A DNA stretch of 64,000 nt from Pyropia haitanensis. Its lineage: Eukaryota > Rhodophyta > Bangiophyceae > Bangiales > Bangiaceae. Shown here one piece after another: positions 1-64,000 of this stretch. The stretch's first letter is position 1; the number at the start of each line of letters is the position of its first letter. The stretch covers positions 5,049,874 through 5,113,873 of the forward strand of contig SDUX01000002.1 in assembly GCA_008729055.1 (NCBI GenBank), in the 5' to 3' direction. Position numbers and translations under genes: made by a program. The notes under the pieces were generated by a model. It saw nothing but the letters and a program-made list of their open reading frames with translations. It was not told the DNA's origin and made no database searches.

Positions 1-1164
1 TCATAACAGCACGGCCGATTGTGGCACGTGGTGGCGCCCTCTGGGGATGCGTCCGGAAACACACCAGCGGCATCTGGTGCTGAACAACACCTCGCAGCAG
101 TCTAACCAGAGAGTCCTCAAAGAAGCACCCACTCCAACACTTTCTCTCGGGGCTGTCAGGGGCACCACACCATACCAGATTCCCCCACGTGATGCCGACT
201 CCACACTGGCCTTTTCAGGTACTCGGTTTTGGGCCTACCGCTTGGCCGGTGTGGCCACGATCGGCCGCACAGCGAAGGCGGCAGCAACGCCTTCGCAGTT
301 ACTGCCGCCTTCGCCCCTTGGCTCGTGGACGCAGCGGGCGGCGACCGCGACGACTGTTCCCCCGCGAGGAAAGAAGACCCGTCAACAATGCCCTCCCCGC
401 CGCTGAAACCGGGAGAGAGAGGCGGTGGGGGGACTCGACCAACGGCGTCTGCACCCCAGCCGCCCCTGCTGGGCCGCCGCACTCTGGACTAATTGAAAAC
501 ACAACTATAATTTTGTTGCCAGTACCAGCGCTCGTCGGTCCATAGTAGACTTGTTGACAGGAAATTGCTCCTGAAGCCGAGTCCCGCAAGCCTGGCCTTG
601 CCCGGAGTGGTCAGCGGTCAAGGTGGATCAAGAACAGTGGATCGGATTTGGACAGCTGCCCAGCAGGGAAGGGACGTGTCTCTTTGCACGCCAGTGTCGA
701 CCGCACGAACGAGGGCCGGATAAATTCATTCCAGCTCGGCCAGCCTGGACCGCCTCGAGAGCATCGCCGAGAGGCCTCGAGAGCACGCCTTCCCCCGCGG
801 GGGCGAGCTGGCGGCCGAGCAAGTAGTTCATGCCGCCGCCACCGCGGGGCCCGCAGCCGGATCCCCTGCACTTTGCGTCTCGGCCCGACGGCGCCGTCAG
901 CTCATGGCATCGTCCGCGACCACCGTTGGTGTCACCTGGCCCGCCACCCCGGGTATTACGAGCGGGGCGTCCGCCGCCATCCTCGTCTAACTGCCGTGGC
1001 TGCCAAGGCGGCCATCGTGTCCGCCCGTCCTGCACCGCGTCTCCCAGGTCCCCCACCACTTATTTCTTCTTTCTCTGTCTTTTTTTTTTTTTTTTTTTTG
1101 TCTGTCGCGGGCCCTGCTTTCCTCCCGGCCGCGCGGCGCCCTGCCCCCCCGTCGACACGACACG
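1..1164. other. no gene recognised; 5' flank of the ABCC gene
   Basis: No ORF here resembles a known protein; the open frames are GC by-products. A short AT-richer patch lies near 485-560. A run of 20 T residues (1080-1099) within a pyrimidine-rich stretch sits about 65 bases before the first usable ATG of the transporter, so it may belong to its promoter or 5' UTR. Confidence 0.5.
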
Positions 1165-4100
1165 ATGGCCGCCACCGCGTCGTCTCTGCTGTCGACAACC
1201 TTTGCCGCCGCCGCGGCGGTCGCCCTCTTCACCGCGGCGCCCTTTCTCCCCCCCCCGCGGCGCCGCCGGCGGGCGGCCCCGCCCGCCGCGCCGCCGTCCG
1301 CGCCGTCGCGGCGGCGCAGCTGGCGCCCGCCGCCGCCCTCGCCGCCGCTGCGGCCGCCCCCTTTGTTGACCCCACCGCCACTGCCGGTGGGGGGGTGCGG
1401 CTGGCCGAGGCGGCCGCCTGGCTGGTGGCCGCCCCGGCGGTGGCGTGGCGGTTTGGCGGCCGCCCGGCGGCGGCCGGGGGGCGCGCCGCGACGCTGCTGC
1501 GGGGCTCGCCAGTGGGCGCGTTTCGGGTGTACGCCGCGGCGTACGCGGCGGTGGAGCTGGGGTGGGGTGACTGGACGCGCGTCGCGCGCCTCGCGCCCGC
1601 CGCCGCCCTGTCCGTCGTTGCCGTTGTGGTCGCCACGGCGGTGGACGTGCGGCGGCGGCACGCGACCGGCGGCGACGACGCGGCGTACGCGCCCGCCCTC
1701 CCCGATGGCGGCGCCACCGCCGACATCCCCCCCAACGCGGTCCCCCCCTCCCCCTACCGCTTCTCCCTCGCGTCGGTCCTCTTCTTTGGGTGGATGTCCC
1801 CCGCAATCCGCCGCGGCCGCACTGCCGCGCTCATCCCCGCGTGCCTCCCCCCCCTCTCCCCCGCCGCCAAGGCGGCGACGGTGACGCGCGCGGAGTTTGC
1901 GCCCGCCTGGGCGGCTGCCCGTGGCAGCCTGTGGCGCGCGCTCGCGGCCGCGTTTGGCAGTCGCCTCGCCGCGGCGGGGGTATTCAAGCTGGGCAACGAC
2001 GCGCTCAACTTTGTGCCGCCGCTGCTGCTCGGCTCGGTGGTGCGGTTCCTTCAGGCCGCCCATGCCGCCGACGCTGGCGACGGCAGCGGCGGGGTGGGCA
2101 CCGCCGACGGCCTGCGCCTGGCGTTTGGCCTCCTGACCGCGTTTATCCTCCAGTCGCTCCTCTTCAACCAGTACTACAACGCGATTACGGTGGTGCAGGT
2201 GCGGTCACGCGCGGCGCTGGTGGGCGTCGTTTTTGACAAGGCCCTGTGCTTGGCGCCGGACGCGCGGGCCAGCTTCTCGTCGGGCGCGATTACCAACCTG
2301 ATGGCGAGCGACGCGCGGCGGGTGGCGGACCTGGCGCTTGTGCTCAACATGGTGTGGAGGTATGGACGGGGGCGAGCCGGGCGAGCAGGGGGGGGGGGGC
2401 GGGGGTGGGGTGGGGGGAGGGTCTGCTGACTGTTTGGATGGACGGGGCACGCGCGTGCTGTTGGGGAACTTGCATTTTTTTTTTTTGGCGCTGCGCTTTC
2501 TGCTTGCCGTTTGTCTGCCGCTGGCGCGGGGCGACTCTACTGACACGACCGTATGGTGGGTGGGTGTGTGCCCCTCTGTGCGCTGCCTGACTGATGGGCT
2601 TACCCATCTTTTCTCACGGTTTGTCTCCCGCTGCGGGTGTGGACCGCGCCGCGCAGCTCTGCGCTCCAGGTAGTCGTCGCGCTGGTGCTCCTCGTCCGCT
2701 TGCTCGGCCCCGCCCCCACCTTTGTCGGCCTCGCCCTGCTGAGCGTTTCCATGCCCGTCCAAGGCTGGGTCATTGCGCGGATGAAGCGCGCGCGGGAGCG
2801 CGCGTGGGCATTTACGGACGCGCGCATCAAGGCGATGAGCGAGCTCCTGTCGAGCATCAAGCTCGTCAAGCTCTACGCCTGGGAAACCGCGTTTGCCGAC
2901 CGCGTGTCGCGGGAGCGGGCGCGGGAGCTGGCGTGGATCCGCACCGCGGGGCTGCTATCGGCGGCCAACATGACGCAGGTGACGAGCCTGCCCATCGTCC
3001 TCTCCACCACCGCCTTTGTCACGTACGCGCTGCTAGGCAACGCCCTCGACGCGGCGGTGGTGTTCCCGGCCATCGCGCTCTTCAACGTCCTCCGCCCGCC
3101 GCTGCTCATCCTGCCCAACGTGATTGTGTCCATCTCGCAGGCGTCCGCGTCGGTGGACCGGATGGAGCGGTTCCTCTCCGCCGCTGAGCTGCCGCCCCGC
3201 AATACGGGCGCCGGCTCTGTCCCGGCCGCCGCGTTTGATGCCACCCCGGACGAGCCGGCCATGGCGGACGTCGTCGCCGAGGACGCGTCCTTTTCGTGGG
3301 AGCCGCCGGGGCCGTCGACGACGCGGGCCGAGGCGGAGCTCCTCGAGTCGACCATCCTCGCTGGCGTGACGATGCGCGTGCCCGCCGGCGCGCTCGTGGC
3401 GATTGTGGGCCGCACGGGGGCGGGCAAGACGTCCCTCCTCAACGGCCTCCTCGGGGAGCTCCACATCACCGCCGGCCGCGCGGGCGTCCGTCCCGCCGCG
3501 CGCGTCGCGTTTGTCGAGCAGGCCCCCTTCATCGTCAACGGCACGCTCGCCGAAAACGTCACGTTTGGCGCGCCCTGGGACGCCGCCCGCTTTGCCGCCG
3601 CCCTCGACGCGTCCGCGCTGGCGCGGGACGTGGCGGAGACGCTCCCCGCGGGGCCCGCGTCGGAGATTGGCGCCCGCGGCACGACGCTGTCGGGCGGCCA
3701 GCGGCAGCGCGTGTCGATCGCGCGCGCCCTCTACGCCGACGCGGACGTGGTGCTCCTCGACTGCGCGCTGTCGGCGGTGGACGCGGCGGTGGGGCGCCAC
3801 ATCTTTGACGCCGCGATTGTGCGCGCCATGGCGGGTAAGACGCGGCTGATGGCGACGAACCAGCTGCACCACGCGGCCGCCGCGGCGGTCGACTACGTGG
3901 CGGTCGTGTCGGGGGGGGGGGTTGCCGAGTTTGCGCCACGGACGGAGCTGCTGGCAGACCCGGACTCGCTCTTTTCGACGCTGCTGCGCGAGCAGGGGCT
4001 GAGCGCCGAGGCGGACCACGAGCCGCCGGCCGCTACCGCCGGCGGTGGCGTGAATGGGGACGTCAGCGGGGGGGGTGGCAGCCACCCCCAGGTCCACCAG

Positions 4101-7100
4101 GCCAATGGGAACGCCGCTGACGCGGACGGCGTCAGCGTGAGTAGGGGGATGCCCGCGGCGGCGACGCCTAGTCCTTCCGGTGGTGCCCCCGGCAAGGCCG
4201 TGTCGGCCGACGGCGGCGGCGTGGGGGAGGCCATGCCGTTGCTGGCCGACGGCAAGGCCACGGCCGGTGGCGGCGGCGGCGGCGGCGCGTACGGCGCGAC
4301 CGGCGACGGCGCCAAGGCGACGTCTACCGCGCCCGCGGCCGCGACCGGCCGCCTCACCGAGGACGAGACGCGCTCCTTTGGGCGCGTCAAGGTCAGCAAC
4401 TACACGCTCTACCTGTCCGCCCTCGGCGGCGCGCCCATTGTCGGGTGCGTCGTGCTCTCCTCTGTCGCCGCCCAGGCGCTGTCGATCGGCCTCAACTGGT
4501 GGCTGAGCCTGTGGAGCGACGCGTCCGAGGCGGGCGGGGCGGACACCAACGCCCACTACCTGGTCGTCTACCTGGGGTTGGGCGTGGCGAGTGTGGCCGT
4601 GACGGCGATTGCCACGACGGCGCTGTCGCTCGCGGCGGTGCGCGCGTCGCGCGTCATTCACCGGCGGCTGCTGCTGTCGGTACTCAAGGCGGTACGTTCA
4701 GGGGATGGGGCGCCGGGGGGTTAGGGCGTGTGCGCGGCTGAGCGGGTGTTCTGTGGTGCGCTCTGAGGGCGCCGGGGGGTTGGGGCGTGTGCGCGACTGG
4801 GCGGGTGTGCTGTGGTACGCTCTGAGGGCGTCGATTCCCCTCTGCTCTGCGACTGACTTGGCCCCCCTGTGTTTTGTGTCCTTTTTTTTTCCGCGGCGTT
4901 GTTGTTCCGGCTTGGTCTGCTGTGCCTCTCTCCCCATTCTCTCTGTACCTGTCGTTGCCCGCAGCCGATGGGCTGGTTTGACCGCACCCCTCTCGGCCGC
5001 ATCCTCAACCGCTTTGTGGCGGACCTGGACAAGGTCGACAGCACCCTCTCCGGGGCGCTGCAGAGCGTGCAGCGGCTGGTGCTGGGGCTCACCGGCACCA
5101 TCGCGGTCGTCCTCTTCACCGTTCCCGCGTTTGTGGTTCCGCTCGTCCTCGTCGGCGCCGTCTTCTTTGTCGTCCAAGAGTACTACCGGCCGTCGTCGGT
5201 GGACCTGCGGCGGCTGGAGAGCGTGAGCCGCTCGCCCCTCATCTCGCACTTTACCGAGGCCGTCGACGGCGCCGCCACGATCCGCGCGTACGACGGGCAG
5301 GCGCGGTCGCGGGCGACCAACGCGGCGGCGATGGACGATGTCAACCGGTTTGCGTTTCTGGGCGCGTCGGCCAACCGATGGCTGGCGACCCGGTTGGACC
5401 TGCTGTCCACGCTGCTGACGTTTAGTGCGGTGGCGCTGGTGGTGGTCTTTCGGGACACCATCGCGCCGTCGTTAGCGGGCCTGATGCTGTCGTACCTCCT
5501 CGGTCTCTCCTCGTCCATCACGTGGGTGGTGCGGCAGGTGACCGACACGGAGAGCCAGATGAGCTCCCTGGAGCGCATCGAGGAGTACTCGTCCGACGCG
5601 GTGCCGCACGAGGACAATGAGGTTGGCCAGCAGCCGTCCGACCCGGTCGGCTTCTCACCGGTCGTGCCCGCCGCGACGCCCGTGCGCGTGCGCACCGGCT
5701 GGCCCCGCGCGGGGCGCATCGAGTTCCAGGGCGTCACGATGCGCTACCGCCCCGACCTGCCGCCCGTCCTTGACGACGTGACGTTCACCGCCGCACCGGG
5801 CGAGCGCATCGGCATTGTCGGGCGGACGGGCGCGGGCAAGTCGTCGCTTGTGGCGGCGCTGTTCCGGCTCACGGAACTCGACGCCGGCCGCATCCTCGTC
5901 GACGGGGTGGACATCGCGCAGCTGCCGCTGGCCACGCTTCGCTCGCGCCTGTCTATCCTCCCGCAAGAGGCCTTTATCTTTTCGTCGACCATCCGGGGCA
6001 ACCTCGACCCGCTCGACGAGGCGACCGACGCGCAGGTGTGGGCGGCGGTCGAGGCGGCGGGCCTGAAATCGTGGGTGCGAAGCCTCGCGACGCCCGTCGT
6101 GGAGAATGGGGTGTCGGCCGGCCAGCGGCAGCTGCTGTGCCTCGGGCGGGTGCTCCTCCGCGACGCGTCGGTGCTGGTGCTCGACGAGGCCACCGCGTCG
6201 GTCGACGCGGCGACCGACACGGCGGTCGGGCACACGATCGCGACCAAGCTCGCCACCGCCACGACGCTGACGATCGCGCACCGGCTGCGGAGCGTCATCG
6301 ACTCGGACAAGATCCTCGTCCTCGACCGCGGGCGAGTCGTCGAGTACGCGCAGCCGGCGACGCTGCTGGCCGACCCCGCGTCGGCGCTGTCGTCGCTCGT
6401 CGACGAGACGGGGCCCGCCACCGCCGAAGTGCTCCGCTCCGTCGCCCGCGACGCCGCGGCGGGGGCGGCTCGTGGCGGCGGTGGCGGCAGCGGCAGCGGC
6501 GGTGGCAGCGGCGGTCCGTCGGCGGCGGCGGCGGCGCCGCCGCCGCCCCCGTCGCCCGCGGCGGCGCCCGTGTGCCGGCGCAAGGCCGCCGCGAGCAGCG
6601 CCACCTCCCCCGCCCGCGTCGTCCTCGACGCCTACTCGACGCTCCGCGTGGCGATTATGACCGCCGGCAGCGAGCCGACCGCCGAGGCGCTGCGCCACCT
6701 GGGCGTGCCACCCCGTGCGTGGCAGGGGCGACTGCGGAGTATGGTGGACCGGCTGGCGATGCTCGCTGCGGAGCACTGTGGCGCATCGGGGGAGGTGGAC
6801 GGTCTGACGGGGGGGAGCGGTGGGAGCATTGGGATTGGCATGAATGGTGGTGGTGGCGGCAGCGGCGGCGGTGGCGGCGGCGGCGGCGGTGGGAGTGCGG
6901 CTGGGGGTGGTGGCGGGGGTGGCGGTGGCGGCGGCGGCGGCGGTTGGGACGGCTCGTGGCCCGTGTCGCCCTCCTTTGCACACTTGCCGCCATGCGACGC
7001 CGCCGCCGACGGCGGCGTCGGCGGCAGCGGCGTCAGCGGCGGCGGCGGCGGCGGCTGCTGTGGCACCTCCCGGCGGCGGCGTGCGGACGACCCCGTAGGC

Positions 7101-7286
7101 TGCGGCGTGCTCGAGGCCGCCGCCGCGGGCGGCTGGTCGCACGGGGCGCCGCACGGGGGCGGCGTGCCTGCCGGGGGGGGGCTGGGGCTCGAGCCGTCAG
7201 ACAGCTCGGACGACCTGGCGTCGGCGCCGCCGACGCCGCAGCGCGCGCCGGTCGGGATGCTGCCGGTGCTGTCGCTGGCCAAGTAA
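1165..7286 (+). CDS. ABCC (MRP)-type full ABC transporter
   Basis: An ATP-driven membrane exporter of the ABCC/MRP class, typically moving conjugated organic anions across the plasma or vacuolar membrane. Exons are 1165-2359, 2657-4691 and 4965-7286. The N-terminal part has a hydrophobic segment and the ABCC linker ending in FFGWMSPAIRRG, followed by a membrane domain with NLMASDARR. NBD1 has Walker A GRTGAGKTS (near 3406), signature LSGGQRQR (near 3691) and Walker B VVLLDCALSAVD. The second membrane domain spans intron 2 and contains FDRTPLGRILNRF. NBD2 has GRTGAGKSS, a variant signature VSAGQRQL and VLVLDEATASVD. A Gly/Ala-rich tail of about 280 residues follows NBD2. Both splice junctions restore the family alignment. 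The ATG at 1165 is out of frame with the body: a C9 run at 1248-1256 must lose one base, so the first 30 residues are uncertain. Length near 1,850 aa is long for the family. Confidence 0.9.
4712..4829 (+). repeat. 59-bp tandem duplication inside ABCC intron 2
   Basis: Two adjacent copies of a 59-bp unit (4712-4770 and 4771-4829), each starting GCCGGGGGGTT and ending CTCTGAGGGC, differ at a handful of bases. The repeat lies wholly in the intron and looks like a recent local duplication. Confidence 0.8.
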
Positions 7287-8125
7287 GGGTGGGGGGGGAG
7301 GGGGGTGGTGGCGGTGGGCGAAGCGCGCGGATTTCCAGACGGCGGCGCGGTGGTGGCGGGGGCTGGTGGTCCTGGGTTTCTGCTTTTTCTTTTTTTTGGT
7401 TGTTGTATCGCCTTTGTTTTGAGGGGTGGAGGCGGTGAGTGTGTGCGCCCGTGCCTTGTGGGCGTGCGGGGGGCTGCGAGAAGGGGGGGCGTGCGCATGA
7501 CGAGTGCCGGCGTGGGTGTGGACTCGGCGGCGTGGCGGCGGGCGTGCGCGCGCGGGGGGTGGGGGCTGCGCCGGCGTATTCCTTTGTGACTGGACCTGGT
7601 CTTTCTTTTTTTCTTTTTTTTTTTTTGGTTGCTGCTCTTGTGCCCCGTTCCGCACCGCGCCGCCCCGCGCCGCCCCGCGCCGCCCGCCGTGTTCCCGCAG
7701 CGGCGGGCGGTGCGCCGCCGCCGCCGTCGGTGCCCCAGGCGGGCCGGCGTGGGCGTGTTGCCACCGCTCGGGGACGGTGTCGTCGACGCGCGCGTCCGCG
7801 TTGGCCGACTGGGGTCCCGCCCGCCCCGAATGGCAAGGTGGTGGACAGTGTCAGGGAATATTCGTCTCCCCTTTGCCTGCCGTGGCTCGCGCGGCCGCGT
7901 CGCGCGCACCGCCTCGGCTGCTCCCCTCGCGCCGCCGCCGTTCGTCCCCCCCTCGACCTGGTGCCGTTCCTCCCCCCACCCCCCGCCACCCCCCGCCACC
8001 CCCCGCCGTCTGCTTCCCCCACCCCGCCCCCCTCCCTCCAAACAGACCGCTCGGCGTCGGCACGCCCCGCCCCCCACCGCCCGCCCGCTCCTCCCTGTCC
8101 ACCCGCCGCGCCTGTGGCCGCCGCC
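7287..8125. other. intergenic region between the ABCC and MFS genes
   Basis: No gene seen. It holds T-rich tracts (about 7386-7398 and 7600-7626) and a C-rich run of short CACCCCCCGC-like repeats near 7976-8005. The pyrimidine-rich part directly precedes the MFS start codon and may be its promoter/5' UTR; the first T tract may belong to the ABCC 3' UTR. Confidence 0.4.
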
Positions 8126-8317
8126 ATGCCGACGCCCGCCCGCCCCCTGCTCCCGACCGACGCGCCCCCTCCCCGCCCGCCCCCCACCGTCCACACGCCC
8201 CTCCTCAGCCGCTCGGCCGCCGTGGCCGCTGCCGGTGGCACTCCCCCGTCGCCGCTGCCGCCGCCACCGGCCGGCCTCCAGGGCGGCCCCGTGGCGGGCT
8301 GGCGACTCGTGGGCGAC

Positions 8318-8408
<91 letters not shown>

Positions 8409-9997
8409 GGTGCGGCAGCCGGTACGGCGGCGTGGCGGTGGCGGCGCCTCCCCTTCCCACAGAGGTACCTCTCGCCGCGGCGCCCGCCCCCGCCTCCCCC
8501 GTCGACGGTGGCGGCAAGGCCAGTAGCGGCGTCTCCTTCCCCCCTTCCTCCGCTCCCCCCTCGGCGGCGGCGGCCCCCCCCTCCCCCCCACCCCCCCGCC
8601 GGCGGCTCGACTGGTACCCCCTCGCCGTGGTGCTCGCCGCGTGCGCCGCGCACGGCAGCTGCCTCACCGCCATTCTGCCCGTGCGCCCCAAGGCGCTCCT
8701 CGCCGCCGTCGCCGACGACGCCGCCGCCGCCGCGCTCATCACCGGCGGCCTCGCCGTCCTCTCCGCCGCCGTCGGCGTCGTCGCGTCGCCCCTCCTGGGC
8801 GCCGCCGCCGACACCTACGGCCGGCGCCCCGTCCTCCTCACCACCGGCGCGGCGGTGGCGGTGGAGCTGGCGGTCCTCGCCGCCGCGCCGACGCGGGTGG
8901 CCGCGCACGTGGTGGCAACGGTGATTGCGGCGGCGGCGGGCGGCTGGGCCGCCACGCTCAACGCGGTGGTGGCGGACGTGGCGGGCGGGACGGGGGGGGA
9001 GACCGCCGCGTACGGGGCGGCGGGGGTGGCGTGGGGGGTGGCGCTGGCCGTCGGGCCCGCCGTGGGGGGGGTGCTGGAGGGGGTAGGGGGGATTGCCGCG
9101 CCGTTTTGGGGGGCGGCGGGGGGGGTGGCGGCGGTCGCGGTCGCGGTCGCGGTGTGGCTGCCCGAAACAAAGGGGGGGGCGGGAGGGGCGGTTGGCTGTG
9201 GGGGCGAGCTGCCGCTGCCGTCGGGGGACCCCGCTGGGAACCCCGCCGGGGGGGAGGGGGGCTCGGCTTGCCTGTCGGGGGGGGGCGTGCCGCCCAGCCC
9301 GTCTCCGCTGCCCGCCTCCTCCTCCTCCACCCCTCCCCCTCGCGGCGGCATCGCGGCGGTGCTCGCACAGGCGGCGGCGCACCTCAACCCCCTCCCCCCC
9401 CTCGCCGCCCTCCTCTCTGATGACCTCCTCCGCCCGCTCGCCGCGACCGTCGCCCTCTCGGACGTTGCCACCCGCGGCGCCGCGTCGGTCTTTTACTTTT
9501 ACGTGCACGCCAAGTTTGGCTGGGACAGCGCCGACATGGCGGCCTTCCTGTCCACCCTCGGCGGCGCGCTGCTCCTCTCGCAGGGCGTCCTCGCGCCCGC
9601 CGCGGTCGCCGCGGCGGGCGGCCGGGAGCCGCCCGTCATCGTCGTCGGCTTCCTCCTCGACGCGGCGTACCTCGCCGCCCTCGGCGCGGCCACCCGCGGC
9701 TGGCACGTGTACGCCGCGCTCGGCGTCGCGACCGCCGCGTGGGCCACCGCCCCCGCCCTCCGCGCGCTCCTCTGCCGGCAGGTGCCGCGGGCGGCGCAGG
9801 GGCGGCTGCAGGGCGGCCTCGCGGCGGTCGCGACGCTGTCCGCGCCCGCCGCGCCGGTTGTGACGACCGCGCTGTACGGCTACTGGGCGCCCCGGGGGGT
9901 GCCGGGCGCCCCGCTGTACGCGCTCGCGGGGGTGGCGGTGGGGGGGGCGGCCGTCGCGGCGGCGGCTGTGGCGCACCCACGGCTGGTCAAGGGGTGA
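8126..9997 (+). CDS. MFSD14/HIAT1-like major facilitator transporter
   Basis: A 12-helix secondary transporter of the major facilitator superfamily, closest in pattern to MFSD14 (HIAT1)/TetA-like carriers; substrate cannot be read from sequence. The ATG at 8126 has a GCCGCCGCC context and gives 623 aa in one exon. The first ~160 residues are disordered, with a pure poly-Gly stretch encoded by a (GGC)n tract (8321-8406). The first membrane helix starts near residue 161. Motif A is clear around residue 222 (GAAADTYGRRPVL), and PETKGG follows helix 6. A long Pro/Ser-rich cytoplasmic loop separates the two six-helix halves. The C-terminal half carries the GRLQGGLAAVATLSAPAAP stretch that aligns with the MFSD14 pattern of a conserved Gln-Gly before helix 11. 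The stop TGA is followed at once by A13, likely at or near the 3' end. Confidence 0.85.
8321..8406 (+). repeat. (GGC)n microsatellite
   Basis: About 28 uninterrupted GGC triplets encode poly-Gly in the disordered N-terminus of the MFS protein. Length is likely polymorphic. Confidence 0.95.
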
Positions 9998-10261
9998 AAA
10001 AAAAAAAAAGAAAAAACAGACGAGGAGCGGCACGTGGCCACGCGTGGGGGGGGTGGAGGAGGCGGGGGGGGCGAGGGGACGCACCGACATGGGCCCACGC
10101 CGGGCCGACGCGGCCCGCACCGACCGGGCCGACCCGCCACCAAACAACCGCGCCGCGGTGTTGGCACCTGCGCGGGCCTCCGCGCCGCACCGTCGTCTGC
10201 CCCGTGGGGCGTGCCCCCGCCGACGGCGCGTCGGCCACAGCCCCGCCGCGGGCGCCTGTGC

Positions 10262-11329
10262 GTCTGGGACACCGCCACCGCCGCCGCCGCCCCCGCCGCC
10301 GTCGCGGACGCGGCCGTCCACTCGCCAAACGCGCTCGCCACGGCCGCAGTGCGGCGGATGGAGCCCGCAGTGGCCGTGGCCGCTGCGGCCGCCGCGGGGA
10401 GGTCGGCCCCCGCCTCGCCCACCGCGGCGGCCAGCCGGCACGTCGCCGCCGGGGGCCAGCCCGCCTCCCCTTCCCCCGCCGCCGCCGCCGCCGCGTCCGC
10501 GGCGGCCATGGCGTCGCCAGCCACCTCTTTCAGCCGGTACATGGCGAGCACCCGCACGCCCGCGGTCAGTGGGCGCAGCCGGTACGCGGCGGCGCGCCTA
10601 AACGCGGCCCACCAGAGGCCGCCCGCCGTGGACAGCGCCGCGACCGCGTCGCCGAGCTGCGCGTCGGCCGCCGCGGCCGCCGCCGCTCGCGGCAGCGACG
10701 GCACCACCAGCTCGGCCGCCGCCGCCGCCGCGGTCGCCACATCGGCCGCCGCCGCCGCCACCGCCGCGGCCGGCGGTGGCCACCACCTCTCCTCTACCGC
10801 CGGGCGGCCGCACATCGTGACGGTATGGGCATCCCCCCCCCCCACCTCCCCCTTGCCCGGCCGGGGTGAGCGGTCGACATCCACCCACCTCCAGCGCCCC
10901 CCCCCCGTGCCTCTTCACCGTCGGCAGCTGCACCAGCAGCGTCTCCGCAGACCCGGTGGTAGCCGCCTGCGCGGCCGCTGCAGCCACGCCGCGACGGCGG
11001 TGCACCTCGGCTTCCACCGCGGCGACGACCGCGACGAGCGCCGCGTACATCCCCCCCGCCCCCCCCCGGTCCGGCGAGGGGGACCCTGCCAGGCGCACCG
11101 GACACGCGGGGCGGTCACACGCCCAGGCGTGGTCGTCGAGCGCAAAGTCCTCGTCGGCCCAGCAGAGGTCGGGCGGCGGTGGCACCGCCGCCGCGGCCGG
11201 CACGCCCAGCGCGTCATCGCTGTCGCCGGCGCGGCCGACGCCAGCGCCAAAGAAGCTGAGCAGGACAACAGTGGCCACCACAGCCGGCGGTGCGGCGGTG
11301 GCGGCGTGTTCTTGTGCCGCGGACGCCAT
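10262..11329 (-). CDS. hypothetical Ala-rich protein, exon structure tentative
   Basis: Minus-strand coding character is seen on both sides of a probable small intron. The upstream part includes AAPPAVVATVVLLSFFGAG (a possible membrane segment) and a Cys/Asp/Trp-rich patch (CWADEDFALDDHAWACDR), ending at LLVQLPT before a GTGAAG donor near 10911. The downstream part, in another frame, reads CGRPAVEERWWPPP then RLRPLTAGVRVLAMYRLKEVAGDAM. I do not recognise the family. The start (ATG at 11329) and the end are guesses: the longest upstream ATG runs through the tRNA gene and cannot be right, and the frame at the 3' side runs into the end of the MFS gene. Confidence 0.3.
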
Positions 11330-11615
11330 GCCGGCAATGCGGGCCGCCAGCCGCGACACGCCCACCGCCCACGCGTCGCCGACGACGAGCGCGCCCGCCG
11401 CCGGGACAGACGTCGGGACGCCCGCCGTCTCGGCACGGCGCCAGCCGTTGCCCGCGGCCGGCGCGGCGGCGGTTACGGCGTTGACGGCGGCGTCGTCGCG
11501 TGGCAACGACGCCCACGCGCAGCCAGCGGCGGCAGCGGCGTCGTCGTTGGCGGGCGGGCGGCTGTGGTGGTGGCGGCGGTGGCGGAGGCGGAACTGGGTT
11601 ACGCCGCAAAAACAC

Positions 11616-11623
11616 AAAAAAAA
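11616..11623 (-). terminator. Pol III terminator of tRNA-Ile
   Basis: Eight consecutive T residues on the minus strand, 7 bases past the tRNA 3' end, match the T-run signal that ends RNA polymerase III transcription. Confidence 0.75.
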
Positions 11624-11630
11624 GATGATG

Positions 11631-11718
11631 TAACGGAGCAGGGGCTCGAACCCTGGACTTTCGCGTTGATACCCGTGGGTTATTAGCACGACACTCTAAC
11701 CAACTGAGTTACACCGTC
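11631..11718 (-). tRNA. tRNA-Ile (anticodon AAU), with a 14-nt intron
   Basis: A full cloverleaf folds on the minus strand. It has a D stem ACTC/GAGT, an anticodon stem TCGTG/CGCGA with loop C-T-AAT-A-A, a 5-nt variable loop, and a T arm CAGGG/CCCTG with TTCGAGC loop. The AAU anticodon gives inosine-decoded isoleucine. Fourteen extra bases (11667-11680) sit between positions 37 and 38, the canonical nuclear intron site, so the mature RNA is 74 nt before CCA addition. A- and B-box promoters are internal. The acceptor stem pairs GACGGTG with CTCCGTT, leaving a T-T mismatch at pair 6-67 and a G-T at pair 1-72, so either editing is needed or the copy is slightly degenerate. No encoded CCA. Confidence 0.88.
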
Positions 11719-12721
11719 ATTGAAGTACCAGTACTTCTCTTGACAAAATCGGCTCGCAAACATGATATGAACATGAATGAATCTTATGTAAGAGACTTGC
11801 GTTACGAGGTGGAAGAACGTTGATGCACTGCTCTGCGTAGTTCAACGTCTCAACTACTGCATCAAGTCCAACCAGGCTTCCATAACATTGTCGGTGCTTT
11901 CCATGTAGTACGTCAAAGAAAAACGAGCCACATTGGATTTCAGCATGTACGTGGGCTACAGGGCATGGTGGATCCTCTCCTACACACTGTGAGCGAGGGT
12001 CAACTTGCTGTGCAATTATCCCCGGTACACTCGCGACCGCCTACTCCAGCCGATCAGGAAGGGTGCCGACCAGCTCCCCGTCCACCCCTCCGGCCTACAG
12101 CACTCCTCATCAACGAGTACACACCCGGAACAAGCAAAAATTGCTTGTGTATTCTCCTGGCGTGCTGGGTGGCTAGGAAAAGGTGAAGCGGGCGACAAGG
12201 CGGGGTGGAGGCGGGCGTCGGACTCCGGCGCTTCAACCGCTGGCGTCCCAGCAGTCGCGCTAGTCGCTAACCAGGCTACTGGCCGAGTCAAACATTGTAT
12301 ACACAGCAATGATGGGTTCGGGATGCACTCCTCAGGTTGGACGGCTGAGATCGTGTGACAGCCTATCACATGAGTCGAGTGCCGCATTTCATTTACCAGA
12401 TAGGCCTCGAGATGTGAGCCAAGTAGGGGGTCCATGTATTGATCGCAGTTGAATATCTCGTAGAGCAGTTTATATTATCAAGTACCTCTGTGCGTAATCT
12501 ACCCTCATCCGGCATGGGGGGACCGCAACCCCCCCAAATTGCGTCTCTGGGGGGGGTCCGCCGCGGTCCCCCCAGGCCAAGCGGTCCCCCCAGCAACTAA
12601 GGAAATATTGGACACATTAGACGCTGAATAGTGCCTCTACTAAGGTTTGTGTAAGTGGGTACTACTGCGTGAGCCGTCATGCCCCATAAGTCTGAAGGAA
12701 ATGCTGTCTCAAGTCGTTCTT
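11719..12721. other. low-GC island without a recognisable gene
   Basis: Base composition falls abruptly to near balanced, unlike the roughly 70-75% GC on both sides. The longest ORFs are about 120-140 codons and resemble nothing I know. Contained structures: TTGATGCA (about 11819) and its complement TGCATCAA (about 11857) forming an inverted repeat, and the GGGGGGACCGC / GCGGTCCCCCC inverted pair near 12516-12591. It may be old mobile DNA or a regulatory/unique intergenic segment. Confidence 0.5.
12516..12591. repeat. G/C-rich inverted repeat
   Basis: GGGGGGACCGC at 12516-12526 is complementary to GCGGTCCCCCC, which occurs twice downstream (about 12563-12573 and 12581-12591). Either pairing would give an 11-bp hairpin stem. 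It lies at the GC-rich edge of the low-GC island. Confidence 0.6.
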
Positions 12722-12976
12722 ATGCCCTCGTCCACCTCTGCCCCCTCACCTGGCGTGCACGCTAACGCCACCGCGTTTTCGACCCAAGCCTTGGGCGCTG
12801 CCGCCGCTGCCGCCCGTCCCGCCGCCCCCGCCGCCGCCGTGGGCGCCGACGCCACCGCCTGGGCCGCCGCCACCACCGCCGCCGCCGCCACCACCGCCGC
12901 TGCCGTCGTTGGTGGGGATGCGGTGGACGCGGCGGTGGCGGCAGCGGTGGCGGACGGGGGGAGCCACCTCCGGTCC

Positions 12977-13010
<34 letters not shown>

Positions 13011-14221
13011 TGCTGGCCGCGATGCGGGCGGCGGAGGCGGAGGAGCTGCGGGCCGTGCGGGAGGGGCGGGCGGTGTTGGCAGTCAAGGCCGGGGCGGCAG
13101 CGGCCGCGACGGCCGCGACGCGGCTGCGGGAGGAAGCGGCCGAGGCGGACGCCGAGGCGTACAAGCGGGGTACGTTGGAGGGAGGGTGGGGGGGGGGGGG
13201 GGAAGGTGGTGAGGGGAGGGCGGGGGGACTGTCGGACCGGGCGACGGGGAGCGCCTCCCCGTTTTATGTTCTGTTGGTGCGTGGGTTGAGGCGCTCCTGG
13301 GGGCTGCAATGGCCTGGGTGCGCGGGCGTCTCACCGCGCGCGCACTGCCGCGCCCCAGCCGCCGCGGCCGGTGGCCGCCACCGTTCCACGCCCCCCACCC
13401 CTCCGCCTGGTTGCCGCATCGACTGACGCACCCCCCCCTCCCGCCGCCCCCTGCCATCACCCCCTCGGCTGCCCCCCCGCCGCAACCGCCCCCTCCCTCC
13501 CAGAGACCGACGCGATGGAGGCGGCGGCGGCGGCGGCGGCCGCGGCGGCCCGCCGCGCCGACCGCTACGCGGCGCTGCTGGGCGTGGCCGTCGGCAACGC
13601 GGCGGCTGCGGCGGTGCTCGTCTTTCGGTTTACGTACGTGGACCCGCGGGCGCCGGCGGCGGTCGCGACGGTCGGCTTTGACGCGGCGCTGTGGGGTACG
13701 TTCTGGGGGGGGGGGGTGGGGGGGGGGGGGGGCGTGCGCTCACGCACACCGGGGGGAGAGGGAAGAGGTAGGGGGACCGTCGAGGGGGGGGGGGGTGGAA
13801 ACCTGCAGAGGTGGCCGACCGGGGGGTCGCGGGGGCGAAGTCGGGTACGCGCGCCGCGGGGCCACCCGCCGCCGCGGCCGCCGCCTCGAGCGGCGGGCGG
13901 CGGCGGCGGGAGCGGGCCCGCCCCGCCCCCCACCCCCGCCGCGGCACCCCTACTCGCCGACCCTAACACCCGCCCGGGTCCATCGCTGCGCCATCCCCCC
14001 CCCCCCCCGAACCCCCCGCTTGCCCGTCCCCACTGCACCCTCCCCCCGTCCCCCCCCCGGCAGTCACCCACTGCGAGCCGCGGGTGCCGGCGCTGCCGGC
14101 GCTCGCCGCGCGCTTCGCCACCGACGTGGACGTGGCCGCCTTCCTCCTCGCCGTCCGCGCCGCGTTTATCGCCGCCGCCGCCGCGGGGTCGCCGCTGTCG
14201 CCGCCGCCCGCCGCGGGCTGA
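12722..14221 (+). CDS. hypothetical Ala-rich protein with coiled coil and membrane segment
   Basis: Three exons (12722-13169, 13504-13695, 14064-14221) join in frame at two GTACGT donors and CAG acceptors to give 265 aa. I do not recognise the family. The N-terminal half is almost pure Ala with scattered charge. It is followed by a likely helix/coiled coil (residues about 105-165, with AEAEELRAVREGRAVLAV and RLREEAAEADAEAYKRE), then a hydrophobic stretch GVAVGNAAAAAVLVFRF that could cross a membrane. A short C-terminal tail holds one Cys (THCEPRVPALPALAARF). Each intron phase is 1 and each join yields a clean codon, which supports the model. An alternative start is the ATG at 12701, inside the low-GC island. 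Confidence 0.55.
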
Positions 14222-14597
14222 GGTGGGGGGGGGGCGCGGGAGGGGCGGGGGGGGCGCGGGGGGGGCGCGCCGGCCTCGGCGGCCGGCGGCCGCTCCCGCC
14301 CCACCCCCTCACGGTCTCGCCCGCCGCTAGGCACCCCCGTGCCGCTGCGGACGATGCCGCCCCGCGACGCAAGAGGCGTGGGCTGCCCCTTCTCCCCCGG
14401 TACCCGCTTGGGCAAAGAAGTAGAACGAGAGCATGGCCGCCGCCCCCCTACGTCCCCGACTGGTCCCCCCCACCCTCCCCATCCTCGCCTCCCAGTACCC
14501 CCAGCCCCCATCCCCAGCCCCCCCCCCCACCCCACACTCCCCACAGCTGCCGCCCTGTCCCCCTCCCCATTCCCACTCCACCCCCCCCCCCCGCTTC

Positions 14598-14706
14598 TCA
14601 CAGCGCGCTCTCGTACAACAAGAACTGCGAGTCAAACCGGCAGTGCGCGCGCAGCGCGCGCAGCTGCGCGCGCGCCGTCGCGACGGGCGCCGGCAGCGCC
14701 GCCGCA

Positions 14707-14738
<32 letters not shown>

Positions 14739-15507
14739 GGGCGGCGGCCGCGCGTCGCCGCCGCCGCCGCCGGCCGCGTCGCCGCCGCCGCCGCCGGCCG
14801 CGTCGACAGCGGCGGCGGCGGCGGCGACATCGTCGGAGCCACCGCCGCGGCCGCCGCGGCCGCTCTGGCCGCCATCCGCAGCGGCGGCGACGGTAGAGGA
14901 AAAGGCGTCAACGGCGGCGGCCGCGGTGGCACCGCGCGTGCCGGCAGTGGCCGGGGAGAAGAGCAGGCCGCCGCCCGCGGCGGCAACCACCCCCGCGGGC
15001 GGCGCGTCCCCGACACGCGAAGCCTCCAGCGGAGACCCAGCCCCCCCCCGACGGCCGACCCCCCCCTTCGTCCACCCCCACCCCGCGCACCGTCCCCCCC
15101 CACTCCCCCATACGTCGCGACCACCCGCCGAAGCCCATCCGCGGCTGTAGCAAGCGCGCCCAACCCCCCCCCCCCCCAGTGGCGCCGCCGCCGCCGCCGC
15201 CGGCTGCGCCGCCGCCCCCCCCCCCCGCTGCGCGTCGGCCGCGACGGCGGCGCCGTCGCGAGCTCCGCCAGCAGCAGCGGGAGGTCGACGCCGCCGGCCG
15301 CGGCGGGCGCGACCGCCGCGGCGACGGCGGGACCGAGGTGGGGGGCGGGGGCGAGCGCCGCGAGCGCCGCTCCGGCCGCGAGCGCGAGCGCAGCGGCCGT
15401 GTCTGCCGTCGCGGGCGGCCACACGCAGCCACCGACGTCGCTGCCGCCCGCGGCGCCGCCACCGCCGCCGCCGCCGCCGCCACCTCGGCCGACTCCCCGC
15501 CGCCACT

Positions 15508-15539
<32 letters not shown>

Positions 15540-16983
15540 GCCGCCCCCCGCCGCCATCCCTCCAGCCGCACGGGATCGGCCGCGGCGGCGCGGCCACGTC
15601 GACCGCCTCGACGAGGCGGACGAGGACGGCCGCGCCGCCCGCGCGGGCGATCACCACCGCCGCCTCGGCGTAGACGTCAAAGACCGCCAGCGCGTCGGCG
15701 TACGTGGCCGCAACGCCGGCGGCGGCGGCGCCACCACCACCGCCGACACCGCCGCCACCATACCCACCAGCAGCAGGGGCAACCCCCCCCCCCCACCGCC
15801 GCCGCCCCCACCTCCACCCCCCCCGCCGCGGCCACCCGGTCCCCAAGCGCCACCCCTGGCATTACCCTGGTCGCGCCCCCCCCCCCCTCCCCACCGCCGC
15901 CACCCACACCGCCGCCGCGGCCGCGCCCCCCCGCGCCGCCGACAAAGCCGACCGCGCCGGCACGCTCCCCCCCCCCCCGCCCCCCCACCCACCGCCAACG
16001 GCGGCGCGGCAGCAGCGGCGGCGGCGGCCGCCGCCGCCGCCACCGCCGCCGCCACCGCCGCCACCCCATCCACCGCCCGCAGCGACCGGGCGGTGGCCTC
16101 GAGCAGCGCCGCCGCCGCCGCCGCCGCGCCCGCCCGCGACGCGTCAAACGCCGCCCACACCCGGCCGAGCGGCTCGTCGGCAGCGGCGGCGGCGGCGGCG
16201 GCGGCGGCGGGCCGGGACAGCACCGCCGACAGGCGCGCGATGGCGCGCGCCTCGTCGCGCAGCGGGTCGTCGGGGGGGGGAGCGCGGGGGGGGGGGGGCG
16301 CCGCCCGCGGCCCACCCGCCGCCGGCGCCGGCGCCGCCCAGCCCCGCACCGCCGCCGTCAGCCGCGGCGCCGGCGGCAGCCGCCGCCGCCGCGGGCGTCC
16401 ACGCGCGGGCGGCGGCAGCCGACGCGGGCGGCGGGCCGGGGGGGGGGGGGGGGCGCCCGCCGGCGGGGGGGTGGTGGGGGGGGGGGGGGGGGGGGGGGTG
16501 TGGGCGGATGCCGACCTCGCCGCCGCGGTCGAGGTGCCGCCGCCGGGGGGGGGGGGGGGGGGGGGGGGTCAAGCGCGAGGCGGACGCGCCCGTGGCGTTT
16601 TCAGCTGGGGAGGGGGGGGGGGGGGAAGCGCCCGCGTCGGGGGCTGTGAGGGTGGGGATGCTGGCCACCCGCGGCGGCGGCGCGGGGGAGGCGGCGCACC
16701 CCGCGCGGTCCACACCTCCCGCGTCGCATCGGCGGCGTCCCTACCCACCCACCCCCCAACCCCCGCCCGTGCCCTCACAGCCCAGGCACGCCGCAGCCGC
16801 CACCGCCGCCAGCTGGCTTCCCCCCCCCCCGCCCACCGCGGCAGCCGCCGTCGTTGCCGGGTTGCCCACCGCCGCCGACGGCGCGGCCGCCGCGGCCGCC
16901 GAGGGCGGCCTGGCGGCCGATTGTGGCGGCACGGCCGGAGGCGGCGAGGTCGCGTACGCGCAACGATGTGCGATCAACAACAT
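14598..16983 (-). CDS. hypothetical multi-exon Ala-rich protein (approximate)
   Basis: Several minus-strand blocks look coding but change frame, implying at least three introns or G-run errors. The first block starts at ATG 16983 (MLLIAHRCAYATS...). A middle block has DEARAIARLSAVLSRP, EPLGRVWAAFDASRAG and TARSLRAVDGVAAV. The next has TYADALAVFDVYAEAAVVIARAGGAAVL, and the last ends RALRAHCRFDSQFLLYESAL-stop at 14598. Helical, Ala-rich content is all that can be said; the family is unknown. The first four codons overlap copy 1 of the 109-bp repeat, so the true start may have been elsewhere before that repeat arrived. Transcribed toward the 12.7-14.2 kb gene, tail to tail. Confidence 0.3.
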
Positions 16984-17080
16984 CGTGCGGGTCGTGCGAC
17001 ATTCGCAGTAGTACTACTGCGAGTCACGCGGACGTCGATGGCCCAGATCGAGTAGCACTACTCAAGTAAGTCCGAGTAAT
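16972..17080 (+). repeat. 109-bp direct repeat, copy 1, with 20-bp palindrome
   Basis: Starts GATCAACAACATCG and ends GTCCGAGTAAT. It contains a perfect 20-bp palindrome (17003-17022) built around the core GTAGTACTAC, and a second, imperfect 14-bp palindrome (17050-17063) with the same core, broken by one C. It differs from copy 2 at three positions. Composition is far less GC-rich than its surroundings. Confidence 0.95.
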
Positions 17081-17202
17081 CGCGCTGTAGAATAATAACT
17101 TCCCACGTAACTATACGAATGAAAGCGGCACACAGCGACTGCAGTGCGGGATATGACATGGGGAGCCCTTCTGGCCGTGCTCGCATGCTGGCAACGTCCT
17201 GA

Positions 17203-17311
17203 GATCAACAACATCGTGCGGGTCGTGCGACGTTCGCAGTAGTACTACTGCGAATCACGCGGACGTCGATGGCCCAGATCGAGTAGTACTACTCAAGTAA
17301 GTCCGAGTAAT
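17203..17311 (+). repeat. 109-bp direct repeat, copy 2, with two perfect palindromes
   Basis: Second copy, 122 bp after the first. The 20-bp palindrome (17234-17253) is retained and the 14-bp palindrome GAGTAGTACTACTC (17281-17294) is perfect here. The pair lies about 700 bp upstream of the Fanzor start and could be a terminal or recombinase-binding structure of that element, or an independent small element. Confidence 0.95.
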
Positions 17312-17672
17312 TGGATCGCACAAAAGTAAGTCGTCCGTAATTTAATACAAGCTGTGCCGCCTTATTCGTCGCCGGCGCCGTCGGCGCCGCCGCCGCGCCC
17401 GTTGCCGTCGCCGCCGACCCCGTTGCCGCCGTTGCCGGCGCCGGCGCCGCTCTTGGCGGCCGCCGCGACCGCCAGCACGGCAGCACTTGCAGCCTCGCGT
17501 AAAATTTGTGACGCTGATCCCCACCCAGACGCCGGTCGGAAGGCGTGAATTACGTTGACCGCCCCCGCCCGGACATCTGACGGACGACCTCGCCGACAGA
17601 TCTCCTTGAGCTCCCGACGTCGCCGGTGTTCCTTGTGTTGCGCACGTCGCCAGGGTGACGCCGCTCACCAGA

Positions 17673-17698
17673 CCCCCCCCCCCCCCCCCCCCCCCCCC
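17673..17698 (+). repeat. C26 homopolymer
   Basis: Twenty-six consecutive C residues, the longest homopolymer in the window, upstream of the Fanzor promoter. Such tracts can form i-motif/G-quadruplex structures and are hard to sequence, so the true length is uncertain. Confidence 0.9.
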
Positions 17699-17901
17699 TC
17701 TTCAACCCCCCCTCCCGCGGCCCCCCCGCCTCAGGTCCACGTGGCGCACGCACAGGCCACCCCCCCCCCCCCCTCCCCTTCCACGCAAAATGCGGATGCC
17801 GCGGGGTGGATGAGATCCCCAGATACTGCCGCGCCCGGCGCGTAGCAAGTCCGCCCGCTGAGCCCGCGCGGGGGGCTCCCCCCCGACGCCTGGCGCCCCC
17901 A

Positions 17902-17907
17902 TATAAG
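17902..17907 (+). promoter_or_regulatory. TATA box of the Fanzor gene
   Basis: TATAAG within CATATAAGCGGGG stands out in GC-rich DNA, 64 bases before the first in-frame ATG (17966) and 118 before the preferred one (18020). This is the only convincing TATA element I noted in the window, and it suggests the Fanzor gene carries its own promoter. Confidence 0.65.
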
Positions 17908-18019
17908 CGGGGCCGCTCCCTGCCGTCCCCGCCCCCCGCCACCACTGGGACGGCAGCACCAGACCGTGCCAAGGAGCACGCGTCCCCCCCACCGGCTCCC
18001 GACGTCCGCGGCGCTTGCA

Positions 18020-20206
18020 ATGGAGCCGGACGAGGAGGAGCCGGGCGCCGGCCCTCAAGACGAAGGACCGCACGGACACGGCGCAGACGCCGACGACGCC
18101 CTCCCGCCCGGAGATGGCGCCGCGTCGGGCGACGACGCCGACCCGCGGGAGGTGGCCGAGCTGGAGGCCGCCGTGCACCTCAAGCAGGGGCGCCTCCGCG
18201 GGCTGCTGCGCCGCATGGGCGAGGCGCGGGCGCGGCGCCCGCAGCTGCCCGACGGCGCCGCGCTGGACGCGGCCCTCGCCAGAATGACGGCGGCGGCGGC
18301 CGCCGCAGCCGGGGCGCCCCACGAAGCCTCGCCCACCACCGACGGCGCGGTGGCGGCGTCGGGCGCCGCCCTGGAGGCGGCCACCACCCCGGCGGTGGCG
18401 GGCGCGACCGCGTGGGTGGACGCGCACCACCCGTTGGACGACGACGGCCTTTTGGCGCAGCGGGCGCGGCGGGCGGCGTCCCTGATTGGGAGCACCTCCC
18501 GCGGCATGGCGCGGCGCGTGGCAGAGGTGGAGGACCGCCGCGGGGCGGCGCCCGGCGGCCGCCCCTGCGCCCGCTGCCGCCAGCGGTCTCACAAGACGGG
18601 GGCGGCGACGTGCCCGGCCACGGCGGTGGGCGGCGACAAGAACCCGCACGCGTACGACCGCGGGGAAGACCCCGCCGCGTCCGACCCGTACGCCTGCCGG
18701 GCGACGGGCACGTCGTCGGTGATGGTGCCCGTCGCGGCGGTCCTGCGCACCCTGCCCGCGAGCCCCGACGGAACGGCGCACGCCGTCGTGCGCGGCGGCT
18801 TCCTCGCCACCGCCGAGCACCACACGCAGCTGCACTTCACGCTGACGCTGGTGTGGCTCAACACCGTGCACACCCTCTTTGGCGCCGTCAAGGCGGACGG
18901 GTGGGCGGCGGCGCTGCCCGGCCCCGCCGGCTGGGGCGAGTACTGGAACTGGGTGGCGTACGCGGTCTGCTGCCGTGGCGCACACGGCGGCAGCCTGCCC
19001 GCCGGCGTGAAGTGCGGCAGCTGCGAGCGGGCGCGGGACAACACGTTGTGCGGGCCTGCTGCGCGTCGGCTGTCGGTGTCCTACCCGGCCTTGATGGACG
19101 CCACGCGTAACGCCATGGACGCGCTCGCGTCTTCCTTTGACGCCGCGTGCCACGACCACCTGCCGCACGGCAACAGCCACGCGCGGTGGCGAGGGGTGGT
19201 GACCACCATCGTCACCCACACGGCGAGGACGGTGGCGGTCGCCACCCGGCGGCTGGCGTGGCGGGTGGCCACAATGGTGGTGGATGCGGCCGACGCCCCC
19301 GCCTCTGGCGAAGAGCAACGCGGACGGCGCCGCGCCGCGGTCTACGCCGCCGCAAGGAGCTGCCTGGAGCGGGGGAGCGACGCGCCCCACGCGGCGCACG
19401 CGGCCAAGCTGGACGCCCTACCCCCCGACGTGCGTGCGGCGGCGCTCAGGGAGATTGCCGACGCGCGGGTGCGGGCGCAGCCGGCGCCCGTGCAGGGTAC
19501 CCCACCGCTGTTCCCCACAGGCGGGGCGCACGTGGTCGCGCGCCGGTGGGCAGAGTACATCCCGTACCTGCTGCACGTGCAGGCGGAGGGGGTGGTGGAC
19601 AAGCCCTTCTCGCTGGTGCCTGGCAAGGCCGCCACCCTGCACGGGTATGGCACGGTGACCAAGGCACGCCTGGGCCCGCTCATCCGGCGCGCCTGGCCCG
19701 CACACCGCGAGCTGTACGAGGACGTCCGTCGGCGGGGGGCGGCGGCCATTGCGGGACTCCTGGGGCTGGAAACTGCGCGGTGCACCTCCGGCGCCGACCT
19801 CCGCTCCAACGGGGAGGGGGTGGTCTTCACGCTGTCGCGGCCGGCGACGGCCGCCGAGGCCGAGGCCGCGGACGTGGCGGCCGTGACGCGCAAGGCCAAC
19901 GGCAGCCGGGTGCAGTCGCGGGTGCAGGGGAGCCCCACCACGCAGCTGGAGAAGCAGGGCTTCCCCATCGCCGCCGTCAAGACCCTCACCGTTGTGTCGG
20001 CAGACCTCGGCAAGGCCACCGTCCTGACGGCCGTCTCGTCTGGGCCGACGGCAGCGGCATGGGGCGACCGCCCGTGGGTGCGCCGCCGCCGGCTGGCGCG
20101 GTCGCGGCTGGTGGCGGCGGACGCGCTCACCCGCGCGGCGCTGGCGCTAGACGCCTTCGTCTGGCGCGCCGCCGCCCTGGCGCCGGCCGAAGCGGCGGCG
20201 GCAGGC

Positions 20207-20249
<43 letters not shown>

Positions 20250-21988
20250 GCGGGGCCCCGCCGGGAGCCCTCACCCCCTCTCCGGCGTGGAGAAAGCGCA
20301 AGGCCGCCCCCGGCGGCGCAGAGCAACGGCAGCCGCCGTGCGGCAACGCGGCCACGACTGGACCGCCTCGCGGCGGCGCCGCCGGCGGGACAGCCGCGCC
20401 GGCGCCATCGGTGCGCCCGCCGTCGGAGAGAACCGCGCGGGGGCCGGCAGCCTCCCTCCGGCGCGGCGCCGTGCGGCGCCTGCGGGCCGTGGCGCAGCGC
20501 CTGGTGGTAACCACCGGCAATGGCCGGTGGCGGGTGCCGCGTCACGCGGCCGTCGACGTGGCGCTCGGCTGCCTGCGCCGGGCCGCCGCCGGCTGGGTCC
20601 GGCCGCGAGTGGCAGACGGGCGGCCCGACGGCGCCGCGTTCGCGGCGTGCAAGACGGCGGCGGCGGCGCAGGACGTGGCCGCCGCCGGCGCGTTTGCGTC
20701 CGCCTAGGACGGCCTGACGGCGCGCGTGGCAGACGCGGTCGGGGCGACGCGGGGGTGGCGGGCGCCCCCCCCCGCGGGCGCCGTGTACACCCTGACCAGG
20801 GGCCGCTACACCGAAGCTGCAGGCAACGGCATGACGGCGCGGGCGGCGGCGGCGCACCGGCGGGAGGCGGCGCAGCGGCTGGCCGCGCTCCAGCTGCCGC
20901 CGGCGACGACCCCCGAGGTGGTGGCCGCGCACGACACGGTGCGGACGGGCGACGCGGCGGCGGTGCTGGCGGCCAGCCGCCAGTGGATGGAGTCACGCCG
21001 CCAGCCGCAGTACAGGGCGGTGTGGGGCGCCGCGGCGACGGCCGGCCAGCGCAAGGCGCGGGTGCATCAAGTCATCCGACGGCGGCGGCTGGGCGAGGCC
21101 GTGGCGCGGGAGCTCACGGGTGGCCGCCTCCGCCGCGTCGTCAACCGCTCGGCGGTTGTGGTGGTGGTCGGGCAGGCGGCCACCCGAGGGGGCGCCACGT
21201 GGCTCCGCCGCCACCTCCGCCGGCTGTGCTGGATGGTGGACGCAGACGAGCACAACTCGAGTCAGGCGTGCGCCGGCTGCCGCCAGCAGCTGGCGGTCGT
21301 GTACGCGTCGGCAGCGGCGCCGCCGCCCGTACCCCGCGGCACCCTGATCTGTGGGCGGCGGCGGGGCCGCCGTGGCCGGCAGGGGCGCCCGCGTGCGCCG
21401 CCGACGGCCGGCTGGGAGCGCACGCAGCCGGTGCGCTCCGCCGCGCGACGGGCGGCCTGTCGAGCAGAGGCTGCCAAGATGGCGGCAGAGCGGGCGGTCA
21501 AGCACCCACCCCCGGCGAGGGTCGTGTTTCGTGCCCCCGCCGCCGCGGGGGTGTGGGGCGTCAAGCGCTGCGTGGAGCGGGCGTGTTCGCGGCAGCTGGT
21601 CAACCGCGACGTGAACGCGGCGGCCAACATGGGGTGGAAGGCGCTGCGGCAGATACGGCAGCTGCCGTGCCACCCGTTTATGCGCCCGCAACGCGTACGA
21701 CGGCCGAGGCTGGGAGGCGGTGACGACGGCGAGGCGGCGGGCGCCGCCGCCGCAGACCGAGCTGGCGACGGCGCCTGCGGCCGTCCCCCAGGCGCCGCAG
21801 TGGTGGCGGTCGCCACGGGCGACGCGGGCGGGGAGGCGGCTGTCGGACCGGATGGCGACGGCGGGGCGCGGACGGCGGTGGTGGCGGACACGCACACGGT
21901 GGCAACCACGGAGCTCGCCAGAGCGGCAGAGACGGGAGACGGTGCGCCAGCGGTGGCGGGCGGCGGCCGGGCAACTTCCGTGGCGTGA
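18020..21988 (+). CDS. Fanzor (eukaryotic TnpB-like RNA-guided nuclease), interrupted by one in-frame TAG
   Basis: A homologue of IS200/IS605-IS607 TnpB, a nuclease that uses a transposon-encoded RNA to find DNA targets; eukaryotic copies are called Fanzor. The frame is continuous for 1,322 positions with a single TAG at 20705-20707 (position 896). Visible features: a C-x2-C-x4-H-x6-C zinc-knuckle-like motif at residues 183-198; a FSLVPGK segment near 530; RuvC-I VVSADLGKATVLTAV with the catalytic Asp at 662; a long Ala/Pro insertion (about 720-850); VDADEHNSSQACAGC, whose Glu1077 matches the alternative RuvC-II glutamate of Fanzors; a zinc ribbon Cys1084/Cys1087 and Cys1184/Cys1189; and RuvC-III NRDVNAAANMGW with Asp1197. 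All catalytic residues are kept, but RuvC-II and -III lie beyond the stop. Longer than most Fanzors. Start could also be 17966. I find no splice pair that removes the stop; readthrough, recent inactivation or a sequence error are all possible. Confidence 0.88.
20705..20707 (+). other. in-frame TAG within the Fanzor ORF
   Basis: The codon context is GCG TCC GCC TAG GAC GGC. The same frame stays open for 427 further codons and these encode RuvC-II, the zinc ribbon and RuvC-III, so the stop divides the nuclease domain. No other in-frame stop or frameshift is present across nearly 4 kb. Confidence 0.95.
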
Positions 21989-22193
21989 GTCGGTTCCACA
22001 CCGCGGTACTCACGGCACGATAGCCACCGGCCGCCGAGTGCCACGAGCTCGGTTCACCCCTCTCTCCGACGAGCCGCGTGCGGGTTTTCGTCGGATGTTC
22101 AGATTGCGTGTGAGGGGGGTTACTCTGCTATCGCAGAGTTTCTCCCCGGGGGCCGGTCCCCCCACGTGCATACTCTGGGTTGCTGGTCCCCAG
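21985..22193 (+). ncRNA. candidate Fanzor guide (omega) RNA region
   Basis: A chain of hairpins starts at the Fanzor stop codon. GTGAGT/ACTCAC (21985-21990 with 22008-22013) encloses CGGT/ACCG. CCGAG/CTCGG is at 22034-22052. An 8-bp perfect stem TCCGACGA/TCGTCGGA is at 22065-22095. A 7-bp stem ACTCTGC/GCAGAGT with a TATC tetraloop is at 22122-22139. CTGGG/CCCAG is at 22175-22193. TnpB and Fanzor guide RNAs are known to overlap or follow the 3' end of the nuclease ORF, so position and structure fit. That this is the guide RNA is inference; its 3' end, where the guide would begin, cannot be placed from one copy. Confidence 0.45.
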
Positions 22194-22330
22194 TGGTATT
22201 GCCGTTCGCTCCCCCTCCCCCCCACCACCGTCGTCTCCCCCTGTGCTCCAACCTCTCGCCACGGGGTGGCGGAGGGAAACGGTAGCTCACTGCCTTCACC
22301 GGTGCCGAGTCCTCTCTTTCTTCAGCCTCC

Positions 22331-24840
22331 TCACCCCCCCTCCCACGCGTCCAGCACTGACCGAGGAACCGCTCCACCCAGCCTGGCATGCGCTTCTGCC
22401 CGCAGCATGCTCCGCTCCCGCACCTCGGCCCGCTCCGCGTCGGCCACGGCGGCGAGCGCCGACGCCACCGCGTCCCCCAGGCGCCCCCCCCCCGCGCTCC
22501 CCGCCGCGCCGCCGGCCGCGCCGTCGCCCGCCTCGGCGATCGCCGCCACCGCGTCGGCGACAGCAGCGACGTCCACCCCGTCAAAGCGGCGCAGCACAGC
22601 CGCCGCGGCGGCGGCTACTCCCCCCAGCGCGGCGGTCAAGGCGGCGCCGCCGCCCGGGATGGCCAGCCCCGGCGGCACCGCCACCGCCGCCCGCGACCGG
22701 TCGAGGCGGGCGGCCAGCGCCGTCACCTGTGGCGCCGCCTGCCGTACGGCCGCGGCGGCGGCGGTGGCGGCGGGCGCCACCCCCACCGCCCACGCCGCCG
22801 CGTCGGCGGCCGTGTCGGCCGCATCGGCCGCCGCCTCCGCGGCGGCCGCGTCCGCCTCGGCGGCGGCAACGGCCGCGGCGAGGCGCGCCAGCTCCGTGCC
22901 GCGGCGGGCCGCGTCGGCTGCGGCCGCCGCCGCCGCGTCCGCGGCGAGCAGCGACCAGCAGGCGGTGGTGATGGCGTCGGCGCGGGCCGCCGCGGGGCTG
23001 CTGCTGGGGGGGGGGGGCGGGGGGGGGTGCCCCCACGGCCGCTGCCGGTGACGCGGGGAGCGGCGGCCACTGCCGCCGCTGGCGCCGCCGCGGCCCGTCG
23101 GGCAACGGCGGCCGCCGCCGACGCCGCCGCCGGCGCGGCGGTCACGGCAACCGACGGGGCGGCGAGAGCAGCACGCCGCGGCCGGCCTGCTGGGACCGCC
23201 GCAGCCGTGCCCTCGGCGGGCCGCGGTGGCCGCGGCGCGGCCGCCGCCCTCGCACGCGCCGCCGCCGCCACGGGCGCCACCGCCGGGGCGGTCCCCATCG
23301 ACGTGGCCGCCGCCGACGCGGCCGCCTCCGACGCCGACGCCGACCCCGTCCGCGCGTCACGCGCCTCCGCCGTCGGCGGCCGTGGTGCCGGGCGGACGCC
23401 CGGCCGCGGCCGCCCCCCGCCGGGTGGCGGCGCCGCGCCACCGCCACCGGCCCCGCCGCCAGCGGCCGCCACGGCCTCGCGTGGCCGACCGGCGGCCTGC
23501 CGCGGGCGGCCGCCGGGCGCCCCCGCACGGCCCGCCGCCGCCGCCGCCTGCCGTAACCTTGCGGGCGGCGGCACCGTGGGCGGCGGCGCCCGCCAGCCGG
23601 CCGTTGGTGCGGCGGTGCCCGCGGCGGGCCGTGACGACGCCGGCCGCACCGCCGCCGCCGGAGCGGGCCGTGGTGGCGCCGGCCGCACCACCGCCGTCGG
23701 AGCGAGCCGTGGTGGCGCCGGCCGTGCCACCGCCGGGGCGGGCCGTGGTGGCGGCGCCCGTGGTCGAGGCCGCCCCGTCGCTGCCGCCGCCGTCTTCGCC
23801 GTCGCCGTCCTCGTCGTCGCCGCCGCTGCCGCCGCCGCCGCCGCTGTCGTCGCCGCCGCTACCGCTGCCGACGGCCGAGCGCGCACCGCCGCTGCCGCCG
23901 CGGCCGCCGCCGGCGGACCAGCAGCTGCCTTGTGCCCCACTGCCCCGCACGCCTTGACTGGGCCGCCCCCGCGCGGTGGCGGCGGCGGCGGCCGTGGACG
24001 CCCCGCCCCCGCCCGCCCTCCCGGTGCGCCGGGCACCGCCCGTAGCGGCGGTCGTGGCGGCGAGCCCGCCGGGGGGAGGGCACCGCGGGGGGGATAGGGG
24101 CAGTGGGGGCGGCGGCGGTGGCGGAGGCGGAGTCGGACGCGGCGGCGGCGGCGGCGGCAGCGGAGGGCACACCCCCCGCTTGTGGCCGTGGTCGCGCGGG
24201 GGGAGGACGGCCGCCCGCACCGGGGGGGGGGGGGCGCCACCGGCTGGGGGACGACGCCGCCTGGGAGCCGCCGGCGGTGGTGGTGGTGGCCGCGGCCGCA
24301 GCGCTCGTACGCGCGGTACAGGTGGTGGCGACCGACGGGGGAGGGGGGGAGGCGCCGGCCGCCGTCGCGGCGCGGGGCGGGGATGGCCGCTGCCTGCGAG
24401 TGGCGGGTGGCGGCGGTGAGCGGCGGGCAGCGGCCGCCGCAACGGGGGCAGAAGGGGCGGTGACGGGGGCGGCCGTGGCGGCCGACGGCGCGGCGACAGC
24501 GGCGGATGGGGAGCGGGTGGCGGCCACGTCGGCCGCCACCGACGTGGCGGCCGTGACGCCGCCGCCGCCGCCGTCGGTGCCCCCCCCCCCCCGCCCCCCC
24601 CGGTCGACGGCACCCCCGCCTGCGAGTGGCTCGACGAGAGGGTGGAGGTGGAGGGCGTTGCCGCGCGGGTTCCGACGGGGGTGGCCGGCGGCGGCTCGTC
24701 TGGCTGCCCCCCCTCCACCCCTCCACGCTCTGCGGCGCGGGGGGGTCGGGGCGAGCGGGGGAGTCGCCGTCGGCGGCAGCGGGCGTTGGTGGGCTAAATT
24801 GTAGCCGCTTGGTGACCGTCGCAGGGGGGGCGGGCGTCAT
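22331..24840 (-). CDS. hypothetical disordered/coiled-coil protein
   Basis: Minus-strand gene of at least two exons. It begins MTPAPPATVTKRLQFSPPTP (CDK-like S/T-P sites), continues through a Ser/Thr/Pro-rich part (EPPPATPVGTRAATPSTSTL) and a long Ala/Pro/Arg stretch, changing frame at G runs near 24710, 24590 and 24220. A poly-pyrimidine CAG acceptor near 22998 starts the last exon, which encodes a helical region of about 210 residues (TTACWSLLAADAA..., GTELARLAAAVAAAEADAAAAEA, VRQAAPQVTALAARLDRSRA, VLRRFDGVDVAAVADAVAAIAEAG) ending in LGGAVPRSVLDAWEGG-stop. The shape, a basic disordered head plus helical tail, resembles microtubule- or chromatin-associated adaptors, but no family is recognised. 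Confidence 0.4.
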
Positions 24841-25787
24841 AATGCCCGGCGGAAGAGAGAGGGAAGAGGGGGGCGGAGGGTGGGGGGAGGGCCCGAGCCC
24901 TCACGCCGGTCGGCGTTGCCGCTGCCGGGGGGGGGGAAGGATGAACCGGGACTCCGGACGGAAAGGGGCAAAGGGGCGGGGGGCTGGACCACCGCGATGA
25001 CGCGGTGGCCAGAGGGACGGGGACGGGGACGGGGACGGCGACGGGGACCGGGACGGGGGCGGCGACGGGGGCGGGTCGGGAACGGAGGGCGCCGACGCGC
25101 ACGGAGTTCAGGGTGGGCGACTGCGCGCGCGCGCGCGTCGATGCCGCCGTTCAAACATTTGAATGCGGGCCGAGGGCGCGCGCTCGGCACGAGCCGTGGC
25201 AGGCGCCCACCCAGCAAGCACCGTTTACAGTACAGATGCCCCGGCGGCCGCGGCGCGGTTGGCGGCGATTCGTGCCGTGCGTACGTGGGTGATGGCGGGG
25301 GAGGGGGTGCCCACGGCGGCGGCGGCAGCGGCGGCGGCGGTGGCGACGATGGCGGGGTGGTGGTCGTGGTCGCCGCCGGCGTGCCAACGCCGTGCCGCCA
25401 GCGTCCGTGACGCGCCCCACCATCAACACTGGCGGTGTGCGTGTCGGTGGTGGACTGATGCGGGCGCGGCGGCCCCGCCGGTTGTGCCGAGCGGGATTGT
25501 GTGGTGTGTCGTACGTGCGCACCTTGCGAAGAGACGGGTGAGGGGTGAGCGGGCCTTGGGGGATGAGTGTGAGGGCCCGGCGGCCCTAGGCGCTGGCCTT
25601 CGGAGCTGGCTGAGCCGGCCACAGCGCAGTGGGGCACGCCAGAACGGCGCGGGCACTTTTTTCACAAGCGTGGCGTACGCATTTATGGTACAGGCAGCAG
25701 CGCGGGGGCGGCGCGCCAGCGGCGCTATGCCACGCTGGCCAACAGGGCACCCCACAGACGGGGACTTCCCCTCCGCACGCGGGCGCC
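24841..25787. other. no gene recognised
   Basis: Holds GGGGAC-type tandem repeats (about 25015-25080) and a long GGC/GGT-rich stretch. Open frames on both strands read as RG- or GR-repeat products with no family resemblance. The right part is the 3' flank of the alpha-amylase gene. Confidence 0.4.
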
Positions 25788-27568
25788 TCACACCTGCAGC
25801 CACGCCGAGACGGAGCCACCCGCGCACGAAAAGTCCGCCCACCCCCCCCCGTCGGTCGTCACCTCCCCCTTGACGTGGCCGAGGGCGTCGACAAAGCGGG
25901 CGCCGCCGCCCGCGGCGACGCGCATGCGACGGGCGCCGCCCGGGCCGCTCGACAGCACCACCGCGAGGGCCTTGCCGCGGCCCGCGCGCGTCCACCCGAT
26001 GAGCTGCCGCGAGCCGCCGCCGAAAAAGTCCACCTCCTCCCCGTACGCGTGGTCCCGCCTCAGGCGCAGCAGCACATCGATCACCTGCCGGTGGGAGGGC
26101 AGTGTGATGACCTGCTGCGTCGCGCCGTTGCGGGTGATGCCGCCGTAGTAGTCGGCGTGGAAGACGGCCGGGTAGCCGCCGCGGCGGAGGAGGACGAGCG
26201 CGTACGCGAGGGGCTTGAACCAGTCCGCGACGGGCGAGGCGAGGCCGTGGAAGAGCAGCGTGTCGTGGTTGTCCACAAACGTGACCGCCAGGGTGGGCGT
26301 CGTCGCGACGAGGGTGCCCTCAAAGATGCGCGTCATGTCGTACGCGTTGCCGTTGAGCGACGCCTCGTGCATGTGGTAGTGCAGCGGCACGTCCATGAGC
26401 GACATGCTGCCAGCCGTATTGTTGATGTACGCCTGCAAGGCGTGGGGGAGGGGGAAGCGCGTGGTGCACCATCAAAGAGCGACACAGAGGTGAATAGGTC
26501 ATGTGCGAATAGACACCCAGAGCAGAGGCGGGTGAGCGGGAACGGTTAGAAAATAAGCAAAACCGGCAGTGGCGGGTTGGACCGAGAGTAAGGGAAAGAG
26601 CAAGAGCCTCTCCGACAAAGCCACACGGCGTCGCACCCCGCTGCATAGCATCAGCAGCCCCCACCGCCCAATGCACCAGCACACCCACCACGTACCTGCA
26701 GCGACTGCACGTTGTTTTCCCAGTACTCGCCCACCGCAAACGCGTCGGGCCGCACCTCCCGCACCGCCGGCAGCCACGAGTCCCGGAAGAACCGCGCGTC
26801 CATGTGCTTCACCGCGTCCAGGCGGGCGCCGTCGAAGCCGACCGTCCGGAACAGCCAGCGCCCCCAGTCGGCCAGCTCCCGCCGCACCCACTCCGCGTCC
26901 GTGTCCGTGTCGGCGCCGAGCAAGTAGTCATAGTTGCCGCGCTCCAGGCTCGTGTACTTGTCAAAGCTCTTCCCCTCGAGGAGGTACACCGTGCCGCCGG
27001 CGCCGCCCAGGTTGGCGTCATAGTCCACCGCGTCAAACGAGCCACGGTCCCACTCGTAGGCCGAGTACTTGCCACGCCGCCCGGGGAAGGTGAAGCGCGT
27101 GTATGCGCGGATGCGGCGCGGCGGCCCAGACGGCTTGGACCGGTCGTTGGCGGCGTACGGGGTGGCCGTCACCTCCTCCGTGCCGTCCGCGCCAACCCGG
27201 TGGTTGAGCACCACGTCCGCGTAGACCTGGACGCCCGCGTCGTGGGCGGCCGAGACGGCGGACACCAGCTCCGCCTTGGTGCCGTACTTGGTCCGCACGG
27301 AGCCCTTTTGGTCAAACTCGCCCAGGTCGTACGTGTCGTACACACCATAGCCAACGTCCGCGGCGCCGGCGTCACCCTTGTACGGCGGCGGCAGCCAGAC
27401 GGCGGTGACGCCCGCGGCGGCCAGGTCCACCGCGTCCACCGCCAGCTGCCGCCACAGCCCGCCGTCCGCGGGGAGGTCCCAGTAAAAGTACTGGAAGAGG
27501 ACGCCGTTCCCTTCGGCCACCTGCGCAGCCCGGGCGGTCGTGTTGCCCTGGTCCGCCGCCGACGCCAT
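25788..27568 (-). CDS. alpha-amylase (GH13, liquefying-type)
   Basis: Hydrolyses internal alpha-1,4 bonds of starch or glycogen. Two exons (27568-26696 and 26432-25788) join exactly in phase through a GTACGT donor and TTGCAG acceptor to give 505 aa. The four GH13 regions are all present: DVVLNH (118-123), GARLDAVKH with nucleophile Asp251, VGEYW with acid/base Glu281, and FVDNHDT with stabilising Asp348. The N-terminal FQYFYWDLPADGGLW and the W/L-rich start match bacterial-type and plant/algal intracellular amylases (GH13_5-like) rather than secreted animal enzymes. A C-terminal beta domain ends in SVSAWLQV. No signal peptide is visible, so a cytosolic role is likely; in red algae starch is cytosolic, which would fit, but localisation is inference. 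ATG 27568 is the first in-frame Met before the catalytic domain. Confidence 0.93.
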
Positions 27569-29295
27569 GGCCGCGACGCGGGGGGCGTCGGCGGAAGGGG
27601 CGGGGGGGGGGGAGGGTGGGGCGGCGCGGGCGGCAGCAGCCGGGACAAGCGGACGGGAGGCACGAGCGCGGCGGGGGTGGCAGCCGCGCGGGGGGGGGAG
27701 CGAGCGGGCGAGCCGTCCCGCCGCCGGCGGGGGCGGCTGCTTAAGTGGGCGCCCCGGCGCGGCCGCCGGCGCCCCCGCAAGACGTCATCCCTACGAGCGC
27801 ACCACCCACACCCCCCCCCCCCCCCCCGCGGGCCATCCCACAAACGGGCCGCTGCCGCCCGGGCCGCCGAGCCGCCGCCCCCCCGGCCGCCACCGCCACC
27901 GCCACACCCCGCCCCGCGGGGCGGCCGCTGTGGCAGCGTGGCCGCCCCCACCCGCCGCCGCGCCCGCCGGCGGCCGCCACGCTTCGGTCTCCCCGCGGCG
28001 GCGGCGCGGACACGCCGCCGCCGCCGCCGCCGCCGGGAGACACACCGCAGCACGGTGGGGGGCGGTGGCGGGGTCTCGCGAGGTGTGCCGTCCCCCGCCC
28101 CCCCCCCCCCTCGCCCGCCCGCTCCCGCTTCCCGCAGGTCCAGACGCCCCGCCGCCACGCATCGCTGTGCCAGCGCACACAGCCGACAGCGGGTGGGGCG
28201 GGGGGCAAGGGGCGCGCCGCCGCCGTGGCCCTCCCGAGCCAAGCTGTCACCGGCGAGGCCGGCGGACACCGCCGCCGAGGACCCGCAAGCGCATCATCCC
28301 GCGACGGGGGGATCGAATCAACGGGCGGCGGCGGTGGCGCCGCGCTGGGGGCGGGGAGAGAGGAGGCTCGGCGTCGAGCCTTGGGGGGGGTGCCGCACCG
28401 CGTGGGCCTGCAGACGGGCACGACGAGCAGGGGGGGGAGGTGGGCGGCTCCTGGCAAGCCCCCTCGCGGCGGCGGCTGGGCGATCCCGCCACCGGCGGCC
28501 CCCCCGCTTGGTGGACCGGATCCAGGCGCGCGCTTCGACAGCCCGCCCAGACACGCCCCACGCAGACGCCGCGGGCCGTCGTCGTCCAGAGGGGTGACGG
28601 TCCGCGGCCGCGGTCGCTGTCACCGCCCGGCGCTCATCGCCGGCCAGCGGGACCACCCCAGCGCGCCACCCCGCCGCCTCGGCCGTCGCACCGGTGACGC
28701 GGCGCGGCGGCGCCAGCCTGCCGCCCCGCCCCGCCCGCCGTGCGCGCCGCCTCCGCCACAGGCGGGGGGGCGCCGGCGGGCGGCAGCCCGCGGGCGCCGT
28801 GGCCGCGCGTGTCGGCGTTGGCGGGCGGTGGACCGGGCCGGGAGCGCGGTGCGGCGGGGCCGCCCCGCGTAGGCGGGTGGCAGCCCGCCCGTGTCAACCT
28901 TGGACGGACGCCACCGGCGCGGCGCGTGTAGCCCCAGACGGCACCGCGGGGCGGCGGGCGGGCCCGTGACGCGCCAGCCGACGCCGGCGGGACAGAGAGG
29001 CGGGTCGGCGTCGGTCGGGGCAAGGTCGAGGAAATTTACACACTGCAGGGGGCCACGCAGGGACCGCGGCGCCAGGCCATGGCGCAAAGGCGCCGCCGAC
29101 AGCGCGTCGCAACGCCCCCCCCCCCTCCTCCCCACACCGCCCTCCCCACCAGCTTCAGCGCGAGGACGCAGACACGGCAAACAGGGTGGGAGAGTGGAGC
29201 AAGCGATGCAGCCAGCGCACGCAGCGGAGTAGTGCCAAAAAAAAAAAGGGGGAGGTCGACGAGAGCAGCTGACGGCCGCGGCGCGGCGACCGACT
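27569..29295. other. intergenic region between ARP4 and alpha-amylase
   Basis: No gene recognised on either strand. Open frames are Arg/Pro/Gly products of GC triplets. The left part should hold the amylase promoter and 5' UTR, the right part the ARP4 3' UTR, including A11 at about 29237-29247. Confidence 0.4.
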
Positions 29296-32276
29296 CTACG
29301 GGCCGGTGCGGTGCAGGAACGCCGGTCCATGCTGCGTGCGAGCAAGAGCCGGTCCGACAGGCCACGCACACCCAGGCGGCATCGCGAGCGCCCAAGGAAG
29401 GGAGACACCGCGCGGAGGGTTCAAGACCAAACGCAGCAGGACAACAAGACAGAGCAGAGCGCACCGGGCGTGGTCAACGTGAACGGCGTTAGTGGCTGTG
29501 TGAGCCGCAGACTTCCCCAGCCGCTGGTTGCAGCGCCGACCGTGGTGCGTTCGCGTCGCACACCGGTCTCCCCTGTCCGTATGGCCCTGCAACGGGGAGC
29601 GCTGCCGCCACGCGGCGGCAGGGGCACATGCCCAACACAGCGCGCACACGCCGTCCGCCCAGCAGCACAGCCGCCAACGTACCTCTTCATAGTCCGCCTT
29701 GGACACCCACATGCGCTGAAAGTCAGTAAACGTGGCGAGGATGCTCCCCCCCGTCCACGTGCAAAAGCGCCGCTCCGGAACGCCCGACGCGGCCAGCACC
29801 CGCGCCCGAAAGTGGTGGCCCATCAGCTCCCCGCTGAGGCGCTCAAAGAGGCCGCCCAGGTTGCTCGTCCCGCCCGTCAGGCAGATGCCCGCCCACAGGT
29901 CCTTGTGCGTCGACTGGTCGGCCGAGCGGAGCGCGTCGAGGACGAGGCCGCTGAGGCCCGCCGACGAGCCCGTCGCCGCCGACCCGTACGCCGCCGTGTG
30001 CGCCGCCGACGCGGCGGGCGCCGCAAACGAAATGCCCGCCGCGGCGGCCAGCGCCGCCCGCGGTGGGGGCGTGTGGGGGAGGCGGCCAAAGAGGGCGCCC
30101 GCGGCGGCAAACTGGCGAGGCCCGCCCAGGTCCACCACGTTCCCGTCGGGGAGGGTGAAGCGGACGTCCGACTCGCCGTCCGAGTCGTCCCCGTCGCCGC
30201 CGACCGCGCCGGGGCCGCCCGCAGCGGCCGCCGCCGTCGCCTTGGCCGTCGCCGCCGCCGCCGCGCTCAGCGGCTCCTCCACCCGGCAGAGGGCCTCCTT
30301 GATGGACTCGACCAGCCGGAGCCGCGCAAACGCGCCGTACGACGGCGTCGTGCCGGGAAAGGACAGCTCCTTGACGGGGGGGGGAAGCCGCGCCAGCCGC
30401 CGCGCAAGGGCGGCCGACGAGGCCGACGGCCGCCGCGCGGCGGCCGCCGTCGCCGCCGCCGACGCCGCGGCGGCGGTCGCGGCGGTGGCCGCCGCGGCGC
30501 CAGCCGCCCCCCCCAGCGCACCCCCGTTGGACCCCGCCCCCGACACGGGGGTGATTTCGTCGCCCGCCTCGGCCGCCCGCTCCGCGGCCGCCGCCGCGGT
30601 GGCCGTCGACGCCGCCGTCGCGGCCGCCGCCTCGGCCGCCTCGGCCAGGGCGGTGGCCTCGACCGCCGCGTCCGCCTCGGCAATGGCGCGCTGCTGGTCC
30701 CGCGCCGCCGCCGCCGCCTCCCCCACCAGCCGCCGGTATGACCACAGCGGGCGGAGCGGGATCTTGGCCTCGTTGGTCACCTGCGCGGCGACCGCTTCGG
30801 AGAGGCTCCGCCCCGCCACGCGGGTGCGGAGGACAAGCGACCGCGCGACGGTGCCGTCCAGGACGGGCGCCGCCGTCGTTGTTGCGTCGCCCACGTCCAG
30901 CACCACCCCCGTGTGGCGGCCATTGGCATACGCGGCGAGGACAACCGCGGGGGAGATGGCCAGCGCGGGGGCGCGGTGCGTCTCAAACAGCAACTCCCCG
31001 ATTCTCTCCCGCTGCCGGATGCACGCGTGCGTCGGCTCGGCGTACATGACCGCGTAGTCCTCCGAGGCGGCCTGCACGCCAGTGCTGTACGCGTGCGCCA
31101 AGAGGCCCTCGTACGCTTCCCAGTTGGCGACCAGGCCGTCGGCATCAAAGGCGGGCGTCACGTCCATCTCGTCGCGCCGAATCCCCAGCGCCTGGTCCCC
31201 GACCACGATGCTCCGCTTGGCGGGCGGCCCGCCCCCACCATTGGCAACTCCAGCAGACGCTGCCCAAAAGGATTTAGACGGGGAAGGGTAGACGAGTCTC
31301 GATGACATACAACAGCAAACACGCCAGCAAGAAAGAGGGGCGAAAATGACCAGGCACAGTAACAAAACAGCAGCCGAGAATCACGAGGTGAGCAGGCCGC
31401 ACAGCACGTACCAGTATAGGGGATGCAGCCATGTCGACGCGAAACTGGACAGTACAGAGCGGAGGACAGAGGGACCGCATACACGCCAAAAAATAAAGAA
31501 AAACAGATGGGGCGGACAGACCAGATGACCCCCAGCCGTGACCCCCACACGTACAAAAAGTCCCGACATTGGACGAGTACAGCGAGTGCGGCAGGTCTTC
31601 CCCGGCGTATCCCTGCGCGGGTCGCCGTCGCGGCACAAGCGGGGCCAGACAGGGGCACAACGCGTGCGGGAGTAGCAAGCGAGACGCGCGTCAGCAGCGG
31701 CGTCGTCGGGGTCCCCTCCACCGTAGCACCTCGGCGCAGTAGCGCAGCCCCAGAGCCGCACTGGCCGGCGGCGGGGGCGCCCTCCCCGTACGCCGAGCCC
31801 CACCCCTCCCCCCCTCCCGCCGACACCGCGTCGCCCACCCGTCCAGGCACATCCCCGCGCACCTGACCAGGGACGCCCACGCCCCCCCAGCCTACCCACC
31901 CCCCTCCCCTCCTCCCTCCCCCAGCACAAGTGGCCAGCCGCAGGCACCCGCCGCCAACGCTGCCGCCACCCCCGCGACGGGGGGGTGAACCGCCAACCCG
32001 CGCACCATCCCACGCGCCGCACCGACCCCCTCCCACCCACCCCTCCCTGCCCCCTCCGCCATCCTCGCTCGCGTAGCGACGTTCATGCCTGCACCCCCCC
32101 CCCACCGTACGCCCCCGCCCCCACCCAGACAGGAAAAACAAGAAAAAATAAAAAGGCGGAGGGGGGCCCGTCCCCGCAAGCCGCGCCAGAGGAACGCCGC
32201 AGCAACGTACGACCTTGCAGGTGTGGGAGCCAAAGTCAAATACCACCGACGGGACGGTGCCGTCGACTTGGAACAT
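29296..32276 (-). CDS. actin-related protein 4 (ARP4/BAF53/ACTL6-like)
   Basis: A nuclear actin-related protein that, with actin, forms a module of chromatin remodelling and histone-acetylation complexes (SWI/SNF, INO80, SWR1, NuA4). Four exons can be placed to the base: 32276-32211, 31612-31555, 31259-29683 and 29331-29296, giving 578 aa. Exon 1 encodes FDFGSHTCKV, exon 2 GYAGEDLPHSLYSSNVG, and exon 3 the DEMDVTPAFDADGLV, YAEPTHACIRQRERIGELLFE and ANGRHTGVVLDVG stretches typical of ARP4. The 36-base last exon ends HGPAFLHRTGP, aligning with the actin terminus. A roughly 150-residue Ala-rich insertion, partly Glu/Arg-containing (RAIAEADAAVEATAL), interrupts the middle, so the protein exceeds the usual ~430-490 aa. 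ARP4 identity rests on these segments rather than on general actin resemblance. Each exon join keeps the actin alignment. Confidence 0.9.
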
Positions 32277-32820
32277 GGCGACGCGGCGCGGGCGTCGCCC
32301 GCGGCGCGCGGCGCGCGCGCGACCGCGCCCGCGCAGGGCACGGCGGCAGCGGCGGGGGCGGCGGCCGCGGCCAGGCAGGGCGGGCGGGCGCGAAGTCGGC
32401 GGGCGGCGAGCGGGCAGCGCGCGCCAAGACACGGGTGGGATCCGATGACCGAGCGGACGGTCTCAAGGTGGGACTCAAGAGGGAGGATGGTCAGGGGGGG
32501 GGGCCTCTTTGTCAATTGATGGCCTCAGTCTGCGTCGCAATCGATCGCCCGTGTATTGACGACACACAATGGGCTTTCACTGTGCTCGTGCGAACGGGCG
32601 CATCCCGCATTCATCGCGTTTTCGTCCGGTGCTCCAGCCGCTACGCCGGTCTTGGGAGTGGCCGTCGACGGACGCGCTTGTTCCCTGACCGAGGCGTCTT
32701 CCCCCTGCTAGCCTTTTGTCTGGCGACAACTGCCCTGGCCACCATCTCTGGTGTGTGGCTGTCCCGGTTCACGACGCTTCCCCCCTCCCCCCCCCCTCCC
32801 CCATCGACACCGTGGCGGGC

Positions 32821-33788
32821 ATGGACAAGCCCGCTGCCGGCCCGCACCCCGGCGACCTCACCCTCACCGACCTCCCCGACGACCTCCTCCAGCGCATCGT
32901 CGGCGAGCTGTGGAAGGCACGCACCGTGCGCGGCACGCGCGTCGTCTCGCGGTCGCCCTCGTGGGCCGCCGCCGCGCTGTCCTGCCGCGCCCTCCGCGAC
33001 GCCGCCTACGCCGCCGTCACCGCCGTCGCCGTCACGTTTGACGCGCGCAAGTGCCGCTGCGGCGACCGCGGCACCGTCGACGCGGACGCACACCTGGCGT
33101 CGGTGGTAGGCTTCCTCCGCCGCGCGCCCAACGTGCGGGAGGTGCTGCTGGGCGACCCCATCTTCCCGCCCGACTTTGCGTTTTTCCGCGCCTTCCTCCC
33201 GACGCTGCCGACGCTGCGGCTGGGCTCGCTGCGGGGGGTGTCGACCAAGCTCGCGGCGGGGCTGCTCACACTGCCGGCGCTGAGCGCCGCCCCGCTGGGC
33301 ACCCTCGAGGTGGTCGTCTACCCGTTTGACGAGGCCGCCCTGGACGACCTCGGCGCGCTCCTCGGCCGCCTCTCCGCCCTCCCCTCCATCCGCGTCTTGA
33401 CGCTCACCGTCCGGTGTGTGGTGTTTCGGGAGCCGGGGCCGCTGCCGGCGCTGCTGGCCGCGACGCCGCCCTGGGCCGCCCTCCGCTCGCTGACCGTCTG
33501 GGGGGTGGCCGACGCGGAGACGGTCGACGCGGTCGGCCGCGCCTTCCCCGCCCTCGCCTCCCTATCGCTGCCCATGGTGTGGCCGCACACGGCGCTGGCG
33601 GCGCTCGCCGCGCCGGCGGTGCTGCCGGCGCTGCGGCGGGTGGATGTGAACTTGGGCGTTGGTGGGCGGGGGGGGGGGGGGAGAACCGCAACTCCCCCGC
33701 CCACGTGGCCGCGCGAGCGGCGGTGGCGGCGTGGCTGGGCGAGCGCCACCTCACCTCCCTGACCGTGCGGTCGGACCTGTACTTGTAG
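32821..33788 (+). CDS. F-box protein with LRR-like repeats
   Basis: Probable substrate adaptor of an SCF ubiquitin ligase. The start ATG (32821) is followed by the F-box LTLTDLPDDLLQRIVGEL, a Cys pair (KCRCGD), then degenerate Leu-rich repeats (FLPTLPTLRLGSLRG, LSALPSIRVLTLTV, PPWAALRSLTVWGV, FPALASLSLPMV). About 280 residues lie in one frame. At a G14 run near 33668-33681 the frame must shift by one, after which HVAARAAVAAWLGERHLTSLTVRSDLYL-stop completes the last repeat. The shift direction equals one missing G. F-box plus LRR organisation is common (FBXL type); the target cannot be predicted. Confidence 0.7.
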
Positions 33789-34616
33789 GGGCCGGCGGGC
33801 GGGAGGCGCCGCGGCAGCGGGCGGACGGTGCGGTCGGAATTGTACCTGCAACGGCCGGCGAGGGGGGGGGGGGCGGCGCGGCGCCGTGTCAGGGAGCCAA
33901 GGCGGGGAGCGGGGAAGTGCCCCCTCCCGCATCCATTGTGGATCCCAGGCAGGAATCAGGGCGGCGGTGGCTGGGTGACATGGGCGGGACGGGTGGCTGG
34001 CGCAGCCCACCGCCCGCGCCGTGACTGGTGGGCACCCACGCCGTGGCGTCCCGGCGCGCCGCCGCCGTGCGGTTCCGGCCGCGGTGCGCCGGGGCGGGGG
34101 GTCGGTCGCCCCTTCCCGACGCCGCGGCGGCGCGGCGGCCGCCGCCACCTCGTCCACCGCGACGGCTCGCCCGTGTGGGAAACAGGCGGGGGGGGTTGCT
34201 CCGAGGACCCGCGCCGAGGTGATGATTCCGCCACCGCGCCGCTGGCAGCGGCGGCCGCCTCGCGTAGGCGTAGCAAGCCCCTGCCAGGCGCGGCGCCGCC
34301 GCGCGGGGGTGCCGCGAGGGTGGCTCTGGACAGTGGGGGGGGGCGGGCGCCGCCGCCTGGTCGCGGCGGCCGCCCGCCGGCCGGACGTGGCCGGCCCGCC
34401 CACCCTCGGGCACCCTCGGGCGCCCTCGCAGGCGCATCGTCTGCAATTTAATTAAACGGTGGACTTGGAACAAGGACGACGGTTGTCACGTCTGGACGGC
34501 GGCGGCCCGCAACGTTGTTCCGTTGTTGCCATGACCGCCGCCGCCCCACCACCGTCCGCTGCCTCCCCGCTCTCCGTCCGCTCCCGCGCCACCCCCTGTC
34601 CGCTGCCGGCGCGGGC
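33789..34616. other. intergenic region between the F-box and PRCC-like genes
   Basis: Directly after the F-box stop codon, the sequence ACGGTGCGGTCGGAATTGTA (33824 on) repeats the coding end GACCGTGCGGTCGGACCTGTA about 60 bp earlier, so the last codons are duplicated without being translated in frame. The rest has no recognisable gene. An AATTTAATTAAAC AT patch lies at about 34444-34456. Confidence 0.5.
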
Positions 34617-35231
34617 ATGGCGTCCCTCTTTGCTACCTACGCCAGCTCGTCTGGCTCCTCCTCCTCCTCTTCACCCCCGCCATCCCCGCCCCCGTCCTCC
34701 CCGCCGCCGCCCGGCGTACCGCCGCTCGCCGCCGCGGCGGCGGCGCCCCCCCCCGCGGCCGCCACCCCCCGCGGCGTCAAGCGCGGTCGTCCCGCCGCCG
34801 CTGACACCGCCGCTGCTGCCGCCGCCGCCCCCCCCACCGCCCCCACTGCTGCTGCGGCCGCGCCCGGCTCGCCCCCGCCGCCCGGCCTGCCCGCGCTTAC
34901 CAGCGCGGCGGCGGCCCCCCCGCGGCGGCCGCCGCCGTCGCTGCTCGCCGCCGCCGCCGCCGCCGCCGCTGTTCGGCGGCGGCGGCAGGCGGCGGCAGCC
35001 AATGGCGGCGGCGCCGCCGCCGTGCCCGCTGCTGGCACCGCGGCAGCCGCAGCGGCGGCGGCGGCGGCGGCGGCACTCGCGGCGGGGGCGGGCGCGGCCG
35101 CCGCGCACGCGGCCGGGGAGCCGTCGTCGGCCGAGGCGTCGTCGGCTGACGAGGCCGCCGTGCCAGCCGCGGCCGCCGGTGTTGCTGCCGCCGGCGGGCG
35201 CCGGCCGTTGCCCCTGCGGCGGCTCGCGACC

Positions 35232-35264
<33 letters not shown>

Positions 35265-36262
35265 GGTGCAGCGGCAACGGCCGCCGCCGTTGGGGGCGGC
35301 CGCGCACGCAGAGGCGGTGGCGGGATAGGGGCGGCCGCCGCGGGCGCTGGCACCCCCGCCGCCGCTGGCGTCGCGCCGCTACCTGTGGCCATGGGCGAGG
35401 CGGGGGCGGCCGGGGTGGTGCCGCCCCCCCCCGCCTCGCCTGGGGCGCCCGCTGCGCCCCTCCCGGCCGCGCCCGTCGACGAGCCGGCGAGCCTGGCGGA
35501 CCTGCTGGCGGCCGCCGGCGGCGGCGCGGCGGCGCGGGAGTTTGCGCGCGACGCCGCCGCCGGCACCGCCGTCGCGCCCGTCGCCGGGCCGGACCTCCTC
35601 GCCGCCACCGACGCGGACGGCGGTGGCGTCGGCGGCGGCGGTGCGGCCGCGGCGGGTGCCACCGCCGCCGCCGCTGGGCGGGAGGCCCTCCACCGGGCGA
35701 CCGCCGCGGGCGGCGTGGCGTCGGCGTCGGGCGCCGGCGCCGGCGCCGCCGGCGATGGCGGCGTGGCGGACAAGAAGCGGGTGCGGCTGCTGCGGCAGCG
35801 GCACCAGATTAGTACGGTCGCGGCGGCGGCGGCGGTGGTGGCGGCCACCGCCGAGGCGCGGCAGCAGGACGCGCTGCGCGCGCGGGTACGTTTTGTTTGG
35901 GGGCAGGGGGGGGGGGCGCGACCTTGACGAGGGGGTACGGGGGGGGGCGGCTGCGTGGAGAGGGGGTGCGGTTGCTGTGCATGGCCGGTTGCCACACGCT
36001 GCGGATGCCGTGGCCGATGCGCAGGACGGCGGCTGCGGCGTCTGGGCTCGGGGTGGGGGCGCGGCGGCACGCAGAGCCGCCACGGCGGGTGGGGCGGGGC
36101 ACTGACGCAACGATGGGCGCGACGGGTGGCGTGCCGCACCGGGTGGTGGTTGTTCTTGATGCCTCCGTTGCTGTGGATTGTGTCTGTTTTTCTTTTTCGT
36201 TGCCACGCGCCGGCGTGACGGTGACGCAGGGCGCGCAGGACGGGCGCGGGTATGGGCGGTGA
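34617..36262 (+). CDS. PRCC-like protein
   Basis: Resembles PRCC (proline-rich, mitotic checkpoint factor binding, linked to pre-mRNA processing). The start MASLFATYASSSGSSSSSSPP matches the PRCC opening (a short hydrophobic stretch plus SSxSS acidic/Ser run), and the C-terminal VRLLRQRHQISTVAAAAAVV with EARQQDALRAR matches the conserved KHQI...A helix that ends PRCC proteins. Exon 1 (34617-35885) ends at a GTACGT donor. A 24-base exon 2 (36239-36262) supplies DGRGYGR-stop, replacing the family's terminal KYGF/W-type motif. In between is a long Ala/Pro/Gly-rich disordered region. 430 aa in all. The tiny last exon is inferred from the required ending. Upstream ATG 34515 is in frame but lacks the family start. 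Confidence 0.6.
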
Positions 36263-37302
36263 GGGGGGGGACGTCGGCGGGGACGCCCCTTCGCACGTGC
36301 CGCCGCGAGCGCCGCCGCCGCCGGCTGTTGGGCCGCCGCCGCACCCGCCGCGGCGGCGGCTCGTGCTGCCGCGCCGCCGCCGCCGCCGCCACCGCCGCCA
36401 CCGCCCACCGCGGTGCCGCCGGTGCGCTCGGCGACCGCCGCGGCTGCCCACACCCCGCACGCCCGGCGCACGCGCGGCGGCGTCGGCGTCTGGTGGCCCG
36501 CGCCGTGCACCAATGGCGCCGGCGGCGTCGACGCGTCGCTGGGTGGGCGCGTCCCGCGGCGGTGTCTCGGGGGAGTCTGCTGCGCGCCATCCCCTTTTTG
36601 GAGGGGGCGTCGGTGGGGCGTGGGGGGAAGGGGGGCGGGAGGGCTGCCGGCCGACGGTCGCGTCGCCTGCGTACGTGGGTGGGTGGGCCTGAGGTGGGGG
36701 GGGGGTGACGCGTCGCCGTCCTGCCAGACGGTGTGTGGCCGCCGCTGGCGGAGGGGGCGGCGCGCCGTAACGGCGGCGCGACAGCGGGACGCCGCGGCGG
36801 TGGCAGCACGGCCGGGTGGGGGGGGTCTGGGAGCAGCCACAGACGGGCGCTGCGCGTGCGGCTGGCCGCCGGCCTTGCTGCTGGGCTGCTCGGCGTCTGT
36901 CCCGCACGGCTCGTACGGGGAGGGGGTACGCACTTTATTGTCGTGCGCTGCGCGTGTGCCCCGACTGCCAGGACTGGACGCCCGTTGCCGCACGCGCGGC
37001 CGGGGGGCATGCGGCCGGCCAGCCGGTACGCCACCGGGCCACGCTTTCGTTGGAGGGGCGGGCCACATTGGTACCTGTCTGCTTCCGCCCGTCTTTCCAG
37101 CCGACCCGGTCTCCGTCACACCGTCTCTCCGCTCCCCCCCCCTCCCTTTTCTCTCTCAATCGTTTTTTACCTTGTCAATAGTGAGTTTCACAACCCCCGA
37201 CCCGCCTCACGCGGAAGTACAGATGACCCGGCCGGCGCGGGGCGCCCCCCCCCCTCCTCATTGCCCCCCCCCCAGAGTCCCCCCTCCATGGTCCCCCCGT
37301 TG
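36263..37302. other. no gene recognised
   Basis: Lies between convergent genes (PRCC-like on plus, gelsolin-like on minus), so it should contain both 3' UTRs. Several open frames exist on the plus strand but none has a recognisable domain. A pyrimidine-rich stretch occurs near 37100-37180. Confidence 0.4.
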
Positions 37303-38601
37303 TCACTCAAAGAAAGAGTTCCACAAGCTCCGGTCGGCGTCTCGCGAGAAGAAGGTCACCCGGCTGGCCGGCGGCAGCCCCACCGCCTCGACAATCGCGT
37401 CGACCCGGTTGACCACGTACACCCGCTCGGCGGCGCTGGCGCCGTCGCCGACGGCAACGTACATCTCGGCGCCGCGGGTGACCACCCACACGTCCGCGGG
37501 GGTGGGCGCGGGGAGCGGCGCGCCCTCGGCGGTCTGGCCAATGACCACCGTCCCGCTCTCGTCCGACAGCTTGAAGAGCTTGGCCGGGCCGGCCGGGACC
37601 TCCACGTCGGCCGCGTCGGCGACGGCCGGCGCAACCGCCGCGGGGGTGCCCCCGTTGACGGCCGCCCAAAACGGGGCGCAGGCGGCGAGTTCGGCTTCTC
37701 CGTCGACCCGCTCCCCCCCCACCTTGCGCTCGTCCTTGAGCGCGCCGAGCAGCTCCCCGCCGCGGCGCTGCTCCAGCGGGTTGGACGCCGACCCGCAGTA
37801 GAGCACGAGCCCCTCGCCCGCATCGAGGAGGAAGACGTCACCCGCGTTGAGGGAGGCCGCAGCCAGGGGCACCTGCGTCACCCGCACCGTGTCTGCGTTG
37901 GCGCCCTTGATGCGCAGCAGCCGCGGGTCGTACGCCTCCGGGGTGGCGGACTTGAAGCCGCTCGCCACGCCACCATCCATGTAGACGACGGCGCCACCAA
38001 AGAGCGCCAGGAACGCGTCGCTCTCCTGCCCCTGCACCTCCCGGTGCTGGACGGGCTTGGTGCCGAGCAGGTCGTCCAGGTTGACCACAAAGTACGCAGC
38101 GGCGCCCTTTTCGTCCTGCGACGACTCGGCGCCGAGGAGGAAGTAGAGGTCCCACTCGAGCGCCGCCGGGTTGTCCGGCTTGCGGCGGGTGTGCAGCAGG
38201 ATGTACGAGTCGCCCGAGAAGAAGGACGCGTGCGAGGCGGGGAAGGGCGGCTGGCGGACGGGCGCGAGCGCCTCGACGCGCCACACCTCTAGGCCGGGCG
38301 TGGTGCCCGCGCCAGCAAAGGCGGCCTCAGAGGCGGCCGCCTTTTGGCGCAGCGCCTTGTCCTCGTCCGTCCCGACGCCGCCAATGTTGGTGGCCATCCA
38401 CTTGGGCGGCGCCACCCCCGCCGCGTCCGCCAGGCCGCCCACCATGTCCATCAGCCCGCCGCCGCCGCCGCCGGCACGGGTGCCATCACCGCCGTCGCCG
38501 CCAGCAGCCTTCTTTGCCTGGTGCTTTTGGTACATGTTAAACGCCTTCTTGGCAAACGGTAGCAGACGCTTGAGGTTGGTGCATCCGGCTTGGTCCGCCA
38601 T
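37303..38601 (-). CDS. gelsolin/severin/fragmin-like actin-binding protein
   Basis: A Ca2+-regulated actin severing or capping protein. Single exon, 432 aa. After a short basic head (KKAFNMYQKHQAKK) and a Gly-rich linker, three gelsolin repeats can be seen: LEVWRVEALAPV...FFSGDSYILLHTRRK...WDLYFLLGAESSQDEKGAAAYFVVNLDDLLG; then ALFGGAVVYMDGGVASGFK...LLRIKG...VPLAAASLNAGDVFLLDAGEGLVLYCG; then LFKLSDESGTVV...TPADVWVVTRGAEMYVAVGDGASAAERVYVVNRVDAIVEAVGLPP. GDSYILL and GDVFLLD are hallmark strands. No villin headpiece. Three repeats and this length match severin/fragmin/CapG. The ATG at 38601 directly precedes the conserved head, and no upstream ATG is better. Confidence 0.9.
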   Translation of the reverse strand: MADQAGCTNLKRLLPFAKKAFNMYQKHQAKKAAGGDGGDGTRAGGGGGGLMDMVGGLADAAGVAPPKWMATNIGGVGTDEDKALRQKAAASEAAFAGAGTTPGLEVWRVEALAPVRQPPFPASHASFFSGDSYILLHTRRKPDNPAALEWDLYFLLGAESSQDEKGAAAYFVVNLDDLLGTKPVQHREVQGQESDAFLALFGGAVVYMDGGVASGFKSATPEAYDPRLLRIKGANADTVRVTQVPLAAASLNAGDVFLLDAGEGLVLYCGSASNPLEQRRGGELLGALKDERKVGGERVDGEAELAACAPFWAAVNGGTPAAVAPAVADAADVEVPAGPAKLFKLSDESGTVVIGQTAEGAPLPAPTPADVWVVTRGAEMYVAVGDGASAAERVYVVNRVDAIVEAVGLPPASRVTFFSRDADRSLWNSFFE

Positions 38602-39594
38602 GGTGCGTGCCCTAGTGGGAGAGGAAGTAGGGAAGGTAAACCGTCAAGGAGGGGGGGGGGGTGGGGGCGAGGAAGGAGGCCGAGTGGATGGGGACGGGCG
38701 AGCAAGGAAACAGGGTGCTAGGGAACAAGGTGGGGGTGGGGGAGATGCCTGGTAGGAAACAGGGTGCGGAGGAGGGGCGAGAATGGAAGTAGTGTGGGAG
38801 GGTGAGAGGGAAAAGGAGGTACAGAGAGGAAACGGAACGGAGGCGGGAGGGCAAAGTATGGAGAGGTTGAGGGCTGGCGGGAACCGCGCCGTGCGTCCGC
38901 CCTCTTCTCTCGTGTGCCGGGATGACTGACAAAAAAAAAAAACGGGCCATCACCGCGCGGACTGCAAGCCAGTGGCTGCCGTCCTGGCTTGCGCCATCCA
39001 CAGTACTTGTTCGAATTTGCCTTAAGCCACTCACGAATTGGGTCCAGACCGTGCCACCCGTTCCGACAAGACCCTCGGCTTGACGCGGCGTCGCGTGGAC
39101 GCGACGTCACCGGGGACACCTCCGCTGCCCCTACCCCCCACCTCCCACTCTCCCCTTCCCCCCCTTCCTTCCTCTATCCATGGGAGACGAGCTGCCTTCG
39201 GGGGGGGGCAAAAAAAGGCAGGCTGAGTGCAAGGGGCGGAGACGAGGGGGAACAACGGGGAGAATACCCAGTTCCTTACGGGTGCATGGCGTCGCCCTTG
39301 AGCCGTCCGCTCTGCCAACGCCAGTGTCCTGCTCCCCCGACGTCCAACGGTCCGCCGCGGACCCCTCCTTGTCCTTCTCCCCTCTCCTTTGCTACCGGGG
39401 AAGCCCTCCCCAGCGACCCCCAGTTTTGTTCGCGTCCCGACATACTTCCGTCCGTGAGACTGCATAAAGCAACCGTTCCCTGCATTGTGGTTCCCTGCAC
39501 ATTGCGCGGACTCAGCCAGATCAAGACAGCCCCTCCACGAACCCTCCCCACCCCCCCCACCCCGCCCCCACCCCGCCCACGTCCCTTTGGTTCC
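38602..39594. other. intergenic region, no gene recognised
   Basis: The left part is purine-rich on the plus strand (AGGGAGGGTGAGAGG-like) and upstream of the gelsolin start, so it likely holds that promoter. A12 lies at about 38930-38942. The right part is C/T-rich and flanks the 3' end of the LC8 gene. Confidence 0.4.
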
Positions 39595-40287
39595 TCATTC
39601 ACCGGGCACTCGATCCCCCCTCCCCGCCCTCGTCCCCCCCCCCTCCGCCCCCCCTCCCTCGCTGCCAACCCAGCCGGCTCGGAAGAGCAGCACGCTCCAG
39701 CCGCCCACAAAAAAGTACACAAACGCGCCGACCTCGTGCGTCACGTATGAGCCATAGTCGCGGCCGACGACGCAGTGCCAGGCGGGGCCGTACGCCGCGT
39801 CAAAGGCGGTCTTGACCGACCGAGCGACGTCACGCTCCACCGCGTGCTGGGAAAGCGCCTGCCATAGGGGGGGAAGAGCGGGGGTGACAAAGACACACGC
39901 ACAGAGGGGCACGCAGATGACGGGGAGGGCGAAAGGGGAAGCAAGTCTGTGAGACCCGACCTACGTACAAAAGATCGCTCGCCTGCGAGGATGGCCTCAA
40001 ACAGCGGGGGACCCCCGTGGTGGGCGCCAGGACGTCCCACCCCTACCGGTCCGCCGCAACAGCGCGCTTGAACAACCAACAAAAGGGCCGTCCCCAAGAA
40101 TGATGGAGCTCGGAGGGCAAGTCGAGCCAAAGCCGGGGGATCACCGGACCTGCAAAAGGTCAGGACGGGGAGCACGCACCTCGATGGCCACATTGATGGC
40201 TTCTTGCTGCATGACCTCGGCCATGTCAGCGGCCTTGACCACCACCTGCGCCTCCCCTTCGGTCACCAATTGTTCCTTGTCGGTCAT
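39595..40287 (-). CDS. LC8 dynein light chain (DYNLL-like)
   Basis: A small homodimeric hub protein that binds short linear motifs in many partners; first known as a dynein subunit. Two exons (40287-40180 and 39858-39595) join in phase. The first reads ...AQVVVKAADMAEVMQQEAINVAIE, the second VERDVARSVKTAFDAAYGPAWHC then VVGRDYGSYVTHEVGAFVYF and WSVLLFRAG. The GPAWHC, GSYVTHE and FVYF segments are LC8 signatures. Typical LC8 stops after LLFKSG at ~89 aa; here the frame continues 25 more Gly/Glu-rich residues to 123 aa, which may be a real tail or a missed terminal intron. The donor is GTGCGT, unlike the GTACGT used elsewhere. Divergent from the phosphodiesterase gene. Confidence 0.93.
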
Positions 40288-41503
40288 GGTGCCGAGCGGG
40301 GGGGGGGCGGGCGGGTGGCAAAGGGGGGGGGGGGGACGCCGTCACCAAAGGGAAGGCGTCGCCAGCGGTAGCGGGAGAGAAACGAGCACGATGGCGGAAG
40401 GGGGGCGGGCGGGGAGACTCGCTGTGCAAACAGGCACCGTGTCCGTCAGCTCCTGGACGCTGGGGGGGCACCCGACGTGTGGAATCCTGACGCGTGTGAC
40501 GGTCCCAGGCAGAACGGGCCGCTCACGTCCCGCACCCCCCGCACGGTGGGAGGGGGTGCTCCCCTCGCGGCCGACCAGCGACTCTCGCCACATTGGCTGC
40601 CAACAAGGACACAGCGTTCTCCCTCGCTCGGGCATTGGACACGAGCCACCGCACGCCGTGCGTCGGTGTTGCTACTGTATCCGCTGCGCAGCGCAGCTCC
40701 TGCAGGCACAACCAGAGGGGCTGTGAGGGGGGCGGCTCAGAACGACGAGACGCGGCCGGGGTCGACCCCGTTTAAAAATTTCGACTTTGGCGATTGAAGT
40801 TATTGTGTAGGGAACATCAAGTAGTGGACTTGTCCCGCGTCGCTAAACATTCTTGCTAAGCGGACCGCCTCACGCCAAGATTCCGAATCCGAATCGTTGC
40901 CACATCAGGTGCCGGAGGCGGGGGGATCCCGCTGGGCGATCCGCGCCTGTCGAGCGGGACGCTTGCCGCCGCACCCCTCTGCATGGTGGCCGGGCGACAG
41001 GGGGCGGCTCCCTTCTCTCCCGCGGGGCCATCAAGGCGCGGCGTGGGGTTGGGGGTGACAGCCTGACTGCAACGGCAGAGGTGGGCGGCGGCGTGGTCCG
41101 TCTGGTCGCTGCCCACTCCCCGCCGCACACCTCTGTCGACTGGGGAGGGACGCGGGCGGGTGACAGTGGCGCTGGTGGGTCGGCCACGGGGCTGGTGGGC
41201 GGCGAAAGGGGGGGCTCGGGGAGGGAATATCCGTGGATATGGGTGCTGCGGGCGTGCAGAGGTGGCCGCCACGGCGCCCGGCGGCACCCCGCCCGCTGCT
41301 TGCCGCGGCTGGCTGGGGCGGGAGAGCTAAAGGGACAAAGGGCCCCGCACCGTCGCGGTCTGCCCAACGGCGCTCGTATCTCCGCCGCAACCCCGTCCCG
41401 ATCACTACTCGCTCCTCACTCTTGCAGTTCCCACCTTCCTTCCATCTCTCCCTGTCTCCTGCCCGACAACCTCTTCACCCGCCCCCTGCCCCCCCCGCCG
41501 CTG
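40288..41503. other. divergent intergenic region between LC8 and GDPD
   Basis: Should hold both promoters. A low-GC patch with TTTAAAAATTTCG near 40769-40785 and the following 70 bases stand out and could be core promoter sequence, but its orientation is unclear. No gene recognised. Confidence 0.45.
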
Positions 41504-42994
41504 ATGCTGCCCACCATGCGTGGCCTCCACCGGACGGTGGCGGCAGCATCGGCAGTAGCCTTGGCCGCGGCCATCGTCCTGGCCGCCGCGTCGCCATCTG
41601 CCGCGGCGCCAGCGCAAGCGTCGGCCACCACCGCGTCCCCCTCGGGTGACAAGCCAGCTCCCGCCGCGCCTGTCACGTACGGCCCGCGCCCCTTCTTCCT
41701 CGTCGACGGCGTGCGGTCGCCGGCGCTGCGGTCTCGCCTGGCCGGGTGTGCGGGGCAGGCCGCCGCCCGCAGCGACTGGTCCATTGGCCACCGCGGCGCG
41801 CCGCTTATGTTCCCGGAGCACACCAAGGAGAGCTACATCGCCGCCGCCCGGATGGGCGCCGGCATCATTGAGTGTACGTATGTGAGTGCCGCGTGTGCCT
41901 GGGTTGCCGCTGTTTTCCGCCGCGCTCGCCCCTCGTTCGCGCCCTGACGTGACCTGCTGCTGCTCTTTCCCCGCTCCATTCCCTCCTTGCCCCAGCACCT
42001 GGGTCGTTACGGCACCCTTTGACTCTCCTACGTCTGCCCCCCCCCCGCCCGTGGCGCACACTCAGGCGACGTCACGTTTACCAAGGACAAGCAGCTCGTG
42101 TGCCGACACGCGCAGTGCGACCTCCACACCTCCACCAACGTCTTGCTCTCGCCTCTGGCGGCCAAGTGCGCCACCCCCTTTTCCCCTGCCACTGACAGCA
42201 CCCCCGCGACGGCGTCGTGCTGCACGTCGGACTTGACGCTCGCGGAGTTCCGCACCCTCACCGGCAAAATGGACGGCGCCGACACCAACGCCACCACCGT
42301 CGAGGCCTACACGGCCGGCACGCCCGCCTCCCGCACCGACCTCTACGCTTCGACGGGCACGCTCCTCACGCACGCCGAGTCCATCGACCTCATCCGCGCC
42401 CTCGGCGCGCGGTTCACGCCCGAGCTCAAGGCCCCCGCCGTCACCATGCCCTTCCGGGGGCTCACGCAGCAGGCCTACGCGCAGGCCCTCATTGACGAGT
42501 ACAAGGCGGCGGGCGTGCCCGCCGAGGACGTGTGGCCGCAGAGCTTCAACCTCGACGACGTGCGGTACTGGCTGTCGGCCGAGCCGCGGTTCGGCCGCCA
42601 GGCCATCTACCTCGACGGCCGCTACGACGTGCCGTCCTTCAACCACACGCGGCCGGCCAGCTGGGCGCCGTCCATGGAGGAGCTGTTCGCCGCGGGCGTG
42701 CGCAACGTCGGCTCCCCGCTGTGGATGCTGCTGCGGGAGGCGGGCGACGCCATCCGCCCGTCGGTCTACGCGGCTGCCGCGAGGGCGGCGGGCCTCGACA
42801 TCATTGCGTGGACGCTCGAGCGGTCCGGCTCGCCGCCCGCGGGGTGGTACTTCCAGACGCTCCCGCGGTTGGTCCAGACCGACGGGGACGTCATGACTGT
42901 GTTGGACGTGCTGGCGCAGCAGGTCCAGGTGCGTGGCGTCTTTACTGACTGGCCCGCAACGGTGACCTACTACGCCAACTGTATAGGACTCTAG
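41504..42994 (+). CDS. secreted glycerophosphodiester phosphodiesterase (GDPD family)
   Basis: Cleaves glycerophosphodiesters to glycerol-3-phosphate and an alcohol, useful for phosphate scavenging or lipid turnover. Two exons (41504-41873 and 42066-42994) meet inside the Cys codon of [18 protein letters not shown], giving 432 aa. The N-terminus [22 protein letters not shown] followed by a small-residue cleavage zone is a signal peptide. The catalytic start [18 protein letters not shown] has the HRG and PEHT motifs, and the ECDV / CRHAQCD pair supplies the metal site and second histidine. The barrel continues through [22 protein letters not shown], and ends [16 protein letters not shown]. The ATG at 41516 (CCACCATGC context) is an equally good start and leaves the signal peptide intact. 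Confidence 0.92.
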
Positions 42995-43580
42995 TAGAGC
43001 AGACGGGAAGGGAACGGCGGCGCGCTTGTACAGTTTTGCTCACTCTCCTCGTTGGTGTTCCCCCGAGCGGCGGCAGCACCAGGGCGAGAGTCGCGCACTT
43101 GCGTGGAGGCGGCGCACCATCGCGCGGTGGAGGTGACTTCTTTTCACTCCCGTCAAGTCCGGTCCAATACAACACAAGCATACGCACCGCACGGTGTCGT
43201 TTGGATCAGGTTGGTTCGATCGTATGTAGCCCCCCCAATCTGGAGCTCCCCTCTATTTGCGGCGCGTGTGCGCCGGCTGGCGCTCAACCTCCCGCGGTCA
43301 ATTCCTCTGGTTCTCCGAAGGTGCGTCTCGGCCTCGAGCTGCGGGCGGTGTGGCGCGCTGACCAGGAGGTGAGAGGGGCGTAGGGCGGGAGCGCGGGCGG
43401 CGGCCCGCCCCTCCTCGTCTCGCTCCCGCCCTGGCCCACTGTGGCGCGCCCACCGACCGTTAAGAGCGGCGCGCCGACCGCCGCGGCCACGGGCGCGTCG
43501 CGTGCGCCAGCCTCTGACCGTGGTCGGTCCTCCCCAACCACCCCCCCCCCTTCTCCCCCCCCCCCTCTTCCCCGTGAGCC
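42995..43580. other. intergenic region, no gene recognised
   Basis: Flank between the GDPD stop and the GNAT start. A moderately lower-GC stretch around 43130-43240 may be regulatory. The last 60 bases before the GNAT ATG are C/T-rich with C runs. Confidence 0.4.
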
Positions 43581-44231
43581 ATGGCCGCCGCGTTTGTCCC
43601 CGCCCGCCCCTGGCGGGCGCACCCCCCCCCCCTGGCGCTCGCCACCACGGCCGGCCGCGGCGGCCCGCGGCGGCGGCGCGCGGCCACTGCCGGCGCCCCC
43701 CCCGCGGGCGGCGGCGGCGGCGGCTTCCGCGTCTGGCCGCACGCCGGCGGCGCCCCCCCCCCCCGACGGCGGCGGCGGGGGTCCCCCCCCCCCCCCCCCT
43801 TGCGGTTTGTCGTGGCGCCCCTGTCGGCGGCCGCCCCCGCCGGCGCGGTGCACACCATCGCCGCGCTGCGGGCGGCCGCCTTTGACCCCTTCCCCGCCGC
43901 CACCGCCGACGACGCCCGCCGCTCCGTCGCGGCGATCCTCACCCGCCAGCTCGCCGCCACCGTCCGCGGCGGCGGCCAGTGCCGCCGCACCGGCCGCGGC
44001 GCGGCCGCCGCGGCGGACGCTGCCGCGCCGCCGGCGGTGTCACCGGCGTACGCGCTCGTCGCGGTCGTGGACGCGGCGCCGCCGCCGTCGCTGGCGGGGT
44101 GGGTGTCCGCGACGGGGCTCGGCGGCCTGCCCGTTGCGGCGGTGGACGTGGAGGTGTACGGGCCGGGGGGGGAGGTGCGGAGCGTGGGGTGGCTGCTGGA
44201 GGAGCTCCGGCTGGGAGCGGCGGGGGAGGAC

Positions 44232-44278
<47 letters not shown>

Positions 44279-44677
44279 AGCCGCCAACGGCACCCCTGCC
44301 TCCCCCGCCGCCCCCCCTCCCCGCGACGACGAGTGGGTGTACCTGTCGTCCATGGCGGTGGACGCCGCGTACCGGCGCCAAGGCCTGGCGCGCCTCCTCC
44401 TCACCACCGTCCTCGCCGCCGTCGCCCGCCGCCGTCGCGGCGGCGGCGGCGGCGGCGGCGGCGGGGACGGCCACCGCCTCGCGGCGGCCGCGGCACCCGC
44501 CACGGGCGGCGTCGCGCTGCACGTGCGGCCAGACAATGCGGCGGCGCGGCGGCTGTACGAGCGCGCGGGCTTTGTGCCGTGGCCACGGCGGCCGCGGCCG
44601 CCACCGCGGGCGGGTGCCGCCGGGGGGGGGGGGTGCCGCCGACGTTGCCCGCGTCAACGGCGGCGGCGGCGGCGGCG

Positions 44678-44712
<35 letters not shown>

Positions 44713-44818
44713 GTCGGCGGCGGCAGCCGCGGTGGCGGCGGCGGGCGCGCCGGCGTGGCTCAACCGGCTCGCCGCGGATGGGGACGTGCTGCTGCGGTTG
44801 GAGGAGGGCGGCGGGTGA
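43581..44818 (+). CDS. GNAT-family N-acetyltransferase, probably plastid-targeted
   Basis: Transfers an acetyl group from acetyl-CoA to an amine of a protein or small molecule. The head (about residues 1-75) is Arg/Ala/Pro-rich with no acidic residue, like a plastid transit peptide. The GNAT core shows beta strands WVYLSSMAVDAAYRRQGLARLLLTTVL, which includes the CoA loop RRQGLA, and the motif B stretch LHVRPDNAAARRLYERAGFVPW. Insertions are low complexity: poly-Ala (about 44230-44285) between strands and poly-Gly after the CoA loop. Near 44621-44633 a G run shifts the frame by one (equal to a missing base), after which APAWLNRLAADGDVLLRLEEGGG-stop closes the ORF. The layout resembles plant plastid GNATs; the substrate is unknown. 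Confidence 0.78.
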
Positions 44819-45437
44819 GGGGCGGCTGGGAGCAAGTGCTGGAGCGGGAGGGAGGGAGGGAGGGTGGGGGGAAGGAGAGAAAGCGAGGCGGGGGGAAGGA
44901 GAGAAAGCGAGGCGGGGGGAAGCGGGGGAGCCGCGCGAGGGGGGGGGGGGGGGGGGAGCGTCGCGGGCGCGCCGCGGCGGCGGCGCGGACCAAAACGGCG
45001 GGCGGCCGGCCGGCCGGCCGCGGTCGCCGGCGCCACACCCAAACGGCGCGCCACGGAATGAGCCGCCGACGGCGTCCAATCCCGGCGGCGGATCTGCCGG
45101 CCCGCGCCGCGGCGGCGCGGCGGCCGCCGCGGGAACACACCCCACCGCACCGCGACGCCCGAGCGGCACACACCCCCCGCCGCGGGGCGACCGGCCGCGT
45201 CCCCGACTTTCCCCCCCCCCCCCACCACCCCCCTGACCTCCGCGCCCCCCAGCGTGTTCATTACCGCCGCCGCACGGTCGCAGCGCACCGCCCCCCCCAT
45301 TCTGCTCCCCACCTCACCCGGTCTGCCACCCGCCCGCCCGCCACGCGCCACAGAGGACACCCGCCCCCCGCGCGGTCGCCGACGCCGTCTCCGCCCCCCC
45401 CTCCCCTCCCCCCCCCCGCCCCTATTGGCGGCCCACG
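44819..45437. other. intergenic region with short tandem repeats
   Basis: Directly after the GNAT stop, GGAGGGAGGGAGGG and two copies of the 22-bp unit GGGGAAGGAGAGAAAGCGAGGC (about 44868-44914) form a purine-only track. The rest is GC-rich with no recognisable gene. Confidence 0.6.
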
Positions 45438-45860
45438 ATGCGGGCGACCAGGCCGGCGGGGCTGCCGACAGCCGCGGCGGGCGCTGCGGCGGCGGCGGCG
45501 ACAGCGGCGGCGACAGCGGCGGCGACAGCGGCGGCGGCGGCGGCTATCCCCGCCACCCCAGCCGCCGCCGCCGTCGCCGCCGCCGCCGCCGCCACCCGCC
45601 CGCCCGCCCACGCGGGGCTGGCCTGGGCGCCGCCGCCGCCCGCGGCGGCGGCGGGTGCCGCCACCGTTACCGCCACCGCCACCGCCGCCGCCGCCGCCGC
45701 CGCCACCGCGCGCGCGTCGTGCCGCCGGCCGCCGCTGCGGCGGCGGCGGATACACGGGCGGGCGGTGGTGGTCGCCACCGCCGGTGCGGGCGGCGGCCGC
45801 GGCCACGACGGCGGCGGCGACGGCGGCGGCGGCGGCGGTGGTGGTGGTGGTGGTGGTGGT

Positions 45861-45892
<32 letters not shown>

Positions 45893-46671
45893 GGACGCCG
45901 CGCCCCCGACGGCGGGCGCCCCCCCGCCCTCGCCGCCGGCGGCGGCTGCCGCCGGCGGTGACGGCGGCGCCGCGTGGACGCTGCCCGTCTTGTCGGCGGC
46001 GCTGACGGCGGGCGGGGACGTGCTCTTCCCGGGCGCGTCGGGGGTGCTCCGCGTCGGCTCCCGCGGCGGCGTCGCGACGGTCGCGGCGCTCGCGGCGCCG
46101 CCGCCGGTGGAGGGGGAGGGGGAGGGGGAGGGGGAGGCGGAGGCGGAGGGGGGGGCGCCCGCCGCCGCCGTCGCCCCCGCCGCCGCCGACGATGCGCCCG
46201 CCCTCTTTGCGCACGTCCCCGTGGATGGGTGGGGGGGGCGGGACAATATCGGCACCCTCGCGGCGGTGACGGCGGCAACGGTGAGCAGCGACGGCGGGGG
46301 GGGTGGCGGCGGCGGCGGCGGCAGCGGCGGGGGGGGTGGCGGCCGCACCGCCCGGGTGGCGTTTACCGGCGTCTGCCGGTGCTTCCTGCTGTCGGTGGCG
46401 GCGCCAGAGCCCGCCACGGGCGTGGAGGTGGCCACCGTCGTGCCCCTCACCGACGACGCCGTCCCCGACGCGGAGGCCGCCGAGGTCGCCGCCCTCGACG
46501 CCCGCCTCACCGACGACCTCATCGGCCTGGTCGGGCTGGTGCGCAAGCTGGGCGACGCCGACGACGGCGGCAGCGGCGGCGGCGGCGGCGGCGGCGGCGA
46601 CCCGCTGGGGGGTCCCGCCGCCCCCGCCGCGACCGACGCCACGGCCACGGCCGGCGGTGGTGGCGGCGGCC

Positions 46672-46703
<32 letters not shown>

Positions 46704-47321
46704 CCGCCCGACGCGTTTGCGTACGTGGAGCGGGGCGCCCGCGGGGCGGTGGCGGGGGATGATGGGGATGGCGAGGCGGGCCTGTCGGCCGCCGCCGTCG
46801 ACGCGCTCGTCGCGGCGCTGCAGGCGGCGGGCGTGACGGGCGCGGGGGGGGACGCCGACCGCGCCGCGCTCGCCGCCGCGCTGGCGCCCCCCGCGCTGCC
46901 GCTGCGGTCGCGTGGTCACGCCGGTGGCGGCGGTGGCGGCGGCGGCCGCGGCGGCGGCAGTGGCGACACCGTGCCGCCGCCGCCGGCCGGCAGCGAGCGT
47001 GGCGACGGCGGCGCCGTCGCGCACACCGACGGCGGCATTGGCGGCGGCGGCGGCGGGGACCGTGGCGGTGGGAAGGTTGGCGGCGGCGGCGGCGACGGCG
47101 GCGGCGGCGGCACCGCGTCCCGCGCGGAGCGGCTCGGCTTCCTCGTCACGGCGGTGGACCTGGCCGGCGCGACGTGGATGGTCAAGCGCGCGGCGCTGGC
47201 CGAGACGGACACGGCGCGGCGGCTGCGCGCGGCGGTCGCGGCGGTGGCGCCGGCGGTCGCCCGGCGGGCGGCGCAGGGGGCGATCCGGTCGGCGCTGGGG
47301 GGCGGCGGCGGGGGGGCTTGA
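45438..47321 (+). CDS. LON substrate-binding (N-terminal) domain protein, probably plastid
   Basis: Carries only the substrate-recognition domain of Lon proteases, without ATPase or protease parts, as seen in plant plastid proteins of this kind. Single exon, 627 aa, starting ATG 45438 with an Ala/Thr/Pro/Arg head that could be a transit peptide. The domain begins TLPVLSAALTAGGDVLFPGASGVLRV, continues DNIGTLAAVTAATV (family: G-x-h-A-x-V), RVAFTGVCRCFLLSV (the conserved G-x-x-R/C-F strand) and VATVVPLTDDA, and ends with the helical half RAERLGFLVTAVDLAGATWMVKRAALAETDTARRL, matching the L-L-E-x-x-D-x-x-x-R-L pattern. Long poly-Gly stretches separate these parts and roughly double the size. Family call rests on this ordered set; cellular site is inferred. 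Confidence 0.7.
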
Positions 47322-48029
47322 CGGCGCTGCCGGCGCGGCTGGATGCAGGCGCGGGCGTACGAGCGGGGGTGGGGGGGGGGAGGGTGGGGGGTGGGAGGGT
47401 CCTCCGCACCAGGCGGTGTGCACCGGCGGCAGTGTCGGTGGGGTGTGTGTGGTGCCCGTGTGCTGCGTTGGGGGGGGCGGCAGCGGCGGTTTTTTCTTTT
47501 TTTTTGTTTTCTGTGCCTGTATCGGGTGGATAACCACACGCGTCGCGCCCGTCGATGGGGTCACAGCCAGAGTGCCGCCGTGTGGGCCTGTGGCGGCGTG
47601 GGCTCCCGCGGCGGGGGTGCGGCGGGGTAGCCATAGGGTGGGGGGGGTGCGGTGGAGACGTTCGGTCCTGTCGGACTCGGCTGGGGCGGCGGGGTGTGTC
47701 TGTGCCTGCTTTTGTTGTGTCTTTCTTCCCTCGGTGGCCGTCACCGCCGCCTCCCTCCCGCGCGCAGTCCGTTTAATTTCACTTGCAGTGGGTGGCGTGC
47801 CGGAAAGAGTTGTCGGTATCTTGCCACGTGGCAGGCGGTTGACGGCAGAGCTCCCTCGAGCAGAGGCTCGGCCGGACAGGGATGGCTTCCTTGCACTGTA
47901 CTGTATTTCCCAACCGCCTCTGTCGCCGATCGGCCCGCCGCGGGGTGAGGGTGAGTGGGTTCAAGTGGCGCGCCCACCCCCCCCCCCCCCCCCATCCCAC
48001 CGTTTTGAATTCCACCGCAGCGCCATCCC
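47322..48029. other. intergenic region, no gene recognised
   Basis: T-rich tract near 47490-47505 and a lower-GC part around 47780-47900. Nothing resembling a known gene. Confidence 0.35.
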
Positions 48030-51000
48030 GTGCTCCCCCATGCAACCCAACAGGCTGCGCACCCCTTCCCCCCCCCCGCCCCCCCCCTTCCCCCCTCCCC
48101 CCCGCGCCAACCGGCCGGCGTGCCCCACCGGCCAACGCCACGACGCCAGCAACCACCGCGGCGGCGGCGTCAGCCGTGCCCTGTTGTCGCGGCGGCGTCC
48201 GTCGTGCCGCCGCCTCCTTCACCCCCCCCCCCCCCCTCCCCCCGCCTGCCGTCGGCGGCCACGGCGGGACGCGGCCGCCACGCCGCGCCGGCACAACCGC
48301 GCCGGCGCCTGCGGCGGCGGTCTGACCGCCCGCGGCACGCACCCGCCGCCGCCGTGCCGCCGCCGCCGCCGCCGCCGCTGCCGACACTGCCGGCGGCGGC
48401 GGCGGCGCGTGGGGTGCCTGCCGACGCGTGGGGGCGCCTGTCGGGCGGCGGCGTGCCGCGCGCGCCGCTGCCGCCGCCGGCAATGCCCGCGCGCCACCCG
48501 CCGGCGGGCTGGCCGCCGCGCCGCCCGCCGCGGCGCGCCACCCCCGCGGCGGCGTCGCGGTGGCGCGGCCGCTCCCCCGGCCGGCGGGGCCCGCCGCCGC
48601 CGCCGCCGCCGTCGCCGCCGCCGTCGCCGCCGCCGCGATCGCGGCCGCCGGCATCGCGGCCGCCGCCGGCGTCGCTGTCGCCGCCGCGGCGGCCGCCGTC
48701 GCGGTCGTGGCCGCCGACGGCGGCGGTGCCGCCCATGTGGCCGCCGCTGCTGCCACTTTCGCCGCCGCCGTCGTTGCTGGTGCGGTCACCGCCGCCGCTG
48801 TTGCTGCCACCACCGCCGCGGGCGGTAGCCGTGTCGGCGCGGCCGCCGCGGGCAGAGCCGCCGGCGGCGGGGGCGGCTGCCGGCGAGCGGGACGGGCGGC
48901 CCCCCCCGCGGGCGTCCCCGGCGGGGGCGGCGCCCCGCCCGCAATCCGCGTCTCCACCAGTGACGGCGGCCTCGCCGCCGCCGTGCCCGCCGCTGCCTCT
49001 GCCCGCCGCGACACGGCCTCCCCCGCCATCGTCGCCGCCGTCGTCGCCGCCGTCGTCGCCGCGGCCACCGCCGCTGCCGCCGTCGTTGCTGCCGCCGCCA
49101 CCGTCGACGCGGCCTTCACCGCCGCTGCCGCCGCTACCGCCGCCCCTGTCGGCGGCGGTGCCCGTGGAGGGGGGCGCGCCGCCGGCCGCCAGGCCGGCGG
49201 GCGGCCCCCCACCGCCGGCCGCCGCCGTGCGACTCGCGGCCGGCGGCGAGCCGCCCCGCGCGGCGGCCGCGACGCCTGCCGCAGACGGGGAGCCACCGGT
49301 GGCGGCCACGCCGGTGGCGGCGGTGCCCCTGTGGCTCACCGCCCTCTTGGACGGCGTGTCGCTATTACACCAGGTACGTGGGGGTGATGGCGCCCCTGGG
49401 CTGGTTCGTTTGGTCGCGTCCCTGTTTTTTTTTTTTTTGCTTTTTTGTTGTTTGCTTGTCCCGTCCGTTGATGACCCTCTTTTGGGTGACGCGTCTGCGG
49501 GCGTGGGCGGCCGTCCGAGGAGCGGCGGCGCGTAGCCGCCGGCCGACGCTGGCGCGCGCCACAGCCACCACCCCCGCCTGATCCAGTGGCCTGGAGTGGC
49601 GGCCCGTGGCCGTCGCGGGATGTCAGCGAGTGGGCCCTGACGCCTGCCGCGCCATGCTGTGTCTACCTACTTCTCTCTCTGTCCCCTATCTCTCCCTCTC
49701 CCCCCCGCTCTTGTCCTGGCCGTGTGTCTTCCCATTGAGTCTGATGTGTTGCGCGCCTACCCGTCCTCACCCCCGACCCCCATCCGTCTCGTTCATTGCG
49801 CAGCTGCGCTCCTCGACCGCGTCGACGGTTGGTGCCGCCGCCGCCGCGTGGGCGGCCGTCGGTGACGCGCAGGCCCAGCTCCTGCGCGCGGCCGTCGCGG
49901 ATGACCCGGCCGCCGCGGCCCTGCACCGGGGGGCCATGGCGACCGCCGCCGTGGCGGGCGATGAGTCCGGCAAAGGGGGGGCGGAAGGCGCGGCCGTGAC
50001 CGCCCGTGAGCACGTGGCGGCGGCGGGGGAGACGGCGCACCCGGCTGCTGCCAGTGGGGAAACGGCCGCGGCGGCCGCTCCGCCCGCTGCGCCCGTCGCA
50101 ACGGTTGGTGGGGCGGCCGCCGAGGCGGCCTCCCGGCCCGCGGCGCCTGGCGCGGCGGCGGCCGGTGGGGTGCCTACCGTGGCCGCCGCCGCGGGTGGTC
50201 CGTGCAAGCGACCGCGGTCACCGTCCCCCCCCCCCCCCTCCCCCCACCGCGCAGCCCTGGCCCCGCGGCGGCTGCCGCTCCCCGCCCCTCGGCTCCGTCG
50301 CCGGCAGAAGGGGGTGCGCCGCCCGGCGCTGCCGAGCCGCTCAAGCGGCTGCGGCTGCTGTCGCCGCCCCGCCCCCGTCCCCCCCCCAGCGAGGCCGCCG
50401 CGCAGCCGTTGCCTTCCCCCGCCGCGGTGGCATCGCCGGGCGGGTCGGCCGGGGCGGCCGCACCCACGGGCGGTGTCGCGGCACCCGCGGTGACCCCTCC
50501 GCGCAAGCGGCCGCGGTCGCCATCGTCGCCGGCAACGTCCCCCCGGCCGTGGCGGCCGTCGACGCTCCGGTGGGGCCGCCCCCGGTTGGTGTTTCACGAC
50601 GTCCCGCGGGCGGCGTCGCCCGTGGCGTCTCCGCCCGTGGCGTCCGCACCCGCCGTTGCGCGGCCACGCCCGCCGCCCGTCTTTGGCGTCATTGAGCTGC
50701 CGCTGCCGCTGCCACCGCCGTCGCCGTCAGAGGCGGTGCTGCTGTGCCAGCGGGAGCCTCGTCGCTCACGTCGGGCGGGCCTGGGCGGGTGCGCCGTGCC
50801 ACGCACGTGGCCGGCGCCCGTCTACCGGTATGGAGGCAGTGGCGGGCGGTGGGGGGAGGGTGCGGCGTCCGCTCCCGCCGCCTGCGCTCATGTCAGTTTG
50901 AGCGGGGAATCGCCAACGTCGGCCGCTGCTGCCAGTTGTGGGGGGGGCGCATCGCCCCCGGCCAAGCAGCCGCTGGTCGCTTCGGAGCCGCCGCCGCTGC

Positions 51001-54000
51001 CGCGGGTACTGCGGCTCGTGCTCCGCCCGCCGCGGCCGCCCGCGTCGCCGCCCCCAACGGTCGTCAAACCCCGCCTTGGCCGCCCGCTGTCGCCGCCTTC
51101 CTCGATTGCCTCCCCCGCTGCGCCTTCTCCGGCAACGGCCAACGCGGGCGGCCGCCGGCTGCCGGTGGGGGAGGAGCCCTCCCCGTACGCCTCACGGGCG
51201 CCCACTCGCGGGCATACTCTGGGATGCCGCCGCCGGTCCCGCCGCGCCCGTCCCCGTCCCGGCGGCGACTGCGGGTGCCCGCGCTGCCCGAAGCGGATGA
51301 TGCTGCCGTCGCGGCAGCACGTGGCGTTGAAGGGGACCCCCCTTCCGTCCGGCGGCGGCAGCTGCGGGTGCCGGCCCTGCCGGAAGGAGACTTTGTCTTG
51401 GCGTCGACCCGCGACGAACACGGAACGCGCCCGTCCCCCGAGAAGCGGCGGCTGCGGGTGCCGGAACTGCCCGAAGAGGAAGGGACGGCTGAGTCCAACG
51501 AGCGCGGCAGTCGCATCTCGACCTGGCTCAGTACCACCAGTAGCCGTCGTCCACGGTTGCGCGTGGACATCTCCTCGGACGATGATGGGCCGGATGGGCC
51601 GTGGGGAGCGGGTGAACCGGAGGACAGCAGCGGGCCTAGCGACGAGGAGGGGCATTGGGCGACGGCAGCGAATGGGGAGTGGCGTGTTCGTAGGCGGCGA
51701 CGACGCGGCCGCCTGGTTAAGACAGCCTGCGTCAAGAGCGAGTCCCCAGACCGGCACCGTGACTTGAATGAGGAGGAGGTAGACGCGGTGTTTGCCAGCG
51801 ACGGCAGCAGCGACAGCGACAGTGACGGCAACGGCAGCGGAGTCTCGACAGCCAACGACGAGGAGGTGCTGGCTTGGGGTGAGGTAGGTGACGCGAGACC
51901 CCCCAAGCCCGCCACTGGTGGCGTCGCGACGGCCACTCCCTACGGCGGTGGCCGACGCCGGGAGCGACCTTGGGGAGCGGAAGCGCAAGTTGCGGCCGCG
52001 CTCCGACGCCGCGGCCGCCGCAGCCGCCGTCTGCAACGCCGCATGCGGCGAGATGGCGCGACGGCACAGGCGGACGCCTCGGGGGAGGCGTCCTTTCCGA
52101 GCAGTGGCCCTGCGTCTCTGCGCATGCTTTTGGCGGCGGTGGTGGCGGTGACGACGCCGCCCAGGCCCCCGTATGCGGGTCTGGGTACCATTACAAGTCA
52201 CTTGCGGCTGGCGTCGTGTGGCCAAAAGTACAAGGCCGCCCATGTTGGCCTTAGTAGGCTGGTGGCGTATGGCGCCCTTGTCACCGCCCCCGACGACTGG
52301 GCGCCCGACCGTGCGCGCACGTCTGTGGGGGCGCGGCGTGCTTACGCGGTGCCGCGCGACGTCGAACCCGCCCTGCTCGACGCTGTGTGTGACGGCCGGG
52401 TGTTGTCGCCCGAAGGGGAGCTGCTGGACGCAGCCGCGGGGCGCGCGCTGGCGCGATCGCGTATCCCACCGCGGGTGACCAAGGGATTCAAGGCCGAGCA
52501 AGAGCGCCGGCCGCGGTCGTGGGAGCCGGGCACAACCAGTGACGATGATGCCGGTGACAGCGAGGACGACGGTCAGGTCGACAAGAACGGCGACGGTGGC
52601 GGCGACGGTGACGGCGACGATGGCGGCGACTGTGGCGGAGGTGGTGGCGGTCGTGGTGCTGTTCATGCGCCTCCGTCACTGCGGATGTCGCCGCAACCTG
52701 CCGTTGACGGCGGACGTCTAGTGACGGCCTACTCACTGGGTGCGGCCCTGGCGGCGGCCATGGCGATTGGCGCCAAGAGTGGTGGTGTCGCCCAGCCGGT
52801 CGCCCAACCCGTGTCGACAGACCGCCCGCCCGAGTCGGCAGCAGCGGAGCCCCCGCCCCCGGCGCCCCAGTCAGCAATGTCAATGTCTGATGAACGGCTG
52901 CGGCTCCCGCCGCCGCTCGAGTCGCTTGTACTGCCAGCAGCACCCGCCACGGCCGCCGAGTCGCCGTGGCACGACGTTGTCGATGGTGACGCGGCGGGGG
53001 AAGACGTGGCCGTCTCCCTTCTCCGCCCCTCTTCCTCCCAGTGCTCCGGCTGGCGACCGGGGCGGCGGCGGGCCCCCGCTGGTTACTTGGAGCCAAGCGT
53101 TGTCTTTGCTGCCGCCGCGGCGCGGCTGCTGCGGCACCCCCGATTGACGGGGCACACGTACGCAGACTTGGTCGCAGCCGTTTCGGTGGCGGGGCCCGGC
53201 GGTCCGCCGCCGCCTCCCCCCCCCTCACCGCGGTTCCCCGATGCCATCCCTGGGACTTATCTTCGAATGCTGGTGATGGGGCTTATGGCCGCCGGGCCGC
53301 CCAACGTTGCGTGGCGCCCCGCTGACGTGATGTGGACGCTGTTTATGCCGTCCTTTGGGCGCACCCGCACCGACCGCTCGCGCATCTACTCGGCGGTATG
53401 GGTGGCGCTCAACACGCTCGTCTCCAAGGGCGTCCTCGCGACGACCTATCCACCTTCAACCGACGAGGGGCGGGCGCGCCGACCGGCCATCGGCATGTTG
53501 ACAACCGGCGGGTGGGCCAAGCACTATGTGGTCCTGCCGGGGGGAACGGCCATTGCAGCAGCGACCGCGTCGTCCAAGGGATGGTCCCGCGGCAAGCGGG
53601 ATATGGAGGAGGCGGTGGGCTGGCCGGGCAGCGCCTACGACGCGCTCGCGGCGGCGGCGGCGAGCGAGCAGACGGCAGCGGCGGCGGCAGCGGCTGCGGC
53701 CGACGGCCAGCGTGGCGCCGTTGCCGCCCGGGACACCCTTGTGCGGCTGGAGGCACCGCGGCCGCCGTTGGCGGCCGCGGCGGCGACGGCGGCGGGATCT
53801 CCGGCTGCTACACCACCTGCTCTGCAAGTCGAGGCACCGCCCGCGCCCTCACCCGGGGTGGCGCTGTCTTTCTGTTCGTCGTGGGCGCCGGCGGCGGTCC
53901 CGCCAGTGGCACCGCCGCCGGCACCCCGGCCTGGGTTGGCGCCTGCGGTACGCGCGCCGGTGGTGGCTTCGCCGTCATCTCTGCCGGTTGTGGCGCCGCC

Positions 54001-55300
54001 GGCATCCCAGTCGCTGGTATCGTCGCCGACACCTCGGCCGGTGATAGCGCCGCCGGCACCTCGGCCGGAGGTGGCACAGCAGACATCCCGGCCGACACAC
54101 CAGCTGGTGGTGGCGCCGCTGGCAGATCGTCCAGTGGTGGCGCCGCCGGCACGTCGGCTGGTGGGGGGGCAGCCAGCACCCCGGCCGGCACCTCTGCCGG
54201 TGGTGGCGCCGCCAGCACCCCTGCCGCCGCGGGTACCCTTGCCGGTGCGTCCAGCACCATTGCAAGTGGCGGCACCGATTGCGCCCCCTTCGACAAGGCT
54301 ATCGCTCCCCCTTTTGTCGGTCGTCGAGCCGGCGGTGCCGCCACCGCTGGCGTCGCTTCCGCCTTCCCTACGGCGGGCACCGGCGGCGGCGGTGGAGCCG
54401 GTGACAGCACCCCCGTCGCCGCCTCGGCGGCCAGTGTCGGGTGTACCTGCCGGGGCGACCCCGTCGGCGGCTGCGCACTTGTCGACGGCCTTGACGGTGC
54501 TGGTGGAAGGGCCCCAGCCGCTGTATGGCGCACCTTCTGCCGGCGGAGCGCAGCCGCCACTGCCACCGTCTGCGACGGTAGCACCCGTGGGGGGGGCGCC
54601 CCGCAGTACTCCCTCGGCGGCGCGCTCAACAGTAGCACGGCCAGTGCTGGTGGCGGCTGCCGCACCGTCGGAGCCGTCGGTGGGGGTCCCCCCCACGCCC
54701 TCTCTGGCACACGCGTCGGGAGGCGCGCAGCCAGCGTGCGCGCCCGCGGCGGCACCCCCACCCCCAGGCGCGCCGCTACGCCCGGCTGGGGTGGCGCCCG
54801 TTCCGCCGCCCCCGACTGGGGCGGCGCTCGTGCCCCCGGGGACCCCCGCCGCGGCGGCGACGGCGGCCACCACGTCCCCTTCCTCGGTCCCTTCCACCCC
54901 CACCGCCACGCACTCCCCCGCGTACGGCCCGTTGCCGGTGGTCGCGCCCGCCCCGGCGGGCGCCGCCGCGGCTGCCCTCCGCGCGCACCTTCTCCGCGCC
55001 GTCGCGGCGCGGCCCGTTGCCGCTACGCGGTCCGCGCTGGTTGCGGACGCCCTCGCCGCCACCACCGCGACAGCGACGGTGGGGGCTGCGGTGGACGGGC
55101 CATCCTGGCGGCCCTTGGCGGCCGCGGTGTCGGGGGCGGAACGCGCCGCCGCCGCCGCCGCCGCTGCGACCGCGGCGGCCGCGTGCCTCCGCGGCCTGGT
55201 CGCGTCGGGGCAGCTGCGTGAGGGCCTCGGCGGCACCTACCTGCTCGCGTGGGGGCGCTGCGTGCTGGGGGGGGCGGTGGTCAAGGTGGAGCCCACCTGA
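48030..55300 (+). CDS. large unrecognised nuclear-looking protein with linker-histone-like winged-helix segments
   Basis: A 5' exon whose beginning I cannot fix ends with PLWLTALLDGVSLLHQ at 49373 (GTACGT donor). The next exon starts at 49804 (LRSSTASTVGAAAAAW...). The frame then moves by one base at C12 near 50226 and again between about 50940 and 51230, before a continuous frame of over 1,300 codons to 55300. Content in order: basic S/P motifs (KRPRSPSPP, KRLRLLSPP, RKRPRSPSSP); three repeats of R-R-x-L-R-V-P-x-L-P-E (51264, 51357, 51447); acidic stretches (DISSDDDGPDG, DSDSDGNGSG); a fold beginning SLRMLLAAVVAV and ending LVAYGALVTAP (52113-52360); a similar one beginning TYLRMLVMGLMAAG with LVSKGVLATTYP (53250-53540); a Pro-rich run of PVVAPPAxRP repeats; and a C-terminal fold ending CLRGLVASGQLREG-LGGTYLLAW. 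The last resembles the globular domain of histone H1/H5. No family assigned. Confidence 0.5.
51258..51482 (+). repeat. three ~91-bp coding repeats (RRxLRVPxLPE)
   Basis: Three units whose CTGCGGGTGCC cores begin about 51269, 51362 and 51452 (spacing 93 and 90). Between units, nearly all substitutions in the core fall at third positions of the frame reading L-R-V-P-x-L-P-E; in the alternative frame (C-G-C-x-x-C) the same changes alter residues. This argues that the L-R-V-P frame is the translated one. Confidence 0.75.
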
Positions 55301-56267
55301 CGGCCGACGGGCGGGGGGGGGAGACGGGTTGCGAGCGCTGGCCGTCCCCCGCCGGTGGGGGCGGGCAGGCGGGTGCAACAGAGCGGACGGGTGGCCCCGT
55401 CAGGTGGTAAACTGTTGTTCCCCCCCCACGCGAGGCCGGCACCGAGGCGTCAATGACGAGGACACTCGTACAACCCTGCCGTGTGCGTTGCCCCCCCCGA
55501 GGCAGCTCGCCAACATCGCACGTTCTGCGTATCATTGCCGCACGCCAACACGGTGTTCCGTTGTGAGCGTGGATCCATATACACTCCACCCCACTCCGTC
55601 ATGATCCAGCCCACGCGACCCGTGCGGCAAACGACAGCAACGTCGACCTCGCCACGGCCATCCGCTTCTGGTGTTCCTTGCGGGAGGCCCTGCCCGAAAA
55701 GTAACTGTCTACGGCCGCGGTCAAGGGTCGACGACTGCCCGACATGAGGAAACACAATATTTGCCACTTTTTTCATCCACAAGCCAATGCCTCTGGTGTC
55801 CTACCCTACTGGCCTGACTCATCGCCGTCCAGTATGTGTCACGAGTGGAGTTTGACAAGAGAAGGCTCAACAGATCGATAGACCAGCAATTACGTCAACT
55901 TCGGGGAAGCGCGCCACGGCTGTGGGATGCCCGCCTCTATCGGCCCGGCGGCCCGCGCCGCGCCCAAACCGGTGGCTCGGCCTCTGTCGACCTGGCCGAC
56001 TGTCCACCGTCGTGACCGCCGCCGCTGGCGGCGGCCCCCTCCCCAGCGCGTCCCCCCCCCTCTCCTACGGTCTCCACGGGGGGCTGCTTCTCGCCCTCTT
56101 GTTTCACTCCCTACCCGCCATCTTCTCACCCTCTGTCATTGCTCGACTTGCTCACCACCGCGGCCTCCGCGGCTCCTCTTCCCCCCCCCTTCCCCGGTCG
56201 TTCATCGCGCCCACGCTGATCGGCGGCTGCATGGTGTCCCCGCCCCCGCCCGCCCTCCCCGTTCGCC
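55301..56267. other. intergenic region, lower GC, no gene recognised
   Basis: From about 55380 to 55920 composition drops toward balance. ORFs are short and unlike known proteins. It contains the 3' flank of the large gene and the presumed promoter of E(z). Confidence 0.4.
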
Positions 56268-56519
56268 ATGAAACGGCCGGCCGCCGCTGTTGGGCGGCCC
56301 TCCATCCAGGCCGTCACCCACCCACCGCGGCCGGCCCTTCCAGGCGGCCGCTCCCCCGCGGGGCGTCGGCCGGGGGCTGCTGGGACGGGGGCGGCACCGG
56401 CCGCGGCGGCGGCGGCGGCGGCCGCGGGCGGCGGCGCGGCGGCGGCGGCGGCCGCCGCGGCAGGCGTCAGGCCGGTGGCATCACCGTCGGCGGCGGCGCC
56501 TCAGCGGGGCGCGCCACCC

Positions 56520-56550
<31 letters not shown>

Positions 56551-59500
56551 GGTCCCGGCCACCCCTGCCGGCGGCGGCGCCGTCGGCTGTGGCGTCCCCC
56601 CCCCCCCCCCGCCGCCGCCGCCGCGGCCAGCCGCCAGTGGCCGGCAGTCCCCGCGTACTGCCACCCCCGTCTCGACCGCCCCGCCCGCGGCGGCCGCGTC
56701 GCCATCGCCGCGGACGCCCCCGCGGGCGGCGACCGCCGGCGGCGCCAGCCGCCCTCCCGCGACGGCGTCGCCGTCGCCGCGGCGGCGGCGTCCCGCCGCC
56801 GGCGGCGTGGCCGGCCGCCGGCGGCCGCCGTCGGCGGCGGCGGCGGCGGCGGCGGCCGCCACCACCGCGGGCGGCCGCGGCCGCGGCCGTGGCGCGCCGC
56901 CGTCGCGGCGGTCCACCGGCGGCGGCGGCGGCGGCGGCAGGGGCACGGCGCCGGGAGCGGCTGCCGCCGGCCGTCCGTTGGGCGCCGCCGCCGCCGCCGT
57001 CGCCGCCTCCGCCGCCGCCACCGCCGCGGCGGCGGCCGCCGGCCTCATCGACGGCAGCGACAGCTCGGGGTCATCCCCCGCCGTCGTGTGGCCGCCGCGG
57101 TCGCGGCCGGTGCGGCGGCCGCCGCCGGCAGGCGCCGCCCCCCCCGACACGCCCGCGTCGCCGGCGGTGGTGGTACTCACCAGCAGCAGCTCCAGGGGTG
57201 ACGGCGGCGGCGACGACCGCGCCGCCGACGACGGCGGCCAGGGTGGCGGCCACGCCGGCGACGACAGTGGCGGCGTGGGCGGCGACGGCTCGACCGACGA
57301 GGAGCGGCGGGAGGCGGTGCTCGCCGCGGCGGTGCGCCGCACGGGGGTGGCGGCCACGGCGGCGCCGAGCCGTGCCACCGCGGCCGTGGCCGGCACGGCC
57401 CCAAACGGCCACGGCGGTGGTTGTCAGCCCCGCCGCGGCCGGCACCGCCGCCGCCACCGCGAGGATGCCGCCGCCACCGCCGGCGCGCCCGCGGCGGCCG
57501 GCGGCGGCATCGCCGTCGCTGCCGGCGGCGACGGCGCCGGCGCCTCGGCCGGCGCGGCGGCTGCGGACCGGGACCCCCCCCTGAGCCCCACCCCCTCTGG
57601 CGGCAGCACCAGCAGCGGCGGCGCGTCGGACGCGGGCGCGAGCAGCGACGGCTCGGGCGGGGCGGCGTCGAGCAGCGACACCTCTGCGTCGGCCGACGCG
57701 GACGTGGAGGCGGCCGAGGAGGCCGCCGCCCGCCGCGGCGACGCGCTCGCCATTGCCATTGTCGTTGGCCGGCTGGTGCGGCGGGCGCTCCGCAGCGCCG
57801 CCCGCGGCCGGCGGGCGGCGGTCGACGCGGCGGTGCGGGCCAACCGGGTGGCGGCGGCGCGGCAGCAGCGGGCGCGCGCGGCGGCGCTGCTCGCCCGTCA
57901 CGCGGCGGCGGCGGCGGCGGCGGCGGCGCCGGCCGTGGGGGGGGACAGCGGCGGCGGGAGCGGCAGCGACGCGCCCGGCGGTGAGGGCGGCGGCGGTGGC
58001 GGCGGCGGCTGTGGCGCGGGCAGCACCGCCTCGTCCCGGCGGCGGGGCAAGGCACCAAAGAAGCGGAAGCGCCGGTCTGACACGCTGCTTGCGGCAGGCG
58101 AGTCGGTCTCGCTGCGGGAGCGCCCGCCGCTCGCACCGCGCGCGGCGGTCTGGCCGGGTGGGACGCTGCCCGCGTCGGCAGCAGCGTCCGCCGCTGCGCC
58201 TGCCGCGACCGTGGCCGCGGTGGTGCGCGCCGGCTCGCCCGCCAAGGTGCGGCGCGTTGGGTCTCCCCCCCCCCCCTCCCCCGGGTGCGCCGGCGGCGCG
58301 CCCCCGCCAGGGGACCTCGCGGCGGCGCTGGCGTCCATCCGCACCCCCCCCGTGTCGACCGTCTCCTGGTGGCGGACCATCCGGCTGCGGGCGGCGTCCC
58401 CCCCCCCCCGGATGGGGTGCTACGTCCCCCTCAGCCGCGCCTTTCGGCACGTCGAGCCGTCTGCCGACGCGCGCTTTGTGCCCTACCTGGGCGACACGGA
58501 GGAGGCGGTCGCGGCGAGCGACGAGCTCGTCGTCGAGACGGGCTTCATCGAGGCCAACAGCGACGGCAGCGACGCGTCCGAGGCGGACGCGGCGCTCACC
58601 ACGCCGGGCTACTACTCGCTCGCCGCGCGCACCCGCCGCGCCGCGACGCGGCGGGCGGTCGCGGCGGTGACGGGCTGCCTCGGCGACGGCCCAGAGGTGC
58701 TCCGCGTCCTCGCGTCGCTGCTCGGCCGGCCCGCCGCGGCCGTGTCGCGCGTCGCGGCGCTCGCCGCGCGGCGCGCGGCCGACGCGCGCGCCGCGGCGGC
58801 GGCGCGCGTCGAGGCGCGCCGCCGGGCGGCGGCGGTGGACCGGCTGACGGGGGGGGCGCGGCTCGCGGCGGTGCTGGCGGCGGGCGCCGTCCCCGAGGCG
58901 CCCCGCCATTGGCGCGGCGGGGCGCCGCGGCAAGCCGCCGCCGCCGCCGCTCCATCGCCTGCGCGGTCGGCGCAGAGCGCCGGCGGCCGGGCCGCCCCGG
59001 CCGGTGGCGGCACGGCCGCTGGTGCCGCCCGCTGGGGGGCGCCGGCCGCGCCGCCGCGGCTGCCCGTGGCCACCGGCGGTGCCCCGGCGGCTGGCGGCGT
59101 GGCCGTCCCCGTGCCTGCGTCTGCTAGTGACCTCCGCGCCGTGCGCGTGTGCGTCGACGACAGTGGGGGTGCGGGCGCGGCGCGCGGCGGCGGCGGCGGC
59201 AGCAGCAGCAGCAGCGGCGGCCGTGGCGGCAGCGTCGGCGTCAGGGTGGGCGTGTGCCCCCCCCCCGGCGGCGGTGGCGCCGCCACGCCGGCCGCCGCGC
59301 CGCCGCGGATGGCGTCGCGGCCCGCCGCGGCGGCGGCTCCCCCCCCCCCGGCGGCGGCGGCCGCGGCGGTGGGCGTCGCGCCGCCCGCCGCGGCGGCCGC
59401 CGCGGACGCGGCGGCGGCGGGCCTCTCCCCTCGCGCCGCCGCGTGGTGGGCGCGCCAGGCCGCGCACACCGCCGCCGAGGCGGCGCCGGTCATGGCCCTG

Positions 59501-60182
59501 CGCGCCGACGTGACCACGCTGCGTGCGCTGACCGCCATCGCCCGGGGGGGGGGGACGTTGCGTCGTTGCCGTGCTTTGGCTCCCTCCTCCGGCCGCCGCC
59601 ACCGCCGCCACCGCCGTCGCCGCCGCCGCTACCCGCGGGCGCGTCGTTGGCGGCCTCGGCGGCCGCCGCGGCACCTGGCGGCGCCGCCCCCGACGCGGTG
59701 GGCGGTCCCCCCCCCCCCCCCCCCCCCCCCGGCCATGGACGTGTCCATCCTCGACCGGGACACGTACGCGCGCCTCCTCTGCCGCCGCTGCCTGCGCTAC
59801 GCGTGCCGCGCGCACGGGCCGGCGGGCGCCACGCCGCTGGCCGCGCCGCGGCCGGTGGCGCCCGTCGAGGCGCCGCCCGACCCGTCGCGGATGACCGCGG
59901 CGGCCGCCGAGCGCCTCGGCGGGCTGCCGCTCGCGGCGGCGGCCGCGGCGGGCGGCGGGTGGGCGGCGGCCGGTGGGGGGGCGGGGGGGGGGGGGGGGGG
60001 AGCGGCGACGACGCCGGGGGGGCGGCCGCGTCGGGTTCCGCGGGGGGGGGGGGTCCGCCGCCGCCAGCGATGGCGACGGCAGCGCCCGTGGTGGCAGCGG
60101 CAGTGCCGCCGGCAGTGTCTTGGACGGCGTTGTCAGCGGGCTGCCCGTCGGCGGCGGCGGCGGCGGCGGAGGTGGCGATGCG

Positions 60183-60266
<84 letters not shown>

Positions 60267-60948
60267 ACGATTGGCGGCGGCATCTCTGCGCTCGCCGCGC
60301 CCTCCGCGTCGGCCGCCGCGCGGGCCGCGCGCGCGAGCACCCTCCACGGCGCCGTCGGCACCGCCGCCGGCGGCTGCGTCGAGTGCCGCCACGACCCGCG
60401 CGTGCGGGCGGCGGTCTTTGCGCGCGGCCGCTCCGCGGCGGGCTGGTCCCCGGCGCAGGTCGCGCTGCTCCGCGCGGCGGGCCGCTGCGTCGGCCGGCAC
60501 GACACGTGCCGGCTGGCGTCGTTTGTGCCGGGCGTCACGTGCCGCCGCGTCGCCGAGTACCTCGACATCCTGGGGTGGCCCCCGGGGGGGGGCGCCGACG
60601 CCGACCCGCCGCCGCCGCCGACGCGCGATGAGATTGCCGTGTCGCTCGGCGGGCGGGCCGAGGGCGGCGGCGCCGCCGATGGCGCGGCGTCGACGCCACC
60701 ACCGGGGGGGGCGCCCGCGGCGGCGGCGGCGGCCGCGGCGGCGGCGACGGCGGCAGCGGCGGCGGCAGCGACCGCCGCCGCCGACGCGGCCGCCGCGGGC
60801 GGCCGCCCCGCCCGCACCCGCCACGCGGCCGGGCGCACCCCGCCCGCGACCCCCGCGCGCGTCCGCCGCACGACCGCCGGCGGCGGCGGCGCGGGCGGCC
60901 CCGCGCAGATCAAGACGCCCGCGCCGGCGGGCGCGACGACGGCGGGGA

Positions 60949-60995
<47 letters not shown>

Positions 60996-61430
60996 AGCGA
61001 CGACGACGCGGACGTGCCGTACAAGGCGCCCGACTATGAGCCGTGCTACCACACGGGGCCGTGCACCGTCGACCGGTGCCGCTGCGTCCGTGCGGGCCTG
61101 CCGTGTGAAAAGTACTGCGGCTGCAACCGCACCCGGTGGGCGGCCGCGGCCGCGGCGGGAGGGGCGGGGGGGGGCGGTGCGGGGGGGGGGGCGGCCACCC
61201 CCGCGGGCGGCGGCTACGAAGCGGCGGGCTCCAAGATGTGCCGCAACCGCGTCTGGTGTGACTGCGCGGCGCCGGGGCGGTGCGTGACGTCGCGGTGCCC
61301 GTGCTTTGAGGCCAAGCGCGAGTGCGACCCGGACGCGTGCACGGCGTGCGGGGCGCACTGGCACCCGGCGGCGGGGGTGGATGGGGTGGCGGCCGCTACA
61401 GGGGCCGCCGCCGCCGCGGGCGCCGCCGCG

Positions 61431-61477
<47 letters not shown>

Positions 61478-62008
61478 GGCAGCGGCAGCGGGGGGGCACC
61501 CCGCGGGGTGCGGCGCGGTCGTTGCCCCCCCCCCCCCGGCGGGCCCGGCCTGCTGGCGGCGGCGGCGGCCGACGGCGGCGGCGGCGGCCGCCGCCGGTGC
61601 CGCAACGTGCAGCTGCAGCGGGGCCTGCGGGTGCGGCTGCTGCTCGGCGCGTCGGCCGTCCACGGCCTCGGCGTGTTCGCGACGGAGCGGGCGCCGCCGC
61701 ACACGTTTGTCGGCGAGTACGTGGGGGAGCTGGTCACCGACGACGCGGCCGAGATCCGCGGCAAGATGTACGACGCGCTCCGCGTGTCGTACCTGTACGA
61801 CGCAACCGAGACGGTCGTCATTGACTCGACGCGCGCCGGCAGCCGGGTCAAGTTTGTCAACCACAGCGCGGCGCGCGCCAACCTCTACCCGCGCTCCGTG
61901 CGCATCGGGGGGGAGCTCCGCATCGGCCTGTTCGCGTCGCGGCAGATCGAGCCGGGCCAGGAGCTGTTTTTCGACTACGGCTACAGCTTGGACGGGTGGA
62001 AGGGGTGA
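56268..62008 (+). CDS. Enhancer of zeste-type histone H3K27 methyltransferase (PRC2 catalytic subunit)
   Basis: Methylates H3 Lys27 within PRC2 to silence chromatin. The signature parts occur in family order: PPRMGCYVPLSRAFRHVEPS with RFVPYLGDTEE (58420-58500); YARLLCRRCLRYACRAHG (59770-59820); a SANT region WSPAQVALLRAAGRCVGRHDTCRLASFV (60440-60530); the CXC domain from EPCYHTGPCTVDRCRC to CRNRVWCDCAAPGRCVTSRCPCF and CDPDACTACGAHW (61035-61370); and the SET domain CRNVQLQRG...VHGLGVFATE...FVGEYVGELVTDDAAEIRGKMYD...VKFVNHS...LFFDYGYS (61600-62000). About 1,910 aa, more than double the usual ~750, due to poly-Ala/Gly/Pro expansions. The body needs five one-base frame changes at G/C runs near 56598, 59550, 59715, 59985 and 61530. 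Start ATG 56268 (MKRPAAAVG) has a good context. Key SET residues NHS and the DYGYS tyrosines are intact. Confidence 0.9.
60180..60267 (+). repeat. (GGC)n tract in the E(z) gene
   Basis: About 28 near-perfect GGC/GGT triplets encoding poly-Gly just upstream of the SANT region. Confidence 0.85.
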
Positions 62009-62461
62009 GGGGGCGAGGCGGCGGAAGTCTGGGGGGGGGTTGCAAGGGGGGGGGGGGGGGGAAGGTCGCGAACAGCAGCAGTCTCGCGGTCCGCACACTT
62101 CCCGCCGGGGGTGCCGCGTTCTCCTCTTTTCTTTTTTTGTGCCAGTGTTCTTTTTTTCTCTTCCGCGTGCGTACCCAAGCCAAGGGTACAGGGGCACAAT
62201 GGGAAGCGCAGCGCCAGGCGACAAAAGAAAAAATACACACGACGACCAAAAAAAAAAAATGGGGGAAGAGAGAGGGAGGGAGCGAGAGGGGGGGCGGGGG
62301 GAGCGAGAGGGGGGGCGGGGGAAGCAGGAAGGGGAGCACGCGGTGGAGTGGCGTCACCCAACGGGGGGTCGGCGGGAGCGGGGTGGGGGCGGCGCGCGCG
62401 GGGGGCCAGGTGCCGCGTTCACCCACTGCCATCGATGCAAGGAGTCCGCAAGGGGGGGTAC
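62009..62461. other. intergenic region with purine-rich tandem repeats
   Basis: Contains AGCGAGAGGGGGGGCGGGGG twice in tandem (about 62281-62321), a G-rich sequence able to form quadruplexes, plus A12 (about 62249-62260) and a T-rich patch. It separates the convergent E(z) and Ala/Glu-rich genes. Confidence 0.6.
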
Positions 62462-64000
62462 TTACTCGCGGGCGGCGCTCGGCGGGCTACGGCCGGCCGC
62501 GGCGGCAGTGGCCGACGCCGGCTCGGCGGCCGACGCCGGCTCGGCGGCCGACGCCGGCTCGGCGGCCGACGCCGGCTTGGTGGCCGACGCCGGCTTGGTG
62601 GCCGACGCCGGCTCGGCGGCCGACGCCGGCTCGGCGGCCGACGCCGGCTCGGCGGCCGACGCCTGCTCGGCGGCCGACGCCTGCTCGGCGGCCGGCTCGG
62701 CCTCGGCTGCCGCCGCCGGCCTGGCGTCCGCGGCTGCCGCCGCCGGCTCGGCATCCGCAGCCGCCGCCACCGGCTCCGCATCCGCAGCAACCACGCCCGA
62801 GATGTCCGCCGCTCGGCTCTCTGCCTCGGCGTCGGCGGTGGCCGACGTGTCTGCCGTCGCGTCGGCTGCCGCCGGAGCGTTTGCCTCGGCGTCGGTTGCC
62901 ACGCGAGCCGCTGCCTCGGCAGTGGCTGCCGCTTGCGCCGCTGCTGCTGCGTCGACCGCAGCCGCGGCCTCTGCCGCAGCAGTGGCCGCTGTTTGCGCGT
63001 CTGCATCAACGTCGGCCGTGCCTTGGGCCTTGGCGTCGGCTGCAGCTTGTGCCGCTGCCTCGACGTCGGCAGCAGCTGGAGCCTTTACCTTGGCGTCGGG
63101 AGCAGCATGAGCCTCTGCCGGGGCATCGGCCGCGACTTGAGGCTGTGTCTCGGCTGCGGCTTGAGCACTTGCCTCCGCCGCGGCCACGGATGCGGTGTCG
63201 GCCTCTGGACCCACCGCAGACGCCGATTCAGGCTCGACAGCGTCAGCCGTGAGAGCGTCACCCTCGGTTTCCACACGAGCGGCTTCATCTGCGGCAGAAC
63301 TTGCCTGTTCCGCCTTCACCGAGGTGACAGCTGTCTCCCCTTCTACTGTCTCGGTCAGTGGAGCGCCGGCGGTGGCGGCCTTTTCGTCGACTCGCGCAGA
63401 GGCGGCCGCCTCCTGCTCAGCCCGTGCCGCACCGGCGGCCGTGTCCGCCTCGGCCCGCGCCGCGGCGGCCGTCGCTTCCTTCTGCTCCTCCTCGGCCCGT
63501 GCAGCGGCGGCAGCCTTCTCCTCTTCGGCCCGCACAGCAGCAGCAGCCGCCTCCTCTTTGGCCCGCACCGCGGCGGCAGCCGCCTCCTTCTCGGCCCGTT
63601 TGGCGGCCGCAACGGCCGCGGCCTCGGCTTCCGCGGCGGCCAGCGCCGCCTCAATCCGAGCAGCCTCGGCCGCAGCGGCGCGGTCTGCCTCGGCACGAGC
63701 AGCAGCGGCCGCTTCTTCCGCCTCCCATGGTTCCACAAATTGACGGCGAAGGGCGTCCAGGGGCGCCCGCCCCGAACCGTCTGGAGCACCCCCCGCCGCC
63801 ACTGCCCCCGGTCCCGCGTCAGCCGCAAATGCTGCTAGGTCACCAAGCCGATCAGCCAACAGCCGCACATCGGCGGCCACGCGGGACGCCACCCAGCTCT
63901 TGCTAGCGTCTAGCGCTCCATACTCAGTGGTTAGGCGGTCACCAATCGCACCACCAATAACACTAAACAGGGCACGCACCTCTGCGGGTGGTAGGACAGA
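62462..64000 (-). CDS. Ala/Glu-rich coiled-coil repeat protein (partial, runs off the window)
   Basis: Open on the minus strand from the right edge (frame continues as ...VLPPAEVRALFSVIGGAIGDRL) to TAA at 62462. The start is outside the window or at an exon junction: CCCGCAG precedes AGGTGCGT, which could be an acceptor. First comes a non-repetitive part (TTEYGALDASKSWVASRVAADVRLLADRLGDLAAF), then about 130 residues of heptad-like A/E/R/K repeats (RAEKEAAAAAVRAKEEAAAAAV), a Glu/Thr-rich part, a long Ala-Asp-Glu tract, and ten copies of A-E-P-A-S-A. The last codons contain a consensus donor GTAAGT (62457-62465 region), so the exon may splice onward instead of stopping. Looks like an extended helical rod; no family recognised. 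Confidence 0.5.
   Translation of the reverse strand, partial: SVLPPAEVRALFSVIGGAIGDRLTTEYGALDASKSWVASRVAADVRLLADRLGDLAAFAADAGPGAVAAGGAPDGSGRAPLDALRRQFVEPWEAEEAAAAARAEADRAAAAEAARIEAALAAAEAEAAAVAAAKRAEKEAAAAAVRAKEEAAAAAVRAEEEKAAAAARAEEEQKEATAAAARAEADTAAGAARAEQEAAASARVDEKAATAGAPLTETVEGETAVTSVKAEQASSAADEAARVETEGDALTADAVEPESASAVGPEADTASVAAAEASAQAAAETQPQVAADAPAEAHAAPDAKVKAPAAADVEAAAQAAADAKAQGTADVDADAQTAATAAAEAAAAVDAAAAAQAAATAEAAARVATDAEANAPAAADATADTSATADAEAESRAADISGVVAADAEPVAAAADAEPAAAAADARPAAAAEAEPAAEQASAAEQASAAEPASAAEPASAAEPASATKPASATKPASAAEPASAAEPASAAEPASATAAAAGRSPPSAARE
62511..62690 (+). repeat. 18-bp x 10 coding minisatellite
   Basis: Ten head-to-tail copies of GCCGACGCCGGCTCGGCG, with variants CTTGGTG (two copies) and CCTGCTC (two copies) in blocks. 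On the minus strand they encode A-E-P-A-S-A hexapeptides near the C-terminus of the coiled-coil protein. Variants sit in adjacent pairs, as expected from unit duplication. Confidence 0.95.

Follow-up and report, generated by a model that had tools for sequence, protein, structure and literature searches.

A mobile-element copy of Pyropia haitanensis, probably inactivated recently, with a probable oversized Fanzor-type nuclease and an adjoining structured RNA

Results

Organization of the locus and coding character of the open frame

The window, a stretch of 64,000 nucleotides from Pyropia haitanensis, includes a mobile element with a long Fanzor-like open reading frame (Table 1). A frame of 1,322 codons with the TAG at codon 896 (20705-20707) as its sole stop had been described in an initial annotation made from the sequence alone, and both coordinates and reading were confirmed, as was the presence of D662, E1077, C1084, C1087, C1184, C1189 and R1196-D1197. 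Since the window has a G+C content of 76% and contains 91 ORFs of at least 300 aa, open length alone is weak evidence. The frame was judged to be real because of its codon-position G+C (0.78/0.65/0.91 on the 5' side of the TAG versus 0.81/0.67/0.88 on the 3' side), the ungapped alignment of the window protein with P0002-P0004 across the TAG site, and the presence of six sister copies in which the frame is open from the same ATG over 1,322-1,323 aa. In the more distant P0006, a 4-residue insertion adjoins the site. Upon shuffling of P0001, a relaxed motif chain appeared in one of 2,000 sequences and a stricter family chain in none of 2,000.

Table 1. Features of the element and of its nuclease gene, in coordinates of the window
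Feature	Position	Strand	Basis or remark
Whole mobile element, 9.68 kb	12495..22175	+	Ends common to several copies, unrelated sequence outside
Left end with hairpin (GGGGGGACCG...CCCCCCC)	12495..12554	+	Shared left end, hairpin analysis
Possible spliced gene, function not assigned	12644..14218	+	Codon-usage scan, open segments; exon boundaries conjectural
121-bp direct repeat, copy 1	16960..17080	+	Contains 20-nt palindrome
121-bp direct repeat, copy 2	17191..17311	+	22- and 14-nt perfect palindromes
Putative TATA-like box	17900..17907	+	113 bp 5' of ATG
Oversized Fanzor-like nuclease ORF	18020..21988	+	1,322 codons; pseudogene in window copy
N-terminal zinc-knuckle-like motif C-x2-C-x4-H-x6-C (C183-C198)	18566..18613	+	Conserved in P0002, P0004, L022
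RuvC-I D662-L663-G664	20003..20011	+	DPG in sister copies
Ala/Pro-rich insertion	20192..20470	+	Right limit approximate, by eye
TAG private to window copy	20705..20707	+	Codon 896; comparison with sister copies
E1077 (alternative RuvC-II Glu), then [S][S]xx C1084-x2-C1087	21248..21280	+	Motif reading, alignment
C1184-x4-C1189 and RuvC-III N1195-R-D1197	21569..21610	+	Motif reading, alignment
Candidate omega-RNA, about 190 nt	21984..22175	+	3' end is element right end

The catalytic D and E are separated by 412 residues, the zinc loop is 96 residues long, and the second Cys pair is C-x4-C. The claim that every catalytic residue is retained holds for D, E and D, but the DPG of the family is DLG in the window copy and the glycine of CGxCG is Glu. 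DPG is found at RuvC-I in the sister copies and in P0002-P0004, P0006, L022, L026 and L059, the other exceptions being L060 (DPR) and P0011/P0012 (DTG). The spacing E1077-x6-C1084-x2-C1087 recurs in P0002-P0004, P0006, L022, L026, L060, P0008, P0010, P0013 and P0014; L059 and P0007 have Lys at the position of the alternative Glu. Between subfamilies of about 50% identity the D, the alternative E (six residues before CxxC), the C4 set and the NRD are all kept. The dN/dS between subfamilies was about 0.46, and 0.28 for one fragment, as obtained by a simple method on very GC-rich DNA, by which pairs that differ little give scattered values of up to 1.0; two pairs with L028 gave 0.71-0.72 from segments that hardly overlap (29-30% identity). 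As estimates from sequence, these values show constraint between the subfamilies. The Ala/Pro stretch and the N-terminal CxxC...H...C motif, pointed out in the annotation as unusual, are indeed present, but are not peculiar to the window copy because both are common to P0002, P0004 and L022. In subfamily 2, open frames extend up to 1,531-1,556 codons.

Limits and contents of the mobile element

The left end of the element is common to the window, C10, C7:1.9M and C7:2.77M copies, and the right end to 10 copies, with unrelated flanks. The C7:1.9M copy has the first 8 bases of the left end followed by a short deletion, and the C7:2.77M copy the first 14 bases followed by a deletion to 13153. Positions 16512 and 13153 were ruled out as the left end, which L011, L015 and L010 place at 12495. 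LINE-like 5' truncation was also rejected as the only explanation for the variety of 5' junctions: LTR-like insertions that split the gene account for three, and that of L010 is really a deletion immediately internal to the true left end. Copies that retain the left end alone also occur in the genome. The possible spliced gene includes coding-like stretches at 12752-13165, 13503-13691 and 14084-14218, with no Pfam match of note. No transposase was detected: Pfam, run on the six frames of 12495-17000, gave a single match (E 0.075) that we attribute to chance, and comparison of the element with the 5' region of subfamily 2 gave nothing.

Structured RNA and ghost elements

The ORF stop codon lies within the 5' stem of the candidate omega-RNA, and a guide would begin at 22176, with some 10-25 nt expected by analogy with known Fanzors. 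In a covariation alignment of 16 sequences, 90.8% of cells were paired (84.8% in shuffles) and 20 cells carried two-sided changes (7.0 in shuffles), with none of 500 shuffles as high in either case, and two-sided changes were found in 7 pairs, a number reached by 3 of 500 shuffles; one control is, however, biased in favour of the structure, because it was picked after the alignment had been viewed. When the structure was slid along the alignment, 37-48% were paired. The fold z was -2.55, and the last stem is not formed in the consensus of RNAalifold itself. A predicted structured RNA, conserved in this alignment, ends at the element right end, as in Fanzor systems. Five ghosts of about 1.1-1.3 kb retain a left-end region and the RNA, and the gene is absent from them. 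Nuclease gene, RNA and ghosts together match a Fanzor and omega-RNA system.

Mode of mobilization

Helitron2-like rolling-circle movement, with Rep/helicase supplied in trans, is a plausible complement to the Fanzor reading rather than an alternative to it, with chances that we consider about even. Neither TIR nor TSD was seen for the element, and both of its ends carry hairpins; some copies are 5'-shortened or internally deleted, with intact 3' ends. The same features are described, in the part of the source available, for the Fanzor1-bearing CRe-1/2/3 Helitron2 elements of Chlamydomonas (PMC3627910). Helitron_like_N occurs at two loci of the genome, C9:6366806 and C8:4588886, and listed copies of the family lie at distances of 11.5 and 20.2 kb. 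The serine recombinase PF00239, a criterion of IS607-type Fanzor2, had no match in the genome, with controls detected in 10 of 14. On the other side, the sole inverted match of at least 7 in the outer 60 nt (TGGGGGGACCG) occupies positions 21-31 counted from the left end and 12-22 counted from the right, unlike the asymmetric TIRs (ATIRs) of Helitron2, which according to the available part of PMC3627910 lie at a distance of 0-2 bp from the 5' terminus and of 20-30 bp from the 3' terminus. This match is missing in L046, the one ghost tested, of which the right hairpin has a substitution. In addition, the canonical TC/CTRR is missing from the ends, and CRe elements often have TSDs (PMC3627910, available in part).

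Assignment to the TnpB/Fanzor family

Of all Pfam families, PF07282 (TNB) alone was matched by two or more of the family proteins, namely six of the 17 scanned (E = 0.02, 7e-4, 0.015, 0.06, 0.028 and 0.0049), but all the matches stay below the Pfam cut-off (best 20.2 bits versus 26.3). They fall on the zinc motif or, in P0006, on the NRD end. Among the 11 proteins with no TNB match, P0010 gave a different zinc-ribbon match (E 0.05). The family was not picked up by a whole-genome TNB profile scan, in which the two sub-threshold zinc ribbons, L062 and L063, were judged on reading to be unrelated. Comparison by hhalign with 53 actinobacterial TnpBs of one clade gave E = 0.25 over 19 aligned columns on the TNB motif, no better than the best of five column permutations (E = 0.23, range 0.23-0.96; reversed, 0.43). 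Two AlphaFold models, with mean pLDDT of 37 and 42, are too low in confidence to inform on a RuvC fold. Nothing relevant was obtained from PDB by sequence and profile (two matches, with E of 0.92 and 2.1, attributed to chance), the solved Fanzor structures gave no sequence match from the algal protein, and NCBIfam gave no match. Ten stretches of viral contigs fit a pattern, none of them a relative, plasmid tblastn gave a single match (E 8), and relatives sought from P0006 were limited to P0006 itself and P0003.

The published Fanzor fingerprint consists of DPG, 120-160 residues to Glu, the alternative Glu six residues before the first CxxC, and CxxC-x(12,18)-CxxC-x(4,8)-D (PMC10711439), and the TnpB/Fanzor motif is given as D-x(125,275)-[TS][TS]-xx-C4 zinc finger-x(5,50)-RD (PMC3627910, available in part). 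Neither pattern was found in any of 16 sequences tested, several being fragments. Against the fingerprint, the spacer of 412, the loop of 96 and the C-x4-C are out of range and the last spacing (7) alone fits; against the motif, [TS][TS]xxC, C4 and NRD are present and the spacer is too long.

These sub-threshold scores and unfitting patterns, together with the hairpins at both DNA ends, would be expected if the protein were an unrelated zinc-ribbon DNA-binding protein, for instance part of a transposase, with look-alike motifs, and if the RNA were a structured 3' end used as DNA hairpins in transposition. We regard this as unlikely: the order D..E-x6-CxxC..C..C-x7-D and the NRD are conserved across subfamilies, the Glu spacing is the Fanzor-specific one, no Pfam family other than TNB was matched more than once, and RNA placement and ghosts resemble those of SpuFz1 (PMC10432273, available in part). 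The name Fanzor, as first proposed, is thus backed by motif order, alternative-Glu spacing, the right-end structured RNA and the ghosts, but not by the profiles or the two published patterns.

The stop codon is private to the window copy

The C-terminal part had 37 matches in the 52.9-Mb genome from which the window derives; 11, counting the window, are near identical. The comparison of codon 896 in sister copies, proposed by the initial annotation, could be made with the ten other near-identical copies, six of which keep the whole frame intact: all nine that cover the codon have leucine. The window copy has eight private ORF substitutions, the stop included, whereas the six intact copies have 1, 0, 3, 2, 1 and 0 (Poisson P of about 3e-5), or 2, 0, 3, 3, 1 and 0 when a three-state column is counted (P about 2e-4). 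Four of the window-private changes are missense and include G336E as well as P663L, which alters the DPG triplet.

Creation of the stop by a miscalled base or assembly error is improbable, as all eight private substitutions would have to be wrong, while six sister copies show only 0-3 each; the public fragment P0005 matches the sisters instead of the window at the three sites covered, as such an error would predict, but fits another copy equally well. Programmed readthrough or stop reassignment, by which the TAG would be decoded into a full-length protein, agrees with a single stop in a maintained frame of coding-like composition on either side, but is highly improbable given the nine leucines, the missense changes and the seven private substitutions besides the TAG. 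An intron spanning the TAG is also unlikely because P0002-P0004 are ungapped over the site, with leucine there. Of the explanations first offered, very recent inactivation is therefore the one supported: the comparisons indicate a probably recently dead window copy rather than readthrough, an intron or a miscall. Taken by itself, the TAG is a case of ordinary transposon decay.

Discussion

Fanzors are under study as RNA-guided nucleases of eukaryotes. The best explanation of the locus, to which we assign a probability of roughly 0.78, is a copy, inactivated not long ago, of a mobile element encoding a divergent, oversized Fanzor-type RuvC nuclease together with an adjoining scaffold RNA of about 190 nt, the candidate RNA running from the stop codon to the element right end. 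The element is still amplifying or did so until very recently. The nuclease would bind the element RNA, of which a 3' extension into flanking host DNA may serve as guide, and would cut matching DNA, thereby favouring retention or copying of the element, and a separate enzyme may move the element ends in trans.

More tentatively, the family could represent a separate giant red-algal Fanzor lineage, outside the published patterns and the Pfam cut-off. It would combine an enlarged zinc domain with zinc motifs at the N terminus and a long scaffold for the guide RNA; ghosts would give guides in trans, and the nuclease would work with hairpin-ended rolling-circle elements. The lineage lies far outside the published limits of Fanzor length and spacing, which suggests that Fanzors of GC-rich algal genomes may have escaped searches by pattern, with relatives recorded as hypothetical proteins. 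One genome with six intact near-identical copies, a defined element, a covarying RNA and ghosts offers a directly testable system.

Comparison with known systems

The Pyropia yezoensis proteins I4F81_004571 and I4F81_012187 (P0008 and P0009) are 55% identical to L059, of the third subfamily in the genome of the window; both are shorter gene models, called hypothetical protein in the source, and P0008 shares the FNTSQAC zinc motif, which P0009 lacks. The following comparisons rest on the available parts of two sources. The Fanzor element CMe-1A of Cyanidioschyzon merolae likewise has a rhodophyte host and many copies, but its consensus is about 3 kb (PMC3627910). Chlamydomonas CRe-1/2/3 share with the present element an algal host, hairpins at both ends, non-autonomy, and the loss of 5' or internal sequence from copies whose 3' ends are intact, but their genes have five to ten exons, in contrast to one open frame here, and the present element differs in TSD and in ATIR placement (PMC3627910). 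SpuFz1 of Spizellomyces punctatus is a protein of 638 aa in an element of about 2.1 kb with 30-nt inverted repeats, whereas the algal protein has 1,322-1,323 aa in a TIR-less element of 9.7 kb, with its long D-to-E spacer (412 residues) and zinc loop (96 residues), C-x4-C, N-terminal zinc motifs and an RNA of about 190 nt (PMC10432273). The two are alike in being single-ORF elements with catalytic D, E and D, in having a structured ncRNA between the stop codon and the right end, and in the occurrence of gene-less ghosts (PMC10432273).

The interrupted reading frame and its sister copies

In the genome that carries the window (52.9 Mb, 136 contigs), the C-terminal part of the predicted protein has 37 matches, of which 11, including the window itself, are near identical. 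The initial annotation described an oversized Fanzor nuclease frame with a single in-frame TAG, and offered recent inactivation among its explanations. The frame and its coordinates were borne out (see table), and D662, E1077 (the alternative Glu), C1084/C1087, C1184/C1189 and R1196-D1197 are all present. At 76% G+C the window readily yields long open frames (91 ORFs reach 300 aa), so length does not make the case for this one; what does is the composition at the codon positions, before as well as after the TAG, together with homologues and sister copies. Codon 896 is leucine in all nine other near-identical (group-1) copies that cover it, the tenth being a C9 fragment whose span does not include the codon; the absence of the TAG from these nine agrees with a recently inactivated copy.

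Features of the window
Feature	Positions	Strand	Remarks
Host genes	1257-9973, 25791-44576		Pfam: ABC transporters, MFS, alpha-amylase, actin, gelsolin, GNAT
tRNA gene, 89 bases	11630-11718	-	Rfam and ARAGORN agree
Element carrying the ORF	12495-22175	+	9.68 kb
Two 121-bp repeats with palindromes	16960-17311		94% identical, 231 bp apart
ORF	18020-21988	+	1,322 codons
Sole TAG	20705-20707	+	Codon 896
Candidate omega-RNA	21984-22175	+	Right end of element
Second conserved RNA hairpin	22065-22095

Six sister copies (C7:2.77M, C11:3.08M, C131, C7:1.92M, C11:7.20M and C4:2.98M) keep the frame open for 1,322-1,323 aa, starting at the ATG used in the window. The remaining four (C10, C11:3.14M, C9 and C11:13k) are interrupted by repeated sequence that appears to be LTR-like, with repeated parts of about 870 bp; this repeat interrupts the sister genes at three separate positions (L011, L013, L018, L025), and 3.5 kb of it is common to L011 and L018. 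In the C9 and C11:13k copies, the halves of a single break fall on separate contigs and overlap by 5-8 bp, which suggests a rearrangement or an assembly error.

Across 17280-22175, an alignment of the window with the ten other copies varies in 46 columns, counting indels. When the seven full frames are compared, 8 ORF substitutions are private to the window, against 1, 0, 3, 2, 1 and 0 in the others; from this count, which gives a Poisson P of about 3e-5, gap columns (9) and a single three-state column are left out. Counting the three-state column as well brings the others to 2, 0, 3, 3, 1 and 0, for a P of about 2e-4. The eight comprise one stop, three silent and four missense changes (G336E, P663L, V713F, A831T). 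Residues G336, P663 and V713 are likewise found in the related proteins P0002, P0004 and P0005; P663 is retained also in P0003 and P0006, and position 713 is Gly in P0003. At all three sites within its span, P0005, a public fragment with final residues that we take to resemble adapter sequence, matches the sisters and not the window. The TAG and the private substitutions of the window represent decay of one copy.

Limits and interior of the element

The right end, 22175, is common to the ten group-1 copies keeping the 3' side, beyond which the DNA is unrelated, and the last 216 bp match at full length in all ten (100% as rounded). The left end was located by tracing copies outward: the C10 copy matches the window from 12495 onward; in the C7:1.9M copy the first 8 bases are the same and the rest resumes after a short deletion; the C7:2.77M copy agrees over its first 14 bases and is then deleted as far as 13153. 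Neither target-site duplication (TSD) nor terminal inverted repeat was seen at the ends of the copies compared; a hairpin is possible at each end, and the subterminal inverted match is 11 bases. Low-complexity sequence makes up the 5.5 kb on the 5' side, where a spliced gene may lie; a Pfam search of this part gave no match of note. The 121-bp repeats, the second with the perfect palindrome TTCGCAGTAGTACTACTGCGAA, lie in an island richer in AT, with 52.6% G+C at 16960-17360. An insert between 16946 and 17280 in L011, L015 and L016 is also found at subfamily-2 loci. The tRNA gene a short way to the left of the element is called Tyr by ARAGORN with an unusual anticodon (ata), perhaps from a misplaced intron.

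Candidate omega-RNA and gene-less remnants

A search with the last 216 bp of the element hits 34 places in the genome, of which 10 are nearly identical and the other 24 more divergent. Sixteen sequences picked as distinct (15 of these places plus L026) were aligned, and a 31-pair structure was drawn up after inspection of the alignment. Its first stem includes the TGA stop of the ORF, and its last closes just inside the right end of the element. Pairing holds in 90.8% of 491 cells, against 84.8 in shuffles, and falls to 37-48% when partners are slid. Two-sided changes occur in 20 cells (shuffles 7.0; 0/500 as high) and 7 pairs (3/500), with 21 further pair types (29/500); these counts include L043, where the first stem is lost, the poorly aligned L026, and pairs 141-204 and 147-199, unpaired in most rows. 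The RNAalifold consensus supports the first stem and two conserved hairpins, without the last stem, and the single-sequence fold has z -2.55 (2/200 shuffles as good). Rfam gave no match at the RNA, a single one at E 0.65 being far below its cut-off; the tRNA match lies elsewhere.

In five remnants (L042, L044, L046, L048, L051; about 1.1-1.3 kb in total), the left-end region is joined straight to the last ~320 bp, RNA included, with the ORF absent; none is among the 37 protein matches. Four of them agree in their left end, with at most one difference over 70 bases, and the fifth is shortened. This left end has 35 matches in the genome, some short or sharing one locus, and the RNA end of their subfamily 36, group-1 copies included. 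At C8:90522, C9:2678990, C3:4099715, C4:254796 and others, the same type of left end has no RNA or right-end match nearby; sites with this left end alone are possible autonomous partners.

Protein family and relation to Fanzor

Searches identified the relatives P0002 (66% over 90% of the query region) and P0003 to P0006, and P0007-P0014 of a third subfamily, among which P0008, P0009, P0013 and P0014 are Pyropia yezoensis proteins labelled hypothetical. P0007 is 100% identical to L059 of the same genome over the region searched, and P0003, 733 residues long, is identical to L022 of this genome through its final 176. A bangialean red alga is accordingly the probable host. Subfamilies with intact frames show about 50% identity and dN/dS of about 0.46 (0.45-0.51 over pairs with group 1). 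The third-subfamily loci L026 (C93), L060 (C3) and L059 (C8) are partly decayed; L026 has a TAG directly before the zinc motif, at a position differing from that in the window.

The Fanzor identity proposed initially stood in part. The order of the motifs and the Glu spacing agree with a Fanzor, as do DPG and NRD, but the patterns published in PMC10711439 and PMC3627910 are departed from in a spacer of 412, a loop of 96 and C-x4-C. The TNB zinc family PF07282, the only Pfam family matching more than one family protein, matched 6 of 17 scanned, at 12.6-20.2 bits (cut-off 26.3), and gave no match in 11. Comparison by hhalign with 53 TnpBs was not significant, one permuted control being as good, and fold predictions were uninformative, probably because of shallow depth. 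The predicted protein is Fanzor-like on several independent counts, and formal membership is likely. An element of Cyanidioschyzon is covered in PMC3627910; no description of the present family was found in listings and passages, including few subscription papers, on Fanzor with red algae, Rhodophyta or Porphyra.

Comparison with Helitron2 elements

Two Helitron_like_N (Rep) loci, C9:6366806 and C8:4588886, lie about 11.5 and 20.2 kb from listed Fanzor-family copies; no serine recombinase match was obtained in the genome. The ends of the element depart from the ATIR rule of the Chlamydomonas Helitron2 paper. Helitron2-like mobilisation may be taken as a lead. According to the same paper, Fanzor1-bearing Helitron2 elements of Chlamydomonas often carry TSDs, of which none was seen at the ends compared here, but resemble the present element in intact 3' ends, shortened 5' sides and hairpins.
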